From Methylomarinovum tepidoasis (GTDB lineage: Bacteria; Pseudomonadota; Gammaproteobacteria; Methylococcales; Methylothermaceae), in NCBI RefSeq assembly GCF_030294985.1, contig NZ_AP024718.1, forward strand, positions 2,309,001-2,373,000: a stretch of 64,000 nucleotides of DNA, written 5' to 3'. Both the position numbers and the translations under genes were made by a program. Below, piece by piece: positions 1 to 64,000 of the stretch. Every line of letters starts with the position of its first letter. Position 1 is the stretch's first letter. Under the pieces are notes generated by a model. That model was not told the DNA's origin. It saw only the letters and a program-made list of their open reading frames with translations, and searched no databases.

Positions 1-656
1 CCACCCGCCAGACCCTGATCGAAGTGCTGGAGGCATTTCTGCGCCTGGCCCATCCGATCATCCCCTTCATCACCGAGGAGATCTGGCAGAAGGCCAGGGA
101 CATCACCGGCATCGACGGCGACACCATCATGCTGCAGCCCTTCCCGCTGCCGGACGAAACCCGGATTGACACCGAAGCCGAAAGCGAAGTGGCCTGGCTG
201 CAACAGTTCATTTTGGGGCTGCGCCGCATCCGCGGGGAAATGAACATTGCCCCGGGCAAACCGCTGCCGGTCGTCCTCCAGGACGGATCGAGAGACGACC
301 GCGAGCGGGTGGAACGCTGGCGTCCCTATCTGGAGCGCTTCGCCCGGGTCGAATCGGTCCGCTGGCTCGAGGCCGGCGAAACCCCGCCCGAGGCGGCCAT
401 CGCCCTGGTGGACGAACTGAAGATCCTCATTCCCCTCGCCGGCCTCATCGACAAGGAAGCCGAACTGCAGCGCCTGGCCAAGGAAATCACCCGCATCGAG
501 AAGGAACTGCCGCGGGTGGAAGGCAAGCTCAAAAATCCCAAGTTCGTGGAGAAGGCCCCGGCCGAGGTGGTGGAAAAGGAACGCCAGAAGCTAATGGACC
601 TTAAGAGCAGGTTGATGCAGTTAAGAAAGCAGAAAGCTCGGATCGCATCATTGTAA
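1..656 (+). CDS. valS: valyl-tRNA synthetase, C-terminal part
   Basis: This is the 3' end of a reading frame that enters from outside the window (codons from position 3) and stops at TAA 654-656. It covers the end of the anticodon-binding domain (HPIIPFITEEIWQ, RRIRGEMNIAPGK) and the C-terminal coiled-coil arm rich in Lys, Glu and Leu (KEITRIEKELPRVEGKL). Both are hallmarks of bacterial ValRS, which charges tRNA-Val in the cytoplasm. The catalytic domain lies upstream and cannot be checked. It is transcribed away from the pigment cluster and is probably an ordinary housekeeping gene. Confidence 0.95.
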   Translation, partial: TRQTLIEVLEAFLRLAHPIIPFITEEIWQKARDITGIDGDTIMLQPFPLPDETRIDTEAESEVAWLQQFILGLRRIRGEMNIAPGKPLPVVLQDGSRDDRERVERWRPYLERFARVESVRWLEAGETPPEAAIALVDELKILIPLAGLIDKEAELQRLAKEITRIEKELPRVEGKLKNPKFVEKAPAEVVEKERQKLMDLKSRLMQLRKQKARIASL

Positions 657-677
657 CTGCCCCTCATGGCACGAGGT

Positions 678-721
678 TGCGCCACCCTGGATCATGAAAT
701 GCGCCACCCTGGATCATGAAA
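678..721. repeat. perfect 22-bp tandem duplication after valS
   Basis: Two identical head-to-tail 22-base units (678-699 and 700-721) start TGCGCCACCCTGG and end ATCATGAAA. They lie 21 bases after the valS stop in a 213-base gap. Tandem terminal repeats of this kind occur at the ends of IS21-family elements, so this may be an old insertion end. No transposase is left beside it, and that origin is inference. Confidence 0.8.
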
Positions 722-869
722 AATGAATGACTTGGCATTTCCACGTTAACGAGCAGGTAAAAATTCTCGTTTGCACCTGAGAATTGCAGGTCGTCTCCGG
801 AAGATCTGGCAGATCGCCCCGTAATCCTCTATCATCCGGAGTCGACAATTGCAGCAAGGGGGACCTGCC

Positions 870-1079
870 ATGCCCGACCACGTCTACAAAGTCATCGAAA
901 TCGTCGGTTCCTCCACGGAGAGCACTGATGCCGCCATCCGCAACGCCATCGAGCGCGCCAGCAAAACCCTCAAGCACCTGAACTGGTTTCAGGTGGTGGA
1001 GACCCGGGGCCACATCGAGGACGGCAAAGTAGCCCACTTCCAGGTAGTGCTCAAGGTTGGTTTCCGGCTCGAAAATTGA
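870..1079 (+). CDS. dodecin family flavin-binding protein
   Basis: The 69-residue product has the dodecin pattern: [15 protein letters not shown], an amphipathic helix ([21 protein letters not shown]) and a strand ending [13 protein letters not shown]. Dodecins assemble into hollow dodecamers that store and buffer flavins. The Trp in the LNWF segment is at the place where dodecins stack on the isoalloxazine ring. The ATG at 870 was chosen over an upstream in-frame start because AAGGGGGA at 856-863 is well placed before it. The gene ends six bases before the next start, so the two may be co-transcribed. Confidence 0.9.
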
Positions 1080-1084
1080 TTCCC

Positions 1085-2317
1085 ATGCGTCTGCTGCTGC
1101 CCATCCTGGTCATACTCCTCGTTTCGAGCGGCTGCGGCCTGCGGGAAATCCACCACCAGGCCCAGACCGTAGCGCAGGCGAGTGTGATCGAAGGCCGGGT
1201 GCAGCCCGCCCCTGGCAGCAGCGGACCACTGATCGTACATCTGTATCGCCGCCAGGGCATGACCTTCGTCAGTGACACCTATACCCGTGCTGACGAGCAA
1301 GGACGCTTCCGCTTCCACGTCCGCCCCGGCACCTACTACATCGGTGCCCATATCGACACCAACGGCGACCAGCGTTATCAGGAAGGCGAGGCAGCCAACT
1401 ATTACCAACGGGCCACCGGGGTACCCCTGCCCATTCGGGTGGCGGCCGGTGAATACAAACACCTGCCACCACTGCCGGTACGAGGCCATCCGCCCGCATT
1501 ACAGGGTGGTTACCGGGGGGTGCAGCAGAATCCGAAACGCTGGCTGACCCAGATCGGCAAGGTCACCGCCCTGGACGATCCGGCCTTTTCCAGGGAGAAC
1601 GCCGCCCTGGGGTTATGGAAACCATTGAGCTTTCTCGAACGCGTCGGTGCCGGTCTGTATTTTCTCCAACCTTATCGGGACGACCGTATCCCGGTACTGT
1701 TCATTCACGGCATGGGTGGCACGCCACTAGACTGGCGTACGGCGATCGAACGGCTAGACCGTGACCGTTTCCAACCATGGGTGCTCCATTATCCCAGCGG
1801 TCTGCCGCTGACGATGATCACCGACTATGCGGTCCAGGCCCTGACCGCGGTGCAGAACCGCTATCATCCCCCCCGCCTGATTCTGGCCGCCCACAGCATG
1901 GGCGGTCTGGTGGCCCACGGTACCCTGCGCAAGTACCGGACCCGCCATCCCGACGCTGCCCGGCGCATCGGCCTGCTCGTCACCATCAATTCCCCCCTGG
2001 GGGGGATGCCCAGCGCCGCCCAAGGGGTAGCCCACTCCCCCATCGTGATTCCGGCCTGGCACGACTTGGCTCCGAACAGCGACTACCTACGCTGGCTGCA
2101 GTCTGCGGATACCCCTCTACCGCCCTATTATCTGATCTTTTCCTATGAGGACGGTGACAGCAGTGACGGCGTCGTTCCCCTGCAAAGCCAGATTCCTCTC
2201 ATCTGGCAGCACCGCGCCACCCGGATCTACGGCTTCCAGAACAGTCATACCGGCACGCTGAAGAATGAGGACTTCCTGGCCTTGTTCTTCGGGCTGCTCG
2301 ACGCTCAAGCCCGCTGA
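1085..2317 (+). CDS. lipoprotein alpha/beta-hydrolase with N-terminal beta-sandwich domain
   Basis: The 410-residue product starts with a lipoprotein signal (MRLLLPILVILLVSSGC, Cys at the lipobox), so it should be membrane-anchored. Residues of about 35-115 look like a carboxypeptidase-regulatory or transthyretin-like sandwich (EGRVQPAPG, RFRFHVRPGTYYIG, DTNGDQRYQEGE). The rest is an esterase/lipase-type hydrolase with an oxyanion segment FIHGMGG and nucleophile elbow AHSMGGL. The substrate is unknown. The ATG at 1085 fits the signal peptide better than the TTG at 1076. The 3' end overlaps the convergent thioesterase gene by 13 bases. Confidence 0.8.
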   Translation: MRLLLPILVILLVSSGCGLREIHHQAQTVAQASVIEGRVQPAPGSSGPLIVHLYRRQGMTFVSDTYTRADEQGRFRFHVRPGTYYIGAHIDTNGDQRYQEGEAANYYQRATGVPLPIRVAAGEYKHLPPLPVRGHPPALQGGYRGVQQNPKRWLTQIGKVTALDDPAFSRENAALGLWKPLSFLERVGAGLYFLQPYRDDRIPVLFIHGMGGTPLDWRTAIERLDRDRFQPWVLHYPSGLPLTMITDYAVQALTAVQNRYHPPRLILAAHSMGGLVAHGTLRKYRTRHPDAARRIGLLVTINSPLGGMPSAAQGVAHSPIVIPAWHDLAPNSDYLRWLQSADTPLPPYYLIFSYEDGDSSDGVVPLQSQIPLIWQHRATRIYGFQNSHTGTLKNEDFLALFFGLLDAQAR

Positions 2318-2730
2318 CGCCGCCAGCGCGCGATCCGCTCCAGCAACACCGGCGGCGAGCCGAAACACATCTCGCCGCTGTCCAGTTCCACCGCCACCTG
2401 GACGGTGGTGCCTTTGGCCAGGCGGCGGCCGTCGGTGTCGTGGATTTCGTAGGCCAGCTTCAGGCGGTATTCGTATTCGAGCATTCTTGCCGCCACCTGC
2501 AGGGTCTGGCCGAAGCGGGCCGGGGCCAGATAGCGGACCTGCAGATCCACCACTGGCCACACGTAGCCGGTGGCCTTCATGGTAAGGTAATCATAATCGA
2601 TGATTTCGAGCAGGGCGCAGCGGGCGATTTCGAAGTATTTGAGGTAATGGCCGTGCCAGACGATGCCGAGCATGTCGGCATCGAAGAAGGGCACCTCCAG
2701 GGTCACCTCGGCCTCGGGCAGTCCGCTCAC
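2305..2730 (-). CDS. hotdog-fold acyl thioesterase of the aryl polyene cluster
   Basis: The 141-residue protein carries the 4-hydroxybenzoyl-CoA thioesterase pattern FFDADMLGIVWHGHYLKYFE, with the Asp and His-containing loop of this hotdog class. In APE clusters such a thioesterase is thought to release or edit polyene acyl chains from the carrier protein. It is the last gene of the left operon. The GTG start at 2730 overlaps the upstream stop as GTGA, a pattern repeated through this operon. Its 3' end overlaps the facing lipoprotein gene by 13 bases. Confidence 0.85.
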   Translation of the reverse strand: MSGLPEAEVTLEVPFFDADMLGIVWHGHYLKYFEIARCALLEIIDYDYLTMKATGYVWPVVDLQVRYLAPARFGQTLQVAARMLEYEYRLKLAYEIHDTDGRRLAKGTTVQVAVELDSGEMCFGSPPVLLERIARWRRQRA

Positions 2731-3653
2731 GGCGCCTCCCAGAAGGGGTAGAAGTTGAACCATTGCAGCGGCGCCTGCAGGCAGTGACGCTGCAGGCGCT
2801 CGACGAAGGGGCGGGCGTAAGCGCGGATCGACGCCAAACGCTCCGTCCTCTCCCGCGGCAGCTGGACGTGCTCGTGCAACGGGTCGAAGTGGATGTGATA
2901 GCCGTCGCCGCAGCGGTAGCAAAACAGGGTGAACACTGGGCACCGGAGCAGGTGGGCCAGCAGCCAGGGACCCTGGGGAAACGGGGCCGGGGCGCCCAGA
3001 AACGGCAATTGCACCACCCGCTTGGGGCTGCCCACTGGAATCCGGTCCCCCACCAGCACCACGAATTCGCCCCGGCGCACTTTGTCCTGCAGGAGGATCG
3101 CCGTGGCCGGGTCGATCTCGGTCACCTGAATCAGGGTCATGTGGTGGGAACGGTCCACGCTGCCCAGCAGGCGGTTGAACTTCTCCGCGTGCTTGGTGTG
3201 CACCAGGATATTGAGGCGCAGGCGCCGGCGGAAGTCGGCCAGCGCCCGGCAGACCTCCAGATTGCCGAGATGGGCGGTGACGATCAGGCCGCCCTGGCCC
3301 TGATCGAGCAGCCGCAGGAATAGCTCGCGGTTGTGAAAGGCGACCGCGGTGGTGTCGAAGCGCCCCAGCCAGACCACGATCTTGTCCAGCAGGCATTCGG
3401 CGAAGCTGAGGAAATGACGGTAGCTGTGCCACAGGCCGCCGTCCAGCCCCAGTCGCGGCGCGAAGCGGTGCAGCCGGCACAGGTAATCGCGCGAGGCCGC
3501 CCGCGCCCGGCGGTTGACCACGAAATAATAACCCACCACCGGATACAGGAACAGCCGGAAGAAGGGCCGGCCCAGCAACAGATACACCCCCAGCAGGAAG
3601 CGCATCCCCCAGAGGACGCCGCGTTCCTCCATCGCCGCCCAGTGCCCGCTCAC
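2727..3653 (-). CDS. LpxL/HtrB-type lipid acyltransferase, APE cluster
   Basis: The 308-residue protein has one or two N-terminal hydrophobic segments (FLLGVYLLLGRPFFRLFLYP) and the late lipid A acyltransferase motif AHLGNLEVCRAL (HxGNxE) followed by a VLVGDRIP segment. This family transfers an acyl group from ACP to a lipid acceptor at the inner membrane. APE clusters encode members thought to attach the polyene to a lipid head group. The GTG start at 3653 overlaps the glycosyltransferase stop as GTGA. Acceptor and donor are inferred from context only. Confidence 0.85.
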   Translation of the reverse strand: MSGHWAAMEERGVLWGMRFLLGVYLLLGRPFFRLFLYPVVGYYFVVNRRARAASRDYLCRLHRFAPRLGLDGGLWHSYRHFLSFAECLLDKIVVWLGRFDTTAVAFHNRELFLRLLDQGQGGLIVTAHLGNLEVCRALADFRRRLRLNILVHTKHAEKFNRLLGSVDRSHHMTLIQVTEIDPATAILLQDKVRRGEFVVLVGDRIPVGSPKRVVQLPFLGAPAPFPQGPWLLAHLLRCPVFTLFCYRCGDGYHIHFDPLHEHVQLPRERTERLASIRAYARPFVERLQRHCLQAPLQWFNFYPFWEAP

Positions 3654-4357
3654 CACCACCCTCCCAAGCGCTGCAGGAACAGGCGCGCGTGCATCCGGCT
3701 GATACGCCAGTTGTCTTCCCAAGCGCGGAAGTGGGACACACCATCGGCCCGGTAGCGCACCCGGGTGGGCAGCCACACCATCGGCACCTCGGCCCAGTGC
3801 AGCCGCACCAGGACTTCGATGTCGAAATCCATGCGCTCGCCGCGGACTTTTTCCAGCAGCGGTTCCACCGCCGTCAGCGGATAGACGCGGAAGCCGCACA
3901 TGGCGTCGGGAATCGCCAAGGAAGCGGTGTTGATCCACACCCACACGTGGGTGAGCCAGCGGCCGTAATAGCGGCTGCGGGGCATGGAAGCGTCGAAACG
4001 GGGCCGGCCGCAGACCACCGCCTCCGGCCGGGACCGTGCCGCCTCCAGGAAGGCCGGCACGTCGGCTAGCTCGTGCTGGCCGTCGGCGTCGATCTGCAGC
4101 GCGTGGCTGAAACCGGCCGCCTGCGCTGCCCGCAGGCCGGTCTTCACCGCCGCCCCCTTGCCGCGGTTGCAGGCATGGCGCAGCACCGTCACCCCCCGCT
4201 CGGCACCCAGGCTGTCGATGACGCCGCGGTGGGACAGATCACTGCCGTCGTCCACCAGAAAACAGGGCAGGCCGCAGGACCGCAATGCGGCGACGATGGT
4301 CCCGAGACGGTCGCTGTGGTTGTACACGGGGATCACCGCGCAGGGTTCGAACGCCAT
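3650..4357 (-). CDS. family 2 glycosyltransferase, APE cluster
   Basis: The 235-residue GT-A fold protein has a nucleotide-sugar pocket (CAVIPVYNHSDRL, FLVDDGS), the DxD-type motif ALQIDADGQHE and a conserved MCGFRVYP segment. This resembles dolichyl-phosphate-mannose-synthase-like GT2 enzymes. In APE loci a GT2 sits next to the acyltransferase and probably builds the lipid head group that carries the pigment. The ATG at 4357 has GGAG five bases upstream. A GTG at 4363 would give the usual four-base overlap and remains possible. Confidence 0.85.
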   Translation of the reverse strand: MAFEPCAVIPVYNHSDRLGTIVAALRSCGLPCFLVDDGSDLSHRGVIDSLGAERGVTVLRHACNRGKGAAVKTGLRAAQAAGFSHALQIDADGQHELADVPAFLEAARSRPEAVVCGRPRFDASMPRSRYYGRWLTHVWVWINTASLAIPDAMCGFRVYPLTAVEPLLEKVRGERMDFDIEVLVRLHWAEVPMVWLPTRVRYRADGVSHFRAWEDNWRISRMHARLFLQRLGGWW

Positions 4358-4359
4358 CG

Positions 4360-4710
4360 TCACTCCCAGTACAGCCGTCCGGAACTGCACTCCCCTTCCC
4401 CGGTACGGTAACGGAAGGCCAGCCGCTTGCGTTCAGGATCGTAATCGAGGCGCAATTCCAGCGTCATCTCCGGCACCACCAGGCGCTTGAACTTGATGTT
4501 CTCCATCCGCCGGAAACGCAGTGGCAGGGCGAATTCCTTCAGAAACAGCGCTGCGGCCCAGTGGATCTGCACCACCCCGGCAAGGAGGGGGAAACCGGGG
4601 AAATGGCCCTGGAAACAGGCCAGATCCACCGGCAGATACAGGCGGTAATCCACTCGCCGGCCTTCCCGCCGGCGGGCCAGAATCCGGGGCAGCGGGCGGG
4701 GATCAGGCAT
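4360..4710 (-). CDS. ApeI-like 3-hydroxyacyl-ACP dehydratase
   Basis: The 116-residue single hotdog domain contains CFQGHFPGFPLLAGVVQIHW, the FabA/FabZ-type active-site segment (catalytic His in GHFPGFP) in the form seen in ApeI dehydratases. It should dehydrate the 3-hydroxyacyl-ACP intermediate so that each extension leaves a conjugated double bond. The ATG at 4710 overlaps the preceding COG4648 gene by eight bases. A second, different dehydratase (ApeP-like) is encoded at 9001-9468, matching the two-dehydratase scheme known for aryl polyenes. Confidence 0.85.
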   Translation of the reverse strand: MPDPRPLPRILARRREGRRVDYRLYLPVDLACFQGHFPGFPLLAGVVQIHWAAALFLKEFALPLRFRRMENIKFKRLVVPEMTLELRLDYDPERKRLAFRYRTGEGECSSGRLYWE

Positions 4711-5263
4711 GGCCGTTGCGCCGCATCGTCCAGCGCCGCACCCCGTATTCCACCGCCACCAGGGCGCCGCTGAGCAGATACGCGAGCAGACCGTTGTAAA
4801 GCGTCCACAAGCGCAGATCCCCGTACCAGACGGTGAAGGCGGCGATGCTGCCGTTGACGGCGAAGAACAGACACCAGACCCAGGTGACGATGCGGGTGTA
4901 ACGCACACCTTCAGGAGGCAGATCAGGGTCCAGCAGGCGCGCCAGCCGTTCCACCACCGGTGGCGGAAACCACTCCAGCGTCGCCAGGAACCAGACCAGG
5001 AAAACCCCGTTGACCAGCACCGGATAAAGCAGCAGCGCCCCCTCCCGCCCCCACAGCAGCAGGCCCGCCACAGCCAGAGTCAGGACCCAAAACGGCCAGC
5101 CCCCTCTCAGCCACCAGGCCCGCAAACCCATCAGCCCCAGCAATGCCAGCAGCAGCCAGCGGGGATCGACGCGGCCGAGGGACCACCACACCAGGAACGG
5201 ATACAACAAAGTAAGAACGACGAGGACGGCCCACAGCCATCCACGCCCCGGGAAACGGCTCAT
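4703..5263 (-). CDS. COG4648-type polytopic membrane protein, copy A
   Basis: The 186-residue protein is very hydrophobic, with about six membrane segments (WLWAVLVVLTLLYPFLVWW, WVLTLAVAGLLLW and others) and the family-like stretch VERLARLLDPDLPPEGVRYTRIVTWVWC. Proteins of this kind occur in nearly all APE clusters, always beside an ACP. The function is unproved. The start overlaps the ACP stop as ATGA. A second member of the same family is at 26721-27323, also next to an ACP. Confidence 0.75.
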   Translation of the reverse strand: MSRFPGRGWLWAVLVVLTLLYPFLVWWSLGRVDPRWLLLALLGLMGLRAWWLRGGWPFWVLTLAVAGLLLWGREGALLLYPVLVNGVFLVWFLATLEWFPPPVVERLARLLDPDLPPEGVRYTRIVTWVWCLFFAVNGSIAAFTVWYGDLRLWTLYNGLLAYLLSGALVAVEYGVRRWTMRRNGHA

Positions 5264-5505
5264 TCAGCGGTAAGACGCTGCACCACCTCGACCACGTCCC
5301 CCACGGTCCGGATCTGACGAAAGTCATCCGGCGGGATGCGCTTGCCGATCAGATCGTGCAGGTGGACCACCAGATCGACCGCGTCGATGCTGTCGATGTC
5401 CAGTTCCTGGAAGGTGGTCTCGGGCGTGACCTGTGCCGGATCGATCTCGAACAGTTCCCTGAGCAGGCGGCGTAAAGTGGCGTAAATGGCATCCCGGTCT
5501 GTCAT
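5260..5505 (-). CDS. acyl carrier protein, left APE operon
   Basis: The 81-residue acidic carrier has the phosphopantetheine site QELDIDSIDAVDLV (Ser in DSID). It should carry growing polyene intermediates for the ketosynthases, ketoreductase and dehydratases of this operon. The second of two adjacent ATGs (5505) was chosen because AAGGA is better spaced from it; 5508 is equally possible. No phosphopantetheinyl transferase gene was found in the window to activate it. Confidence 0.9.
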   Translation of the reverse strand: MTDRDAIYATLRRLLRELFEIDPAQVTPETTFQELDIDSIDAVDLVVHLHDLIGKRIPPDDFRQIRTVGDVVEVVQRLTAE

Positions 5506-5649
5506 CATGTCCTTCGTCAAAGGGTGTCTCCCCGGTTGGAAACGGGAGCTATGGTTCTCCTGATTGTAGCGCAAGGGGAAGGAGCGACCAAGGATGCCGG
5601 ATTCAGCGGGAAAACAGGGAGCTGGAGCGGCACCGGGGAAACGCAGGCT

Positions 5650-6228
5650 TCAGCGCCACAAATCCCCCAGAGGCAAGGGAACAGCATCGAAAGGTGCCAC
5701 CTTCACCTCAGCGTCCTCTTCGAACCGCCCCGACAGCCGCCATTCGCCTGGTTCCGAAACGAAAGCTTCCAGCGTCCGGGCCTCGGGGTCGATGAGCCAG
5801 AGGAAAGAGACGCCATAACGCGCATAGCAAGGCATCTTGACTTCCCGATCCAGGCTGCGGGTGGCGGGAGACAGGATTTCGCACAGCCAGTCCGGCACCA
5901 CCTCGAAACGGTGATCCCGCGGCAGTTCGGGCATCCGCCGGCGCCGCCAGCCGGCCAGATCGGGAACCACCACCTCGGTGTCGCGGACGAAGTGGACTTC
6001 TGGTTCCACCAGGATCCACCAGCCACCGGGGCCGCCATCTCCATCGTCATAGTGCCGTCCCAAGCGGCGGTCAAGAACGGACTCGGCACGAATGTGGCCC
6101 CCCTTGGGACGTGGCTGGGTGTAGAGGGTACCGTCGATGATTTCCCCGGTCAGACCTGGCGGCAATTCGCACAGTTTTTGGTACAGGGTTTTTTGGAATG
6201 TCAAAGCTTCTGCAAGATTACCGGCCAT
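5650..6228 (-). CDS. Uma2-family (DUF820) putative endonuclease
   Basis: The 192-residue product matches the Uma2/DUF820 pattern: TGEIIDGTLY near the N terminus, VEPEVHFVRDTEVVVPDLAGW, WLCEILSPATRSLDREVK and YARYGVSFLWLIDPE. These residues form a PD-(D/E)xK-like nuclease core. Such genes are scattered, often mobile and of unclear role. It sits inside the APE operon between the ACP and the acyltransferase genes with gaps on both sides, unlike its tightly overlapping neighbours, so it is probably an insertion. An upstream in-frame ATG at 6276 would add 16 residues. Confidence 0.85.
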   Translation of the reverse strand: MAGNLAEALTFQKTLYQKLCELPPGLTGEIIDGTLYTQPRPKGGHIRAESVLDRRLGRHYDDGDGGPGGWWILVEPEVHFVRDTEVVVPDLAGWRRRRMPELPRDHRFEVVPDWLCEILSPATRSLDREVKMPCYARYGVSFLWLIDPEARTLEAFVSEPGEWRLSGRFEEDAEVKVAPFDAVPLPLGDLWR

Positions 6229-6302
6229 GACGCCCGAAAAACAAGATTGACGGATACTATTTGGATCGTACTCCATGAGCCTGGGTTCTCAAAGCGCCTT
6301 CC

Positions 6303-7052
6303 TTATGCCTGCCAGTCGGAATACAACCGTTCCAGATGGCGGGTCAAACGCCTGGCGGCCACGGACAAGGGCAGCTCCGCGTCGATGACCTTTTCAGGTT
6401 CGATTTCCGCCCCCACGGTCACCGTCACCGCAGGCCGATGCTCGGGCACCTGGTGCCAGGACTGCCCCTTGCCCAGCAACAGGGGTCGGTAACGCAGAAA
6501 CACGGGCACGATGGACGCACCGGCCTCCAGCGCGATGCGGGCGGCGCTGCGGTGGAAGCGACAGGGCTCCCCCGGCGGGGTGCGGGTCCCCTGGGGGAAC
6601 AGGATCAGGTTGGCGCCTTGCCGCAGCGCGGCCAACGCCGCCGGCAGCAGGGTCTGCGAATCGTCCGCGCGGATGTGACCGCAGCAGCGAATCGGCCGGC
6701 CCACCAGTGGCACCCGCGCCAGCGACGGCTTGACCACGCACACGGCGTCCTCCACGAAGGCGAACAGCAGCACGATGTCGAGAAACGAGGGGTGGTTGGC
6801 GACGATCACCCGCCCTCGGCCACGCAGGCGCTGCGCACCTTCCAGGTGAAAGTCCCACACCCCGGTCCGGCGCATCCATTCGACGAAAAAGCGAAACGCC
6901 CGCCGGCTCAGACGGCGGGCGTAGGCCGGACGGACGGCGGGCGGATGACGCCAGGCGGTGGCCGGATAGATCAGCCACCACACCAGCAACGCGCCCAGCC
7001 CGTAGACCAGATAGCTGAGCACGGTGGCGGCAAAGCGCAAGCCCCGTTCCAT
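6303..7052 (-). CDS. PlsC-type 1-acylglycerol-phosphate acyltransferase-like protein
   Basis: The 249-residue protein has an N-terminal membrane segment (LSYLVYGLGALLVWWLIYP) and the LPLAT motifs VANHPSFLD (NHx4D) and LFPQGTR. Enzymes of this family acylate glycerol-phosphate lipids at the cytoplasmic membrane face. APE clusters often carry both a PlsC-like and an LpxL-like acyltransferase, as here, probably to build the lipid anchor of the pigment. It follows the ketosynthase gene by one base and is probably co-transcribed with it. Confidence 0.85.
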   Translation of the reverse strand: MERGLRFAATVLSYLVYGLGALLVWWLIYPATAWRHPPAVRPAYARRLSRRAFRFFVEWMRRTGVWDFHLEGAQRLRGRGRVIVANHPSFLDIVLLFAFVEDAVCVVKPSLARVPLVGRPIRCCGHIRADDSQTLLPAALAALRQGANLILFPQGTRTPPGEPCRFHRSAARIALEAGASIVPVFLRYRPLLLGKGQSWHQVPEHRPAVTVTVGAEIEPEKVIDAELPLSVAARRLTRHLERLYSDWQA

Positions 7053-7053
7053 C

Positions 7054-8280
7054 TCAGGGGGGACGGCGCAAGATCAGGGCGGTGTTGATGCCGCCGAAGG
7101 CGAAATTGTGACTCGCCACCACCTCGCAGTCGAGCTTTCGGCCGCCCCCGGTGAGATAGTCCAGCGGCGCGCAGGCAGGATCGGGATGCTCCAGATTGAG
7201 ATTGGGATGGAACCAGCCCTCGCGCATCATTTCGATCGCCACCCAGGCTTCCAGCGCTCCGCAGGCTCCCAAGGTATGGCCGGTGTAGCTCTTGAGGGTG
7301 CTGACCGGCGTGCGCTCGCCGTAGACATCCCAGGTGGCCCAGCTCTCGGCCTCGTCTCCCTGGCGGGTGCCGGTGCCATGAGCACTGACGTAACCCACCG
7401 CTTGCGGCGGTAGGCCGGCATCCTCCAGCGCCAGCTCCATCGCCCGGCGCATGGTGGGGCGCGACGGCTGGGTGACGTGGGCGCCGTCGGCGTTGGTGCC
7501 GAAACCGACAATTTCGGCGTGGATGCGGGCGCCGCGCGCCAGGGCGTGGTCGCGGTCCTCCAGGATCAGGGTGCAGGCCCCCTCTCCCAGCACCAAGCCG
7601 TCGCGGTCGCAGTCGAAGGGGCGGGGGGTCGCCTGCGGCGTAGCGTTGCGGGTGCTGGCGGCGTACAGGGTGTCGAACACCGCCACTTCCGTGGGGCACA
7701 GCTCCTCCGCCCCGCCGGCGATCATCACCGTCTGGCGCCCGGTGCGGATCGCCTCGCAGGCGAAACCGATGGCCTGGCTGCCGGAAGTGCAGGCGCTCAC
7801 CGCGGGAACGATGCGACCGCGCACCTGGAAGAACAGGGCGACGTTGACCGCGGTAGTATGCCCCATCATCCTCAGATAGGTGCTGGCGTTGAGGCCGCCG
7901 AGGCGGTGGTGGAGCAGCATGGCGCCGAAATCGGCGATGGCGTCGGTGGAGCCCACCGAAGATCCGTAGGCCACGCCGGTTTCCCCGGAAGTGACGATGG
8001 GGTCGCCCAGCAGGCCGGCATCGGCCAGCGCCAGCTCGCTGGCGCGCACCGCCAGCAGCGACACCCGCCCCATGCTGCGGGTGCGCTTGCGGGTATAGTG
8101 CTCCGGCAGCTGGAAATCGGTCACCGGCGCCGCCAACAGGCAATGCAGCCCTTCGTAGGACGCCCACTCGTCGCGCCGGACCACGGCGTTGCGCCGCTGC
8201 CGCAGCCGCTCCCGCACCGTGGCCCAGTCCGACCCCAGGGGGGAGATGGCCGCCATGCCGGTGACCACCACCCGCTTCAT
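7054..8280 (-). CDS. beta-ketoacyl-ACP synthase (FabF-like), left APE operon
   Basis: The 408-residue condensing enzyme has a full catalytic set: nucleophile Cys164 in VSACTSGSQ, His in [14 protein letters not shown], and Lys and His in [15 protein letters not shown], ending [11 protein letters not shown]. It should perform decarboxylative condensation with malonyl-ACP during polyene extension or initiation, like ApeR of studied clusters. The start overlaps the ketoreductase stop as ATGA. Which extension step it handles, compared with the fused ketosynthase at 21581-23491, cannot be told from sequence. Confidence 0.9.
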
Positions 8281-9011
8281 CCGCTCAACCCCCCGTCGAC
8301 GGCGATGACCTGGCGGGTGACGTAGGCCGCCTCCGGCGACAGCAGGAACGCCACCAGTCCCGCCACTTCCTCCGGCTTGCCGAGACGACGCTGGGGGATG
8401 TGGGCTTTGATCTCGTCCAAAGGCAGGTCGGCGACCATGTCGGTATCGATCAGGCCGGGGGCGACACAGTTGACGGTGATGCGGCGCTTGGCCAGCTCCA
8501 GGGCCAGCGCCTTGGTAGCGCCGATGACGCCGGCCTTGGCGGCGCTGTAGTTGACCTGGCCGCGGTTCCCCAGGAGGCCGGCCACCGAGGCGATGGTGAC
8601 GATCCGCCCCGGCCGGCGGCGCTGGATCATGGGCAGCACCAGCGGCCGGAGCACGTTGTAGAAACCGTCCAGATTGGTATGCACCACCCGGTCCCATTCC
8701 TCCCCGGTCATGGCGGGAAACACCGCATCGGCGGTCAGGCCGGCGTTGCAGACCACGCCATAATAGGCCCCGTGGGCGGCGACGTCGGCCTCCAGCGCTG
8801 CGGTAGCGGCGGCCCGGTCGGCCACGTCGAAGGCCAGACAGCGCACGGTGACGCCGTGGTTCCGGCCCATTTCCTCCGCCAGCGCTTCGAGCAGCGCCAG
8901 ATTACGGCGGCAGGTCAGGACCAGATCGTACCCTTCGCGCGCCAGGCGCGCGGCGATGGCACGGCCGATGCCACGGCTGGCGCCGGTGACCAGGACGGTT
9001 TCAGACTTCAT
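8277..9011 (-). CDS. 3-oxoacyl-ACP reductase (FabG/ApeQ-like)
   Basis: The 244-residue short-chain dehydrogenase has the NADPH motif [13 protein letters not shown], the VCNAG segment and the catalytic pattern NYSAAKAGV, ending in the FabG-like [10 protein letters not shown]. It should reduce the 3-oxo group formed in each polyene extension round, ahead of dehydration by the ApeP/ApeI-like enzymes. It lies between the dehydratase (11-base overlap) and ketosynthase (ATGA overlap) genes, the ApeP-Q-R-like order typical of this pathway. Confidence 0.92.
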
Positions 9012-9468
9012 CAGAGCGCTCCAGATAGGCTTTCAGATCCTGCGGCAGCAGCACGTTCAGACGGGCATCGGCCAGTGGCCTGCCGGCTTCGATCGCGCAG
9101 TCGAACACGCACATGTCGTTGGCGGCCCGGAACACCCGCCGCGCCTGCACGCAAAGCTTTTGTCCCACCGAGAAATGATCCACCGCCGCCTCGAACCGCC
9201 GCGTTCCCAGCAGCAGGCCGGCCCGGATCGGCTCCCCCCGGTAAAGGCAATGATAGCCGGACCAGACGGCCACGGTCTGGGCCATGTACTCCAACCCCAC
9301 CCAGGCCGGGACGCGGCCCGGCTCCAGCAGAAACAGCGGATCGTCGCGCACGGTCAGGGCGGTACGAGCGCTCTCGTCGGTGATCTCCACCACCTCGTCC
9401 ACCAGGCGCATGGCGCCGCGCTGGGGCAGCAACTCGGTAATGGGGAAACGTCGGGGCGGGTAGTTCAC
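9001..9468 (-). CDS. ApeP-like hotdog dehydratase
   Basis: The roughly 155-residue hotdog protein begins [20 protein letters not shown] and has [17 protein letters not shown] and [12 protein letters not shown], the pattern of the ApeP class of 3-hydroxyacyl-ACP dehydratases. It is the first gene of the left operon. The GTG at 9468 gives the usual family length and has GAG upstream; an ATG at 9522 would add 18 residues. It faces away from the AMP-ligase gene, so promoters for both directions should lie in 9469-9565, where I see no convincing consensus. Confidence 0.82.
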
Positions 9469-9565
9469 GGCATCTCGATGCGGTTGACCGCAGATTTTTT
9501 CATGCCCGCCGGGGAAATGCAACGCGGTCGAGGCTGTGGCACAATGCCGCCTGCTTCATGAAACC

Positions 9566-10801
9566 ATGCCCATGCGTTCCAGAACCCCGCCCGACGAGCT
9601 CCAACGCTGGATCGCCGCCCTGGCGCCGGGGCTGCCGTGCCGCCGTCCCCTCGTCAACCTGTGCCGGGACCGCATCCGTTTCACCGCCGTCCTGCTGCAC
9701 GCCGCATGCCGGCGGCAACGCTGCCTGCTGCCACCCACCCACAGCCCCGCCGCCGTGGCGGAATTGCAGGCCCGTTTCCCCGACGCCGCCCTCGTGAGCG
9801 ATGACGCCATCGATCCTGCTCCTGCCTTTCCTCACCAGCCGTCTCCCTGGCCGCCCCTACACCGCTGGCGCGTTCGGCTGCGGCTTATGTGTTTCACCTC
9901 CGGCTCCAGCGGCCGGCCGGCGGCCTGGGAGAAGACCGGAGCGATGCTGACCCGCGGCGCCCGCTGCGCCCTCGCCGCCCTGGGTCTGGGCGGGCGGGAC
10001 TGGGACGTGGTCGCCACCACCCCGGCCCAGCACCTGTTCGCCCTGGAAACCGCGGTGATCTGGCCGCTCTGTTCCCGGCTGCGGCTGACCGCCGCCCGCC
10101 CCTTCTATCCCGAGGACATCCTCCGCCTGCTGGCCCGCAGCCCCCGCCCGGTCTTGCTGGTTTCCACCCCGCTGCAGCTGCGCGCCTGCCTGGGCTCGGC
10201 GCCGCGCTGGCGCAACCTGGCGGGCATCCTGTCGGCTACCGCCCCGCTCGATCCCGGCCTGGCACAGGAACTGGAAGCCGCCACCGGCCGGCCGGTGTGG
10301 GAAATCTACGGCAGCACCGAAACCCAGTCGCTCGCCTGGCGCCGCCCCGCCCGCGAGGAAGGCTGGCGCCCCTATCCCGGGGTCCGGCTGGACTGTAGCA
10401 CCGAAGGCGTCACCGTCCACGCGCCCTGGCTACCTCGTCCCGTCGTCCTCGCGGACCGCTTCGAACCGCTTGGCGGCGGCCGTCTGCGGATGCTGGGACG
10501 CAGCCGGGAGCTGATCAAGGTGGGCGGCAAGCGCATCGCCCTGGGGGAACTGAACCATCACATCCAGTCCATCGACGGCGTCGAGGACGGCCTGTTCTTT
10601 CCCACCGAGACCAACCGGGTGGGCGCCTTGGTGGTCAGCCGCCTGGACCGCCGCACCCTCCTCGCCCGGCTGCGCCAGCGCATCGACCCGGTGTTCCTGC
10701 CCCGGCCGCTGCTGTTCGTCGAGGCCATTCCCCGCACGCCCACCGGCAAGGTGAGACAGGCCGACCTGGAAGCGCTGCTCAGCCGCCTGCGCCGCCGCTG
10801 A
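9566..10801 (+). CDS. AMP-dependent acyl/aryl ligase of the APE cluster
   Basis: The 411-residue adenylate-forming enzyme is shorter than usual ligases. It has the P-loop LMCFTSGSSGRPAAWEKT, the middle motif WEIYGSTETQ, the hinge LGRSRELIKVGGKRI and the C-terminal Lys motif TPTGKVRQADL. APE clusters encode a ligase like this (ApeH-type) thought to load an aryl or acyl starter onto an ACP. It is read opposite to both flanking genes and overlaps the end of the desaturase-like gene by 23 bases. The substrate cannot be read from sequence. It gives the cluster a second activating enzyme beside the one at 14299. Confidence 0.8.
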   Translation: MPMRSRTPPDELQRWIAALAPGLPCRRPLVNLCRDRIRFTAVLLHAACRRQRCLLPPTHSPAAVAELQARFPDAALVSDDAIDPAPAFPHQPSPWPPLHRWRVRLRLMCFTSGSSGRPAAWEKTGAMLTRGARCALAALGLGGRDWDVVATTPAQHLFALETAVIWPLCSRLRLTAARPFYPEDILRLLARSPRPVLLVSTPLQLRACLGSAPRWRNLAGILSATAPLDPGLAQELEAATGRPVWEIYGSTETQSLAWRRPAREEGWRPYPGVRLDCSTEGVTVHAPWLPRPVVLADRFEPLGGGRLRMLGRSRELIKVGGKRIALGELNHHIQSIDGVEDGLFFPTETNRVGALVVSRLDRRTLLARLRQRIDPVFLPRPLLFVEAIPRTPTGKVRQADLEALLSRLRRR

Positions 10802-12308
10802 CCCGACGCCACAGCATCTCCTGCTCGGGGATGCCCAGCACCGCCTGGGCCGCCATCACCCCCGACAGCGCCGCCCCATACACCCCGCCGCCGGGGGTGG
10901 CCCAATGGCCAGCCAGATACAGCCCCGGCAGGGGCGTCTCCACCGCCGGCCGCCCCGGCCCCACCTGGCGCGGCGAGGCGGCCCAGCCGTAGGCGGCCCC
11001 CTGGTGATTGAAGGTATAGCGCATCATGGTGCGCGGGGTTCCCGACTCCACCCAGCGGATGCGCGCCCCGAGCCCCGGCAACCAAGCCTCGGCCCGGGCC
11101 AGCAGACGCTGCTGGAAGCGGGATTTCAGCACGCGCCAGTCCTCGGCAAGCCGGTAAGGGGCCAGGGTGGTCAGCATCAGCAAGTGGCCGCCATCGCGAC
11201 TTAGACCGGGATCGGTATGGGTCGGGCAGGTGACGGAGAACCAGTCCGGCGTCCCCCGGCAGGTGGCATCGAAGGCCCGTTCGTGGTCCCAGCCGGGATA
11301 GAAGAAAACCTCGTGCGCCGCAGTGGCCGGCGGCGGGGAATCGACACCGAGATAGGTGACGAAAGCTGACAGAGACGGCTGCATCCGCCGCAGCCGCTGC
11401 AGGTAACGGGACGGGACCCGGTCGGCCGCCACCAGATGCTCCATGGTGTGACGCAGATCGGCGTTGGCGATCACCACATCGGCCTTGATGTCCTGACCGG
11501 TTTCGGTCATCACCCCGGCAGCACGCCCGTCCGCCAGCACGATCCGGCGCACCCCGGTGCGGTAGAGCAACTCGCCGCCGGCCGCCTCGATGCACCCGGC
11601 CAGCGCGTCGGCCAGACGCTGGAACGAACCCTGGCAGTAACCGGCCCCGTCCCGGACGTAGCCCATGAACATCAGCGCCCAGTAGAGGAACGACAGCCGC
11701 TCCGGCGGCAAACCCAGGTAAGGCCAGAGTCCTGCCAGCACCGCCATCAGGCGGGGATCGGAGAAATGATCGGCCATGACCTGCGCCAGGGTCGCCTGAC
11801 GGAAACGGGCCAGCAAGGGAAAATCCTGTCCCTGGCCGGCGGCAGCACGACAAGCCTGGTCCGCCAGTGCTGCGGCCAGATCGAGAAACGCTTCCAGCCC
11901 CTGGCGGTGGGCCGGGAAGCGTTCCCCCAAAGATTCCCGCAGGGCGGTCAATCCCTGGGGCAGGGCGATGCGTCCGTCCGGAAACACCATATGGGCCACC
12001 GGATCCACCGCCAGGAACCGGACCCGGCCCTCCAGCCCCAGGCTCTCCACCAGCATCCCCAGCACTCGCCGGTGCGGGGGGCCGGAAGCGGCGCAGCCGC
12101 CGACCGTATGCACCCCGGCGTCACACTGGATGCCGCGGCGGCGGAAGCCGTGCAGGTAACCGCCGGGGCGGTCGTGACGCTCGATCACCAGCACCGAGCG
12201 CCCACAGCGGGCCAGCAAGGCCGCTGCCGTCAACCCGCCGATGCCGGCGCCGACAACCACGGCGTCGTAGCGGTGCCGCCGCGATTCCCGGTGGAAACCG
12301 GCCTGCAT
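10779..12308 (-). CDS. CrtI/CrtISO-like FAD-dependent desaturase or isomerase
   Basis: The 509-residue flavoprotein has a Rossmann FAD site (YDAVVVGAGIGGLTAAALL, VIERHDRPGGYLHGF) and the C-terminal segment LYLAGHWATPGGGVYGAALSG, which places it with phytoene desaturases, carotenoid isomerases and retinol saturases. On a polyene these enzymes oxidise, reduce or isomerise double bonds. It is not a core APE enzyme, so a tailoring role on the polyene is plausible but inferred. The start overlaps the preceding lipoprotein stop (TGATG), linking the two genes. Confidence 0.82.
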   Translation of the reverse strand: MQAGFHRESRRHRYDAVVVGAGIGGLTAAALLARCGRSVLVIERHDRPGGYLHGFRRRGIQCDAGVHTVGGCAASGPPHRRVLGMLVESLGLEGRVRFLAVDPVAHMVFPDGRIALPQGLTALRESLGERFPAHRQGLEAFLDLAAALADQACRAAAGQGQDFPLLARFRQATLAQVMADHFSDPRLMAVLAGLWPYLGLPPERLSFLYWALMFMGYVRDGAGYCQGSFQRLADALAGCIEAAGGELLYRTGVRRIVLADGRAAGVMTETGQDIKADVVIANADLRHTMEHLVAADRVPSRYLQRLRRMQPSLSAFVTYLGVDSPPPATAAHEVFFYPGWDHERAFDATCRGTPDWFSVTCPTHTDPGLSRDGGHLLMLTTLAPYRLAEDWRVLKSRFQQRLLARAEAWLPGLGARIRWVESGTPRTMMRYTFNHQGAAYGWAASPRQVGPGRPAVETPLPGLYLAGHWATPGGGVYGAALSGVMAAQAVLGIPEQEMLWRRVSGGAGG

Positions 12309-12721
12309 CAATCGGCGTAGCCGTCCTCGGTGGGATCGTAGATGACCTGATGGACCTTATAGACCCCGGTTCCCATGGCGCCGCTGGGCACGAACACGAT
12401 CCGTCCCAGCCCTTTGAAGTAGGCCTCCTTGCGGTGGACGTCGGGACCGAAGTAGAACGGAATCCACTGCTTGCCGGTCAGGTAGGTCTTGGTTTCGGTG
12501 GGTTGACCGAGGATGTCGTACACGCGGCCTTCGCTCATGCCCGGCTGGATCTTGGCCAGTGGGCTGTCGGCAGGTATTTCCGGCGTGGCGACAGCGCCTT
12601 CGCTCCGTTTGACCGGCGACCCCGCGGCCGCCTGCGATGCGTCCGAATGGCCGCCCTGACTGGCGCAGCCGCCCACCGCCAACCCCAGACAGACGCCCAG
12701 CAGCAACAACCGAATTCGCAT
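12308..12721 (-). CDS. BamE/SmpA-like small lipoprotein
   Basis: The 137-residue protein has a lipoprotein signal (LLLGVCLGLAVGGC) and, after a Ser/Ala-rich linker, a BamE/OmlA-like domain (LAKIQPGMSEGRVYDILGQPTETKTYLTG). It should sit in the outer membrane or periplasm. In APE clusters small lipoproteins accompany the export genes because the pigment ends in the outer membrane. A second lipoprotein with a similar GM...VIAAIGYP segment is at 27598-28167. It is read divergently from the carrier protein gene at 12796. Confidence 0.75.
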   Translation of the reverse strand: MRIRLLLLGVCLGLAVGGCASQGGHSDASQAAAGSPVKRSEGAVATPEIPADSPLAKIQPGMSEGRVYDILGQPTETKTYLTGKQWIPFYFGPDVHRKEAYFKGLGRIVFVPSGAMGTGVYKVHQVIYDPTEDGYAD

Positions 12722-12740
12722 GTTTTCCCCCTTTGCTTGG

Positions 12741-12768
12741 TTGTGATGACGAGCGGATATGGTATCTT
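12741..12768 (+). promoter_or_regulatory. candidate promoter for the pyrrole-type operon
   Basis: A -35-like TTGTGA (12741-12746) and -10-like TATCTT (12763-12768) are separated by 16 bases, in the gap between divergent genes. A start near 12775 would give a leader of about 20 bases before the carrier ATG at 12796. The match is partial and is read by eye. Confidence 0.4.
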
Positions 12769-12795
12769 GCTCGAAACGGAAAGAACATCGGTCCC

Positions 12796-13041
12796 ATGAA
12801 CGACATCAAATCCCGCCTGCGCGATTTCGTCCTCGGCGAGCTGGTTTACTGCGAAGACCCCGACGCTTTCGGTGACGACGACGATCTGCTCGAGGCCGGC
12901 CTCGACAGCCTCGGCATCATGCGCCTGATCATGTTCGCCGAACGTGAATTCGACGTCACCCTGCCCGACACCGACATCGAACCGGACACCGTCCGCACCC
13001 TCGACAACCTGAGCCGCTGGATCGAAGCCCACCGCCGATGA
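12796..13041 (+). CDS. free-standing carrier protein (ACP/PCP)
   Basis: The 81-residue acidic carrier has LLEAGLDSLGIM, with Ser38 as the phosphopantetheine site. The G-L-D-S-L form resembles the free-standing prolyl carriers such as PltL and RedO more than the DSID form of the two APE ACPs in this window. It is the first gene of a plus-strand set with a condensation-type protein (ATGA overlap), an adenylation enzyme and a dehydrogenase. It probably holds the amino acid that the adenylation enzyme activates. That partnership is inferred from order. Confidence 0.85.
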   Translation: MNDIKSRLRDFVLGELVYCEDPDAFGDDDDLLEAGLDSLGIMRLIMFAEREFDVTLPDTDIEPDTVRTLDNLSRWIEAHRR

Positions 13042-14318
13042 CGGCCCCCATCCCCTTGAACCCGGCCGACCATTTCCTCCTGACGATGGACCGGGAGATC
13101 CGCAAGGCCGGACTGCCCGGCGCCTGGTGCGCCATCGCCCTGGAACTGGCGGGCGAACCGGATATCGCCGCCCTGGAAGCCGGACTGGCCGAACTGGGCC
13201 GTCATTTTCCCGCCCTCGACGCCCGGCTGGTGTCACGGGGACGGCGTTTCGCCTGGCAGCCGCAGGGCGGCGGCATTCCCCTGCACACCCGCTGCTGGGA
13301 CGGCGACCTCAGCGCCGTACTGGCGGACCTGCTCAACGACGCCGGCGACGCCTTCGCCTCCCCGCCCCTGGATTGCCACTGCCTGACCGCCCCGGAACGC
13401 ACCCTGCTGGTGGTCCGCTGGCTGCATCCCCTGCTCGATGCCGGCGGGGTCAAACGCCTGCTCGATTATCTGGCGGCCGAACCGCAAACACGGGACCGCT
13501 ACCACGGCAGGGAGACCGCCCTGGTGCTGCAAAAGCTGCGCGGCTGGTCCTGGCTCCGGCGGCTGAAACTGCTGTGGCGCGGCAAACGCCACAACGACTG
13601 GATCGACCGCCTCGCCAGCAGCCAGCCGGCCCGAGCGACCGCAGGTCCCCGCCGGCTGCGTCATACCGTGCTACTCCTGGACCGGGACGAAACCAAAGCG
13701 GTGCTGGAAAGCGCCCGCCGTCGGGTGGGTCTCGGCGGCCAGACCCTGTATCTCATCGGCTGTCTGATGCGGGCGCTGGAGGCCACCGGCCCGGCTGAGC
13801 GGTGCGACGCCTGGTGCATTCCCTACGCCTTCGATTTGCGTCCCGGCAACGCCCCGGCGCCGGTCACCGGCAACCAGGTGGCGGCACTGTTCGCCCAGGC
13901 CGGGCACGCCGCCACCGCCGACCGCGACGCCCTGTTCCGTCACCTACGGGCCCAGCACGAAGACGCCATTCGCCGGGAGCTGGATCAGGCCTATCTGCCC
14001 CTGATGTGGCTGGGGCAGTGGCTGTCTCTGGAACGTTACGCGGAAATCCTGCGCCGGCAGAAGTCCGGCGGTGAACGGGCTTCGGCCTGGTTCTCCGACG
14101 TGGGCGAAATCCGCTTGCGCCGCCCGGATTTTCTCGGCCCCCCGGTCACCGGCGTCCATCACGCCTGTCAGGTCACCGCCCCGCCTTCGCTGGCGGTGCT
14201 GTTCGCCCGTTTCGACGGCCGCCTCCAGGCCGCCATCAACCATCTGGTCCCGGACCTGGACGAGGACTGGGCGGCGCGCTTCCGCAGGTATCTGCACGAT
14301 GAACTCCTTTCCGGCTGA
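13038..14318 (+). CDS. stand-alone condensation-domain-like acyltransferase
   Basis: The 426-residue protein resembles NRPS condensation/acyltransferase domains but is not part of a module. The HHxxxDG active site appears as LHPLLDAGG: the second, catalytic His (His130) and the Asp (Asp134) are present, while the first His is Leu and the following Gly is Ala. A later VGLGGQTLYLIGCLMRAL segment fits the second half of the fold. It may move the carrier-bound acyl group to an acceptor such as a polyene ACP, lipid or sugar. The acceptor is unknown. It overlaps both neighbours. Confidence 0.72.
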   Translation: MTAPIPLNPADHFLLTMDREIRKAGLPGAWCAIALELAGEPDIAALEAGLAELGRHFPALDARLVSRGRRFAWQPQGGGIPLHTRCWDGDLSAVLADLLNDAGDAFASPPLDCHCLTAPERTLLVVRWLHPLLDAGGVKRLLDYLAAEPQTRDRYHGRETALVLQKLRGWSWLRRLKLLWRGKRHNDWIDRLASSQPARATAGPRRLRHTVLLLDRDETKAVLESARRRVGLGGQTLYLIGCLMRALEATGPAERCDAWCIPYAFDLRPGNAPAPVTGNQVAALFAQAGHAATADRDALFRHLRAQHEDAIRRELDQAYLPLMWLGQWLSLERYAEILRRQKSGGERASAWFSDVGEIRLRRPDFLGPPVTGVHHACQVTAPPSLAVLFARFDGRLQAAINHLVPDLDEDWAARFRRYLHDELLSG

Positions 14319-15780
14319 CGCTTCCCCACTGCTGGGCCCTTTTCTGACCCAGGTGGCCGCCCGCCCTAACGCCCCCGCGTTGCGGGAGGGCGACCTAACC
14401 CTCAGCTACGCCGGGCTGGCCCGCCGGGCCGCCGCCATCGCCATTGAACTCGACCGCCTGCGCCTGCCGCCGGGCACGCCGGTGGCCATCGACCTGCCCC
14501 GCGGTATAGACGCCGCCTGCGCCGTGCTGGGCATCCTCGCCGCGGGCCATCCCTATCTGCCCCTCGACCCCAAAGCCCCACCGACCCGCCGCCAGGCCAT
14601 CGTGACCGACGCCCGTGCCGGCGCCGTCATCACCTGGGAAAACCGGACGGAACTGCCCACCGTACTCCCCCGGGGAGAGCATGACGCGCCCCTCGTCGGC
14701 CCAAGCCAGGTTGAAACCCTGGCGGCGATCCTCTATACCTCCGGCTCCACCGGCCGACCCAAGGGCGTCGCCCTCAGCCACGGCGCCATCGCCGCCTTCG
14801 CCGACTGGGCCCGTGACCTGGTGAGGCTGACGCCGGCCGACCGTATCGCCACCATCGCCCCGCTGGCGTTCGACCTGTCCACCTTCGACCTGTTCTCGGT
14901 GCTCGGCGCCGGAAGCTGTGCCGATTTCCTCCCCGACGGCCTGACCATGGCCCCGCGCCGTTTCACCCAGTGGCTGGCCGCCCGCGGCATCACCGGTTTC
15001 TACACCATCCCATCGCTGCTGGGATTCTGGGCCTGCAAGGGCGGGCTGGCGGAGATCCCGTTACCAGCGCTGCGTTTTCTCCTCTTCGCCGGCGAGCCGT
15101 TCCCCACCCCGGCGCTGAGGCGGCTGGCGGACGCCCTGCCCCGGGCGGCGCTGTTCAACCTCTACGGTCCCACGGAAACCAACGTCTGCTGCTGCTGGCC
15201 GGTGGACCGCGACCGTCTCGACAGCGAAGATCCGATTCCCATCGGCCGCCCCGCCTGCGGCGACGAATTGAAGGTCGATCCTGGCAGCGGTGAGCTGAAG
15301 GTCCGCGGCCCGACCCTGCTGTCCGGTTACTGGCGGGAAGGCCACCTGCGGCCGGCGCTGGATCGTGAGGGCTGGTACGCCACCGGTGACCGGGTGGAAG
15401 TCAACGAATATGGGGAATACGTCTGGCGCGGCCGCCTCGACCGCATGGTGAAGATCGCCGGCCACCGGGTGGAGCCGGCCGAGGTGGAGGCCGCCCTGCT
15501 GGCCCTGCCTGGAGTCACGGCCGCCGCGGTGGTCGCCTGCGACACCCCGGACGCCCCCCGGCTGCACGCCGCCGTGGTCGGCGACGGCACCCCCGCGGCC
15601 CTGCGCCTGGCGCTGCGCGCCCGCCTGCCCGGCTACATGGTTCCCGCCCGCATCACCCGCCTGCCCGCCCTGCCCCGGCTCGCCAACGGCAAGCCGGATC
15701 TGGAAGCGCTGCGCCGACAGCTGACGGGAAAAAGAAAAGCCGGTCGCGAGGACCGGCCGAGGGAGGGAGAGGAGGTTTAA
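14299..15780 (+). CDS. amino-acid adenylation enzyme, probably L-proline-specific (PltF/RedM-like)
   Basis: The 493-residue stand-alone adenylation domain has A3 LYTSGSTGRPKGV (about 145-157), A4 FDLSTFDLF (191), A5 NLYGPTETN (287-295), A8 GRLDRMVKIAGHRVEPAEVE and A10 NGKPD (Lys465). Aligning the pocket by hand to GrsA gives D192, L193, F196, T236, L262, A264, L288, V296, C297 and K465. Asp first means an alpha-amino acid. The L-A-L-V-C part resembles the prolyl code I recall for PltF. The last 20 residues (GKRKAGRED...) run past the usual family end and contain a hairpin. It overlaps the previous gene by 20 bases. Confidence 0.85.
   Translation: MNSFPADASPLLGPFLTQVAARPNAPALREGDLTLSYAGLARRAAAIAIELDRLRLPPGTPVAIDLPRGIDAACAVLGILAAGHPYLPLDPKAPPTRRQAIVTDARAGAVITWENRTELPTVLPRGEHDAPLVGPSQVETLAAILYTSGSTGRPKGVALSHGAIAAFADWARDLVRLTPADRIATIAPLAFDLSTFDLFSVLGAGSCADFLPDGLTMAPRRFTQWLAARGITGFYTIPSLLGFWACKGGLAEIPLPALRFLLFAGEPFPTPALRRLADALPRAALFNLYGPTETNVCCCWPVDRDRLDSEDPIPIGRPACGDELKVDPGSGELKVRGPTLLSGYWREGHLRPALDREGWYATGDRVEVNEYGEYVWRGRLDRMVKIAGHRVEPAEVEAALLALPGVTAAAVVACDTPDAPRLHAAVVGDGTPAALRLALRARLPGYMVPARITRLPALPRLANGKPDLEALRRQLTGKRKAGREDRPREGEEV
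15729..15757 (-). terminator. terminator-like hairpin facing the minus strand
   Basis: GCCGGTC (15739-15745) and GACCGGC (15751-15757) form a seven-base-pair stem with a GCGAG loop. On the minus strand the stem is followed by TTTTCTTTTT (15738-15729). It lies in the last codons of the plus-strand adenylation gene. It could stop transcription coming leftward from the halogenase-like gene at 18295, which would otherwise be antisense to the dehydrogenase. Confidence 0.5.
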
Positions 15781-15812
15781 TGAAGCAACGCGGCGAAATC
15801 TGTTCTCTTGCC

Positions 15813-15840
15813 TTTCTTACACGGACCCGGACGGTAGAAT
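15813..15840 (+). promoter_or_regulatory. candidate promoter just before the dehydrogenase
   Basis: TAGAAT (15835-15840) matches the -10 consensus at five of six bases. A weak -35-like TTTCTT (15813-15818) lies 16 bases upstream. The start point would fall at about the ATG at 15848, giving a leaderless transcript. A strong ribosome site at 15766-15777 instead precedes a 25-codon frame from 15780 that is out of phase with the dehydrogenase. Confidence 0.35.
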
Positions 15841-15847
15841 TCTCCCG

Positions 15848-16933
15848 ATGGTCATGAACCTTTCCGCCCTCGGCCGCACCGGCCTGTTCCGCCATGCCGT
15901 CCCGGAATCCTGGGGCGGTCTGGAAGACGGCTTTTCCGGGCTGCTCCAGGCCCATATCCGCCTGGGGCGGGAATACCGCGATCCCGGCCTGGTGCTGGCG
16001 GCGGGCGCCCACCTGTGGGGAGCGCTGTTCCCCCTGCTGCGTCACGGCGACGATGCCCAGCGCAACCGCTGGCTACCGCGACTGGTCAGCGGGCAGTGGC
16101 TCGGCGGCCACGCCATCACCGAACCGCAGGGCGGCTCCGACCCGGCGACGATGACGGCCCAGGCCATCCGCTGCGGCGAAGGCTTCCGCCTCGAGGGGGA
16201 AAAGCGCTACATCACCAACGTGCCGGCGGCCGACCTGCTGATCGTCTACGCCCGTCTCGACGAGGTCGTGTCCGCCTTCGTGGTGCTGAAGGACGATCCC
16301 GGCGTGCACTATCGCCAGGACCATACCGTGGCCGCTTGCCGCAGCGCACCGATGGGCGAGGTCGTGCTCGAGGGCTGCCGGCTTCCCGCCGGCCGCCTGC
16401 TGGGCAGGCCCGGCGCCGGTCTGGCGCTGATCCAGCAGGCGCTGGAGTGGGAGCGGGCTTTCATCTTCGCCGGCATCGCCGGGGTGATGGAATGGCAGCT
16501 GGAACGGGTGATCGCCTTCAGCCGCGAGCGCTGCAGCGGCGATTCCCACCTGGGCCGCCACCAGGCCATCGCCCACCGCATCGCCGACATGCGCACCCGC
16601 CTCGACACTGTCCACCTGTGGCTGCGGGAATGCGCCCGCCTGGCCGACGCCGGCCAGCGCCTGACCCTGGCCTCGGCCCAGACCAAGCTGGTGGCTTCGC
16701 AAGCCTTTCTGGAATCGACCCTGGACGCCCTCCACATCCTCGGCGCCCGGGGGCTGGAGGAAGCCGGCGGCATGAGCGCGTGGCTCAACGATGCTGCCGC
16801 CGGGCGGCTGTTTTCCGGCTCCGACGAGGCGCTGAAGAATCTGATCGCAGCGCTGCTGGGGACCGGGGAAGGCTACCGGCCCGGCATCAGAACTGGAGAT
16901 GATCCAGCACGTCGCCGTCGAAATGCAGGGTGA
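15848..16933 (+). CDS. acyl-CoA dehydrogenase-like prolyl-carrier oxidase (PltE/RedW/PigA-like), N-terminally short
   Basis: The 361-residue flavoprotein has HAITEPQGGSDPATM, LEWERAFIFAGIAGVMEWQLE and LFSGSDEALKNLIAALLG. The usual acyl-CoA dehydrogenase Glu of the C-terminal EGT motif is Ser here. Instead Glu202 in the WER motif sits where isovaleryl-CoA dehydrogenase and, as I recall, PigA-type prolyl oxidases have their base. These enzymes turn carrier-bound proline into pyrrole-2-carboxyl. The frame starts at FRHAVPESWGG, about 45 residues later than typical members, so the first helices are missing. It could be impaired. It converges on the halogenase-like gene. Confidence 0.8.
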   Translation: MVMNLSALGRTGLFRHAVPESWGGLEDGFSGLLQAHIRLGREYRDPGLVLAAGAHLWGALFPLLRHGDDAQRNRWLPRLVSGQWLGGHAITEPQGGSDPATMTAQAIRCGEGFRLEGEKRYITNVPAADLLIVYARLDEVVSAFVVLKDDPGVHYRQDHTVAACRSAPMGEVVLEGCRLPAGRLLGRPGAGLALIQQALEWERAFIFAGIAGVMEWQLERVIAFSRERCSGDSHLGRHQAIAHRIADMRTRLDTVHLWLRECARLADAGQRLTLASAQTKLVASQAFLESTLDALHILGARGLEEAGGMSAWLNDAAAGRLFSGSDEALKNLIAALLGTGEGYRPGIRTGDDPARRRRNAG

Positions 16934-16984
16934 AGGGACAGGCCCGGCCGAATCAATAATGCCAGACGGCGCGCTCCAGCCCGC

Positions 16985-18295
16985 TCAGATCCACAGCCTC
17001 GGCAACCGCCGGGCCTTGTCTTCCAGCCGCCCGTCCAACGCTGTCAATCCCGCAGCCTCGATCAACCGGCGGAAATGGCGGGTGCGGTGGGTGATGTGGG
17101 ACACCGCCAGCATCAGCTCCAACTCCCGCCGCGGCACCGAGCGCATGAAGCGCCTCACCAACTCGAAATCGACGCCGTTGACGCCGACGTCTCCCAGAGC
17201 CAGGGCGCGGGAGAAGCTGTAGAACTGGTGCAGGCGGTGGGCGCACAGTTGGGCGTGGCGCCGCCGCCGGGGCGGGTCGTGCAGGGATTCGCGGATCGCC
17301 AGGGCGGCCAGCGACGCCCCGTAGAAGGCGTTGAGCACCCCGTGGGAGAAGACCGGATCGACGAAACCGCCGGCATCGCCGATGCAGTAAAGATTGTCCT
17401 CGGCTACCTGCGTCACGTGATAGGAAAAGTCCGGCCGCCCGCTCAAGGAACCTTCGACGAAGCGGGCCGGGGCCAGCAGCTCCCGCAGACAGGGCGCCCG
17501 AGCGCAGGTTTCCAGGAAGTAACGCTGGCGCGCCGCCCCCTCCAGTCCCCGGACCCGGTCACGGTAAATCACCAGGCCGACGCTGGTGCTCCGGCGCAGT
17601 GGGATGTGCCAGATCCACCCGTCCTCGTAGGCGCAGACGAAGGTGACCGGACGCACGGCCTTTAGCGCTGCGAAATCCCGCGCCCGGCCCTCGCCGTCGA
17701 TGAAGCGGGAATTTTCGAAATAGCCCCAGAAGGACAGAAACTGATGGGGGGACCGGGCCAAATGACGGCGGCCGAGGCGGCGCGCCACCAGGCTCGATGC
17801 CCCGCTGGCGTCCACCAGATAGCGGCAGCGCAGCGAGCCCCGTGCCGGCGGGTTTCCGCAGCGATCCACCCAGCGCAGCCGGATTTCCTCCCCGGGCACC
17901 ACGTCGGTGACGGTCACCTGCTCGAACACCCGCGCCCCGCAGCGCTTGGCGTGGCGCAGCAACAGGTGGTCGAAGACGTCGCGCTCCACGTGCAGCGCCG
18001 GACGCTCAAAGCCGAAGTCGGCAAAGCGGATGCGGTGGATCTCCCCGTCCCACACCGTGATCCCCCCCGCCTTGGCGACGAATCCCTCGGCCTCGATCGC
18101 CGGGGTGGCGCCGGTCAGATCGGTGTATTTCCAGAAATGGGGAATCAGGCTCTCGCCCACCATCGGCCGCGGATACCGGGCCCGCTCCAGCACCACCACG
18201 TCGAACCCGTCCCGGGCCAGCAATGCGGCGGCGCTGCTGCCGGCAGGACCGGCGCCGATGACGGCGATGTCGCAGTGACGGGGCGGCCCGCTCAT
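16985..18295 (-). CDS. flavin-dependent halogenase-like protein (carrier-substrate type)
   Basis: The 436-residue FAD enzyme has the dinucleotide motif VIGAGPAGSSAAALL, GESLIPHFWKY, Lys75 in GFVAKAGG at the position of the catalytic halogenase lysine, and the halogenase signature WIWHIP (227-232). The family halogenates tryptophan or carrier-bound pyrroles and phenols through hypohalous acid; relatives lacking halogenase activity also exist. Beside a proline-to-pyrrole gene set, a PltA-like pyrrole halogenase is the natural guess. It is read convergently to the dehydrogenase. It needs a flavin reductase, which is not encoded nearby. Confidence 0.8.
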   Translation of the reverse strand: MSGPPRHCDIAVIGAGPAGSSAAALLARDGFDVVVLERARYPRPMVGESLIPHFWKYTDLTGATPAIEAEGFVAKAGGITVWDGEIHRIRFADFGFERPALHVERDVFDHLLLRHAKRCGARVFEQVTVTDVVPGEEIRLRWVDRCGNPPARGSLRCRYLVDASGASSLVARRLGRRHLARSPHQFLSFWGYFENSRFIDGEGRARDFAALKAVRPVTFVCAYEDGWIWHIPLRRSTSVGLVIYRDRVRGLEGAARQRYFLETCARAPCLRELLAPARFVEGSLSGRPDFSYHVTQVAEDNLYCIGDAGGFVDPVFSHGVLNAFYGASLAALAIRESLHDPPRRRRHAQLCAHRLHQFYSFSRALALGDVGVNGVDFELVRRFMRSVPRRELELMLAVSHITHRTRHFRRLIEAAGLTALDGRLEDKARRLPRLWI

Positions 18296-18416
18296 CCGCT
18301 ATGGATCACGCTGCCCGCCGTCCGGGAAACACCCGCCTCGCCGCGCGTATACCGCGAAGATAACGGCGCTGGCACCGGGCGCACAAACTGACCAGCGAGG
18401 AAGGCGCGCTTTCCGA

Positions 18417-19238
18417 TCACCGGGGTCTCGTCCCCCGACATTTTGGGAACCGCGAGCAGCCCCAAAAGCTTTCACCAGCGCGTGGCCCCTTCCTGGCGGT
18501 GCGCTCGACCATTGGCGCTTCGCAGATCGGGCAGGATGGGACGTTATCCTCCGTGTCGGAGACGTTGCCAGCCGGTTCCTGGGGGTTGACCAGGGCGAGC
18601 AACTGTTCCGTGTCCACCAGTTCGATGGGCTTGTTTTGAACGAAACGCCGGGCATCCTCGGTAAATTGCCCTGATGCGACCACGAAGCCGCCATCAGCAC
18701 CTTCCGCCGCCATGACCCCGAACAGCTCCCGCACCGGCTTGACCCCGACCCGCCGGGTCTTCCAGTGCTTGCACTGGACCAGATATTTTTTACCGTCGCG
18801 GTGTAGCACCAGATCGACGCCGCCATCGGGACCATCGCTGCCCCTTTCCTCAATCTGATAACCCTGTTGCCGGAAAGCTTCGCCTGCCAGGAGCTCAAAC
18901 TGACGCCAGCTCATCCGGTCCAGCATGCTGCGGGAGGGGGACTCGGTCAGCTGCCGGTACAATTTCTTGCCCTGATGACGGTGAAAGGCGGAAATGCCAG
19001 CCCCAAAGAGCGCGGCGAATGGAATCAGGTATTGCATGAGGTTGGCAAACCCGACCATCATCTGGCGGCCAACTAGACCGGCGGTGCCCTCCAGCGTGGC
19101 GGCGGTGCCCACAGGCTGAAGCGCTAGACGGTGCAGAGCTAGGTAGCCGATCACGGCAAACAGTACCCCGGCCCACCAGGGCAGGCGGGCCACCAGATCG
19201 ATGAGATCTTCGAAAAAGGAAGTGCGTTTCCTGGGCAT
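18417..19238 (-). CDS. membrane-anchored Mrr-type restriction endonuclease-like protein with zinc ribbon
   Basis: The 273-residue protein has two N-terminal membrane segments (WWAGVLFAVIGYLAL, LIPFAALFGAGISAF). An Mrr_cat nuclease domain follows (WRQFELLAGEAF, GPDGGVDLVLHRDGKKYLVQCKHW: the Asp and QxK of the PD-(D/E)xK core). A C-terminal topoisomerase-type zinc ribbon (CPICEAPMV...FWGCSRFPKC) ends the protein. It probably cuts foreign or modified DNA. The ATG at 19238 was chosen because the domain starts right after it and the longer frame runs into insertion-sequence DNA. It lies in the rearranged centre of the cluster. Confidence 0.85.
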   Translation of the reverse strand: MPRKRTSFFEDLIDLVARLPWWAGVLFAVIGYLALHRLALQPVGTAATLEGTAGLVGRQMMVGFANLMQYLIPFAALFGAGISAFHRHQGKKLYRQLTESPSRSMLDRMSWRQFELLAGEAFRQQGYQIEERGSDGPDGGVDLVLHRDGKKYLVQCKHWKTRRVGVKPVRELFGVMAAEGADGGFVVASGQFTEDARRFVQNKPIELVDTEQLLALVNPQEPAGNVSDTEDNVPSCPICEAPMVERTARKGPRAGESFWGCSRFPKCRGTRPR

Positions 19239-19244
19239 GGTTAG

Positions 19245-19514
19245 AGCTATGCTCAAAACTGGTGTATGAACGGTGATTGAAGAAGGCGGCGTACCCTGCT
19301 GAAATCGGTTTTGCCCAACTGATGAACAGCAGAGGAGGTACGCCACCATGAGCAAAGATAACGTAGTTGCCTTGCCCTCGCCAGAGGGAGTTGAGGACCC
19401 TCTGACGGAGCTGCTGAGGCGCGGTGCACGGCAGTTGATTCAACAGGCGATCGAGGCGGAGCTGGCCGAGCTGCTGGCACGGTATGAAGGGGAAGTCGAC
19501 GATCAGGGCCGGCG
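19245..19514 (+). mobile_element. left-end remnant of an IS256-family element
   Basis: From ATG 19348 the frame reads VVALPSPEGVEDPLTELLRRGA and LIQQAIEAELAELLARYEGE, the N terminus of IS256-type (mutator) transposases. It breaks off at DDQGRRA (about 19513), after roughly 55 residues of an approximately 400-residue protein. A ribosome site AGAGGAGG precedes the ATG. Upstream bases to about 19245 look like the element's leader, but I did not define the terminal repeat. The catalytic domain is gone, so the element cannot move by itself. Confidence 0.75.
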
Positions 19515-19612
19515 GGCGGCGGAGGTCAAGGCCAGGAATACACCGAAGAGAATACCGGATCGAGGAAACTGGCGGTTGTCACCACCGATGCCGACGGGGG
19601 CCGTAGCGCATG
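19514..19612 (-). pseudogene. fragment homologous to the halogenase-like gene at 20409-21584
   Basis: About 100 bases, from GGCGGCGGAGGTCAAGGCC through the CCGTAGCG stretch, align with 20684-20784 at roughly 75-80 percent by eye, without large gaps. The matching part is inside the FAD gene 20409-21584 (around its EANFSYLNHR to FLALTSAARA region). The fragment abuts the broken IS256 transposase directly. It is a leftover of a second, diverged copy of that gene and has no function of its own. Confidence 0.75.
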
Positions 19613-19657
19613 CGCCTCATCGAAGCCTGTGCCGGAAACAATCGTTTGCGGTGAGCG

Positions 19658-20008
19658 TCACGCAGACTCCAGCGGTTTAACCTCTATTTCAATCTGTTTT
19701 TCCAATTTGCGGCGTGCCAGCCGCAGTTCGTAATCCTTCTGCAGGTTGATCCAGAATTCCGCCGTGGTGCCGAAATAGCGCCCAAGCCGCAGCGCCGTAT
19801 CGGCAGTGATGGAACGGCCTCCATGGAGGATGGCGGTGATCCGGTTGGCAGGCACCTTCAGGGCTTTGGCAAGGGCGTTGGCCGACAACCCCAAGGGTTC
19901 CATGAACTCCCGGCGCAGAATCTCGCCAGGCGTGCTGATGGGGATGACTTCTCCGGTCGTGATGTCGGAATAATCGGTTCGGGACAGTTCTTCAAACGAA
20001 ATGCTCAT
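19658..20008 (-). CDS. higA: HigA-family antitoxin (XRE helix-turn-helix)
   Basis: The 116-residue protein has the HigA addiction-module pattern: TPGEILRREFMEPLGLSANALAKAL, VPANRITAILHGGRSITADTALRL and TTAEFWINLQKDYEL. This is an XRE-type DNA-binding domain that neutralises the HigB toxin and represses the operon. The toxin gene lies just upstream (20018-20299), the toxin-first order usual for higBA. The pair sits among insertion-sequence debris between the two polyene operons and may have arrived with it. Confidence 0.92.
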   Translation of the reverse strand: MSISFEELSRTDYSDITTGEVIPISTPGEILRREFMEPLGLSANALAKALKVPANRITAILHGGRSITADTALRLGRYFGTTAEFWINLQKDYELRLARRKLEKQIEIEVKPLESA

Positions 20009-20017
20009 CGTCGAACC

Positions 20018-20299
20018 TCAATGATAATCGGTGATTTCCACATCCCAGGCATCTCCTTCCTCCCAGCGGAAACAGATGCGCCATTGCTGGTTGATCCGGA
20101 TGCTGTATTGCCCCGACCGATTGCCTGTGAGCTTTTCCAGACGGTTGCCCGGGGGTGAGCGCAGATCCTCGATCGTGGCGGCATTGTGAATCATCCTGAG
20201 TTTATCCAAAGCTCTAGGCTGCATGGATTTCGGAAGACCGCTGACGAACAACCCCTGAAAGATTGCTGCTGTTCGTTTGTCTCTGAAGCTTCGGATCAC
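20018..20299 (-). CDS. higB: HigB/RelE-family toxin (mRNA interferase)
   Basis: The 93-residue RelE-fold protein begins MIRSFRDKRTAAIFQG and contains KLRMIHNAATIEDLRSPPGNRLEKL and YSIRINQQWRICFRW, the HigB pattern. HigB toxins cut mRNA on the ribosome when the antitoxin is degraded. The start is GTG at 20299. The gap to higA is nine bases. No residue of the usual pattern appears to be missing, so it may be active. Confidence 0.9.
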   Translation of the reverse strand: MIRSFRDKRTAAIFQGLFVSGLPKSMQPRALDKLRMIHNAATIEDLRSPPGNRLEKLTGNRSGQYSIRINQQWRICFRWEEGDAWDVEITDYH

Positions 20300-20315
20300 A
20301 GTTATAGCTTTTATC

Positions 20316-20334
20316 TGTTACGTAAAGGATAACA
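20316..20334. promoter_or_regulatory. candidate higBA operator
   Basis: The inverted repeat TGTTA (20316-20320), nine bases, TAACA (20330-20334) lies 17 bases upstream of the higB GTG in an AT-rich stretch. HigA-type antitoxins bind short palindromes here to repress their own operon. A -10-like TATAAC on the minus strand lies between it and the start codon. Confidence 0.45.
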
Positions 20335-20408
20335 CATTTTCCGTGAGACAAAACTTGAAAGGGCGATGGCAAAGCCGGAGACAGATGACGGAACGCCCTT
20401 ATCCACTT

Positions 20409-21584
20409 CTACCGCCCAAACCGCCCCCTAAGCAGCGTCTCCTGCCACGGATTGTTCCCGCTCCACAGATTCCCCGCCAGAAGTGCGCTGATGGCCTGTT
20501 TGATGGCCGCATCTCGGTGGGCCTCGAAGAAGACGTTGTGGATCAGGTCCGACTGGTAGAAGCGTTCGACGAAGGCGTACATGGTGTTGAAGCCCAGGGC
20601 GTGGGCCGGGTCGTCGGGGCGGTGGAGCTCAGGATCGGCCTCGGTGCCGGCCTCCAGGCCGAGGTGGATGCGGTCGGCGGCCCGGGCGGCGGAGGTCAGG
20701 GCCAGGAACACGCCGGAGGAGAACACCGGGTCGAGGAAGCCGGCGGCGTCGCCCACGCTGATGAAACGGGCCCCGTAGCGGCGGTGGTTGAGATAGCTGA
20801 AGTTGGCCTCGGCCTGGACCGGTAGCTGTCGTCGCGTGCCATCGAGCAGCCGCTGCAGCCGTGGGGATGCGGTCACGTAGCGCTGGAACAGGGCTTCGGT
20901 GGACAGTCCCTGGGAACGCCCTCGGCTTGACACCAGGCCGATGCTGACCTTGTGCCCGGCCAGGGGAATCACCCACATCCAGCCGATGTCCACCATCAGA
21001 ATCCAGATGTTGCCGTGGGCGTAGAGTGCGTCGGCCAGCTCCTCCCGCACCGGGGCGTAGTGGCTGTAGAGGGCGAAACGGCCCAGGTGGCGGATGCGTT
21101 CGACGGCGCGCTGGCGCCGGCCCAGCAGGGCGGTACGGCCGGTGGCGTCGATGAAGTAACGGCCCTGGAACCGGCCTTCAGGGGTCGTCACCGCCACCCG
21201 CTCCGCCGTGAACTCGACGGCCGCCACCGGACAGCGGTCGCGGCATTCGACCCCAAAGCGGGCGGCGTTGTCCCAGAGCCGGCGGTCGAACTCGCTTCGC
21301 TCCACCTGATAGGCGCGGTGCTCGCCGCTGAGCTGGAAGAACATCTCCTGGCCCGTGGCCTCGTCGATGAACACCGCCCCGGCCTTGAACACGCTGCCCT
21401 GGCTCCAATCCAGCCCCAGGCGGCGGATCACCGGCTCGCTGTAGGGGAGCATCGACTCGCCGATGTGGAAACGGGGGTGGCGGTCCCTTTCCAGCAGCAG
21501 CACCCGGTGGCCGTACTGGGCCAGCAGGGTGGCGGCGGTGCAGCCGGCAGGCCCGCCGCCGGCGACGATGACATCGTAGTTCAT
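20409..21584 (-). CDS. flavin halogenase-like FAD enzyme, right APE operon
   Basis: The 391-residue protein has VAGGGPAGCTAATLLAQYG, GESMLPYSEP, Lys67 in GSVFKAGAVF at the catalytic lysine place, and WMWVIP (202-207), again the WxWxIP signature. Related genes occur in xanthomonadin and other APE clusters, where the pigments can be halogenated. It could halogenate or otherwise oxidise the polyene head group. It is the last gene of the right operon, and its ATG overlaps the ketosynthase stop as ATGA. A broken partial copy lies at 19514-19612. Confidence 0.8.
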   Translation of the reverse strand: MNYDVIVAGGGPAGCTAATLLAQYGHRVLLLERDRHPRFHIGESMLPYSEPVIRRLGLDWSQGSVFKAGAVFIDEATGQEMFFQLSGEHRAYQVERSEFDRRLWDNAARFGVECRDRCPVAAVEFTAERVAVTTPEGRFQGRYFIDATGRTALLGRRQRAVERIRHLGRFALYSHYAPVREELADALYAHGNIWILMVDIGWMWVIPLAGHKVSIGLVSSRGRSQGLSTEALFQRYVTASPRLQRLLDGTRRQLPVQAEANFSYLNHRRYGARFISVGDAAGFLDPVFSSGVFLALTSAARAADRIHLGLEAGTEADPELHRPDDPAHALGFNTMYAFVERFYQSDLIHNVFFEAHRDAAIKQAISALLAGNLWSGNNPWQETLLRGRFGR

Positions 21585-23491
21585 TGCAGTTCCACGCTCC
21601 ATCCGCTACCCAAAGGTACGGTTTGCCGGTTTCCGTTCTCCAGGGCCCGGACCAACGCCAGCCCCGCCAGCACCGGTGAGGAAGCTACCAGCGGCTGCAA
21701 ATCCGCCGGCAATGCCGCCCTGGTCTGCTCCGGCGGGCCGATCCGCCCGCCCCGTTCCAGCACCCAGGCCAGAGCGACCGGATAGCGTCCCATGCCCGGC
21801 TGCAGATGCGGCGGCCAGCGTTCCTCGTAGCACACCAGCAGCACCCGTTCGGCCTCGGTCAGCAGCCGGGTCCAGGCCTCCAGCCAGGCCATGGCGAAAG
21901 TGGCCTCCCCCGCTCCCAGGGCGGTGGTGGGCTGACGGCTGCCGGTGGCGATGCTCCAGTAGCCGGCGGCGGCGTTGTGGACCGAATTGTGAAAGGCGGT
22001 GGGCGAGACGCAGCCGTCGGGTTTGGCCAGTTCGACGAGCAGGCGGTCGGTGACCTGCATCTCGCCGCCGACGCTGGCGAATACCGCCGGCAGTTCCCGG
22101 GGATCGACCCCGGCGCGTTCGCAGGCCAGAAGCCCAGCGCACAGCGCCAGCCGGGTCGCTTCGCCGGTACGGCGGCGGATGACGGCGGGAATCCGTTTTG
22201 GATCCGGCGAAGCCGTCTCGACATTCAGGGAGACGCTCCAGTCGTTCTCGGGGGCACAAACCACCGCCGCCCGCACGCCGATCCCGGTCACAGACACCGG
22301 TTCGGTGACGGCGTCGGCTTCCCATCCCAGCAGCACGCTGGCGTTGCTGCCGCCGAAGCCGAAGGCGTTGCCCAGCACCCGTCCCGCCTGCTGCCGTCGG
22401 GGGTGGCGTTGCAGGTTCAGACGGCAGGCCGGATCGGGGGTTTCCAGCCCGCAGGTGCCCGGCAGCCAGCCGTGTTCCAGGGCTTCCAGCAGGGCCACCG
22501 TTTCCAACGCCCCCGAGGCGCCCAGGGTGTGTCCCAAAAGGCCCTTGAGGCCGCCACAGGGCACCCGGTCGCCGAACAGGCGTTCGACCGCCTTGGCCTC
22601 GGCCAGATCGTTGAGGGGGGTGGCGGTGGCGTGGAGCTTGACATAGTCGACCCGCGCCGGCTCCAGCCCAGCCAGGGCCGCCGCCATCGCCGCCTCGGCG
22701 CCGCGGCCTTCCGGGTCCGGGGCGGCCATGTGGTGGGCGTCGGAGGATTCGCCCACCGCCAGCAGCCGGGGACAGGCCCGGTTCGCCTTGGCGGCCTTCT
22801 CCAGCAGCAGCAGGGCCGCGGCCTCACCGATGTTGATACCGCAGCGGTCGGCGTCCAGCGGCCGGCAGGCGGCCTCGGCCACCAGACCGAGGCTGTGGAA
22901 ACCGAACAGGGTCAGGCTGCACAGGGTGTCCACCCCGGCCACCAGCACCGCGTCACAGATATCGGTCAGCAGCAGTCGCCGGGCCGTACCCAGAGCCTTG
23001 GCGCTTGAGGAACAGGCGGTGGAAACCGCCAGCACCGGGCCGGCGAGACCCAGGTCCCGGGCCATGGCCTCGGCAGTGGCGTGGACCGCGTGGCGGTGGA
23101 TGAAATCGAAGTCTGCCGGCATTTCCCCATGGGCGACGAAATGGCGGTAGGCGGCCTCGGAATCGTAGATGCCCGAGGTGCTGGTCCCCAGCACCAGCCC
23201 GACCCGTACCGCGCCGTAACGGTCCAGGGCGGCCGCGATCCGGTGGCGGAAACCGTCCTGTTCCAGGGCGGCCCGGGCCAGACGCGCGTTGCGGCACTCG
23301 TAGCGCGCCAGTTCCGGCGGCAGGGGCGGCAGCGGGTCGGGATACTCCCCCACCAGGGTGGGAAACGGCAGCGGCAGCAGGTGGATCGGCCGCAGACAGG
23401 GCTTGTTGGCCAAAATGGCAGCCAGCAGCGCCTGCCGTCCGGCACCGGCGGCGCCCAAAACCTGCCAGGTGGTGATGGCGACCGGCCTCAT
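21581..23491 (-). CDS. ketosynthase fused to a chain-length-factor-like ketosynthase domain
   Basis: The 636-residue product is two proteins in one. Residues 1-390 form a condensing enzyme with Cys160 (VSTACSSSAK), His287 (LHATATP), Lys and His321 (KGLLGHTLGA) and NAFGFGGSNAS. From about 398, VSVTGIGVRAAVV starts a second, shorter domain with FHNSVHNAAAGYWSIATG, the pattern of the ketosynthase-like chain-length partner (ApeC type) of aryl polyene synthases. In studied systems the two are separate proteins that form a heterodimer. The ATG at 23491 overlaps the previous gene as ATGA. Confidence 0.88.
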   Translation of the reverse strand: MRPVAITTWQVLGAAGAGRQALLAAILANKPCLRPIHLLPLPFPTLVGEYPDPLPPLPPELARYECRNARLARAALEQDGFRHRIAAALDRYGAVRVGLVLGTSTSGIYDSEAAYRHFVAHGEMPADFDFIHRHAVHATAEAMARDLGLAGPVLAVSTACSSSAKALGTARRLLLTDICDAVLVAGVDTLCSLTLFGFHSLGLVAEAACRPLDADRCGINIGEAAALLLLEKAAKANRACPRLLAVGESSDAHHMAAPDPEGRGAEAAMAAALAGLEPARVDYVKLHATATPLNDLAEAKAVERLFGDRVPCGGLKGLLGHTLGASGALETVALLEALEHGWLPGTCGLETPDPACRLNLQRHPRRQQAGRVLGNAFGFGGSNASVLLGWEADAVTEPVSVTGIGVRAAVVCAPENDWSVSLNVETASPDPKRIPAVIRRRTGEATRLALCAGLLACERAGVDPRELPAVFASVGGEMQVTDRLLVELAKPDGCVSPTAFHNSVHNAAAGYWSIATGSRQPTTALGAGEATFAMAWLEAWTRLLTEAERVLLVCYEERWPPHLQPGMGRYPVALAWVLERGGRIGPPEQTRAALPADLQPLVASSPVLAGLALVRALENGNRQTVPLGSGWSVELQ

Positions 23492-23868
23492 GGCGCCCCG
23501 GTGGTCGTCGGCAGTCCCAACCTGCGCCAACGGGCCATGTGCCCTTCCAGCAACAGCACCTCCCGGCAGCCCAGGTCCCGCAGTTTGGAGGCCGCGTACG
23601 TCGCCCGCGGTCCGTGCTCGCAGGTCACCACCACCGGCTCGTTGTGGCAGCGTCGCAGCACTTCGGGCGGGGTCTTCTCGGCCACCTCGGTGAAAGGGAC
23701 GTGAACGGCACCGGGAATGTGGCTGCTGCGGTATTCCCCCTCGGAGCGGACATCGAGCACCAGAGGTGCCTGCCCGCCCTCCAGGGCCCGGGCCAGATCG
23801 CGGGGGGCGACGGCGGGGCCGCCGCAGGCGGCCAGCAGGAAAAGCAACAGCAGACAGACAAAACGCAT
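23488..23868 (-). CDS. rhodanese-domain lipoprotein
   Basis: The 126-residue protein has a lipoprotein signal (MRFVCLLLLFLLAAC) and one rhodanese domain: PLVLDVRSEGEYRSSHIPGAVHVPF and the active-site loop VVVTCEHGPRATYAA, with the catalytic Cys present. It should be periplasmic and membrane-anchored, able to carry a persulfide or to act as a thiol-redox protein. It overlaps the exporter gene (TGATG) and the ketosynthase gene (ATGA), so it is a fixed member of the operon. Its role in polyene export is unknown. Confidence 0.82.
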   Translation of the reverse strand: MRFVCLLLLFLLAACGGPAVAPRDLARALEGGQAPLVLDVRSEGEYRSSHIPGAVHVPFTEVAEKTPPEVLRRCHNEPVVVTCEHGPRATYAASKLRDLGCREVLLLEGHMARWRRLGLPTTTGAP

Positions 23869-26132
23869 CAGGACTCCATCGATTCGGAAAGCGGGACGAC
23901 CAGCACCGGGCACCAGAGAAAGCCGCTCACCACCCCACAGGTCACCGCCAGCGCCAGAGCCTGCAACACCGGCTGGCTCGCCAGCCCCAGGGCGGCGAAG
24001 GCAGTCACCGTGGTCAGCATCGAGGCTCCCATGGCTTGATAGGTGGCGGCGATATCGCCGCCGCGCCGTTCCCGGTAGAAGATAGCGTAATCCACGCAGA
24101 TGGCAATGGCCAACAGGGCGGCAAGCAGGTGAAAAAAGCTGAGGGGAAAACCAGCGGCGGCAAAACCGATCAGGATGGTGGTCCCGCCCAGCAGGGGTGG
24201 CGCCAGCAGTTGCAGAGCGGTCAGGGGGCTGCGATAGCGCCAGGCCAGAAGCGCCCAGATGACGGCGACGCCGGCGGCCAGGGTCTTCAGAGCGCGGCGG
24301 CGGTACTGCTGCGCCAGGCGGTTGACGTGGTCGTGCTGACTGAAATAGCGCACCCCCTCCAGCCCCGCCAAGGCGGCGCGCACGGCGTCTGGGTCGTGGC
24401 TGCCGAGCCAGATGGCCAGCTCGGCCCGGTCCTGGCGGGTCCGGACCTGGCCCACCAGAATCTCCGCCAGCCGCGGGTCGGGGACCGGCAGCCACGGCGG
24501 TTCGCTGCGCACCAGCTGTGATAACGGTTCCACCGTCAGACCGGCGGTTGCCAGGGCCCGGCGCCAGGCGGCGACGAATTCCGGGGTCACGTGGCTTTGG
24601 TACTGGCGCCAGTTGCGCGCCTGCAGGGACTGGGAGACGTACCAGGGATAGAGGGGCTGGAAGCCGGCCAGCGCCCTTGTTTCCCGGAGCCGGCGCAGCA
24701 CCAGCGTGGCGGTCTCGGCGCGCTGAAGGGCGGTTTCCAGGTCCGGAGCCTCGACCAACACCGCCCGTCCCGGTTCGATGCCCCCCAGCCGGGCGCGCAG
24801 CTGGCGGTCCTGGCGCTTGAGCTCGGGATCGACCGCCGCCAGCTTTTCCAGGTCGTCGAGCCATTGCAATCGCGGCCAAGCCGCCCCTGCGGCGGCCACG
24901 GCCAGCACCGCGGCCAGTTGCAAGCCCTTGCGGTGGCGGCGGGCGAAACCGAGCCAGGCCGTCAGGGGCCGCAAGCGTGGACGGCGCAGGCATACGGCGG
25001 CGATGAAGTCCGGCAGGAAGTAACCGGTCGCCAGCAGGGCGGCGACGATGCCGGCGCCGGCAAAGACGGCGACCTGCTCGAAACCCGGATAGCCGGTAGC
25101 CCCCAGGGCCAGATAACCGATCAGGGTGGTGCCGCCGCCCAGCATCAGTGCCGGCCACAGCCGCCGCACCACCGCCCGTGGCTCCCGGCCGCCGCAGTGG
25201 GCCAGTACGTGAATGGGGTAGTCGATGCACACCCCCACCAGGGTGCCGCCCAGGGCCAGGGTCAGGGCATGGACGTAACCGAAGACCAGCTGGGTCGCCA
25301 GCGCCCCGGCTGCGGCGGCGAAGGCCAGCACCACCGCCACCGCCAGCAGGCTGCGCAGGGTGCGGAACAGCCCCAGGAACACCGCCAGCACGCCGAGGGT
25401 GGAGGCGGCGGTGACCCGGGCCACGTCCCGCTGGATCCGTTCCTGAGCCCGGACCGCGAACACCGGCACCCCGGTGAGGGTGAGCCGGTAAGTCCCGGCC
25501 TCCGGAGTGTCGAGCAGTTGCCGCAGGCGCTGCTGCAGCACCCGCTGGCGGTCGAGGGCGAAGGCGTCGGCCGCGGATTCGATCACCAGCACCTCGAAAT
25601 TCCCGTGCCGGCGCGGCCGCAGGCGGTCGCGCCAGTCCTCGAGGGCGTGGAGGGTCAGCAGCAGGGGGTCGCGGCGGGCGATGGCCTGGACCCAGTCGCC
25701 GTAGGAGGACAGCAGCGCCTGTCTGAGGTTCTCGGCCCGCCTGGGCAGGGTGGCGGGATCGAACAATTGCGGGGCTTCGCGCGCCGGGTCGAGGCTGTAG
25801 ATTACCTCGGCGTGATCGGCATAATCCTGCAGCAGATCCAGGAACGCCAGCGGCGGTTCGGACAGGGACCACACCCGGGCGACGCCCTCGACCCGGGCCA
25901 ACTGCCGCCGCAGCCGGCGGGCGAAGGGCGTCACCGACCGTTCTCCTTGGGCCAGCTCGATCAGCAGCAGGTAACGGCGGGCGAAGCGGGTCTGCTGCAG
26001 CCGCCCGAGCATGCCCGCCTCTCCGCCGGCGCCGAGGAAGAACACCGTCAGCCGGGTTTCCAGCCGCAGCTGGGCCGCCAGCACGCCGGCCAGCACCAGC
26101 AGCAGGCCGACGGCGGCCAGACGCCGCCTCAT
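23868..26132 (-). CDS. MMPL/RND-family exporter of the APE cluster
   Basis: The 754-residue protein has the two-fold RND layout: an N-terminal helix, a large periplasmic loop (about 30-240), a block of five membrane helices including LAVFLGLFRTLRSLLAVAVVLAF and GGTLVGVCIDYPIHVL, a second loop, and a second helix block with AIAICVDYAIFYRERRGG. Members in APE clusters (COG4258 type) are thought to move the polyene lipid out of the inner membrane using the proton gradient. It overlaps the LolA-like gene as ATGA, which suggests hand-off between the two. Confidence 0.88.
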   Translation of the reverse strand: MRRRLAAVGLLLVLAGVLAAQLRLETRLTVFFLGAGGEAGMLGRLQQTRFARRYLLLIELAQGERSVTPFARRLRRQLARVEGVARVWSLSEPPLAFLDLLQDYADHAEVIYSLDPAREAPQLFDPATLPRRAENLRQALLSSYGDWVQAIARRDPLLLTLHALEDWRDRLRPRRHGNFEVLVIESAADAFALDRQRVLQQRLRQLLDTPEAGTYRLTLTGVPVFAVRAQERIQRDVARVTAASTLGVLAVFLGLFRTLRSLLAVAVVLAFAAAAGALATQLVFGYVHALTLALGGTLVGVCIDYPIHVLAHCGGREPRAVVRRLWPALMLGGGTTLIGYLALGATGYPGFEQVAVFAGAGIVAALLATGYFLPDFIAAVCLRRPRLRPLTAWLGFARRHRKGLQLAAVLAVAAAGAAWPRLQWLDDLEKLAAVDPELKRQDRQLRARLGGIEPGRAVLVEAPDLETALQRAETATLVLRRLRETRALAGFQPLYPWYVSQSLQARNWRQYQSHVTPEFVAAWRRALATAGLTVEPLSQLVRSEPPWLPVPDPRLAEILVGQVRTRQDRAELAIWLGSHDPDAVRAALAGLEGVRYFSQHDHVNRLAQQYRRRALKTLAAGVAVIWALLAWRYRSPLTALQLLAPPLLGGTTILIGFAAAGFPLSFFHLLAALLAIAICVDYAIFYRERRGGDIAATYQAMGASMLTTVTAFAALGLASQPVLQALALAVTCGVVSGFLWCPVLVVPLSESMES

Positions 26133-26746
26133 TCCCCCCGGGCCTGCTGCAGCAGGCGGGCGATCCTGACCTTCAGGTGGGCGCCCGCCTCGTCCGGCGT
26201 CAGGCGGATGAGGCTGCGGTCACCGTCGCGTTCCTCCACCGTCAGATAGCGCCCTTTGCCGTCCTCGCCCAGGATCACCCGGCGGAACGGACTTCCGGGG
26301 CGCTTGGGCGTCAGCACCAGGCGCCAGCCGGTTTCCGTCGCCTGCTCCTCCAGGGCGAAATCCCGGGAAACGGCCTCAAGATCGCCGCGCAGCAGATGCT
26401 GCAGCAGCACGATGCCCTGGACCTGGGGGAGGGAACTGGGCAGGGCGAGACGGCGGCGCTCGCCGGCGACAGGATCGTGGTACAGCAGTTCCTCGGGAGT
26501 GGCGATCAGGACGAGGCGCTCGGGCAGCAGTTGCAGCTTCACCAGGGTACCGTCGGGGTCGGCGATCATAAAGCCGCTGCCGCGCCAGGGCTTGGCCAGC
26601 AGAGCCAGATCACGGATTTCCTGGTAACGGAACTGGCGCGGGTGATCGAGGGCCAGCTTCGCCGCCAGGTCACCGCCCCAGGCCGGCAGCGCGCAGAGCC
26701 ACAGCAGCCAGCAACCGGTTTCAATCCAGCCAGAACGCTTTGCCAT
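26129..26746 (-). CDS. LolA-like periplasmic lipid/lipoprotein carrier
   Basis: The 205-residue product has a signal peptide (WLLWLCALPAWGGD) and a LolA-like half-barrel: HPRQFRYQEIRDLALLAKPWRGSG, LVLIATPEELLYHDP and GWRLVLTPKRPGSPFRRVIL. In APE clusters a LolA homologue is thought to carry the pigment lipid through the periplasm. The ATG at 26746 was chosen for its signal peptide and overlaps the COG4648 gene by 26 bases. No Lol lipoprotein-specific function is implied. Confidence 0.8.
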   Translation of the reverse strand: MAKRSGWIETGCWLLWLCALPAWGGDLAAKLALDHPRQFRYQEIRDLALLAKPWRGSGFMIADPDGTLVKLQLLPERLVLIATPEELLYHDPVAGERRRLALPSSLPQVQGIVLLQHLLRGDLEAVSRDFALEEQATETGWRLVLTPKRPGSPFRRVILGEDGKGRYLTVEERDGDRSLIRLTPDEAGAHLKVRIARLLQQARGE

Positions 26747-27323
26747 GACGGACGATCTCACGGAAGGTTTCCTGGGGTGGCGGCATCCGTTCCAGCTCCG
26801 GGAAGCGCCGGCGCCGGTACAGGTATTCGCCGCCGACCAAAAGTCCCATCGCCAGCCAGACACCGATGCCGTGAAACCCGGCCCAGACCTCGGGGTTTGC
26901 AAGCAGGGTCAGGATCGCGGAAACCAAAGCGGCGGCGACGAAAAAGCCGGTCCAGACCTGGGTCAGGCGGCGCAGGTAGGCCAACAGATACGGCGGAATG
27001 GCGGCGAACTGAAGCCGCACCATGCGCTCGATCAGCGGCGGCGGCCGCCACAGGGTGCGCCCGAACAGCCAGGCCAGGAGGAAAAATGTCACTGCCGGCA
27101 CCCAGCGCACCACCGCCGCGCCCTGCCACCAGGCACCGGCGGCCAGGGCTGCGGCCAAGCCCAGCCACAGCAGCCGCCAGGGACGGCGGGGTTCGCGCAC
27201 CGCCCGCACCCCCAGCCAGGCCGCCAACAGCCAGGGCAATAGGCTGCGCCCGCCGGGCCAGGAGGCTGCGAACACCCCGACCAGGAACAGCACGGCGACG
27301 GCGGGCGGCGGCCGGAGCTTCAT
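26721..27323 (-). CDS. COG4648-type polytopic membrane protein, copy B
   Basis: The 200-residue protein has about six hydrophobic segments (AVAVLFLVGVFAASW, WVPAVTFFLLAWLFG, FFVAAALVSAILTLL, GIGVWLAMGLLVGGEYLY). It shares with copy A the arrangement of a polar loop (IERMVRLQFAAIPPYLLAYLRRLTQVW) before the last helices. It follows the ACP gene with an ATGA overlap, as copy A does. The function of this family in aryl polyene synthesis is not known. Confidence 0.75.
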   Translation of the reverse strand: MKLRPPPAVAVLFLVGVFAASWPGGRSLLPWLLAAWLGVRAVREPRRPWRLLWLGLAAALAAGAWWQGAAVVRWVPAVTFFLLAWLFGRTLWRPPPLIERMVRLQFAAIPPYLLAYLRRLTQVWTGFFVAAALVSAILTLLANPEVWAGFHGIGVWLAMGLLVGGEYLYRRRRFPELERMPPPQETFREIVRHGKAFWLD

Positions 27324-27586
27324 CGCTGGCGGTGGGCGGCGACGAAGTCGGCCAGGGAAGCGAGGGAGGCGAAGATCTGGGGGTTGCGCTTGTCGTCGGA
27401 GGTGATCTTGATGCCGTAGCGGCGGTCCAGCATCACCCCGATCTCCAGAGCGTCGATGGAATCGAGCCCGAGGCCGTCGCCGAACAGGGGGGCTTCGGGG
27501 TCGATGTCGTCGGGGGTCACATCCTCCAGATGCAACCCCTCGATCAGCATGGATTTGAGTTCGTCGATCAGTGCAGCTTCGGCCAT
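27320..27586 (-). CDS. acyl carrier protein, right APE operon
   Basis: The 88-residue carrier has GDGLGLDSIDALEIGVML, with Ser in DSID. It is the second ACP of the cluster; studied APE systems also use two (ApeE and ApeF). ATG 27586 has GGAAG five bases upstream and was preferred to TTG 27601. Its product should deliver intermediates to the fused ketosynthase encoded in the same operon. Division of labour with the ACP at 5260-5505 is inferred. Confidence 0.9.
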   Translation of the reverse strand: MAEAALIDELKSMLIEGLHLEDVTPDDIDPEAPLFGDGLGLDSIDALEIGVMLDRRYGIKITSDDKRNPQIFASLASLADFVAAHRQR

Positions 27587-27597
27587 GGACGCTTCCG

Positions 27598-28167
27598 TCA
27601 ATTGATGATGGCCACTACCTTACCATTGCGGAAGCGCACGATGAAGGTGTCGAAGCGCGAGGACCAGTAGCGCCACTCGTCTAGGTCCAGGGTCGGGGTC
27701 GCCGCGACCGGCGGATAGCCGATGGCCGCGATCACCGCCTGCTTGCGCATCCCCACCGCCACCTTGCCGGCCTTGATGAGCTTGCGCTCCCTGGGGGTGA
27801 ACCGGCGCAGGTTCACCGGCCGGCGCGCCAGCATCTTGTGGAACGCCTGTTCGACGGTGTCGCCGGTGTGTTTCTGCACGTTCTCGATCTGGATCACCGG
27901 CCCGGAGGGCAGCACCCGGATCTGGAAGCCCTTGCGCCCCCAGCTCACCAGTTCCACCTCGGTGTTGATCGGCACCAGCAGGCCGCGGCGGTAATTGGTG
28001 GTGCGGTGGCGGTTCTTCTCGTACTGAAAGGAATACTGGGTGTAGAAGTGATCGCCGATGGCCACGCCGGCGGGCAGATTGGCCTCGTTCCCCTTGAAGG
28101 CCTTGGGACAGCCGCTCAGGCCGATCAGCATCAGCAGCAACCAGAACCACAATCCGAACTTACGCAT
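27598..28167 (-). CDS. lipoprotein of the APE cluster, BamE-like C-terminal part
   Basis: The 189-residue protein has a lipoprotein signal (LWFWLLLMLIGLSGC), then a positively charged middle and a C-terminal part with KVAVGMRKQAVIAAIGYPPVAA and DEWRYWSSRFDTFIVRFRNGKVV. That order of a GM helix and a strand ending in FxNGKV is typical of SmpA/BamE-type domains. It is the first gene of the right operon. Membrane placement and export context suggest a role in outer-membrane delivery, which is inference. Confidence 0.75.
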   Translation of the reverse strand: MRKFGLWFWLLLMLIGLSGCPKAFKGNEANLPAGVAIGDHFYTQYSFQYEKNRHRTTNYRRGLLVPINTEVELVSWGRKGFQIRVLPSGPVIQIENVQKHTGDTVEQAFHKMLARRPVNLRRFTPRERKLIKAGKVAVGMRKQAVIAAIGYPPVAATPTLDLDEWRYWSSRFDTFIVRFRNGKVVAIIN

Positions 28168-28267
28168 GGCATCCCCCTGTCTTGAACATGGCGTCGGCGA
28201 ATCAATCTAGCACAAAGCGGAGCGAGGTATAATCCCGTTTCCACGATACGCCCACCCTTCCATCGCT

Positions 28268-29662
28268 ATGCCCCTGCAGCGCTACCGCCCCCTGATCGAC
28301 GACTGGGACGCCTTCACCGCCGCCCTGGCCCGCCCCCTGCCCCGGGTGCTGTGGGCCAACCCGTTGCGTCTCGACGCCGCCACTCTGGCCGATCTGTTGC
28401 GGGAGGAGGGGCTGACGCCGCAGCCTGTCGCCTGGTATCCGGGCGCGCTGCGGCTGCCGGCGGGAACGCCGGTGGGCGGGCGCTGGTGGTATTTCGCCGG
28501 CCTGGCCCACGCCCAGGAGGAGGCTTCTCTGCTACCGGTGCGCCTCCTCGACCCCCGGCCGGGGGAACGCATTCTCGACCTGTGCGCCGCTCCCGGCGGT
28601 AAGACCGCCCAGATCGCCATGATCCTCCACGGGCGCGGCACGGTGGTGGCCAACGACGTGATCCTGGGGCGGATGCGGCCGCTGCGGGCCAATCTGGAGC
28701 GCCTCGGGCTCCTCAACGTCAGCCTGACCCTGCGTGACGGAGCCGGTTATCCCAACGCCGCCGGGGCCTTCGACCGCATCCTGGTGGACGCGCCCTGTTC
28801 CTGTGAGGGCACCCTGCGCCGCCACGATCCCCTGGAACGTTACGGCGCCGAAGTATCGTCCCGCTACGCCCGCCTGCAGCAGGCCCTGCTGCGGCGTGCT
28901 GTCGCTCTGTGCCGCCCCGGCGGGCGCATCGTCTATTCCACCTGCACCTTCGCCCCGGAGGAAAACGAGGCGGTGATCGACGCAGTGCTGCGCCAGAGCG
29001 GTGGAATGGTGCGGGTGGTGCCGCAGGCGGTGGGCGGCCTGCGTACCGCGCCGGGCGTCTCCCGCTGGAACGGCCGCCGTTTCGATCCCCAGGTGGAACA
29101 CTGCCTGCGCCTGTGGCCCCACCACAACGACACCGGCGGTTTCTTCGCCGCGGTGCTGGAAAAGACGCCCGATGCGGAAGCACCTCGGGCCGCCCCCGCC
29201 AACCCGCCTCAGGTGGAGGCGCCCGAATTGGAAACCTGGCTGCGACGGCGCCACGATCTACCCCCGGACTGCATGGCCGATTGGCTGCCCTGCCGTCACA
29301 GCAGCCGCGGCATCCACGTGGTCCAACGCGACCACCGGCCGCCGGCACGGCCCGAGCCGGAGGTGATGGGCGTGGAGGTGCTCAAGACCGCCACCCGTCC
29401 GCCCAAGGTCACCACCGCCGGCGCCTTGCTGCTGGCGCCGCAGGCCCGGGCCAACGTGATCGATCTGGAAGCGGCGCAGCTGCCGGCCTATTTCGGCCGC
29501 CAGACCTTCCCGGTGGCCACCGCCCAGACCCACCGCTGCCGCCGCGGTTTCGTCATCGTCCGCCACCGCGGCTTCGGTCTGGGCAGCGGCTGGTACGATC
29601 CGGACGCCGCCCGCTTACAGAGCCTGTTTCCCAAGCGCGCTCCCGGACGGGTGGCGCCGTGA
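28268..29662 (+). CDS. RsmF-like rRNA cytosine-C5 methyltransferase
   Basis: The 464-residue NOL1/NOP2/Sun-family enzyme has the AdoMet motif ERILDLCAAPGGKTAQIA, the first catalytic Cys in DAPCSCEGT and the second in YSTCTFAPEENE. A C-terminal PUA-like and RsmF-type extension follows (TTAGALLLAPQARANVIDL). RsmF methylates C1407 of 16S rRNA in E. coli; other members act at nearby cytosines, so the exact base is uncertain. It is divergent from the APE operon and starts the next, housekeeping part of the window. Confidence 0.85.
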   Translation: MPLQRYRPLIDDWDAFTAALARPLPRVLWANPLRLDAATLADLLREEGLTPQPVAWYPGALRLPAGTPVGGRWWYFAGLAHAQEEASLLPVRLLDPRPGERILDLCAAPGGKTAQIAMILHGRGTVVANDVILGRMRPLRANLERLGLLNVSLTLRDGAGYPNAAGAFDRILVDAPCSCEGTLRRHDPLERYGAEVSSRYARLQQALLRRAVALCRPGGRIVYSTCTFAPEENEAVIDAVLRQSGGMVRVVPQAVGGLRTAPGVSRWNGRRFDPQVEHCLRLWPHHNDTGGFFAAVLEKTPDAEAPRAAPANPPQVEAPELETWLRRRHDLPPDCMADWLPCRHSSRGIHVVQRDHRPPARPEPEVMGVEVLKTATRPPKVTTAGALLLAPQARANVIDLEAAQLPAYFGRQTFPVATAQTHRCRRGFVIVRHRGFGLGSGWYDPDAARLQSLFPKRAPGRVAP

Positions 29663-30402
29663 TCCCCGGCATCGGCACCGCCCTGGCGCTCATCGCCCTC
29701 TACGCCGTCGGGGTGCAGATCGCCAGTGCGGTGATCGCCGCCCTGCTGGGTCCCCTGTGGTTCTGGCGCAGCCTGCTGCTGGGGGAACCCGTGCTGCTGG
29801 CCTGGCTGGCGCCGTTCCTGCGCCGCTACGATCTGCGTGCCCTGGGGCTGCGACCGGTGAGCTGGCGGGAAGGGGTGGTCGTGGCGCTGTGGTTCCAGGC
29901 CATCGCCATCGCCATGGATGCGGTGGTGCTGTGGCTGGCGCCGCCGGCGCTGGTGCGAAGCTATCTGGCCAGCTTCCATCCCGCCAGTCTCTGGGAATGG
30001 CTGGCGCTGGGGACGGTGGCGGTGGTCCTGGCCCCGACCCTGGAGGAACTGCTGTTCCGCGGCGTGTTGCTGGCGGCGCTGCGGCGGCATTTCCGTCTGC
30101 CGACGGCGGTGCTGGGCAGCGCGGTGCTGTTCGCTCTGGTGCACATCAAGCCGGTGCAGATCGTGGCCGCCCTGCCCCTGGGCTGGATGCTGGGCCACTA
30201 CGTCGCCCGCGGCGGCAGCCTGTACGTCACCATCGTCGCCCACATGGCCGGAAACGGCCTGTCGCTGCTGGGGCTGCTGCTGCCCGGGATGCCTTGGATC
30301 TCGGCCAGCTGGCGTCCCTCCGACACGGAGGGGCTGCTGGCCCTGGTTTTGGCGGCGGTGCTGTTGACGACCTTCGCCAGAAGGCCGCTGCCTAACGGCT
30401 AA
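29659..30402 (+). CDS. CPBP-family intramembrane metalloprotease
   Basis: The 247-residue protein has about seven membrane helices and the CPBP (Rce1-like) motifs LEELLFRGVLLAAL, FALVHIKP and AHMAGN, which provide the Glu and His residues of the active site. Members cleave prenylated or membrane proteins or protect against bacteriocins; the substrate here is unknown. GTG 29659 overlaps the methyltransferase stop as GTGA, so the two genes are co-translated. Confidence 0.85.
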   Translation: MIPGIGTALALIALYAVGVQIASAVIAALLGPLWFWRSLLLGEPVLLAWLAPFLRRYDLRALGLRPVSWREGVVVALWFQAIAIAMDAVVLWLAPPALVRSYLASFHPASLWEWLALGTVAVVLAPTLEELLFRGVLLAALRRHFRLPTAVLGSAVLFALVHIKPVQIVAALPLGWMLGHYVARGGSLYVTIVAHMAGNGLSLLGLLLPGMPWISASWRPSDTEGLLALVLAAVLLTTFARRPLPNG

Positions 30403-30450
30403 GCTCATGATTTAAGCCGATTTTCCCTCACCCCGGGCCAGCATCCCGCC

Positions 30451-30480
30451 TTGACAAGCCGCTTGCCGAACGGGTAACGT
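30451..30480 (+). promoter_or_regulatory. candidate sigma70 promoter for the PfkB-like gene
   Basis: A perfect -35 TTGACA (30451-30456) and a weak -10-like TAACGT (30475-30480) have an 18-base spacer. They lie in a 126-base gap before the gene at 30529. The start would give a leader of about 40 bases. Confidence 0.5.
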
Positions 30481-30528
30481 TATCCGACTGATCTCCAGCC
30501 TTTTCACTGAATTTCAGGTAAGGACCTC

Positions 30529-32115
30529 ATGACCGAGCAGAACGCCTCCGCCACGCCGTTGACCGCTGACATTCCGGAAAGCCTGAGCCACGTCGTCAAG
30601 CGTGAGCTCGATGACTGCGATGTGGTTTCCACCTCGATCGAGTGCGGCACGGTGGAGGACATCCGCATCGAAGTGCCGGATGCGGTGTTCCGCGACGCGG
30701 AGCAGAAGGTCAACACCACCCGTTCGCCCAGCATCCAGGAGAAGATCGCCCAGGGCATCCCCAAACTGCCGGCGCGCTCCATCGACATCGCCGAGCAGGG
30801 CGGCCGGATTCTGCTGACGGTGGCGAGCGACGACGACCGCCCGGTGAGCCTGAGCTTCAGCTTTCCACAGGCGGAAACCGAGATTCACCGCGGCCTCGGC
30901 GGTGGCGCCTTCAACACCACGGTGGACAGCGCCATCATCAACCTGGCCCTGTGCCGGGCGTTGGGGCTGCCGGAGCAGAACCTTCCCAAGGCTCACCTTT
31001 ACCTGACCCTGCCGGAGGAACAGGCCGATCAGGTGCGCAAACAGGCCGAACCGTTCCCCAATCTGGACATCATCTGGGTGGACGGCAAACCGCGCCGCTC
31101 GGTGTTCATCAAGAACAAGGACACCGGCGAGGAAATCTACTTCAGCACCCCCTACGGGGAGATCAACCCCAAACGGCCGATTCCGTCGATGCGCACCCCG
31201 CGCTTCCTGCTACTCCACAACCAACCGGACGACCGCATCTTCTGGGACGTGGCCGTGCGGGTGCGCAACGATCTCAAGGACCATTCTGTGGTCTGGAGCG
31301 TCGGCTCCAACCAGATCCGCGACGGCATCGACCCCTACGCCTCTCCCATCGGCGTGTGCGAGACCATGACCCTGAACCTGGGGGAGGCGCTGGCGTGGAT
31401 CCGCAAATCCAGCTCCAGCTACATCCGTGACGACGACGTCCTGCTGCGTTACCTGGAGGAATACCACGATGGCGAACCGGCCAAGTCGAGCGCGGGCCGG
31501 GTCAGTTTCGTGCGCTTGTTCGGGATCTTCAAGACCGAGCTGCAGAAGAAGGAAAAGACCCTGGTGCTGCCGGAGGATCCGATCAAGCGCCGCATCGTCG
31601 CCCAGCGCTGTGCCGACATCCTCCACCGCTTCGGGGTCAAGGAAAGCGTGTTCATCACCGACGGCGGCAATCCCACCATCGCCAGCTTCAAGTACGAGGA
31701 CAAGAAGGAGGGGGTGCGCAAGAAGGTCCAGTACTACATCCCCATCATCGACAAGGAGACCGGCGGGCGCATCGACCGGATCATCCAGGAGGCCGGCTGC
31801 GACATCAGCCACAAGGACGCCACCGGCTGCGGCGATTCCTACACCGCCACCGTGCTGGCCCTGAAGCAGATCACCGGCAACCGCATCTATCCCACCACCA
31901 TCGCCATCCTCGCCAACCACATCGCGCGGCTGGTCTATGCCCTGCCTTTCTCCAATCTGATGGAGATCGAGGCGTATTGCCCCGGCATCACCGAGAAGGT
32001 TCTGAGACTGGCGCTGGAAAATCTCGACGATCTCAACGCCCGCTGCCGGGACAACAACAAGCTGGAACTGCTGCAGTCCCAGGCCCGTTCGCTCATCTTC
32101 CAGGTGCTGCGCTGA
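30529..32115 (+). CDS. PfkB/ribokinase-like protein of unknown substrate, unusually long
   Basis: The 528-residue product carries a PfkB-type glycine motif (HRGLGGGAFNTTVDSAIINLALCRALGLP, about 124-152) and the C-terminal catalytic signature DATGCGDSYTATVLAL, with Asp as the expected base. This should mean sugar or nucleoside phosphorylation in the cytoplasm. It is much longer than usual family members (300-340 residues), with an extra N-terminal part of about 120 residues and long insertions (GEIYFSTPYGEINPKRPI, KTELQKKEKTL). I do not recognise a named family. It has its own promoter and converges on a NahK-like kinase gene, overlapping it by 23 bases. Confidence 0.65.
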   Translation: MTEQNASATPLTADIPESLSHVVKRELDDCDVVSTSIECGTVEDIRIEVPDAVFRDAEQKVNTTRSPSIQEKIAQGIPKLPARSIDIAEQGGRILLTVASDDDRPVSLSFSFPQAETEIHRGLGGGAFNTTVDSAIINLALCRALGLPEQNLPKAHLYLTLPEEQADQVRKQAEPFPNLDIIWVDGKPRRSVFIKNKDTGEEIYFSTPYGEINPKRPIPSMRTPRFLLLHNQPDDRIFWDVAVRVRNDLKDHSVVWSVGSNQIRDGIDPYASPIGVCETMTLNLGEALAWIRKSSSSYIRDDDVLLRYLEEYHDGEPAKSSAGRVSFVRLFGIFKTELQKKEKTLVLPEDPIKRRIVAQRCADILHRFGVKESVFITDGGNPTIASFKYEDKKEGVRKKVQYYIPIIDKETGGRIDRIIQEAGCDISHKDATGCGDSYTATVLALKQITGNRIYPTTIAILANHIARLVYALPFSNLMEIEAYCPGITEKVLRLALENLDDLNARCRDNNKLELLQSQARSLIFQVLR

Positions 32116-33115
32116 GCCGACGCCATTCCCTTTCCAATTCCCCGCCCTGGCGTTCGATGGCCGCCGTCAGGGCGAACTGTCTGCGGGCCCGGTCCAGATT
32201 CTCCCCGCGGTAACCCACCTTGAAATACCGGTCACCGGCCAGGTGATCGGCCAGAAACCGCACCCCCAGCTCGAACGGCAGGCGCCAGACCGCCTCCGGC
32301 ACCCAGGCGCGTTCGGCGCGCGTCAACACCGGCCGGGCCTCCCGCCACCAGGCACCCAGCAAGGCCAGCGCCCGCTCGAAATCGAAACGACCAGCGGCGC
32401 CACAGGCGGAGCGCACGCAATCGCCCACGTCCCACAACCACAGGCCGGGTTTGAGGGTGTCCGGATCAATCCAGGCCAGGGGCGTGCGGGAGCGGGGATC
32501 GAACAGCACGTTGTCGAGCTTGGGATCGCCGTGGATCACCCGCCGGGGCAGGCCGGCCTCCTCCAGGGCCGAAGCCCGGACCCGGCGGGCTTCGATGAAT
32601 TCGATCAGGGGGGCGATTTCCACATCGACGGGGCCGTCGGCCAACTGCCGATCCAACTGCGCCAGGTAATGGACCATCTCGTGAAACCCCGGCAGGGTGT
32701 CGTAGAGGCGGCTGGGTTCGAGATCGGCCAGCCCCCGGTGCAACTGCCCCAGGCTGCGGCCGAGGGCGGCGGCGTCATGAGAATCCCGCAGCGCGGTCAG
32801 GGTGATGCCGGGGAGATGTTCGAGCAAACGCCAGGCGTGGCCGCCTGAGACCACCAGATCGCCGCCGTCCACGGCCGGGATCGGCCGCGGCAGGCGGATC
32901 GGGGCGGCGGCCAGATGGCGGGAGACGATGCGGAGATTGGCCATGATCCGCTCAGGCCGGGGAAAGACGGCGCTGTTGAGACGCTGCAACACACCCCGCG
33001 CTTCGGTGGTGACCACCCGCCAGGTGCCGTTGATCAGCCCCTGCCCCAGAGGCGCGACGGCGACGACGCGCCCCGGCAGGGCGAAACGGGCGGTGATGGC
33101 GGCCGGATCGGTCAT
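32093..33115 (-). CDS. APH/choline-kinase-fold phosphotransferase (NahK-like)
   Basis: The 340-residue kinase-like protein has VAPLGQGLINGTWRV near the N terminus, the catalytic loop RRVIHGDPKLDNVLFD and the metal motif LAWIDPDTLKPGLWLWDVGD. The HGDPKLDN form and overall length resemble N-acetylhexosamine 1-kinase (NahK), but the aminoglycoside phosphotransferase fold covers many substrates. It overlaps smrA upstream as ATGA and ends against the PfkB-like gene. A shared role in sugar metabolism with that gene is only a guess. Confidence 0.75.
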   Translation of the reverse strand: MTDPAAITARFALPGRVVAVAPLGQGLINGTWRVVTTEARGVLQRLNSAVFPRPERIMANLRIVSRHLAAAPIRLPRPIPAVDGGDLVVSGGHAWRLLEHLPGITLTALRDSHDAAALGRSLGQLHRGLADLEPSRLYDTLPGFHEMVHYLAQLDRQLADGPVDVEIAPLIEFIEARRVRASALEEAGLPRRVIHGDPKLDNVLFDPRSRTPLAWIDPDTLKPGLWLWDVGDCVRSACGAAGRFDFERALALLGAWWREARPVLTRAERAWVPEAVWRLPFELGVRFLADHLAGDRYFKVGYRGENLDRARRQFALTAAIERQGGELEREWRRLSAAPGR

Positions 33116-33684
33116 CGCTCCGCCAACTGATAACGGCGGCGGTTGCGTTCCTTCTCCAGCTCACTTTTCCTCACCAGCACGTAGAGCGCGCCGCTGCCGC
33201 CCTGGTGGCGCGGGGCGCTGTGGAACGCCATCACCTCCGGCAGCAGCGGCAGCCACCGCAGCAGGCACCCCTTGAGCAAGCCGGGCGATTGCGGCGTCCC
33301 CTTGCCGTGGATGATGAGGGCGCAACGCACCGACTGCTGCAGGCACGTCTGGACGAAGTGATAGACTTCGCGCCGGGCCTGTTCGACCGTCATGGCGTGC
33401 AGGTCCAACAGCGCCTCGGCCGGATATTCGCCGCGCCGCAGCTTGCGAAACACCCCGTCCTGCAGCCCCGGCCGGCGGTATTCCAGAATCGCGTGCGGTG
33501 GCAGCGGCTCGATGAAACTGGTGGGCAGGAAGTTGCTGTCATCCAATGGCCGCCGGGCCGCCTCCCGCCGGTAGTCCTGGCCCGGGGTCGGGCGGGCGGC
33601 GTGTCGTATCGGCACTTTGTCACAGCGAAGCGGCCGAGCGTCGGCCATCGCTTCCCGGAACAGGTCCTCGTCTTCAATCGTCAT
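33112..33684 (-). CDS. Smr-domain protein, SmrA-like
   Basis: The 190-residue protein has an N-terminal basic region and a C-terminal Smr domain: EALLDLHAMTVEQARREVYHFV, CALIIHGKGTPQ and MAFHSAPRHQGGSGALYVLVR. The LDLH and HGKG motifs mark the MutS2-type Smr nuclease fold. Free-standing proteins of this size (YdaL/SmrA) have nicking activity on DNA in some species and act on ribosome-linked RNA in others. It overlaps both neighbours in a minus-strand operon of three genes. Confidence 0.88.
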   Translation of the reverse strand: MTIEDEDLFREAMADARPLRCDKVPIRHAARPTPGQDYRREAARRPLDDSNFLPTSFIEPLPPHAILEYRRPGLQDGVFRKLRRGEYPAEALLDLHAMTVEQARREVYHFVQTCLQQSVRCALIIHGKGTPQSPGLLKGCLLRWLPLLPEVMAFHSAPRHQGGSGALYVLVRKSELEKERNRRRYQLAER

Positions 33685-34480
33685 CGCTCACCTCCTCTCC
33701 CGGTGCCACCCGCTGTAGCCAGCCGTAGATGCGCTCCACCAGCCACGTCTCCCGGCCCCGGTAATCGTGCCCGGTTGCACTGACGCGCCACTGACGGAAA
33801 TCATCAAGCTCCTTGAACAGCAAGCGGCGACGCGAAGCGCTGTGCAGCACCGTGCGGTCGTCACGTTCGCCGTAAACGTCCAGCACCGCCACTGCGGCAG
33901 CCTTGCTCCAGGTTTCCAGGGTATCGGCATGGTCCGCCGGCCACCAGGGGCCGAGGAGAACGGCGGCATGCACGCTGTCGTCGCCGCCCTGGCCGAGATA
34001 GCGCAGAGCCGCCGTGGCGCCGAATCCGTGTCCCAACAGGGCGATGTTGCCGATCCCGGCCGCTTTCATGCGTGCCACCGCCGCAGCGATCCGGGCCGCC
34101 GCCTGGGGCAGAAGATCCCAGTATTCCTGCGGTTCGGCCTCGGCCTCCAGGACCGGCAGCTGCAGACTCAGGGTACTCCAGCCGTGGGGGGGCAGCCCCC
34201 GCCGCAGCGCCCGCAACACGCCGGCATCGGCACGCGCGCCGGCCTCGGGCAGCAGAATCGCCACGCCCTTCATCCGCTGGGTGGCGGCCTCGTCGAGAAT
34301 GGCCTGAAACGGCCCCGCCGGGGCGGTCAGGGTCAGCGTCTTGGCGCCGCCGTCCAGATGCAGACCTTCCAGCAGCCGGGATTCCTCCAGGGCGTTGCCG
34401 CCGGCCCAGACAACACCCCAGCCGCCCCAAAGCAGCCAGTGCATCGTCAGCACCATGGCGCGCATCACGTTGTGGGACAT
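33674..34480 (-). CDS. DUF3530-family alpha/beta-hydrolase, exported
   Basis: The 268-residue protein has a hydrophobic N terminus ending in a signal-peptidase-like site (LLWGGWGVVWAGG). A hydrolase-like core follows with GVAILLPEAGARADAG, GHGFGATAALRYL in place of the nucleophile elbow (Gly-His-Gly-Phe-Gly, so the usual Ser is absent) and ATGHDYRG. This is the DUF3530 pattern, whose function is not known. The ATG at 34480 has AGGAG six bases upstream and was preferred to an upstream in-frame start. Confidence 0.78.
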   Translation of the reverse strand: MSHNVMRAMVLTMHWLLWGGWGVVWAGGNALEESRLLEGLHLDGGAKTLTLTAPAGPFQAILDEAATQRMKGVAILLPEAGARADAGVLRALRRGLPPHGWSTLSLQLPVLEAEAEPQEYWDLLPQAAARIAAAVARMKAAGIGNIALLGHGFGATAALRYLGQGGDDSVHAAVLLGPWWPADHADTLETWSKAAAVAVLDVYGERDDRTVLHSASRRRLLFKELDDFRQWRVSATGHDYRGRETWLVERIYGWLQRVAPGEEVSDDD

Positions 34481-34546
34481 GGGGGACTCCTGTAAGATGA
34501 AGGCTATTTCAATATACAACGTTTTCCATCCCTGGTTCCCGCGCCC

Positions 34547-35680
34547 ATGCACGCTGACGACCGCTCCCCCAGACTGAGCCACCGGCGCGAGGGCGAACGG
34601 TTGCTCATGGGCCTTGCCGGCGACTGGCTGCTGTCGGACCCTGCCCGCCTCCGCATCGATGCCATTGCCGACCTGCTGGACGCCCCGGTCCGTACCGTGA
34701 CGGTCCGGGACGAAGGCATCGGCCGCTGGGACAGCAGCCTAGCGCTGTGGCTGCAGCAGCTTTACGACCTGTGCCAGAGCCGCGGCCTGGAACTGCACGT
34801 CGATCAGTTGCCTGAAGGACTGCGTCGTCTGCTGCAACTGGCCACCGCGGTGCCGCCGGCGCGCACGGCGCCGCCGCACCCGGAACGCGGCTGGCTGGCC
34901 CAGATCGGCCGGGGAGTGCTGCAGATCCTCGACGAAACCTACGCCTTCGTCCATTTTATCGGCGAGGCGACCCTCGCCGCCCTGCGTTTCATCCGCGGCA
35001 AAGCCCGCTACCGTCCCGTCGACCTGTGGCTGCTGCTGCAGGAATGCGGCCCCGGCGCCTTGCCCATCGTCACTCTGATCGCCCTGCTGGTGGGCCTGAT
35101 CCTGGCCTACGTCGGCGCCTTGCAGCTGCAGATGTTCGGCGCCCAGATCTACGTCGCCAGCCTGGTGGGCATCGGCACCCTGCGGGAGATGGGGGCGATG
35201 ATGACGGCGATCATCATGGCCGGACGCACCGGTTCGGCCTACGCGGCCCAGCTGGGCACCATGCAGGTTAATGAGGAGATCGACGCCTTCAGGACCCTGG
35301 GACTGTCGCCGATGGAGTTTCTGGTCATCCCGCGTATGCTCGCCCTCATCGTCATGGTGCCGCTTCTGACCCTGTATGCCGACCTGGTGGGCATGTTGGG
35401 CGGCGCCCTGGCGGCAGTGACCGTGTTCGATCTGACCCTGCTGGAATACATCACCCAGACCCGCGCCTCCCTGGGACTCTCGGACGTGATCGTGGGCCTG
35501 GTCAAGGCGGCGGTGTTCGGGATTCTGATCGCTACCGCCGGCTGCCTCCAGGGCATCCGCTGTCAGCGCAGCGCCCAGGCGGTGGGGGAAGCTTCCACCG
35601 CGGCGGTGGTGACCGCCATCGTCGCCATCGTGGTGGCCGATTCGCTGCTGACCATTCTCTTCACCCGTCTGGGCGTCTGA
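34547..35680 (+). CDS. MlaE-family ABC permease with N-terminal STAS-like domain
   Basis: The 377-residue protein joins a STAS-like domain (about 1-100, with DEGIGRWDSSLALWLQQL) to an MlaE permease (about 130-377): REMGAMMTAIIMAGRTGSAYAAQLGTMQ and EEIDAFRTLGLSPMEFLVIPR. It forms the membrane part of a phospholipid transporter between inner and outer membrane. In E. coli the STAS function is a separate protein (MlaB). The fused form is common outside enterics. The ATPase gene follows after three bases. Confidence 0.9.
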   Translation: MHADDRSPRLSHRREGERLLMGLAGDWLLSDPARLRIDAIADLLDAPVRTVTVRDEGIGRWDSSLALWLQQLYDLCQSRGLELHVDQLPEGLRRLLQLATAVPPARTAPPHPERGWLAQIGRGVLQILDETYAFVHFIGEATLAALRFIRGKARYRPVDLWLLLQECGPGALPIVTLIALLVGLILAYVGALQLQMFGAQIYVASLVGIGTLREMGAMMTAIIMAGRTGSAYAAQLGTMQVNEEIDAFRTLGLSPMEFLVIPRMLALIVMVPLLTLYADLVGMLGGALAAVTVFDLTLLEYITQTRASLGLSDVIVGLVKAAVFGILIATAGCLQGIRCQRSAQAVGEASTAAVVTAIVAIVVADSLLTILFTRLGV

Positions 35681-35683
35681 GGC

Positions 35684-36439
35684 ATGACGGAAGCGCACCT
35701 CACCGTCCGCGATCTGACTATGGCCTATGGCGACCGGATCATCCAGCGGGATCTGAACTTCACCGTCAACCGCGGCGACATCTTCATCATCATGGGCGGC
35801 TCCGGTTGCGGCAAGAGCACGCTGCTACGCCATCTCATCGGCCTGCTGCCGCCGGCCCGGGGGCACATCTATTACGGCGACGTGGATTTCTGGGCCGCCC
35901 CGCCGACGCGGCGCCAGGCCATCCTGCGCCGGATCGGAGTGCTGTACCAGAGCGGCGCCCTGTGGAGCTCCATGACCCTGGCGGAAAACGTTTCGTTGCC
36001 GCTGGAGGAATACACCCGGCTGCCCGAAGCGGAAATCCAGGCCCTGGCCTCGTTCAAGCTGTCACTGGTGGGGCTGCGAGGCTTCGAGGATTTCTACCCC
36101 TTCGAGATCAGCGGCGGGATGCAGAAGCGCGCCGGATTGGCCCGCGCCATCGCCCTCGACCCGGAAATCCTGTTTTTCGACGAGCCTTCCGCCGGCCTCG
36201 ACCCCATCAGCGCCAAGCGCCTCGACGACCTGATCGTGGAACTGCGCGACAGCCTGGGGGCGACCGTGGTCATCGTCACCCACGAGCTGCCCAGCATTCT
36301 CGCCATCGGCACCAATTCCGTCTTCCTCGACGCCGAAGCCAAGACCATGATCGCTCAGGGACCGCCCCGCGAGCTGCTGCACCATCCCAACCCCAAAGTC
36401 CGAGAATTCCTGACCCGAGGAGGAACCCTCCATGAGTAA
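35684..36439 (+). CDS. MlaF-family ABC transporter ATPase
   Basis: The 251-residue ATPase has Walker A GGSGCGKST, signature ISGGMQKRAGLA, Walker B EILFFDEPSAGLD and the switch His in VIVTHELPS. The EISGGMQKR form is typical of MlaF/MkI-type ATPases of phospholipid-trafficking systems. It energises the permease encoded at 34547. Its end overlaps the MCE gene by eight bases, so the four genes 34547-38035 act as one operon. Confidence 0.93.
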   Translation: MTEAHLTVRDLTMAYGDRIIQRDLNFTVNRGDIFIIMGGSGCGKSTLLRHLIGLLPPARGHIYYGDVDFWAAPPTRRQAILRRIGVLYQSGALWSSMTLAENVSLPLEEYTRLPEAEIQALASFKLSLVGLRGFEDFYPFEISGGMQKRAGLARAIALDPEILFFDEPSAGLDPISAKRLDDLIVELRDSLGATVVIVTHELPSILAIGTNSVFLDAEAKTMIAQGPPRELLHHPNPKVREFLTRGGTLHE

Positions 36440-37394
36440 ACGGGCCAATCCCACCGTCATCGGCGCGTTCGTCATCGGTGCGGTGTTCCTGTTCTTCGCC
36501 GCCCTGCTGATCTTTGGCGGCGCCGAACTGTGGTCGGAACGCGAACGCTACATGATCTATTTCCGCGAATCCGTCAACGGCCTCAACATCGGCGCTCCGG
36601 TGAAGATGCGCGGGGTCCAGATCGGCAAGGTCGCCGAAATCCGCCTGATCTTCGATCAGGAAACCAAGCAGCCGTTGACCCAGGTGATCGTCGAAATCCA
36701 GAAAGGGCACGTGCAGCTGGTCGGTAAAAAACGGCCGCTGCACTATCCGCTGGAGGAACTGATCCAGGCCGGACTGCGGGCCCAGCTCAAGCTCCAGAGC
36801 CTGGTGACCGGCCAGCTCTATGTCGATATCGATTTCCGTCCGGAAACCCCGGTGAAGCTGGTTGGCAGATACAACGAGACCCTGGAGGAAATCCCCGCCA
36901 TTCCCTCCAGCCAGGAGGAAATCGAAAACACCATCACCTCGCTGGTAAAACAGATCAAGGAGTTGCCGCTGCAGGAGCTGTTCGCCAAGCTTGATTCCAC
37001 CCTGACCCACATCAATGCGGTGGTCTCTCAGCCTGAATTCGAGGAACTGGCCCCTCATCTCGACACCCTACTGGTGAATCTCGATACCAGCATCACCCAT
37101 CTGGACGAGAACCTGCGGATCTCGAAACGCACCCTGACACACATCGACAAGGCCCTGCCGGCCCTGGCGACGCAATCGGAGGCCACGTTGAAACAGGCCC
37201 GTCAGGCACTGGCCCAGGCGGAGACGGCCTTCCGCGCGCTACAGCAAAGCATGGGACCACAGGCACCACTGACGACAGAAGCCCAATTCACGCTCCAGGC
37301 GCTTCAGGAGGCCGCCAGGGAGCTGCGCGTCCTCTCCGAGACCCTGCAAACCCACCCGGAAGCGCTGCTGCAAGGCAAAGGAGGCAATCCATGA
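36432..37394 (+). CDS. MlaD-family MCE-domain lipid-binding protein
   Basis: The 320-residue protein has one N-terminal membrane helix (GAFVIGAVFLFFAALLIFG), then an MCE domain (about 40-120: YFRESVNGLNIGAPVKMRGVQIGKV). A long helical C-terminal region with repeated Leu/Gln/Ala follows (QSEATLKQARQALAQAETAF). MCE proteins form hexameric channels that pass phospholipids through the periplasm. The C-terminal helix is much longer than in E. coli MlaD, closer to PqiB/YebT-like tunnels. Confidence 0.9.
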   Translation: MSKRANPTVIGAFVIGAVFLFFAALLIFGGAELWSERERYMIYFRESVNGLNIGAPVKMRGVQIGKVAEIRLIFDQETKQPLTQVIVEIQKGHVQLVGKKRPLHYPLEELIQAGLRAQLKLQSLVTGQLYVDIDFRPETPVKLVGRYNETLEEIPAIPSSQEEIENTITSLVKQIKELPLQELFAKLDSTLTHINAVVSQPEFEELAPHLDTLLVNLDTSITHLDENLRISKRTLTHIDKALPALATQSEATLKQARQALAQAETAFRALQQSMGPQAPLTTEAQFTLQALQEAARELRVLSETLQTHPEALLQGKGGNP

Positions 37395-38035
37395 ATACCC
37401 GCATCGTCCTGCTGCTCCCACTGTTCCTGCTCGGTGGTTGTGCGCTGACCGGCGGCCGCAGCCCGGCGAGCCATTATTACGTGCTGCCGGCGCCGCAGCC
37501 GACCACGGCGGCAACCGATATGGCGACCACGATCGCGCTGGTGCCGGTGCGTCTGCCCCGCTATCTGGACCACCCCCAGATCGTGACCCTGGACCGCCAA
37601 GGCCGAGTCCGGCTGGCGGAATTCCACCGCTGGGCCGAACCCCTGAATACCGGCTTCACCCGGGTGCTGGCCACCGCCCTGGCCCGGCAGCTGCCTGAAA
37701 GCCGGATCCTGATCCTGCCGGCCCGCAACGCGGCCCCGGCCTGGACCCTGGCGCTCCAGGTGCACGAACTGCAAATTCTGCCCGACCGGCTGAAACTGCT
37801 GGCCGAATGGCGCCTGCTACAGGGTCAAACGACCCGTATCTGGCAACGGGAGGAAATCGAACACCGGCTGCCGGCCGCCGATTATGTCGCCATCGCCACC
37901 GGCCTGAGCGGATTGGGCGAGGAACTGGCCCGACGCATCGCCCGCAATCTGGCTGGGATCACCGCCGCTCCGGCGGCCGGCAGCGGGGGGTCCGCCCCTG
38001 GGCCCGGGCCTGCTGGTACAACGGCATCACCTTAG
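37391..38035 (+). CDS. PqiC-like ABC transport auxiliary lipoprotein
   Basis: The 214-residue lipoprotein (LLPLFLLGGC lipobox) has the PqiC/DUF330 pattern: HYYVLPAPQP, TIALVPVRLPRYLDHPQIVT, RLAEFHRWAEPLNTGFTRVLATALA and LQVHELQILPD. These outer-membrane lipoproteins cap MCE systems. The gene replaces the mlaC/mlaB genes expected from E. coli. Its Gly/Pro-rich last 25 residues are encoded in 77 bases that also encode the end of the convergent M48 protease gene, which is unusual. Confidence 0.85.
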   Translation: MNTRIVLLLPLFLLGGCALTGGRSPASHYYVLPAPQPTTAATDMATTIALVPVRLPRYLDHPQIVTLDRQGRVRLAEFHRWAEPLNTGFTRVLATALARQLPESRILILPARNAAPAWTLALQVHELQILPDRLKLLAEWRLLQGQTTRIWQREEIEHRLPAADYVAIATGLSGLGEELARRIARNLAGITAAPAAGSGGSAPGPGPAGTTASP

Positions 38036-38753
38036 GCAGATAGGCTTCGATCTCGCGGATGCGGGTTTCGTGGGAGGGATGGGTGGACAGCCATTCGGGC
38101 GGCGCCGCCTTGCCGGCCCGGTCCATGTTGCGCCACAGCGCGACCGCCTCGCGGGGATCGAAACCGGCTCTAGCCATCAGCTCCAGGCCGATCAGATCGG
38201 CCTCGGATTCCTGAATCCGGCTGTAAGGCAGCAGGACACCCACTTGAGCCCCCAGACCCAACGCCGCCATTGCCAGCTGACCGGTCGCCGAGCCCGGGTT
38301 GGCGATGGCCTGAACCAGCGCCAAGCCCTGCTGCACGGCGAACTGCTGCGACATCCGTTCGTTGCTGTGGCGCGCCAGCACGTGACCGATCTCGTGGCCG
38401 ATGACCGCCGCCAGCTGGTGCTGGTTCTCCGCCACCTGCAGCAAACCGGTGTAGACCCCGATGTGCCCACCGGGCAGAGCGAAGGCGTTGACCTGGTCGG
38501 AACGAAACACCACCACATCCCACTGGCCTCCCAGATCGCGGGTCAATGCATCCACCACGCAACGGACATAGGTGTTGAGGGCCGGATCGGTTTCGACCGT
38601 TTCCTTCCGCTTGATCTGCTCGAAGGCCTGCAACCCCATCTGCACCAGCTGATCCTCCGGCATCAGCACCAGCTGGCTTCTTCCCATCGGCGACGTGGCG
38701 CAGGCCGCCAGCCACAGACACAGGAAAACCCAGCCCCAAATCGTATGCCGCAT
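37959..38753 (-). CDS. M48-family metalloprotease lipoprotein (LoiP/YcaL-like)
   Basis: The 264-residue protein has a lipoprotein signal (GWVFLCLWLAAC) and an M48 protease domain: VIGHEIGHVLARHSNERM (HExxH zinc site), ESEADLIGLELMARAGFDP (third ligand Glu) and STHPSHETRIREI. LoiP and similar enzymes degrade damaged outer-membrane proteins in the periplasm. ATG 38753 follows GGGAGGGTGAAC, a strong ribosome site, and is preferred over ATG 38768. Confidence 0.9.
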   Translation of the reverse strand: MRHTIWGWVFLCLWLAACATSPMGRSQLVLMPEDQLVQMGLQAFEQIKRKETVETDPALNTYVRCVVDALTRDLGGQWDVVVFRSDQVNAFALPGGHIGVYTGLLQVAENQHQLAAVIGHEIGHVLARHSNERMSQQFAVQQGLALVQAIANPGSATGQLAMAALGLGAQVGVLLPYSRIQESEADLIGLELMARAGFDPREAVALWRNMDRAGKAAPPEWLSTHPSHETRIREIEAYLPKVMPLYQQARAQGRTPRCRPPERR

Positions 38754-38854
38754 GTTCACCCTCCCCATGGAAACCGGAAGCCGCCGAGCGTTGCCGTCAG
38801 CCTCCGAATGCAATAAAGTATATCGAATTCCTTAATTTCTTCGCTTCGATAAGC

Positions 38855-39301
38855 ATGACGCAAAATCCCCTCTCCGGCAACGAACGCCGTCTCCAGACCA
38901 ACCGCATGATCGAGGAACTGCTGGCCGAACGCCAACAGATGTGGCAGCTCTACTGGGAACTGGCAGAAATGAAACCGTTCGACAAGCACAAGGAACCGCT
39001 CGAACAGATCCTGAGACGCTTCTGCCAGGTCATGATCGATTACATTTCCCTCGGTCACTTCGGCATCTACCGCCGCATCATCGAAGGCACCGAACGCCGG
39101 CAACAAGCACTGGAAGCTGCGGAAAAATACTATCCCGCCATCGCCGAGGCGACCGAAGTCGCCCTCAAGTTCAACGACCAATGTGAAAACGCCCGTCTCA
39201 CCGACCACGACGCGCTCCATCAGGCGCTTTCCGAACTCGGCGAGGCCCTTGCAACCCGTATCGAGCTGGAAGACAAACTGCTCGCCGCCATGCGTCGATG
39301 A
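38855..39301 (+). CDS. Rsd/AlgQ-family anti-sigma70 regulator
   Basis: The 148-residue helical protein has the Rsd/AlgQ pattern: TNRMIEELLAERQQMWQLYWELA, LEQILRRFCQVMIDYISLGHFGIYRRI and LDDKL-like IELEDKLLAAM at the end. Rsd binds the housekeeping sigma factor and lowers its use in stationary phase; AlgQ in pseudomonads also affects alginate and siderophore genes. It overlaps the Nudix gene as ATGA and so is probably translated together with it. Confidence 0.88.
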   Translation: MTQNPLSGNERRLQTNRMIEELLAERQQMWQLYWELAEMKPFDKHKEPLEQILRRFCQVMIDYISLGHFGIYRRIIEGTERRQQALEAAEKYYPAIAEATEVALKFNDQCENARLTDHDALHQALSELGEALATRIELEDKLLAAMRR

Positions 39302-39858
39302 AGTTCTGCAGTGAGTGCGGAGCACACCTGAACCTGAAAATCCCCCCGGGCGAGGACCGGCTACGTCACGTCTGCGAGCGCTGCGGCACCATCCATTACC
39401 AGAATCCCAAGATCATTGCCGGCTGCCTCCCCGAATGGGAAGACCGGATCCTGCTCTGCCGCCGGGCGATAGAACCGCGCAGGGGACTGTGGACCCTGCC
39501 GGCCGGGTTCATGGAACTGGGAGAAACCCTGGAACAGGCCGCCCTCCGGGAAACCCTGGAGGAAGCCCGTGCCCGAGTAAAATCTCTGGAACTCTATACG
39601 GTCTTCAGCCTGCCCCACGTCGATCAGGTCCACGTGTTCTTCCGTGCCCGGATGACAGAACCCCGCCACGCCCCTGGCGAGGAAAGCCTCGAGACCACGC
39701 TGCTCCCGGAAAAGGAGATCCCATGGCGGGAACTGGCTTTTTCCACCGTCAAAAGAACGCTGGAAGCCTATCTGGCGGACAGGAAATCCGGCAATTTCCC
39801 CGTCCGTGTGGAGACGCTCAAGCCACCTGCCAAGCATAAAAAAAGCGCCGTCTCCTGA
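39298..39858 (+). CDS. Nudix hydrolase with N-terminal zinc ribbon
   Basis: The 186-residue protein has a four-Cys zinc ribbon (FCSECGAHL...HVCERCGTIHYQNPK) and a complete Nudix box (GFMELGETLEQAALRETLEEA). This combination is seen in NudC-like and DUF4743-type hydrolases that act on NADH, ADP-ribose or related nucleotides. The substrate is not fixed by sequence. The last codons overlap a bidirectional-looking hairpin that ends the facing tRNA/secG transcript. Confidence 0.88.
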   Translation: MKFCSECGAHLNLKIPPGEDRLRHVCERCGTIHYQNPKIIAGCLPEWEDRILLCRRAIEPRRGLWTLPAGFMELGETLEQAALRETLEEARARVKSLELYTVFSLPHVDQVHVFFRARMTEPRHAPGEESLETTLLPEKEIPWRELAFSTVKRTLEAYLADRKSGNFPVRVETLKPPAKHKKSAVS

Positions 39859-39867
39859 CAGCGCTTT
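39836..39867 (-). terminator. rho-independent terminator for the glmM-tpiA-secG-tRNA-Leu transcript
   Basis: AAAGCGC (39842-39848) and GCGCTTT (39861-39867) form a seven-base-pair stem with a 12-base loop. On the minus strand it is followed by a run of T (39847-39838 read as TTTTTTTAT). It lies 11 bases past the tRNA 3' end and overlaps the final codons of the plus-strand Nudix gene. Confidence 0.75.
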
Positions 39868-39877
39868 GTATTTGATA

Positions 39878-39962
39878 TGGTGCCTCGGGCCGGACTCGAA
39901 CCGGCACGGCTTTCGCCACCGCCCCCTCAAGACGGCGTGTCTACCAGTTCCACCACCGAGGC
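39878..39962 (-). tRNA. tRNA-Leu(GAG), CCA encoded
   Basis: The minus strand from 39962 reads GCCTCGGTGGTGGAA... and ends CGAGGCACCA, giving a seven-base acceptor stem with the CCA tail in the gene. The anticodon arm CCGTC-TTGAGGG-GGCGG places GAG as anticodon. The long variable arm typical of leucine tRNAs (GGTGGCGAAAGCCG region) and the T arm GGTTCGAGTCC are visible. It follows secG by eight bases, the secG-tRNA-Leu order seen in many gammaproteobacteria. Confidence 0.97.
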
Positions 39963-39970
39963 GATAAGCT

Positions 39971-40342
39971 TCAAGGGGTATTTTCTTCGGTCTGCTGGGG
40001 TGTTTCCACCGGCACCACCACTGGCGTATCCGTCGGCGCGGGGGCTTCTTTGACCGACGGGACGTCCTCTGCAGACTTTAGAATTTCCACGAAATCTTTC
40101 TTATTATCCTGAAGGTCGGCGAAATACGCAAGGGAAAGGCTGGTGAGAAAGAACAGAGTCGCGAGAATCGCCGTAGTCCGCGACAAAAACGACGCCGACC
40201 CCCGGGCGCCGAACACGGTCCCGGAGGCACCGCTGCCGAAGGCGGCACCGACATCGGCACCCTTGCCCTGCTGCAGGAGGACGAACACGATGATTCCGAC
40301 GGCAATGAGAACGTGAAAAACGATCAAAATCTGGTATAGCAT
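39971..40342 (-). CDS. secG: protein-export membrane protein SecG
   Basis: The 123-residue protein has two membrane helices (ILIVFHVLIAVGIIVFVLLQQ and AILATLFFLTSLSLAYF) around the SecG loop QQGKGADVGAAFGSGASGTVFGARGSASFLSR. SecG assists the SecYE translocon. The Pro/Glu/Thr-rich tail after about residue 90 varies in this family. ATG 40342 was chosen because the first helix begins there. The gene lies between tpiA and tRNA-Leu in a conserved order. Confidence 0.95.
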   Translation of the reverse strand: MLYQILIVFHVLIAVGIIVFVLLQQGKGADVGAAFGSGASGTVFGARGSASFLSRTTAILATLFFLTSLSLAYFADLQDNKKDFVEILKSAEDVPSVKEAPAPTDTPVVVPVETPQQTEENTP

Positions 40343-40343
40343 C

Positions 40344-41105
<762 letters not shown>

Positions 41106-41152
41106 GGAATTCCCCCTTCAACAAATTTTCTTATTCTATCCCGCCCGCAGCC

Positions 41153-42502
41153 TCAAGGCAAATTGTTGAGGATGCGGGCGGCGGTTTCCTCCAGTTCGGC
41201 CGCCAGTTGCTCGATCAGGGAGGCGTCACGCCCCTCCAGCATAATCCGGATCACCGGCTCCGTACCGGAAGGCCGCAACAACACCCGCCCCTGACCGTTG
41301 AGACGGCGCTCCACGCCTTCCTTCGCCTCACGCAGGGGAGCGATCGCCTCCAGATCGGCCGGTTTCCGCTGGATCCTGAGATTGCGCAGCACCTGGGGAT
41401 ACTTGTCCATCCCCTGCCGCAGCTCCCGTAACGACTTGCCCGAATCCCACATTTCCGCCAGCACCTGGAGCGCGGCGACGATACCGTCACCGGTGGTGGT
41501 ACGGTCCAGACAGATGATATGACCGGAACCTTCCCCCCCCAGAATTCCATCAGCGGCGGTCAGCATTTCCATGACATAACGGTCGCCGACCTTGGCGCGT
41601 CTGAAATCGATCCCCAGTTCGGCAAGCGCATGTTCCAGTCCCAGATTGCTCATCTGGGTCCCCACCACCGGCCCGCGCAGCTGTCCACGCGCCTGTCGAG
41701 AGCGGGCGATGATGTAAAGCAGTTCGTCGCCATCGACCATCTCACCGGTATGATCGACCATGATCACCCGATCGCCATCGCCATCGAAGGCGATTCCGAG
41801 ATCGGCGCCACGGGCGACGACCTCCCGCTGTAGCGTTTCCGGATGGGTCGAGCCGCATCCCTCGTTGATGTTGAAACCATCCGGTTCGACACCGATGGCA
41901 TGGACCTTGGCGCCGATCTCACCGAACACATGGGGAGCGATGTGATAGGTTGCCCCGTGGGCACAGTCGACGACGATGGAAAGTCCGCTGAGATCCATCC
42001 TCGCCGGTACCGTGCTTTTGCAGAACTCGATATAGCGGCCGGCGGCATCCCCGATTCTGAACGCCCGCCCCAGCCCCTCCGAAGACACCGTGGTCATGGG
42101 TTTGTCGAGCATCGCCTCAATGGCCGTTTCCACCCCATCCGGGAGTTTGGTTCCCGCCGAGGAGAAAAACTTGATGCCGTTGTCGGGATAGGGATTGTGG
42201 GAAGCGCTGATGACGATGCCGGTTCGCGCCCTCAGAGTCCGGGTCAGATAAGCGATTCCGGGTGTCGGCATCGGTCCAAGAAGGTGGGTATCGACGCCAG
42301 CGGCCGCCAACCCCGCTTCCAATGCAGACTCAAACATATAGCCGGAAATCCGGGTATCCTTACCCACCAGCACATGGCATGCCCCTTCTTCACGGAACAC
42401 CTGGCCGGCCGCCCAGCCCAGCTTCAGCACGAAGTCAGGGGTGATGGGGTATTCCCCCACAGTACCGCGGATACCATCGGTACCAAAATATCGCCTGGTC
42501 AT
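41153..42502 (-). CDS. glmM: phosphoglucosamine mutase
   Basis: The 449-residue protein begins [18 protein letters not shown] and has the active-site Ser in [16 protein letters not shown], the metal loop [12 protein letters not shown] and the phosphate-binding [12 protein letters not shown]. It converts glucosamine 6-phosphate to the 1-phosphate for peptidoglycan and lipopolysaccharide. glmM-tpiA-secG is a common order. Its start lies about 140 bases from the pmo terminator, so it must have its own promoter, which I could not place with confidence. Confidence 0.97.
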
Positions 42503-42640
42503 TTTTCCTCCCCGTTGTCATTGACAGATGAGTCGGCTGGAAGCACGACGCATTCTTCCTGCAGTTTTTCTCGGTGGCCCGATTCAGTCTTTTCAAGTAT
42601 AAGCAAAAACCGCCTGCTGGATGCAGCCATCTCCGCCCGC

Positions 42641-42672
42641 AATAAAAAAGCCCCCTCATCAGAGGGGGCTTT
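42641..42672 (-). terminator. strong rho-independent terminator of the pmoCAB operon
   Basis: AAAGCCCCCTC (42647-42657) and GAGGGGGCTTT (42662-42672) form a perfect 11-base-pair stem with a four-base loop. On the minus strand it is followed by TTTTTTATT. It lies about 50 bases past the pmoB stop and separates the operon from glmM. Confidence 0.92.
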
Positions 42673-42724
42673 GAGTTGGGTATTGTTGTTATTGTTATGC
42701 GGTGACCGCGCCGCGGTCCCTTCC

Positions 42725-43969
42725 TTACATGAAGGTCGGGATCAGCGGAGCGTCAATCATCACCATCTGGCGGTTGCCGGCATCGTCATAGAAGAACAGC
42801 ATACCACCCATCCGGCTGTCCGGGTCGTAGATGATGTCGGCCAGACGATACACTTCCCAGGCAGCGTCCGATGCGGTCACTTCGAGCGTCTTGGTTTCGC
42901 CCGGAGCGATCGGATCGTTCGGCACCACGGTCAGACCTTCGTCCGCCAGCAAGTCTTCCGGATAGCCGGTGTCGTCTTCGCAAACTTCCGGATTCATGAA
43001 ACGCACGTTGGCGGTCATGAATTCGCACAGCTGGACCGGACGATCACCATTGTTGGTGACGGTCAGCACCATCTTCATGGCACGGCCCGGTACACGGTAG
43101 GTGGCTTCGTCCACCTTGACGTCCACAGTCGGGGTGGGCATCTGGATCGGCTTGATGCCACGCAGCACACCCGCCTGCAGCGGAATGGTCACCGGATACT
43201 TGCTCTGGGTGCTGCTGTAGCCGAAGATCACCAGCAGAAGGGTGGCGGCGCCAAACAGCATGCCCACCTTCTTTTCGGTCGGGGTGATCAGTTCGTCACC
43301 ACGGCCGGCATTGACCATCACCATGCGCGGCAGGAACACCGGCTTGCGCACGAAGTAGAGGATCCACGCCAGACCGATGGCATACCACAGCACGTGCCAG
43401 AACACGGTGTTGCCCGTGTTGTAGGTTTCCAGGTCGACGGTCTGTCCGGTCAGGGTGGTGATCGGGTTCTTGAACTCGCTCAGCTTCCCTTCAACGATCA
43501 CCCATTTACCCGGACCGATGATCGGACCACCGCCTTCGACGTTCAGCATCGGGTGAACGTGCCATTCACCCCCGCGGCGGGCTTTGAGCACCACGCGGAA
43601 GGCATAGGTGTTGCCGATTTCCAGCCGCACCGAACGCGGCACAAAGGTGTCGCCGATGTAGGATTCCTTGCGGATGAACACAGGCCCAGGAATCCCGACG
43701 TTCAGGAACGACACTTCGGGCGGATCCACGGACTCAGGCCAGCCTGAAAAAACGTGGAATTTGCCACTGATTTCCATCTCTTCGTTGACCTTGACCTGGT
43801 CAGTAGACCAGTTGAGGTCGAACCAGTGGATGGTACGCATACGCAGGAACGCCGCCTGCGACTTTTCACCGTGGGCAGAAGCCGCCGGGGTGTACATCAC
43901 CGCCGCCGCCAGGGTCATCAGCAGGCCGACCAGCGACCAGCGGGTGAGCCTATCTCTTATCGTTTTCAT
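42725..43969 (-). CDS. pmoB: particulate methane monooxygenase subunit B
   Basis: The 414-residue subunit has a signal peptide ending ASA before His33, so the mature protein would start with the copper-ligand His. His137 and His139 (EWHVHPM) complete the known PmoB copper site. Two C-terminal membrane helices (WHVLWYAIGLAWILYFV and VGMLFGAATLLLVIFGYSS) join two cupredoxin-like domains. It oxidises methane to methanol together with PmoA and PmoC in intracytoplasmic membranes. It is the last gene of the operon and is followed by a terminator. Confidence 0.98.
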   Translation of the reverse strand: MKTIRDRLTRWSLVGLLMTLAAAVMYTPAASAHGEKSQAAFLRMRTIHWFDLNWSTDQVKVNEEMEISGKFHVFSGWPESVDPPEVSFLNVGIPGPVFIRKESYIGDTFVPRSVRLEIGNTYAFRVVLKARRGGEWHVHPMLNVEGGGPIIGPGKWVIVEGKLSEFKNPITTLTGQTVDLETYNTGNTVFWHVLWYAIGLAWILYFVRKPVFLPRMVMVNAGRGDELITPTEKKVGMLFGAATLLLVIFGYSSTQSKYPVTIPLQAGVLRGIKPIQMPTPTVDVKVDEATYRVPGRAMKMVLTVTNNGDRPVQLCEFMTANVRFMNPEVCEDDTGYPEDLLADEGLTVVPNDPIAPGETKTLEVTASDAAWEVYRLADIIYDPDSRMGGMLFFYDDAGNRQMVMIDAPLIPTFM

Positions 43970-44018
43970 CTATTTCCTCCTCAGATGTGTCTGTCGATGT
44001 CGATGCGCGCAAAATCCA

Positions 44019-44762
44019 TCAGGTCTTCTTGATGAATTTCACGGTGCCGAACCAGCGGCCCACAAAGTGCCACATGAAGTAGATCAGAATGGACATGAAC
44101 CCGGCAAAGAAGGCAGACACCGGAACCACGTCCTTACCGAAAGTACGCAGGGTACCCTTTTCCACCATGCGGATGTATTCCGGCGTACCGGTACGCACAT
44201 AGTGGTAACCCTGAATGTCGGCAATCGACATCAGCATGCCGTTGTATTCCACCGGCACGTGCAGCGGGCCAATGACCGGCCAGTTGCCCGGGTACATCAA
44301 CAGACCCCAGCCCAGACCACCAATCACGGCGGTGAACAGGAAGCTGCCGGACATCATCAGCACAACATCAAGGAAAATCGCCATGTGGACCGCGGCGGTC
44401 GGGAAGCAGAAGTTGATCGGGAAATAGGTCCAACCCCAGAAGTTGAAGTAGCGGTTGATCCATTCACCGAGCAAAATCCCCAGAACACACACCGTGGCAC
44501 CCCACGGCAGACGCAGGCGCTCCCACAAAACAGCCTGAACCGCCGCCGGGAAGGTGATCATGACGATCGGATACACCGTCACCCACAGACGACGGTCTTT
44601 CCAGTCGGACCAGAAGTCCCAGTCACCCATGGTCAGCATGCCATGGATGTGGTAGGAACCGGTCAGTACCATAAACAGGATGAACAGGCCCAGGTAGTCT
44701 ACCCACCTGGAGGCCTGGACTGCTTCGGCGTGTGACCGAACAACAGATGCAGCAGTGCTCAT
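44019..44762 (-). CDS. pmoA: particulate methane monooxygenase subunit A
   Basis: The 247-residue subunit has seven predicted membrane helices and the marker segments used for methanotroph surveys: GDWDFWSDWKDRRLWVT, INRYFNFWGWTYFPINF and MLMSIADIQGYHYVRTGTPEYIR. The acidic and aromatic residues of the intramembrane site are in place. It sits between pmoC and pmoB, with a hairpin-containing gap on the pmoC side and a 49-base gap before pmoB. The length and sequence indicate pMMO of the gammaproteobacterial type rather than ammonia monooxygenase; this is judged by eye. Confidence 0.98.
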   Translation of the reverse strand: MSTAASVVRSHAEAVQASRWVDYLGLFILFMVLTGSYHIHGMLTMGDWDFWSDWKDRRLWVTVYPIVMITFPAAVQAVLWERLRLPWGATVCVLGILLGEWINRYFNFWGWTYFPINFCFPTAAVHMAIFLDVVLMMSGSFLFTAVIGGLGWGLLMYPGNWPVIGPLHVPVEYNGMLMSIADIQGYHYVRTGTPEYIRMVEKGTLRTFGKDVVPVSAFFAGFMSILIYFMWHFVGRWFGTVKFIKKT

Positions 44763-44824
44763 TATTTACCTCCAAAGTCGCTTGTTGTTGCTTTACCACC
44801 AGCCTTTAAGACCGGCTTCTCTTC

Positions 44825-44867
44825 GCCTCCCTGGCAGGGAGGCCACCAGCGCCCCGGCGGCCTCCCT
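44825..44867 (-). promoter_or_regulatory. mutually exclusive hairpins between pmoC and pmoA
   Basis: In the RNA, AGGGAGGCC (44867-44859) can pair with GGCCTCCCT (44844-44836), or GCCTCCCT (44843-44836) can pair with the later AGGGAGGC (44832-44825). The two stems share the middle strand. No T run follows, so it is not a simple terminator. It is more likely an RNA-processing or stability element setting pmoC against pmoAB mRNA levels. Confidence 0.6.
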
Positions 44868-44896
44868 CAACAAACATCCAGCAAGCTAGATGTCGA

Positions 44897-45718
44897 TCAG
44901 TCCATCCACTGAGCCTGGTCTTCGCCGACGCGGGCGACCGCCTGGTCGTAAACCTCACCGCACAGCGGCTTGCCAATCAGATTCAGGAAGCTGGCAAACA
45001 CCTGAAGCAGCAGCCCCAGAATCGCCAGCGCAAACCACCCAAACACCACAAATCCGTAGTGCAGCGGCGCCACAAACAGCTCTTCCATGAACCAGAAAGT
45101 GTGACCCCATTCGTTCAGACCCACGTTCGGCAGAATCATGAACGGCCCCACCACCGAAATCAAATACGGCAGCGACAGACCCTTCTTCTGGTAATTCCAG
45201 TACGGAAGACGGGTGTGCGCATAAATAAACGCCGCAAAACCGGTGATGATGTAGATCGGGTAGCTCAGATAGAACTCGATAATGTGGCTCGGCGTGAAGT
45301 CCGTGTCACGAACGATGGTCTGATGCCAGGTGCCGTCCTGTTCGGTGAAGTAGCTCGCACCCCAGTAAATCGCCCACGCATAGGCCACCAGCCAGACAAG
45401 ATGGGTGAAATTGCGGCGCAGCTCTTCTCGCGTCCCGGCAATCGCTTCCACATTGCGGTCACGGGTCCGCCACAGATAGCCCCACAGCACCGAGGCCGTA
45501 ATAACCTCAGCCACAATCTCGATGTACAGGAAGTTCATCCAGTAAGTCTCAAATTCCGGCGCAAAAGAGTCCAGACCAGCACTCCAGCCGTAAACCCCTT
45601 CGTACCACCGGACCCAGGCGTAAAACACCGAATAAATCGCGATCGCAAACACCAGCCAGCGCACGTTCAGAAGCGGGGCTTCCTGCTCTGCGCCAACAGC
45701 TTGAGTCGTTGCAGCCAT
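44897..45718 (-). CDS. pmoC: particulate methane monooxygenase subunit C
   Basis: The 273-residue membrane subunit has six or so helices and the metal-site segment DFTPSHIIEFYLSYP followed by YAHTRLPYWNY, giving the Asp, His and His ligands of the CuC/zinc site. The N terminus is short and polar (AATTQAVGAEQEAP). As in other methanotrophs it is the first gene of the operon, with a sigma70-type promoter upstream. PmoC is essential for activity, and its metal site is considered a catalytic candidate. Confidence 0.98.
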   Translation of the reverse strand: MAATTQAVGAEQEAPLLNVRWLVFAIAIYSVFYAWVRWYEGVYGWSAGLDSFAPEFETYWMNFLYIEIVAEVITASVLWGYLWRTRDRNVEAIAGTREELRRNFTHLVWLVAYAWAIYWGASYFTEQDGTWHQTIVRDTDFTPSHIIEFYLSYPIYIITGFAAFIYAHTRLPYWNYQKKGLSLPYLISVVGPFMILPNVGLNEWGHTFWFMEELFVAPLHYGFVVFGWFALAILGLLLQVFASFLNLIGKPLCGEVYDQAVARVGEDQAQWMD

Positions 45719-45825
45719 TGAGTTACCTCCTTAAGCTAAGTTTTCGTTGGGTTTCGCTCCATCCCTAAACGCTCCACCTGCAAACCCTAAAGCTCACAGG
45801 CGACCTCCTTCCTTCGGTATCCGCC

Positions 45826-45853
45826 AGTCTAGCATCGGCTTAGGGGTTGTCAA
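45826..45853 (-). promoter_or_regulatory. sigma70-type promoter of pmoCAB
   Basis: On the minus strand a perfect -35 TTGACA (45853-45848) and -10 TAGACT (45831-45826) are separated by 16 bases. Transcription would start near 45819, giving a leader of about 100 bases with a purine-rich ribosome site before pmoC. Sigma70 promoters upstream of pmoC are known in this group. Confidence 0.8.
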
Positions 45854-45886
45854 GACGCGAGCGGCGTAAAAATCTTCGCCTCCAAA

Positions 45887-45913
45887 CCTTTGTGTAAACA
45901 GAGAAAACAAAGG
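45887..45913. promoter_or_regulatory. inverted repeat upstream of the pmo promoter
   Basis: CCTTTGT (45887-45893) and ACAAAGG (45907-45913) have a 13-base spacer, so their centres are 20 bases (two helical turns) apart. It sits about 35 bases above the pmoC -35 box in AT-rich DNA. It could be an activator or repressor site, or a weak terminator of the DUF4389 gene. Confidence 0.4.
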
Positions 45914-45955
45914 CATTTATGAAAGCGTCTTTGTTGACGCCGCGTAAGGAAAATC

Positions 45956-46282
45956 CTACCGGGGCGCGCGTTGTTTGCCGGAAGGCAGCCGCCCTATCCC
46001 CTCCAACTCCGCAAAGGGAAACGGCATCTGCTCGGTGTTGAAAGTCAGAAACAGCAGGATTTGATAAACGTAGACCGCCAACGTTGCCCCCAGCTGCCGT
46101 GCGTGCGGGTTGTCCTGGCCCGTCAGCAGTTTGCTGGCCACCTGGAACAGCACGACCGCCCACAGCAACATGCGGACAAAACCGAGAATGAAGGCGAATA
46201 CCGCCATGAAGAAAATCCGCTGCCAAGTATTGGGAGCCTTGATGTGCCGCTGGATCTCCGGATCGAGGGGAGGCACTTGCAT
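45956..46282 (-). CDS. DUF4389 membrane protein
   Basis: The 108-residue protein has two membrane segments (RIFFMAVFAFILGFVRMLLWAVVLFQV and LAVYVYQILLFLTF) and ends NTEQMPFPFAELEGI, the DUF4389 pattern. Its function is unknown. Its start is three bases from the DUF2333 stop, so the two are a pair. Being directly upstream of the pmo promoter is probably chance. Confidence 0.8.
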   Translation of the reverse strand: MQVPPLDPEIQRHIKAPNTWQRIFFMAVFAFILGFVRMLLWAVVLFQVASKLLTGQDNPHARQLGATLAVYVYQILLFLTFNTEQMPFPFAELEGIGRLPSGKQRAPR

Positions 46283-46284
46283 GG

Positions 46285-47340
46285 TTAGATGCTCAACAGG
46301 TCGCGCAGGTCGATGAGAGCCGCGTTGGCGTGGGCGATATAGGTCGCCAGCGTCAGCGAATAATTGGCGAAAATGCCGAATCCGCTGCCATTGAGGACCA
46401 CCGGGCTGAGAATCGGCGCCTGGGTCGCCTCCAGCTCGCGGATGATCTGATGCACCGGCGTTTCCGCTGCTTTCATCTTGAGAATATTGTGGAAGTCGTT
46501 TTCGATCGCCTCCATAACGTGAAGCAGGGCCCAAGCATAACCGCGGGCTTCGTAGAAGTTGTCGTCCACCAGCAGCCACGGGGTCCGTTCCATCGGCTTG
46601 AAGGCAGTGGAGGGCTTGCCGCGTACGATGAGCGCGGTTTCCTGGTGGACCGAGCTGCTCGCGCTCAGGCGCTGGGTGTAGCTCCCGAGGCGCTTTTCCA
46701 GAATCATCACGTACTGGGTCAGGTTGTCGGCGCGGGGATAGAAGGGCGCCTTGCCCTCCCTCAGCCGGGCGAGATAACGCCGGAAGGCATCGATCCCTTT
46801 TTGATACTGGTTTTCGGTCGCCGGCAGAATCCAGGAATCGGTTTCGAAGTAATAGTAGGGTTCGCCGACGGCCAGATCCTTGTCCTCCTGGGACTGGGAC
46901 TGGGCACGGGAGAGATGGTTGCGGAGGGCAGTGGCCAGGTCGCGGGAGGCGACCACGACGCCGAACTCCCAGTTGGGCATGTTGTCGAGGAAGATGCTCG
47001 GCGGGGTGACGTCGTTGCTGAGATAACCGCCCGGCTTGTGCAGCAGGTAATCCATGTTGTGAATCAGCACTGCCGTGGTCCTGGCCCCCAGAGGAAGCTT
47101 CTTGGGATCGGTCAGTCCGGTTTCCTTGAGCGCAATCTCGGTCACGTCGTAGGTTTCGGGACTGTAACACTGCAGGGTCCAATACCAACCCAGCCCCGTA
47201 AACAGCAACAAGATCGAAGCAACAATGCCGACCAGGGTCCAGATGCGCCGCTTGCGCTGCGCCTCCTCGGCCTCGGCGTCGAGGACTTCCTCCGCTTCGA
47301 GAGGTGCTTCGGATTCTGTGGATGCGTGTGGCGAAACCAT
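46285..47340 (-). CDS. DUF2333 family inner-membrane protein
   Basis: The 351-residue protein has an acidic N terminus, one membrane helix (IWTLVGIVASILLLFTGLGWYW) and a large soluble part with TTAVLIHNMDYLLHKPGGYLSND, SWILPATENQYQKGIDAFRRYLARL and ERTPWLLVDDNFYEARGYAWALL. This matches the uncharacterised DUF2333 family of gammaproteobacteria. The ATG at 47340 was used, though a TTG at 47361 gives seven more residues. The role is unknown. Confidence 0.8.
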   Translation of the reverse strand: MVSPHASTESEAPLEAEEVLDAEAEEAQRKRRIWTLVGIVASILLLFTGLGWYWTLQCYSPETYDVTEIALKETGLTDPKKLPLGARTTAVLIHNMDYLLHKPGGYLSNDVTPPSIFLDNMPNWEFGVVVASRDLATALRNHLSRAQSQSQEDKDLAVGEPYYYFETDSWILPATENQYQKGIDAFRRYLARLREGKAPFYPRADNLTQYVMILEKRLGSYTQRLSASSSVHQETALIVRGKPSTAFKPMERTPWLLVDDNFYEARGYAWALLHVMEAIENDFHNILKMKAAETPVHQIIRELEATQAPILSPVVLNGSGFGIFANYSLTLATYIAHANAALIDLRDLLSI

Positions 47341-47390
47341 CACAGGAACCTCATCAATCAAATGATGGATAGATTAGCAAATTTGGACCG

Positions 47391-48296
47391 TCAATTGCGC
47401 CGTTTTGCTCGCGGATGGGCGTTATCGTAAACCGAAGCCAGGTGCTGGAAATCCAGATGCGTGTAGATCTGGGTGGTGGCGATGTCGGCATGCCCCAACA
47501 GCTCCTGAACCGCACGCAAATCCCCACTGGTTTCGAGCAGATGGCTGGCGAAGCTGTGGCGCAGCAGATGAGGATGAAGCGGCTGCTGAAAACCCAGACG
47601 CCGGCCCCACTGGGCCAACCGCTGCTGGACTCCCCGACGTCCCAGACGCCGGCCGAAACGGTTGACGAACAACGCCGCCTCGTCCGCCGCCGCCAGCCGC
47701 GGCCGGATCCCCAACCAATGCTGCAACGCCCGACGGGCACAGTGGCCGACCGGCACCAGCCGCTCCTTGCCGCCCTTGCCGTGCCGCACCCGTACCTCGC
47801 CTCCGGCCAGATCCAGATCGCCACAGTCGAGCGCCGCCAATTCCCCCAGGCGCAGGCCGGAGGAGTAGAACAGCTCCCACATCGCCCGGTCACGGCGCTC
47901 CAGCGGGGTGACCGCTTCGGCCTCGACCAATGCCGCAACCTCATCCACCGACAATACCTCGGGCAGTTTGCGCGCCTTTTTGGGCGCCCGAACCCGCTCT
48001 GCCGGATTGGCTTCGAGCCGCCGCAACCGCAGCAGATGGTTCAGCAGGCCGCGCAGGGCCGACAGCTCCCGCTGCAAGGTGGCGGGCCCCGCGCCGGCCT
48101 CATGGCGCTGACGCAAATACAAGCGGATCGCGGTCTCGTCCACTTGCCCCCAGTCCATCACTCCGCGTGCCTGGAAAAAGCAGGCGATCCGGGTCAGATC
48201 GCGGCGGTAGGCGTCCAGGGTATGAGGGGAAACCCGGCGCTGATCGCGCAACTGCCGCAGATAGGCATCGAGCGCCGCCTCCAGCGCCGGGGTCAT
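47391..48296 (-). CDS. xerC: tyrosine recombinase XerC
   Basis: The 301-residue recombinase has an N-terminal SAM-like core-binding domain (about 1-90) and a catalytic domain with SSGLRLGELAAL (Arg), HGKGGKERLVPV (Lys), HPHLLRHSFASHLLE (His, Arg) and LLGHADIATTQIYTHLD (His, nucleophile Tyr). XerC with XerD resolves chromosome dimers at dif. The gene follows DUF484 with an ATGA overlap in the conserved dapF-DUF484-xerC order, so it is the housekeeping recombinase and not a phage integrase. Confidence 0.95.
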   Translation of the reverse strand: MTPALEAALDAYLRQLRDQRRVSPHTLDAYRRDLTRIACFFQARGVMDWGQVDETAIRLYLRQRHEAGAGPATLQRELSALRGLLNHLLRLRRLEANPAERVRAPKKARKLPEVLSVDEVAALVEAEAVTPLERRDRAMWELFYSSGLRLGELAALDCGDLDLAGGEVRVRHGKGGKERLVPVGHCARRALQHWLGIRPRLAAADEAALFVNRFGRRLGRRGVQQRLAQWGRRLGFQQPLHPHLLRHSFASHLLETSGDLRAVQELLGHADIATTQIYTHLDFQHLASVYDNAHPRAKRRN

Positions 48297-48994
48297 GGCG
48301 CAACCCGAGCCTGCAGCAGCGCATTCAAACGGGTGCCGATCAGTTCCCCCAGGCGGGTCAGGAACACCCGTCCCAGATCCGGGTGGAAACGGTCCGCGTC
48401 CCGGCTGCCGAGGGCAAGCACCCCCTGGAACAGAGGCTGGTCGAACGGCACCAGGGCCCAAGAACGGATCGTCGTCTGCTTCGGGAACAACAAAGACAGC
48501 TCGCGTTCGTCCGGGGGGCCGACGTAAACCTCCCGATGACGTTGCAATGCCGCAAAGGCGGACACCTCCTGCGGGCCTGCGAACACCTCGACCTGGCAGG
48601 CAGCCTCACGCGCGGTCAGCACCCGCAGCGTCACCCATTCGACGCCGAAATGCTCCCGCAGGGCGGCCTCCACCGTGGCGATGGTTTCGGTTACGTCGTT
48701 TGTCTGCAGCAGCGCCAAGGTGAGCGCGTGCATGTGTCCCAACAGGGCGTCGTTGAAACGCGCCACGTGCACCAGACGCTCGATCTGACGGCACAGTTCC
48801 TGATTGGTCTGGCGCAGCAACGCCACCTGACGCTCGATCAAGGACACCGCCTCACCGCAATCGTGGGGAATGCTCAAATGCTCCAGCAGCCATTCGTGCT
48901 CGACGAAAAACGCCGGATGGTCGAGCAGCCAGGCTGCGATCTCGGTATCCCTCAACCGGTCGCCAGGCAACGGCTCACACGGTTCCCGGGTCAT
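48293..48994 (-). CDS. DUF484 family GAF-like protein
   Basis: The 233-residue protein has the DUF484 pattern: LRDTEIAAWLLDHPAFFVEHEWLLEHLSIPH, a coiled-coil (LIERQVALLRQTNQELCRQIERLV) and a GAF-like C-terminal part (LVPFDQPLFQGVLALGSRDADRFHPDLG). It lies between dapF and xerC in most gammaproteobacteria, and its function is unknown. Both gene ends overlap the neighbours as ATGA. Confidence 0.9.
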   Translation of the reverse strand: MTREPCEPLPGDRLRDTEIAAWLLDHPAFFVEHEWLLEHLSIPHDCGEAVSLIERQVALLRQTNQELCRQIERLVHVARFNDALLGHMHALTLALLQTNDVTETIATVEAALREHFGVEWVTLRVLTAREAACQVEVFAGPQEVSAFAALQRHREVYVGPPDERELSLLFPKQTTIRSWALVPFDQPLFQGVLALGSRDADRFHPDLGRVFLTRLGELIGTRLNALLQARVAP

Positions 48995-49821
48995 AATTCG
49001 ATTTCACCCTCGAAGACAGATTCCGCCGGCCCCGTCATCCAGACCGGTTCTCCCCGACCCCGCCACTCGACCGTCAATTCCCCGCCGGGCAGGGCCACCG
49101 TGACCGGCGAACGCAACCGCCCCTGGTCGATGCCGACCACGGCGGCGGCGCAGGCGCCGCTGCCACAGGCCAGGGTTTCCCCGCTGCCGCGTTCGTACAC
49201 CCGCAGCCTGACTTCCCCCGGGGAGACGATTTCCATGAAACCCACGTTGACCCGCTCGGGAAACAGGGGATGCCGCTGCAACGCCGCTCCCACGGCCGCC
49301 ACCGGCGCCTTTTCCACCGACGGGACCACGATCACCGCATGGGGATTTCCCAGGGAAACCGCCCCGAAGATCACGTCGTGACCGGCGACGGAAACCTGAT
49401 ATTCCGGCATCTCCTCGTGCACCGCCAGAGGAATCGTCGCCGGGTCGAAGTTCGGCACCCCCATGTTGACCCGGACCCGATCCTCGCCCACCAGCGTCAG
49501 CGTCATCGATCCTGCGGCGGTCACCACCCGGATCACGTCCCGGTCGATCAGCCCCTTTTCGCGCACGAAACGGGCGAAACAGCGGGCCCCGTTGCCGCAC
49601 TGGGCCACCTCGGAGCCGTCGGCGTTGAAAATCCGGTAGCGGAAATCGGCTTCCGGGCCGGGGGGCGGTTCCACGACCAGCACCTGATCGCAGCCGACAC
49701 CGAAATGGCGGTCCGCCAGCCGGCGTATCGCGGCGACATCGAGAGCGACGGGCCGGCTGACGGCATCGATGACCACGAAATCGTTGCCAAGGCCGTGCAT
49801 CTTGGTGAATTTCAGCTTCAC
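48991..49821 (-). CDS. dapF: diaminopimelate epimerase
   Basis: The 276-residue enzyme has FTKMHGLGNDFVVID at the N terminus and the two catalytic Cys segments QCGNGARCF and LACGSGACAAAV. It converts LL- to meso-diaminopimelate for lysine and peptidoglycan. GTG 49821 overlaps the lysA stop as GTGA. With lysA upstream, the last two steps of lysine synthesis are translationally coupled. Confidence 0.97.
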   Translation of the reverse strand: MKLKFTKMHGLGNDFVVIDAVSRPVALDVAAIRRLADRHFGVGCDQVLVVEPPPGPEADFRYRIFNADGSEVAQCGNGARCFARFVREKGLIDRDVIRVVTAAGSMTLTLVGEDRVRVNMGVPNFDPATIPLAVHEEMPEYQVSVAGHDVIFGAVSLGNPHAVIVVPSVEKAPVAAVGAALQRHPLFPERVNVGFMEIVSPGEVRLRVYERGSGETLACGSGACAAAVVGIDQGRLRSPVTVALPGGELTVEWRGRGEPVWMTGPAESVFEGEIEL

Positions 49822-51065
49822 GGCAGCACCTGCTCTCCGCGCCACAAGTCTTCCAGCGTCTCCCGCCGCCGCGCCAGATGGACCCGGTCGCCATCGACCA
49901 GGATTTCCGGCGGCCGTGGCCGGGAATTGTAATTGGAGCTCATGGTAAAACCATAGGCCCCGGCGGAGCGAACCGCAAGCAGATCGCCTTCGCTCAGGGC
50001 CAGGCGGCGGCCGCGGCCGAGGAAATCGCCGGTTTCGCACACCGGCCCGACGATGTCGTATTCCCGCACTGGCGCCTCCCTGCGGGGGCGCACCGGCACG
50101 ATCTCCTGCCAGGCATCGTACAGCGCCGGGCGCAGTAGATCGTTCATGGCGGCATCGACGATGGCGAACCACTTGGCCGAGGTGCGCTTGAGATACTCCA
50201 CCCGGGTCACCAGGATACCGGCGTTGCCGGCGATGGCCCGCCCCGGCTCCAGCAGGATCTCCCAGCCGCGGCCGCCGAGCCGGTCCAGCAGAGCGGCAAC
50301 GTATTCCGCCGGCAGCGGCGGGTTTTCGTCGCGGTAACGGATGCCCAGACCGCCGCCCAGATCGAGATGGCGCAGGGTGACGCCTTCGACCGCCAGACCT
50401 TCGGCCAGCTCCAGGACCCGGTCGAGGGCGTCGAGGAACGGTTCGACCTGGGTCAGCTGGGAACCGATGTGACAGTCGATGCCTTCGACCTCCAGATGGG
50501 ACGAGTCGGCGATGCGGCGGTACAGATCCAGCGCTTCGGCCACGTCGATGCCGAACTTGTTCTCTTTCAGCCCGGTGGCGATGTAGGGATGGGTGCGGGC
50601 GTCCACATCGGGATTGACCCGCAGCGACACCGGCGCCCTGACCCCCATCTCCTTCGCCAGTCGTTCCAGACGGTCCAGCTCCTGCGGCACCTCGACGTTG
50701 AAGCAGCGAATGCCCACCTCCAGGGCCCGGCGCAGCTCGTCCTCGCGCTTGCCGACGCCGGAGAACACCACCTTGGCCGGATCGCCCCCGGCCCTGAGCA
50801 CCCGCTCCAGCTCCCCCACCGAGACGATGTCGAAACCGGAACCGAGGCGGGCGAGCAGATTGAGCACCGCCAGGTTGGAATTGGCCTTGACCGCATAGCA
50901 GATCAGATGGGGATGGTCACCGAAGGCGGCGTCGAAGGCGCGCCAGTGTCGCTCCAGAGTGGCGCGGGAATAGACGTAGGCCGGGGTGCCGTGCGCGGCG
51001 GCGATGGCGGCGACCGGCACGTCCTCGGCGTACAGCTCACCGTCGCGGTAGTCGAAAAAGTCCAT
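49818..51065 (-). CDS. lysA: diaminopimelate decarboxylase
   Basis: The 415-residue PLP enzyme of fold type III has the cofactor Lys in ICYAVKANSNLAVL, the glycine loop HLDLGGGLGIRY, LLEPGRAIAGNAG and the substrate Cys segment GPVCETGDFLG. It makes L-lysine from meso-diaminopimelate. The start abuts the stop of the lptM gene exactly, so lptM, lysA, dapF, DUF484 and xerC probably form one operon. Confidence 0.97.
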   Translation of the reverse strand: MDFFDYRDGELYAEDVPVAAIAAAHGTPAYVYSRATLERHWRAFDAAFGDHPHLICYAVKANSNLAVLNLLARLGSGFDIVSVGELERVLRAGGDPAKVVFSGVGKREDELRRALEVGIRCFNVEVPQELDRLERLAKEMGVRAPVSLRVNPDVDARTHPYIATGLKENKFGIDVAEALDLYRRIADSSHLEVEGIDCHIGSQLTQVEPFLDALDRVLELAEGLAVEGVTLRHLDLGGGLGIRYRDENPPLPAEYVAALLDRLGGRGWEILLEPGRAIAGNAGILVTRVEYLKRTSAKWFAIVDAAMNDLLRPALYDAWQEIVPVRPRREAPVREYDIVGPVCETGDFLGRGRRLALSEGDLLAVRSAGAYGFTMSSNYNSRPRPPEILVDGDRVHLARRRETLEDLWRGEQVLP

Positions 51066-51176
51066 TCAGGGAGATTCCTCCTGCTTGGGTTCCGGTTCGG
51101 GAAGATACAACGGGCCTTTCTGACCGCAGGCGGCCAGGCCGATGAGGCAGATGAGCGTCAACGTAGCGATACGCAT
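51066..51176 (-). CDS. lptM: LptM (YifL)-like small lipoprotein
   Basis: This short gene of 36 codons lies between the TRAP permease and lysA. It begins MRIATLTLICLIGLAACGQK, a lipoprotein signal with Cys at residue 17, followed by GPLYLPEPEP. The GQKGPLYLP segment right after the lipid-bearing Cys is the signature of LptM, which helps LptD fold and form its disulfides in the LPS translocon. Its place next to lysA/dapF matches yifL in other gammaproteobacteria. Confidence 0.88.
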   Translation of the reverse strand: MRIATLTLICLIGLAACGQKGPLYLPEPEPKQEESP

Positions 51177-51177
51177 C

Positions 51178-52563
51178 TCAGTTTCCGTAAAGTTGTTGCG
51201 GCAGCCAGGTGGCCAGCGCCGGCCACAGGGCCAGACCGGCCAGCAGCAGCAGCTGCAGGGCGATGAAAGGCATCACCCCCAGATAGATTTGACCGGTCTT
51301 CACCGCCGGCGGCGCCACCCCGCGCAGATAGAACAGGGAGAAGCCGAAAGGCGGCGTCAGGAACGAGGTCTGAAGGTTGAGGGCGATCATCACCCCGAGC
51401 CACACCGGGTCCAGCCCCAGGGTCAGCAGCACTGGGCCGACGATAGGCACCACCACGAAGGTGATCTCGATGAAATCGAGAACGAAACCCAGGGCGAACA
51501 TCACCGCCATCACCACCACCATGGCGCCGAAGGCCCCGCCGGGGAGTTCGGTGAGCCATTCCACCACCATCTCGTCGCCGTAGAAACCGCGGAACACCAG
51601 GGAGAACAGGGCCGCACCGATCAGGATCAGAAACACCATGCTACTGACCCGGGCGGTGCTTTGCATCACTTCGCGCAGCCGGGTCGAATCTAGCTCCCGC
51701 CGCAGCAACGCCAGCCCCAGCGCGCCCACGGCACCGACAGCGGCCGCTTCGGTGGGGGTCGCCAGCCCGCCGAGAATCGAGCCGAGCACCAGCACGATCA
51801 GCACCAGCGGCGGCAACATGCCCCGCAACACCCGCGCCAGCAGGCGGCCGTCCTGCGAACCGTCCGGCCGGGGCGGCATCCACTGCGGTTTGAACCAGGC
51901 GACGGCGACGATGAACGCCAGATACAGCCCCACCAGCACCAACCCCGGCAGCAGGGCGCCGGCGAACAGGTCCCCCACCGATACGGTCCTGGGGGCGAAC
52001 ACCCCCATCTCCAACTGGGCTTGGCTGTAGGCGGAGGAGATCACGTCCCCCAGCAGCACCAGCACGATGGAAGGGGGGATGATCTGCCCCAGGGTGCCGG
52101 AGGCGCAGATGGTGCCGCAGGCCAGGGCAGGATGGTAACCGCGCTTGAGCATCGTCGGCAACGACAGCAACCCCATGGTCACCACCGTGGCGCCGACGAT
52201 GCCGGTGCTGGCGGCCATCAGCATCCCCACCAAGGTGACGGCGATGCCCAACCCGCCACGCAGGCGCCCGAACAGGGCCGCCAAGGTATCGAGCAGCGCC
52301 TCGGCGATCCGGGCCCGCTCCAGCACCACCCCCATGAACACGAACAGAGGCACCGCCATCAGGGTCTCGTTGGTCATGATGCCGTAGAGGCGGTTGGGCA
52401 GGGCTTCGAGGAAGGTGGTGTCGAACAGATCCAGCCAGGTGCCGAGCGCGGCGAAGGCCAGTGCCGTGCCGCCTAGGGCGAAGGCCACCGGATAACCGCT
52501 CAACAGGATGACGAAGACCGCCGCGAACAACCCCAGCGCCAGATGATGCTCGCTCAGTTCCAT
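51178..52563 (-). CDS. TRAP transporter large permease (DctM-like)
   Basis: The 461-residue protein has 12 or so membrane helices with the DctM pattern: GYPVAFALGGTALAF, PLFVFMGVVLERARIAEALL, MAASTGIVGATVVTMGLLSLPTML and GTICASGTLGQIIPPSIVLVLLGD. It forms the main channel of a sodium-driven uptake system for organic acids or similar anions. The small subunit gene lies just upstream. The solute-binding protein is not in the window, so the substrate is unknown. Confidence 0.93.
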   Translation of the reverse strand: MELSEHHLALGLFAAVFVILLSGYPVAFALGGTALAFAALGTWLDLFDTTFLEALPNRLYGIMTNETLMAVPLFVFMGVVLERARIAEALLDTLAALFGRLRGGLGIAVTLVGMLMAASTGIVGATVVTMGLLSLPTMLKRGYHPALACGTICASGTLGQIIPPSIVLVLLGDVISSAYSQAQLEMGVFAPRTVSVGDLFAGALLPGLVLVGLYLAFIVAVAWFKPQWMPPRPDGSQDGRLLARVLRGMLPPLVLIVLVLGSILGGLATPTEAAAVGAVGALGLALLRRELDSTRLREVMQSTARVSSMVFLILIGAALFSLVFRGFYGDEMVVEWLTELPGGAFGAMVVVMAVMFALGFVLDFIEITFVVVPIVGPVLLTLGLDPVWLGVMIALNLQTSFLTPPFGFSLFYLRGVAPPAVKTGQIYLGVMPFIALQLLLLAGLALWPALATWLPQQLYGN

Positions 52564-52567
52564 GGCT

Positions 52568-53095
52568 TCACGCCTCCAGCGGCCGCCCGGCGATGACCGC
52601 CAGGGCCTTGAAACCCTGGGCCAGCCCCTGCAGCGCCAGCAGAACGGCGAACAGCGGAATCAGGCTCTTGAGCAGAAACACCGCCGGCAGACCGCCGGCC
52701 TCGCGGGAGGCTTCCTTCACCGCCCAGGCGGCGGCCACGTAATCCCAGGAAATCCAGGCGATGAAGGCGCACACCGGCAACAGCAGCAGCCAGGTGCCGA
52801 GCAGGTCGATCCAGGCCCGCCCCACCGGCCCCAGGCGCTGGTAGAAAATATCGACGCGCACGTGAGCGTCGTGCTTCAGGGTATAGGCGGCGGCGAGCAG
52901 AAACAGGGTCGCATGCAGATAGACCACGCTTTCCTGCAGAGCGATCCAGCCGAGCCCGAAGCCGTAACGCAGCACCACCACCAGGAAGGTGATCGCGACC
53001 ATCCCCAGGGACAGCCAGGCCACCGTCCGCCCCAGCCAGTCGCTGAAGCCATCGACGCCCTGCACGAAAGCGGCGATAATTTTCCAGAACACCAT
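52568..53095 (-). CDS. TRAP transporter small permease (DctQ-like)
   Basis: The 175-residue protein has four membrane helices and the DctQ pattern (VDGFSDWLGRTVAWLSLGMVAITFLVVVLRYGF, LHATLFLLAAAYTLKHDAHVRVDIFYQRL). It pairs with the DctM-like subunit encoded four bases downstream. It is divergent from the Lon-like gene, sharing a 61-base gap. Confidence 0.9.
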   Translation of the reverse strand: MVFWKIIAAFVQGVDGFSDWLGRTVAWLSLGMVAITFLVVVLRYGFGLGWIALQESVVYLHATLFLLAAAYTLKHDAHVRVDIFYQRLGPVGRAWIDLLGTWLLLLPVCAFIAWISWDYVAAAWAVKEASREAGGLPAVFLLKSLIPLFAVLLALQGLAQGFKALAVIAGRPLEA

Positions 53096-53156
53096 TGCGC
53101 CAATTCGCCATTTGCAAAATGGCGCCCATTATACCGGGAAAAGGAAATCCGCCTCC

Positions 53157-55538
53157 ATGACCACACCCAAACACTCCACCCTGCCGGCCGACGCCCTGCG
53201 CCCGCCCCGGCCAGACCTGGATTTCGCCACCACCGCCGAGCTGGAGCCCCTGGAAGGCATCCTGGGCCAGACCCGGGCGGAGACCGCGCTGCGTTTCGCC
53301 ATCGCCATGGACCGGGGTGGTTATCACGCCTTCGTCGCCGGCGAGACCGGCAGCGGCCGGCTGACCCTGGCCCGGACCCTGGCGGGCGAAACCGCCCGCC
53401 GGCGCCCCGCCCCCGACGACTGGATATACCTCAACAATTTCGACGACCCGCGCCAGCCTCTGGCGGTCGCCCTGCCCGCCGGCCGCAGCCGGGAATTCGC
53501 CGCCGCCATCGACAACCTGATCGACAAGCTGCTGGACACCTTCCCGGCGGCCTTCGAAAGCCCTTCCTACCAGCGCCGCCGCCACCGCATCGAACGCGAA
53601 TTCAACCAAAAGTACGACCAGGCGATCCGCCAGGTGGAACGGCGGGCGCTGGAGAAGAACATCGCCGTGTTCCGTGACGGTGACTCGATCACCTTCACCC
53701 CCCTGAAGGACGGCGTCCCCCTGGACGACGCCCAGTTCGCCCAGATGCCCGAGGCCGAGCGCGAGGCCTTCGACCGGACCGTCAGCGAGCTGGAGGACTA
53801 TCTGGCCGACCTTCTCGCTGAGCTGCCCCAGTGGCGCCGGGAAGCGGCGGAGAAACAGCGGCGTCTCGATCAGGAAGTCATCCGTCAGGCCATCGAGCCA
53901 CTGCTGCACCCGCTGGAGGAACGCTACCGCGACATCGAAGGGCTGACACGCTATTTCCAGACCCTGCGCCGGGATCTGGAACAGACCGCCCAGGAAAAGC
54001 TCGGCAACGAGCAGTTGGGCGAGACCGACAAGCGCCGCCTGCTGCAGGAAAGCTACGCGCCCAACCTGCTGGTCACCCACGCGGCTGACGGCGGCGCGCC
54101 GGTGATCTTCGAACCCCATCCCAACTTCCCCAACCTCTTCGGCCACATCGAGTACGTCGCCGAACAGGGGGTGATCGAAACCAACCACCGCATGATCTAC
54201 GCCGGCGCCCTGCACCAGGCCAACGGCGGCTACCTGCTGGTGGAGGTGGACAAGCTGCTGGCCGAACCCCTGGTGTGGCCGGCCCTGAAGCGGGCCCTGC
54301 GCCGCCGCCTGCTGGTGATCGAACGCGCCCTCAACGAACCGGTCACCCTGCTGCCGGCCACCCTCAACCCCGAACCGATCCCCCTGGCGGTCAAGGTGGT
54401 GCTGATCGGGGAGCGGGCGCATTACGAGCTGCTTCAGTCCCTGGACCCGGAATTCGGCGAGATTTTCAAGATCCTGGCCGACTTCGACGACGACTTTCCC
54501 CGCGACCCGGCCACCGTCCGCACCTTCGCCCGCTTTCTCGCCCACCAGTCCCGGGCACTGCAAACCGCCCCGCTCACCGCCGCTGCGGTGACCCGGCTGC
54601 TGAACTTCAGCTCGCGGCTGGCGGAAAACCAGCGCAAGCTCTCGGCCCGGCTGGCGGAGGTCTGCGACCTGCTGGCCGAGTCGGAGTGGTGGCGCACCCG
54701 GGACTCGGCCCCTCACATCGACGCCGTCCACGTGGAACGGGCCGTCGCCGCCGAGGAGGAACGCGAGGGGCGGCTGGCGCAAGTGATCCTGGAGGAGATC
54801 CTCGACGGCACCCTGCTCATCGCCACCGCCGGCAGCGCAGTGGGGCAGATCAACGGCCTGACGGTGTTCGAGACCGGCACCTTCAGCTTCGGCACCCCGG
54901 CGCGGATCACCGCCACCGTCTATCCCGGCTCCAAGGGCATCGTCGATATCGAGCGCGAGGCCAATCTGGGCCAGTCGATCCACTCCAAGGGGGTGATGAT
55001 CCTGTCGGGCTATCTCGGCTCCAAATACGCCCAGCAATTTCCCTTCGCCATCTCCGCCCATATCGCCCTGGAGCAGTCCTACGGCTACATCGACGGCGAC
55101 AGCGCCGCCCTGGCGGAGGTCAGCGCCCTGATCTCCGCCCTCACCCACCTGCCGATCCGCCAGTGCCTGGCGGTCACCGGTTCCCTCAACCAATACGGCG
55201 AGGTCCAGGCGGTGGGCGGCGTCAACGAGAAGATCGAGGGTTTCTTCCGGGTCTGCCGCGCCCGCGGCCTCGACGGCAGCCACGGAATCATTCTCCCCCG
55301 GGCCAACCGCGACGATCTGGTGCTCAAGGACGAGGTGATCGAGGCGGTGGCCGCCGGCCGCTTTCACCTCTATCCGGTCACCTGCGTGGATCAGGCCCTG
55401 GAGATCCTCATCGGCCGCCCGGCCGGCACCCCGGACGCGGAAGGCAACTATCCGCCCGATTCCATCAACGGCCGGGCCGTCGCCCGGCTCAAGGAGATCG
55501 CCGAACTCTACGACCACGAGGACAAGGCTGAAGGCTGA
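53157..55538 (+). CDS. Lon-family (S16) AAA protease, LonB/YcbZ-like
   Basis: The 793-residue protein has an N-terminal ATPase region (FVAGETGSGRLTLARTL: the Walker A Lys is Arg68), a long coiled-coil insertion (about 130-300), an ATPase second half (GYLLVEVDKLLAEPLVWPALKRAL) and a C-terminal S16 protease domain. The catalytic Ser is in GDSAALAEVSALISAL and the Lys in GGVNEKIEGFF. This is the COG1067 type. An Arg in Walker A is, as I recall, usual for this subfamily, so weak or absent ATP hydrolysis is likely. Its targets are unknown. Confidence 0.9.
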   Translation: MTTPKHSTLPADALRPPRPDLDFATTAELEPLEGILGQTRAETALRFAIAMDRGGYHAFVAGETGSGRLTLARTLAGETARRRPAPDDWIYLNNFDDPRQPLAVALPAGRSREFAAAIDNLIDKLLDTFPAAFESPSYQRRRHRIEREFNQKYDQAIRQVERRALEKNIAVFRDGDSITFTPLKDGVPLDDAQFAQMPEAEREAFDRTVSELEDYLADLLAELPQWRREAAEKQRRLDQEVIRQAIEPLLHPLEERYRDIEGLTRYFQTLRRDLEQTAQEKLGNEQLGETDKRRLLQESYAPNLLVTHAADGGAPVIFEPHPNFPNLFGHIEYVAEQGVIETNHRMIYAGALHQANGGYLLVEVDKLLAEPLVWPALKRALRRRLLVIERALNEPVTLLPATLNPEPIPLAVKVVLIGERAHYELLQSLDPEFGEIFKILADFDDDFPRDPATVRTFARFLAHQSRALQTAPLTAAAVTRLLNFSSRLAENQRKLSARLAEVCDLLAESEWWRTRDSAPHIDAVHVERAVAAEEEREGRLAQVILEEILDGTLLIATAGSAVGQINGLTVFETGTFSFGTPARITATVYPGSKGIVDIEREANLGQSIHSKGVMILSGYLGSKYAQQFPFAISAHIALEQSYGYIDGDSAALAEVSALISALTHLPIRQCLAVTGSLNQYGEVQAVGGVNEKIEGFFRVCRARGLDGSHGIILPRANRDDLVLKDEVIEAVAAGRFHLYPVTCVDQALEILIGRPAGTPDAEGNYPPDSINGRAVARLKEIAELYDHEDKAEG

Positions 55539-55588
55539 GGGGGTATGCTAAAATGCCGCCAGATCAACCGTCAGCGTTTCCTCCATCC

Positions 55589-56080
55589 ATGCGCCCGTTC
55601 GTCATTCTGCTGCTGTTTCTGGGGCTGACCGCCTGCGCCAACCTCTCCACCTTCGAACAACCCCGGGTCACGGTCACCGACGTGCACCTGCGCGGCAGCC
55701 ATCTCCTGGCCCAGGAGTTTCTGGTCACCCTGCGCATCGACAACCCCAACAAGTACGGCTTCGATGTCAATGGCGTGGCCGCCGACGTGCTCATCAACGG
55801 CCAGCCGCTGGCGCGCGGGCTGAGCAACCGGGCAGTGCACGTTCCCGGCTTCGGCAGCGCCGACATCACCCTGGCGGCCACCGTCAGCACCCCGGCACTG
55901 TTGCAGCAACTGATCCAGCTCGGCACCCATCAGGGGCTGGAATACGAGATCCGCGGCCACCTCAACGTCGGCCGTGACTGGCTGCGCGACATCCGCGTTC
56001 CCTTCGAGGAACACGGCAACCTGGATTTCTGGCGTTTCATCGACGAACAGGCGATCCCCCGTCCCCTGACCCCCGAGTGA
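55589..56080 (+). CDS. LEA type 2 (WHy-domain) lipoprotein
   Basis: The 163-residue protein has a lipoprotein signal (FVILLLFLGLTAC) and a LEA14/WHy domain (LAQEFLVTLRIDNPNKYGFDVNGVAADVLINGQPLARG), with the NPN/NPxxxxF-type turn. Such proteins occur in Pseudomonas and relatives and may protect the envelope under drying or stress; evidence in bacteria is thin. It precedes the radical SAM gene with a TGATG overlap. ATG 55589 was chosen for the signal peptide. Confidence 0.8.
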   Translation: MRPFVILLLFLGLTACANLSTFEQPRVTVTDVHLRGSHLLAQEFLVTLRIDNPNKYGFDVNGVAADVLINGQPLARGLSNRAVHVPGFGSADITLAATVSTPALLQQLIQLGTHQGLEYEIRGHLNVGRDWLRDIRVPFEEHGNLDFWRFIDEQAIPRPLTPE

Positions 56081-56931
56081 TGGCCGTTCCGCTGCGCATC
56101 GACGACCACCGCCGCGACAGCGCCGGCTTCACCTACGTCTATCCGGTGGTGTCACGCCGGGCCGGCGGGGTCTCCATCGGCATCAACTTCAATCCCAACA
56201 ACGCCTGCAACTGGCGCTGCATCTATTGCCAGGTCCCCGGACTCAGACGCGGCGCCGCGCCTCCGCTGGACCACGCCCGCCTGCGGCACGAACTTGAGGC
56301 CATGCTCGACAGCATCGTCCACGGCGATTTCTACCGCCGTTTCCAGGTGCCTGCGTCCCACCGCCGGATCTGCGACGTCGCCATCTCCGGCAACGGCGAG
56401 CCGACCACGCTCAAGGATTTCGGCGCCGCCATCGACACCGTGCTGACCACCCTGGCGGACTATCCGCTGCTCGGCCTGGCCCGGGTCATCATCAGCAACG
56501 GCAGCCGGATTCACCATCCCGCCGTACAGCGTGGGCTCGCGCGCTGGGGCCGGGCCGGAGGCGTGCTGTGGTTCAAGCTCGACCGGGCGACGAGCGCCGG
56601 CATCGCCCGGGTGAACCAGGTCCGTCTTTCCCCGCGACAGATCCTGGATCGGCTGGAACAGGCGGCCGGCCTGTGCCCGGTCTGGATCCAGACCTGCTGG
56701 TTCGCCCTCGACGGCCACCCGCCCCCGCCGCAGGAACGGCAGGCCTATCTGGAACTGCTGGCGCAGGCCAAACGCCGCGGCCTGCCCCTCGAGGGCGTTC
56801 TCCTGTACGGCCTGGCCCGCCCCTCCCAGCAACCGCAGGCGTCCCGGCTGTCGCGGCTGCCGGCGGAAATCCTGGAGGAACTGGCCGCCGCCATCCGCCG
56901 CTGCGGCTGGCCGGTCAAGGTGACCCCCTAA
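56080..56931 (+). CDS. radical SAM protein of unknown specificity
   Basis: The 283-residue enzyme has the iron-sulfur Cys triad Cys43, Cys47 and Cys50 (NNACNWRCIYCQVPG, CxxxCxxC), then SGNGEPT and a VIISNGSRI segment, marking a radical SAM core. This arrangement resembles the wyosine-type and COG0731 families, which modify nucleic acids or proteins; I cannot name the substrate. It overlaps the LEA-type lipoprotein gene. GTG 56077 is an alternative start. Confidence 0.85.
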   Translation: MAVPLRIDDHRRDSAGFTYVYPVVSRRAGGVSIGINFNPNNACNWRCIYCQVPGLRRGAAPPLDHARLRHELEAMLDSIVHGDFYRRFQVPASHRRICDVAISGNGEPTTLKDFGAAIDTVLTTLADYPLLGLARVIISNGSRIHHPAVQRGLARWGRAGGVLWFKLDRATSAGIARVNQVRLSPRQILDRLEQAAGLCPVWIQTCWFALDGHPPPPQERQAYLELLAQAKRRGLPLEGVLLYGLARPSQQPQASRLSRLPAEILEELAAAIRRCGWPVKVTP

Positions 56932-56989
56932 ACCCTTCGAAACAAGTGGTATTATGCTCTCCGTTTCGACACCCAGCCGAGGAAACATC

Positions 56990-57934
56990 ATGGAACACAA
57001 AGTCTTCATTCACACCAATCACAAGCAGTGGCTCGGTGCTGTGGTCGCCGCCTACAGCATGAAGCGCAACTCCCCCAACGCCGACAAGTTCGAGGTGGAG
57101 ATCATCCATCACAAGGATTATCCCTGGCTCCACCAGCGCGAAGGCCAGGAATATCTGCGCGACGGTCAGAGACGGGTCTGGCTCAACGACGATCTGCAGT
57201 CCTTCACCCCGCTGCGGTTCATGCCGCCGCAACTGATGAACTATCAGGGCCGCGCGGTGGTGGTCGATCCCGACGTGTTCGCCGTCGGCGACGTGTGGGA
57301 GCTGCTCAGCCGCGACATGGGCGACGCCGGCATCCTATGCCGTCCCCGCACCGGCAAGAAGGGCAAGGAGGGGTGCCTGGCCAGCAGCGTGATGCTGCTC
57401 GACAACGCCAAGCTGACCCACTGGAAGCCGGAGGAAACCTTCGCCAAGCTGTTCGAGTTCGAGGTCGACTACATGGACTGGATCTGCCTCAAACTGGAAC
57501 CGCGCGAGCTCATCGAGCTGTTCGAGGACGAGTGGAACGACTTCGACCGCCTCACTCCCAAGACCAAGATGCTCCACACCACCAAGCGCAAGACCCAACC
57601 CTGGAAGACCGGTCTGCCGGTGGACTTCCGCCCCGCGGAAAAGAAGAACCTCTGGGGACTGCTGCTGCGCGCCCGCCGCCACCTATTCGGTGAGTATGCT
57701 TTCCTCGGCCACTATAAGCCCCACCCCGATCCCAACATCGAGCGCTATTTCTTCGGCCTGGTGAAAGAATGCCTGGAAAACGGCCTGGTCACCGAGGATG
57801 ACATCCGCCGCGAGATGGCGCAGAACCACGTGCGCCACGACGCCTTCGAAGTCCTCGAACGCATCGAGCCGCTGGCGCCGCCGCCGGGACATCCGCTGGG
57901 CTGGGACAGCGCGGCCCAGAAGCAGGCCGCCTAG
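56990..57934 (+). CDS. glycosyltransferase family 8-like protein
   Basis: The 314-residue protein begins VFIHTNHKQWLGAVVAAYSMKRN, resembling the start of GT8 GT-A enzymes. The segment AVVVDPDVFAVGDVWELLS stands where GT8 enzymes have their DxD metal motif (here DPD) and the following GDVxEL stretch. The C-terminal third is unlike well-known members. It probably transfers a sugar to an unknown acceptor. The ribosome site CCGAGGAAAC precedes ATG 56990. Its stop overlaps the stop of the convergent ELM1-like gene. Confidence 0.65.
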   Translation: MEHKVFIHTNHKQWLGAVVAAYSMKRNSPNADKFEVEIIHHKDYPWLHQREGQEYLRDGQRRVWLNDDLQSFTPLRFMPPQLMNYQGRAVVVDPDVFAVGDVWELLSRDMGDAGILCRPRTGKKGKEGCLASSVMLLDNAKLTHWKPEETFAKLFEFEVDYMDWICLKLEPRELIELFEDEWNDFDRLTPKTKMLHTTKRKTQPWKTGLPVDFRPAEKKNLWGLLLRARRHLFGEYAFLGHYKPHPDPNIERYFFGLVKECLENGLVTEDDIRREMAQNHVRHDAFEVLERIEPLAPPPGHPLGWDSAAQKQAA

Positions 57935-59010
57935 GCCAGCAGGGCTTTCACCCGCGCCGCCGTCCGCGCCAGTTCGTCCGGCAGCGACGGCGGCGTCCGT
58001 CGGAACGTCTCGCCGAGCCAGGCGGCATGACCGCCGTCGATCAGGGCCCGGTGCATGGGGCGGATGTCCCGGCGCAGGCGCTGCGGCGCCAATCGCAGCG
58101 CTAGATCGCTGCGCCAAGCCTTGAGCCGGCGGCGGTGCCACCACGGCAATCGCGGGAGGATGGGGGCATCCGGGCGCATCGCCCAGCGGCCGTACCCGAA
58201 GGGAAAGAGGAACACCGGCCGGCCGCTGGCGCAAGCTTCGGTGATCATGGAGATGCTGTCGCCGGTGACCACGACCGCCTCGGCCAGTCCCAGAAAAGCC
58301 CGGTAGGGATTGTCGCCCTGGCCGTAGCGGTGAAGCCGCATCGGCACCGTCACGGCCGCCTCGAAGGCGGAAACGGCCTCCGCCGACGTGCGGGCGCTGG
58401 TGGTCACCAGCAAGGAAGCTCTTTGCGCTGCTGCCAGCTGACTGACCTGACGGGCCAGCTGCCGGGCCGCGGCGGTATCGAACAGATACGGACCACTGTC
58501 GCCCCCCAGCAGCACGGTGACGAACGGCCCCGGCACCTGCAGACGGGGACGCCAGCGCTCGGCCTCCCGCCGCAGTACCGCCCGATCCAGATCGTACAGC
58601 GGCAGGGTGTTGACCAGGACGTTGTCCCGGGCCGGCAGCCGATACTGCGGCGTGGTGACGATGAGATCGAAACGGGCCAACGACGCCCAGGGGCGGCCCA
58701 CATGGACGATCCGCACCGGCTTGCCGGCCTGCTTTTGAATCCACAATGCAACGGCTTCGTTGCGGCGGCCGGCGGTGAGCACCAGATCGGGCCAGGGCGG
58801 AACCAGCAGATCGCTGCGGCGCCGGTCGATGCCCGCCAGCGTGGCCCCAAAGCGCCCCACCAGCAGTTCATAGGGACGGTAGGCCAGGCGTTTGACCTCG
58901 TAAGGCCAGCCCAGAGCCTGCGCCAGGGCCAGAAGCTGGGCGTTGTCCCCGGCCTTGTGGCCGCACAGCAGCCAGACCCGCGGGAGGGATGGGGTATAAT
59001 TCTCTACCAT
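57931..59010 (-). CDS. ELM1/GtrOC1-family protein
   Basis: The 359-residue protein has the pattern of the ELM1 (mitochondrial fission protein-like) family: VWLLCGHKAGDNAQLLALAQALG, DLVLTAGRRNEAVALWIQKQ, GPFVTVLLGGDSGPYLFD and VVTGDSISMITEACASGRPVFLFPF. The last is like a GT-B nucleotide-sugar site. Bacterial members are thought to be glycosyltransferases. Its ATG is 18 bases from the divergent substrate-binding protein gene, so the two may share a regulatory region. Confidence 0.82.
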   Translation of the reverse strand: MVENYTPSLPRVWLLCGHKAGDNAQLLALAQALGWPYEVKRLAYRPYELLVGRFGATLAGIDRRRSDLLVPPWPDLVLTAGRRNEAVALWIQKQAGKPVRIVHVGRPWASLARFDLIVTTPQYRLPARDNVLVNTLPLYDLDRAVLRREAERWRPRLQVPGPFVTVLLGGDSGPYLFDTAAARQLARQVSQLAAAQRASLLVTTSARTSAEAVSAFEAAVTVPMRLHRYGQGDNPYRAFLGLAEAVVVTGDSISMITEACASGRPVFLFPFGYGRWAMRPDAPILPRLPWWHRRRLKAWRSDLALRLAPQRLRRDIRPMHRALIDGGHAAWLGETFRRTPPSLPDELARTAARVKALLA

Positions 59011-59028
59011 TTCACTGGGATTGGATTC

Positions 59029-60195
59029 ATGTTGCGGATCGCCACCCTGCTGCTGGGACTGCTTCTCGCCTGCGGCGTTCAGGCCGAAGCCGTCGTCCAC
59101 ATCGCCTTCCTCGGCAAGAAACCGGAGGACATCCGCCCCGCCACCGCCAACCTGGAGCCGGTCTATGCCGACGTCGGCCTCAAGGGGGCGGAACTGGGCA
59201 TCGAGGACGACAACACCACCGGCCGCTTCACCGGTCAGCGCTTCCGCCTGCTGGGCGCCGTGCTCGGCCGGGGCGAGGACCCGCAACGGGCGCTCTATTT
59301 CCTGCTCAAGGAAGGCTACCGCCACGTCGTCGTCAATCTGCCCGCCGCCGATCTGCTGGCCCTGGCGGACATGGAGGGGGCAGAAAATATTCTATTGTAC
59401 AATGCCGGCGCCTACGACGACGCCCTGCGGGGTCGCCAGTGCCGCGCCAACGTCCTCCACACCCTCCCCAGCCACGCCATGCGCGCCGACGCCCTGGGGC
59501 AGTACCTGAAGAAAAAGCGCTGGGAAGACTGGTTCCTAGTGCCCGGTACCCGTGAGCAGGATCTGCGCTTCGCCGCCGCCCTCAAACGCACCGCCAGGCG
59601 TTTCGGGCTGGAGATCGTCGCCGAGAAGCCCTGGACCTACGGTTTCGACGCCCGCCGCACCGCCCAGTCCCTGGTGGCCACCTTCACCCAGGGAGTCGAT
59701 TACGACATCCTGCTGGTGGCCGACGAGGCCGGCCTGTTCGGCGACTATTTCCCCTACCGCACCTGGCTGCCGCGGCCAGTGGCCGGCACCCAGGGGCTGG
59801 TGGCCACCGCCTGGCATCCAGCCCATGAGCAATGGGGCGCGGTGCAGCTGCAGAACCGCTTCCGCGAGCACGCCGGCCGCTGGATGAAACCGCGCGACTA
59901 CGCCGCCTGGCTGGCGGTGCGGGCCATCGGCGAGGCCACCACCCGCACCCAAAGCGCCGATTTCGCCAAAATCCGGGAATTTCTCCTGAGCGACCGGCTG
60001 GCGCTTGCCGGCTTCAAGGGGCGGCCGCTATCCTTCCGCAAGTGGAACGGCCAGCTGCGCCAGCCGATCCTGCTGTCCGGCCCCCGGGCGGTGGTGGCAG
60101 TGGCGCCGTTGGAGGGCTTCCTGCATCCGGTCAATGAAATGGACACCCTGGGATACGACGAGCGGGAATCTAGCTGCCATTTAGTGAGGAATTGA
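59029..60195 (+). CDS. PQQ-associated ABC transporter substrate-binding protein
   Basis: The 388-residue protein has a signal peptide (IATLLLGLLLACGVQAEA) and a type I periplasmic-binding fold with HIAFLGKKPEDIRPATANLEPV and GKGAELGIEDDNTTGRF-like GAELGIEDDNTTGRF. This is the family that accompanies quinoprotein alcohol dehydrogenases (TIGR03863-like). It is the first gene of a set with a beta-propeller, an ATPase and a permease. The ligand is unknown. The set is thought to be needed for PQQ-dependent alcohol use, fitting a methanotroph. Confidence 0.85.
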   Translation: MLRIATLLLGLLLACGVQAEAVVHIAFLGKKPEDIRPATANLEPVYADVGLKGAELGIEDDNTTGRFTGQRFRLLGAVLGRGEDPQRALYFLLKEGYRHVVVNLPAADLLALADMEGAENILLYNAGAYDDALRGRQCRANVLHTLPSHAMRADALGQYLKKKRWEDWFLVPGTREQDLRFAAALKRTARRFGLEIVAEKPWTYGFDARRTAQSLVATFTQGVDYDILLVADEAGLFGDYFPYRTWLPRPVAGTQGLVATAWHPAHEQWGAVQLQNRFREHAGRWMKPRDYAAWLAVRAIGEATTRTQSADFAKIREFLLSDRLALAGFKGRPLSFRKWNGQLRQPILLSGPRAVVAVAPLEGFLHPVNEMDTLGYDERESSCHLVRN

Positions 60196-60199
60196 TCCC

Positions 60200-61159
60200 A
60201 TGCTGCGAATCATGCTCGCCATTCTGTGCATCTCCGCCGCCTTCTTGGCCCACGCCGACACGGTTCTGGTCACTCTGGAAAAGGACAACGCCCTGGCGGT
60301 GGTGGATGGCGACACACTGGCCTTGAAAAAGACCGTCAAGATCGGCCGCCGGCCGCGCGACATCAAGCTCAGCCCGGATTTCAGGAAAATCTACGTCGCC
60401 ACCAGCGACGACGACACCATCCAGGTGCTCGACGCCGAAACCTACAAGGTCATCGGCGATCTTCCCTCGGGCGAGGACCCGGAAACCTTCGCCATCGCCC
60501 CGGACGGCAAACGCATGTACGTCTCCAACGAAGACGACAACCAGGTCACCGTGATCGACCTGGAGACGGCGCAGGTGGTCAAGACGATCCCCGTGGGAGT
60601 GGAGCCGGAAGGCATCGCCGTCAGCCCCGACGGCAAGTGGGTGGTGAGCACCTCGGAAACCACCAACATGGCCCACTGGATCGACCCCCAAAGCCTGGAA
60701 ATCATCCACAACACCCTGGTGGACCCGCGCCCACGGGCGGCTACCTTCACCGCCGACTCCAAACAGCTCTGGGTCACCTCCGAGATCGGCAGCACCCTGA
60801 CCGTCATCGACACCGAAAGCAAGAAAATCGTCAAGAAAATCCATTTCCAGATCCCCGGCGTCACCCAGGCCCTGGTGCAACCGGTGGGGGTGATCGTCGA
60901 TGACCGGCGCCGCTACGGCTATGTGGCCCTGGGGCCGGCCAATCGGGTGGCGGTGATCGACGCCCAGAAGCTGGAGGTGGTCGATTACCTCATCACCGGC
61001 AAGCGGGTCTGGCACCTGGCCTTCTCCAGCGACGGCAAACGGCTGTTCACCACCAACGGCGCCAGCCACGACGTCACCGTGATCGACACCGGCAGGCTCA
61101 AACCGGTCAAGTCGATTCCGGTGGGACAGTGGCCCTGGGGAGTGGCGGTCCGGCCATGA
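60200..61159 (+). CDS. PQQ-associated YVTN-type beta-propeller protein
   Basis: The 319-residue exported protein (signal MLAILCISAAFLAHA) has about seven YVTN-like repeats with the pattern V-x-V-I-D-x(5)-V-x(3)-I-x-V-G: NALAVVDGDTLALKKTVKIG, NQVTVIDLETAQVVKTIPVG and HDVTVIDTGRLKPVKSIPVG. It belongs with TIGR03866-like propellers next to quinoprotein systems. It probably binds another component in the periplasm. It starts five bases after the binding protein and overlaps the ATPase start as ATGA. Confidence 0.9.
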   Translation: MLRIMLAILCISAAFLAHADTVLVTLEKDNALAVVDGDTLALKKTVKIGRRPRDIKLSPDFRKIYVATSDDDTIQVLDAETYKVIGDLPSGEDPETFAIAPDGKRMYVSNEDDNQVTVIDLETAQVVKTIPVGVEPEGIAVSPDGKWVVSTSETTNMAHWIDPQSLEIIHNTLVDPRPRAATFTADSKQLWVTSEIGSTLTVIDTESKKIVKKIHFQIPGVTQALVQPVGVIVDDRRRYGYVALGPANRVAVIDAQKLEVVDYLITGKRVWHLAFSSDGKRLFTTNGASHDVTVIDTGRLKPVKSIPVGQWPWGVAVRP

Positions 61160-61890
61160 CCACAGCCGCCCTCGAAGTCGAACACGTCAGCTTCGCCTAC
61201 GGCCCCAAAAAGGCTCTCGACGACGTCACTTTCAGCGTCGATCCCGGCCGCTGCGCCATCCTGCTGGGGCCCAACGGCGCCGGCAAGACCACCCTGTTCA
61301 ATCTCATCACCCGGCTGTTCGACAGCCCCACAGGCGCCATCCGCATCGCCGGCTACGACAACCGCAGGCAGCCGTGCCAGGCACTGGCCCACCTGGGGGT
61401 GGTGTTCCAGCAGCCGACCCTGGACCTGGATCTGACCGTGGCGCAGAACCTGCGCTATCACGCCGCCCTCCACGGTCTGAGCCGGCGGGAGGCCGACCGC
61501 CGCATCGCCGCCGAACTGGCGCGGCTGGAGATGACCCAATACCTCAAAACCAAGGTCCGGGCCCTCAGCGGCGGTTACCGCCGCCGGGTGGAGATCGCCC
61601 GCGCCCTGCTCCACCGCCCCACCCTGCTGCTGCTGGACGAACCTACCGTGGGTCTGGACATTCCCAGCCGCATGGCGCTGGTCGAGCACGTTCACGGCCT
61701 GGCCCGCGAGGGCATGGGAGTGTTGTGGGCCACCCACCTGATCGACGAGGTGGAACCCTCCGACGCCCTGATCGTGCTGCACCGGGGCGAAGTGCGCGCC
61801 ACCGGCATCGTCACCGAGGTGATCCGGCGGCTGGAGGTGGCCACCCTGGCTGAGGTGTTCGAGGTGTTGACGGCGAAGGAGGCGGCCTGA
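61156..61890 (+). CDS. PQQ-associated ABC transporter ATPase
   Basis: The 244-residue ATPase has Walker A LLGPNGAGKTTLF, signature ALSGGYRRRVEIA and Walker B LLLLDEPTVGLD, then VLWATHLIDEVE. It belongs with TIGR03864-like ATPases of PQQ-dependent alcohol systems. The next gene, its permease, starts 160 bases later because a palindromic repeat element lies between them. Confidence 0.92.
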   Translation: MTTAALEVEHVSFAYGPKKALDDVTFSVDPGRCAILLGPNGAGKTTLFNLITRLFDSPTGAIRIAGYDNRRQPCQALAHLGVVFQQPTLDLDLTVAQNLRYHAALHGLSRREADRRIAAELARLEMTQYLKTKVRALSGGYRRRVEIARALLHRPTLLLLDEPTVGLDIPSRMALVEHVHGLAREGMGVLWATHLIDEVEPSDALIVLHRGEVRATGIVTEVIRRLEVATLAEVFEVLTAKEAA

Positions 61891-61920
61891 TGGTGTCATG
61901 CCGGTATCATGAAGGCCTGG

Positions 61921-62025
61921 GCCGACGACCTCAGGGGCCGCCGTGAACCCTTCCCTGGGGGCTCGGTACCCGGCCGTCCGGGCCGGGTACGCCCCTGGAG
62001 CCGTCGTCCCAGCCCTTCCCTGAGA
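61921..62025. repeat. palindromic repeat element between ABC ATPase and permease
   Basis: GTACCCGGCC (61966-61975) and GGCCGGGTAC (61981-61990) form a perfect ten-base-pair stem with a five-base loop. Around it GACGAC (61924-61929) matches GTCGTC (62003-62008) and CAGGGGC (61932-61938) matches GCCCCTG (61991-61997), extending the stem. CCCTTCCCTG occurs twice (61948 and 62013). It looks like a dispersed, REP- or MITE-like element rather than a gene. Confidence 0.75.
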
Positions 62026-62049
62026 GGCAACAAGAGAAATCGAGATAAT

Positions 62050-62850
62050 ATGCGTCTGCTCCATTACCTGCGGGCCCTGAACGCCATCGTCGGCCGCGAG
62101 TTGCTGCGTTTCCTGCACCAGCGCGGCCGCTTCGTCGCCGCTCTGGTGCGCCCCCTGGTGTGGCTGTTCATCTTCGCCGCCGGCTTCCGTTCCACCTTGG
62201 GGATCGCCGTCACCCCGCCTTACCAGACCTACATCCTCTACGAGGAATACATCACCCCCGGACTGGTGGGGATGATCCTGCTGTTCAACGGTATGCAAAG
62301 CTCCCTGTCGATGGTGTACGACCGCGAGATGGGCAGCATGCGCATCCTGCTGGTGGCCCCGCTGCCACGCTGGTATCTGCTGTCGAGCAAGCTGCTGGCC
62401 AGCACCTGCGTCTCCATCCTGCAGGTGTACGTGTTTCTGGCCATCGCCTATCTTTACGACATCCAGCCGCCGCCGGTCGGTTATCTGGCAGTGCTGCCGG
62501 CCCTGGTGCTGGTGGGCCTGATGCTGGGGGCGCTGGGGATGTTCCTGTCGTCGTTCATCAAACAGCTGGAGAACTTCGCCGGGGTGATGAACTTCGTCAT
62601 CTTCCCCATGTTCTTCCTCTCCACCGCCCTCTATCCCCTGTGGCGGCTACAGGAATCCAGCCCGCTTCTGGCCACCCTGGCCCGCTACAATCCCTTCTCC
62701 CAGGGGGTGGAGCTGATCCGCTTCGCCCTCTACGGCCAGTTCAACCGCTATGCCTTCCTCTATACTTTGGTTACCATGTTCGTTTTCCTGGCCCTGGCCA
62801 TCTGGGGCTACAACCCGTCCAAAGGACTCATGACCCGGAGAGGCAGATGA
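62050..62850 (+). CDS. PQQ-associated ABC-2 type permease
   Basis: The 266-residue permease has six membrane helices and the ABC-2 pattern: [63 protein letters not shown] and [18 protein letters not shown]. It completes the transporter encoded at 59029-61890. An export role is more likely from the ABC-2 type even though a binding protein is present, which makes the set odd. Its ATG lies after the repeat element. Confidence 0.9.
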
Positions 62851-63905
62851 CCCGACCCACCTGGCTGGTGACCGGCGGCGCTGGTTTCATCGGTGCCAAC
62901 TTCGTCTTGAAGCAGATCCGCGAGCGCCGCGCCCGCATCGTCAACCTCGACGCCCTCACCTACGCCGGCAACCTCGACACCCTGGCACCGGTGATGGACG
63001 ACCCCGACCACGTCTTCGTCCACGGTTCCATCGGCGACCGGGAATTGGTCCGCAGGCTGCTGGCCGAGCACCGCCCCCAGGCGATCGTCAACTTCGCCGC
63101 CGAAAGCCACGTGGACCGCTCCATCGATTCCCCCGGCGATTTCATCCACACCAACGTGGTCGGCACCTTCGAGCTGCTGGAGGCGGCCCGCGGCTACTGG
63201 CGGGAACTTCAGGCCGCCGAACGGGAGGCCTTTCGCTTTCTGCACGTCTCCACCGACGAGGTCTACGGCTCCCTGGGAGAGACCGGCAAGTTCACCGAGG
63301 AGACCCCCTACCGTCCCAACTCCCCCTATTCGGCCTCCAAGGCTGGTTCCGATCACCTGGTGCGGGCCTACCACCACACCTACGGCCTGCCGACCCTGAC
63401 CACCAACTGCTCCAACAACTACGGTCCCTACCAGTTTCCGGAAAAGCTGATCCCGCTGATGATCCTCAACGCCCTCGAAGGAAAGCCTCTGCCGGTATAC
63501 GGCCGGGGGCTCAACGTGCGCGACTGGCTCTACGTGGAGGATCACTGCCGCGCCATCGAGCGGGTGCTGGCCGCCGGCAGCCCCGGTGAGGTGTACAACA
63601 TCGGCGGCAACAACGAGAAGAAGAATATCGAAGTGGTCCAGACCCTCTGCCGCATCCTCGACCGGTTGCATCCGGAAGGCGCTCCTCACGAGCGCCTCGT
63701 CACCTTCGTCGCCGACCGCCCCGGCCACGACCTGCGCTACGCCATCGACGCTTCCAAAATCAAGCGGGAGCTGGGCTGGAGCCCGCGGGAAACCTTCGAC
63801 AGCGGCATCGAGAAGACGGTGCGCTGGTACTTGGCCAACCGCGACTGGTGCCGGCGGGTCACCGACGGCAGCTACCGCCGCGAACGCCTGGGGGTGGCGG
63901 TATGA
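62847..63905 (+). CDS. rfbB: dTDP-glucose 4,6-dehydratase
   Basis: The 352-residue extended SDR has [15 protein letters not shown] (NAD site), [24 protein letters not shown] and [11 protein letters not shown] (catalytic Tyr and Lys), and [17 protein letters not shown]. It converts dTDP-glucose to the 4-keto-6-deoxy sugar in dTDP-rhamnose synthesis. ATG overlaps the permease stop, and the rfbA start overlaps its stop. This starts a surface-polysaccharide gene set that continues out of the window. Confidence 0.96.
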
Positions 63906-64000
63906 CGCGCCGGGGCATCATCCTCGCCGGCGGCAGCGGCACCCGCCTCCATCCCCTCACCTACGCCGTCAGCAAGCAACTGCTGCCGGTGTACGACAAG
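63902..64000 (+). CDS. rfbA: glucose-1-phosphate thymidylyltransferase, N-terminal part
   Basis: The visible 33 residues read [21 protein letters not shown] and KQLLPVYDK, the nucleotide-binding start of RmlA enzymes, which make dTDP-glucose, the substrate of RfbB. The gene continues beyond the window. Its ATG overlaps the rfbB stop as ATGA. Confidence 0.95.

Follow-up and report, generated by a model that had tools for sequence, protein, structure and literature searches.

A predicted stand-alone L-proline adenylation enzyme and its conserved four-gene cassette in an aryl-polyene-type cluster of Methylococcales

Introduction

The window, as we call the whole 64,000-nucleotide stretch of DNA that was analysed, contains a gene for an adenylation (A) enzyme whose substrate pocket, when read by hand, appeared to resemble the prolyl class. 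The gene lies among genes of an aryl-polyene (APE) type pathway. Few bacterial natural products are as widespread as the aryl polyenes, whose head groups, as far as known to us, are aryl acids. The locus raises the question of whether the enzyme is indeed a prolyl enzyme and, if so, what an activated proline might serve for in such a cluster.

Results

The adenylation enzyme and its pocket code

The A gene (14299..15780, + strand, Met1 at 14299) is real and intact and encodes a protein of 493 amino acids. A Pfam scan of the product found PF00501 and PF13193 only, with no fused carrier or condensation domain, and the adenylation core motifs TSGSTGRPKG, YGPTE, YATGD, GRLDRMVKIAGHRVEPAEVE and NGKPD are all preserved. 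When the family profile of the enzyme was compared with solved structures, PltF (388 bits) and PigI (351 bits) appeared as the top single-A-domain relatives; LgrA and 8XJZ outrank PltF in the PDB, a rank that results at least partly from the summing of two adenylation domains. In a small tree, PltF, represented by a fragment, was placed beside the A-enzyme family rather than beside the modular prolyl domains, with a modest support of 0.69. A structure predicted from the window sequence and one homologue had a mean pLDDT of 45, too low for use. Judged by its alignments and family profile, the gene product adds a new member to an established class, the stand-alone L-proline adenylation enzymes of the PltF type.

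To define the pocket, the enzyme was aligned with GrsA (1AMU), PltF (6O6E) and 19 orthologues. Positions 235, 236, 239, 278, 299, 301, 322, 330, 331 and 517 of GrsA correspond to D192, L193, F196, Y235, L262, A264, L288, V296 and C297 (14872..15189, + strand) and to K465 (15691..15693, + strand), respectively. The GrsA letters were checked against PDB entry 1AMU and those of PltF against 6O6E; the GrsA fragment in the alignment stops short of 517, and K465 was assigned as the lysine of the NGKxD motif common to PltF. The sequence-only reading had given the code as D-L-F-T-L-A-L-V-C-K. Its letters do sit at the residues it named, and nine of the ten pair correctly with GrsA, but the residue opposite T278 of GrsA is Tyr235 (15001..15003, + strand) and not Thr236 (15004-15006, + strand), which is one residue too far, so that the corrected code is DLFYLALVCK. 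The interval assigned to the code in that reading, 14872-15195, covers D192 to C297 and omits K465. It had also placed the code of PltF close to this one, with differences mainly at the third and fourth positions; the closeness is real, but PltF has DLLYLALVCK, with Tyr at the fourth position, and the alignment with this prolyl enzyme leaves a single mismatch in ten positions, the third.

For stand-alone L-Pro enzymes, the published pocket consensus, flanked by the invariant D and K, is L(L/F)YLALVC, while modular prolyl domains have a different code, VQ(Y/F)IAHVV (PMC3874040). The A enzyme fits the stand-alone consensus at all eight variable positions, whereas 20 other A-domains of the same order, taken as controls, matched it at 0-4 of the eight, so that the match is more than chance would give; a control A-domain with the modular prolyl code DVQFIAHVVK scored 2/8. 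Within the family, the pocket residues either do not change or change conservatively: all 19 orthologues (46-90% identity) keep DLFY[LIV]A[LF]VCK. A one-position correction of a hand-read code that was nearly right has thus turned a resemblance into an exact match, and the assignment to the prolyl class has become stronger. The earlier argument that the leading Asp points to an alpha-amino acid is likewise borne out: D192 is invariant in the 19 orthologues, and an acyl-CoA-ligase-like variant found in genome G035 (see below) has no Asp there.

A four-gene unit around the adenylation gene

On the + strand, the A gene is the third in the order carrier protein, condensation-like ORF, A enzyme, acyl-CoA-dehydrogenase-like (ACAD) protein, and the first three genes overlap. 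The peptidyl carrier protein (PCP; 12796..13041, PF00550 at 42 bits) bears a GLDSL motif with the Ser codon AGC at 12907-12909, and its stop overlaps the start of the condensation-like ORF (ATGA), which in turn overlaps the A gene by 20 nt.

The ACAD-like protein (15848..16933, + strand) was assigned from NCBIfam and PDB profile matches. Its top NCBIfam models are PigA (248 bits, cut-off 500) and the RedW-type L-prolyl-PCP dehydrogenase (239 bits, cut-off 650), both below their curated cut-offs, and the top PDB match of its profile is the AnaB prolyl-ACP dehydrogenase (4IRN, 289 bits). The invariant E202 aligns with the glutamate of the MEWER motif in AnaB, so that a catalytic-type Glu stands at the same alignment position, and the usual C-terminal position of the catalytic Glu is occupied by Ser. 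Unlike PigA, RedW and AnaB, the protein has an N-terminus shorter by about 40 residues, a feature of the whole methanotroph family (the window member and 18 orthologues). We propose that it belongs with the L-prolyl carrier-protein dehydrogenases.

The condensation-like ORF (13038..14318, + strand, 426 aa) has no match of its own in Pfam or NCBIfam and only a weak profile match to C domains, with WLHPLLDAGG in place of HHxxxDG. PF00668 matches two of the 19 family members (best 7e-5), and a comparison of the family with C domains by hhalign gave an E-value of 0.0024 and a probability of 12%. The family motif is W-x-H-P-x-x-D-A-x-G, where H130 and D134 are invariant. Against the PDB, the family profile picked up only artefacts from repeat proteins, together with marginal matches to PapA5-like proteins and heterocyclization domains; the predicted structure, made from the window sequence and one homologue, had a mean pLDDT of 36, too low for a fold search. 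The ORF probably encodes a very divergent transferase of the condensation superfamily.

Taken together, the pocket code, the top relatives PltF and PigI, the neighbouring ACAD of prolyl type and the dedicated PCP in the operon lead us to infer that the substrate is L-proline; the enzyme is very probably a stand-alone L-proline:carrier-protein ligase of the PltF/RedM/PigI type. An enzyme that activates another amino acid (D-alanine, serine or a proline analogue), with the ACAD acting on some other carrier-bound acyl group, is improbable. It is true that pocket codes predict and do not prove, and that LmbC is a stand-alone prolyl enzyme shifted to proline analogues (PMC3874040), but the complete fit to the L-Pro consensus and the prolyl type of the adjoining dehydrogenase argue against such a shift here, as does the retained V296, since Gly at that site accompanies the alkylproline specificity of LmbC (PMC3874040). 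The other two candidates, D-alanine and serine, were rejected on the family scores and the pocket code; the DltA model for D-alanine ligases, TIGR01734, scored far under its cut-off (165.8 bits against 559.85).

Conservation and distribution

In each of the 19 orthologous loci, which span several families of the order, the A and ACAD genes lie close together, and in 18 they are accompanied by the PCP and condensation-like genes. Some loci have the four-gene unit apart from the polyene genes, and in genome G056 the condensation-like gene is on a separate contig. A search across 311 Methylococcales genomes gave a match to the A enzyme at E<=1e-90 in 97, and in about 90 the match is clearly an A enzyme of this kind by score. 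Among 61 relatives, the A enzyme occurs in 20 genomes and the APE exporter subtype also in 20, with both present in 19 (Fisher p ~1e-13, a value that ignores shared ancestry).

Outside the order, in a wider sample of the class, the condensation-like protein was clear in one genome only, G119, with one further weak match, and the family appears nearly confined to Methylococcales. The G119 protein (locus L090, G119:C8:4341-5642, E 2.7e-158) is encoded in a genome of 1.4 Mb that belongs to a different family of this class; lateral transfer or a related symbiont is a possible explanation.

The aryl-polyene-type setting

On the - strand, the genes at 7054..9522 encode, by family matches, a ketosynthase (NF006587, 681 bits), a FabG-type reductase and an ApeP-like dehydratase. 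Next to them stand an ApeH-like AMP ligase (9536..10801, + strand, PF00501) and a CrtI-like FAD oxidoreductase (10779..12311, - strand, PF01593, with TIGR02734 below its cut-off); a CrtI-like gene was also seen beside the clusters of G035 and G013. Beyond the cassette, likewise on the - strand, follow two FAD-dependent halogenase-like proteins, the first (16985..18295, PF04820 at 89 bits) with WIWHIP and K75, the second (20409..21602, solved relatives including CndH, PltA and 5BUK) with WMWVIP and K73, both thus having the WxWxIP motif and the Lys at the expected place. A fused ketosynthase of APE type, with a second half resembling a ketosynthase/chain-length factor (CLF), is encoded at 21581..23530 (- strand; NF006618, 431 bits against a cut-off of 407; PF13723). 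An ApeM-like RND/MMPL exporter lies at 23868..26132 (- strand); it gave weak matches to hopanoid/RND families and co-occurs with the cassette.

Compared with the APE gene set described for E. coli (PMC8253772), the window cluster has the corresponding ketosynthases, CLF-like half, FabG, dehydratases, two ACPs, ApeH-like ligase and RND/LolA-type export genes. By gene content, the setting is a new variant of an APE-type cluster, one that carries a prolyl cassette. The genome contains the chorismate lyase UbiC, so 4-hydroxybenzoate can be made; an aromatic ammonia lyase was not found in the genome. Elsewhere in the window, at 42725-45718 (- strand), lie pmoC, pmoA and pmoB for particulate methane monooxygenase, by which the host reads as a methanotroph.

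Among the cassette-bearing genomes, the ApeH-like ligase was found in 17 of 20 at E<1e-60 and was weak or missing in G016 and G056. The one genome with the exporter subtype and no A enzyme, G035, carries a variant cassette in an APE-type cluster (L048, 11067-15373, G035:C30), in which a carrier protein and an FAD oxidoreductase are joined by a distant relative of the condensation-like protein and by an acyl-ligase-like A enzyme with the pocket HFVYITAL. This suggests that the acyl-supplying module is swappable and that G035 has a swapped starter module.

Discussion

The pathway that we propose builds on what can be read directly in the DNA, namely the gene, whose motifs are intact, the code as corrected, and the four-gene unit, which is conserved and co-occurs with the APE exporter subtype; the order of the reactions, the PCP as partner, the acceptor of the condensation-like protein and the halogenation are what we infer. 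In the biosynthesis of pyoluteorin and prodigiosin, prolyl-PCP is oxidised by four electrons to pyrrolyl-2-carboxyl-PCP. By analogy, the A enzyme would convert L-proline to prolyl-AMP and load it on the phosphopantetheine of the upstream PCP (12796-13041), and the ACAD-like flavoprotein would carry out the four-electron oxidation of prolyl-S-PCP to pyrrolyl-2-carboxyl-S-PCP, a step that we consider likely. The condensation-like protein would then hand the pyrrolyl acyl group over to an acceptor of the APE-type lipid pathway around it, and one or both of the halogenase-like proteins may add halogen to the ring or to the product.

Two refinements of this scheme differ in the fate of the pyrrole. 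According to the first, pyrrolyl-PCP is the polyene starter, which the APE ketosynthases extend with malonyl-ACP to yield a (halogenated) pyrrolyl polyene instead of the usual hydroxyphenyl polyene. We regard this as a serious possibility, held with less than even confidence. There is a precedent, since pyrrolyl-PCP is passed straight to a ketosynthase in pyoluteorin and prodigiosin biosynthesis. Moreover, one APE exporter subtype has the cassette as an obligate partner, and the variant cassette of G035 in the same cluster type is what would be expected of a swappable starter module; this swap, together with the weak or missing ApeH-like ligase in G016 and G056, favours the starter role. The retention of that ligase in most cassette genomes, however, along with the chorismate lyase, favours an additional aryl starter, so that the polyene need not be started from proline at all. 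Furthermore, we know of no pathway of this kind where priming needs a condensation-like enzyme.

According to the second refinement, the pyrrole-2-carboxyl group is a pendant, attached by the condensation-like protein through an ester or amide bond to the completed APE lipid or its anchor, while the ApeH-like ligase activates an aryl starter; this reading we put forward tentatively. Enzymes of the condensation superfamily classically use carrier-protein donors to form C-N or C-O bonds, which suits such a transfer, and the ApeH-like ligase and UbiC are retained. The exporter subtype goes along with the cassette, which is what a difference in the exported lipid would lead one to expect. On the other hand, the assignment of the condensation-like fold is weak, the acceptor of this protein is hypothetical, and the genomes G016 and G056 fit this refinement poorly. 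Because the ApeH-like ligase is retained, we give neither role of the pyrrole, starter or pendant, a clear preference.

Among known systems, PltF of the pyoluteorin pathway in Pseudomonas protegens (6O6E, 7THQ) is nearest in type to the window enzyme: both are stand-alone L-Pro ligases with a separate PCP, they differ at one of the ten code positions, and both have the GRxDxM variant in the A8 motif. PltF is nevertheless distant overall, and it serves pyoluteorin, whereas here the setting is an APE-type lipid pathway with a condensation-like gene. RedM, PigI, CloN4, CouN4 and AnaC, which were compared partly via the published consensus, share L(L/F)YLALVC and the PCP and ACAD partners; to our knowledge, none of them is found in an APE cluster. 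The APE clusters of E. coli CFT073 and Xenorhabdus and the xanthomonadin clusters resemble the window in their two ACPs, ketosynthases with a CLF-like half, FabG, dehydratases, ApeH-like ligase, glycosyl/acyltransferases, COG4648-like membrane protein, LolA-like protein and RND exporter, and the Xanthomonas cluster also in having a halogenase. In contrast, the prolyl cassette (PCP, condensation-like protein, A enzyme and ACAD) has no counterpart in them, and the window differs further in its two halogenase-like genes and the CrtI-like gene. Our searches of open-access papers turned up no account of methanotrophs with pyrrolyl polyenes or prolyl cassettes.

It is conceivable, though short of probable, that roughly one in three Methylococcales methanotrophs produces a polyene lipid with a (halogenated) pyrrole, where the prolyl-to-pyrrolyl cassette and an undescribed condensation-like transferase supply the head group to an APE type II synthase whose starter module can be swapped, as in G035. 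If true, an order-wide pyrrole-forming cassette grafted on an APE cluster would mean new head-group chemistry and a candidate new transferase, and it would point to a testable membrane pigment or lipid in methanotrophs, organisms important for methane cycling.

Finally, the order contains a second class of stand-alone A enzymes, with the code DLFFLCLIAK, which shares four of the eight positions of the prolyl consensus; its members are encoded at loci L059 (G039:C1:191392-192480) and L060 (G054:C17:53202-54278).
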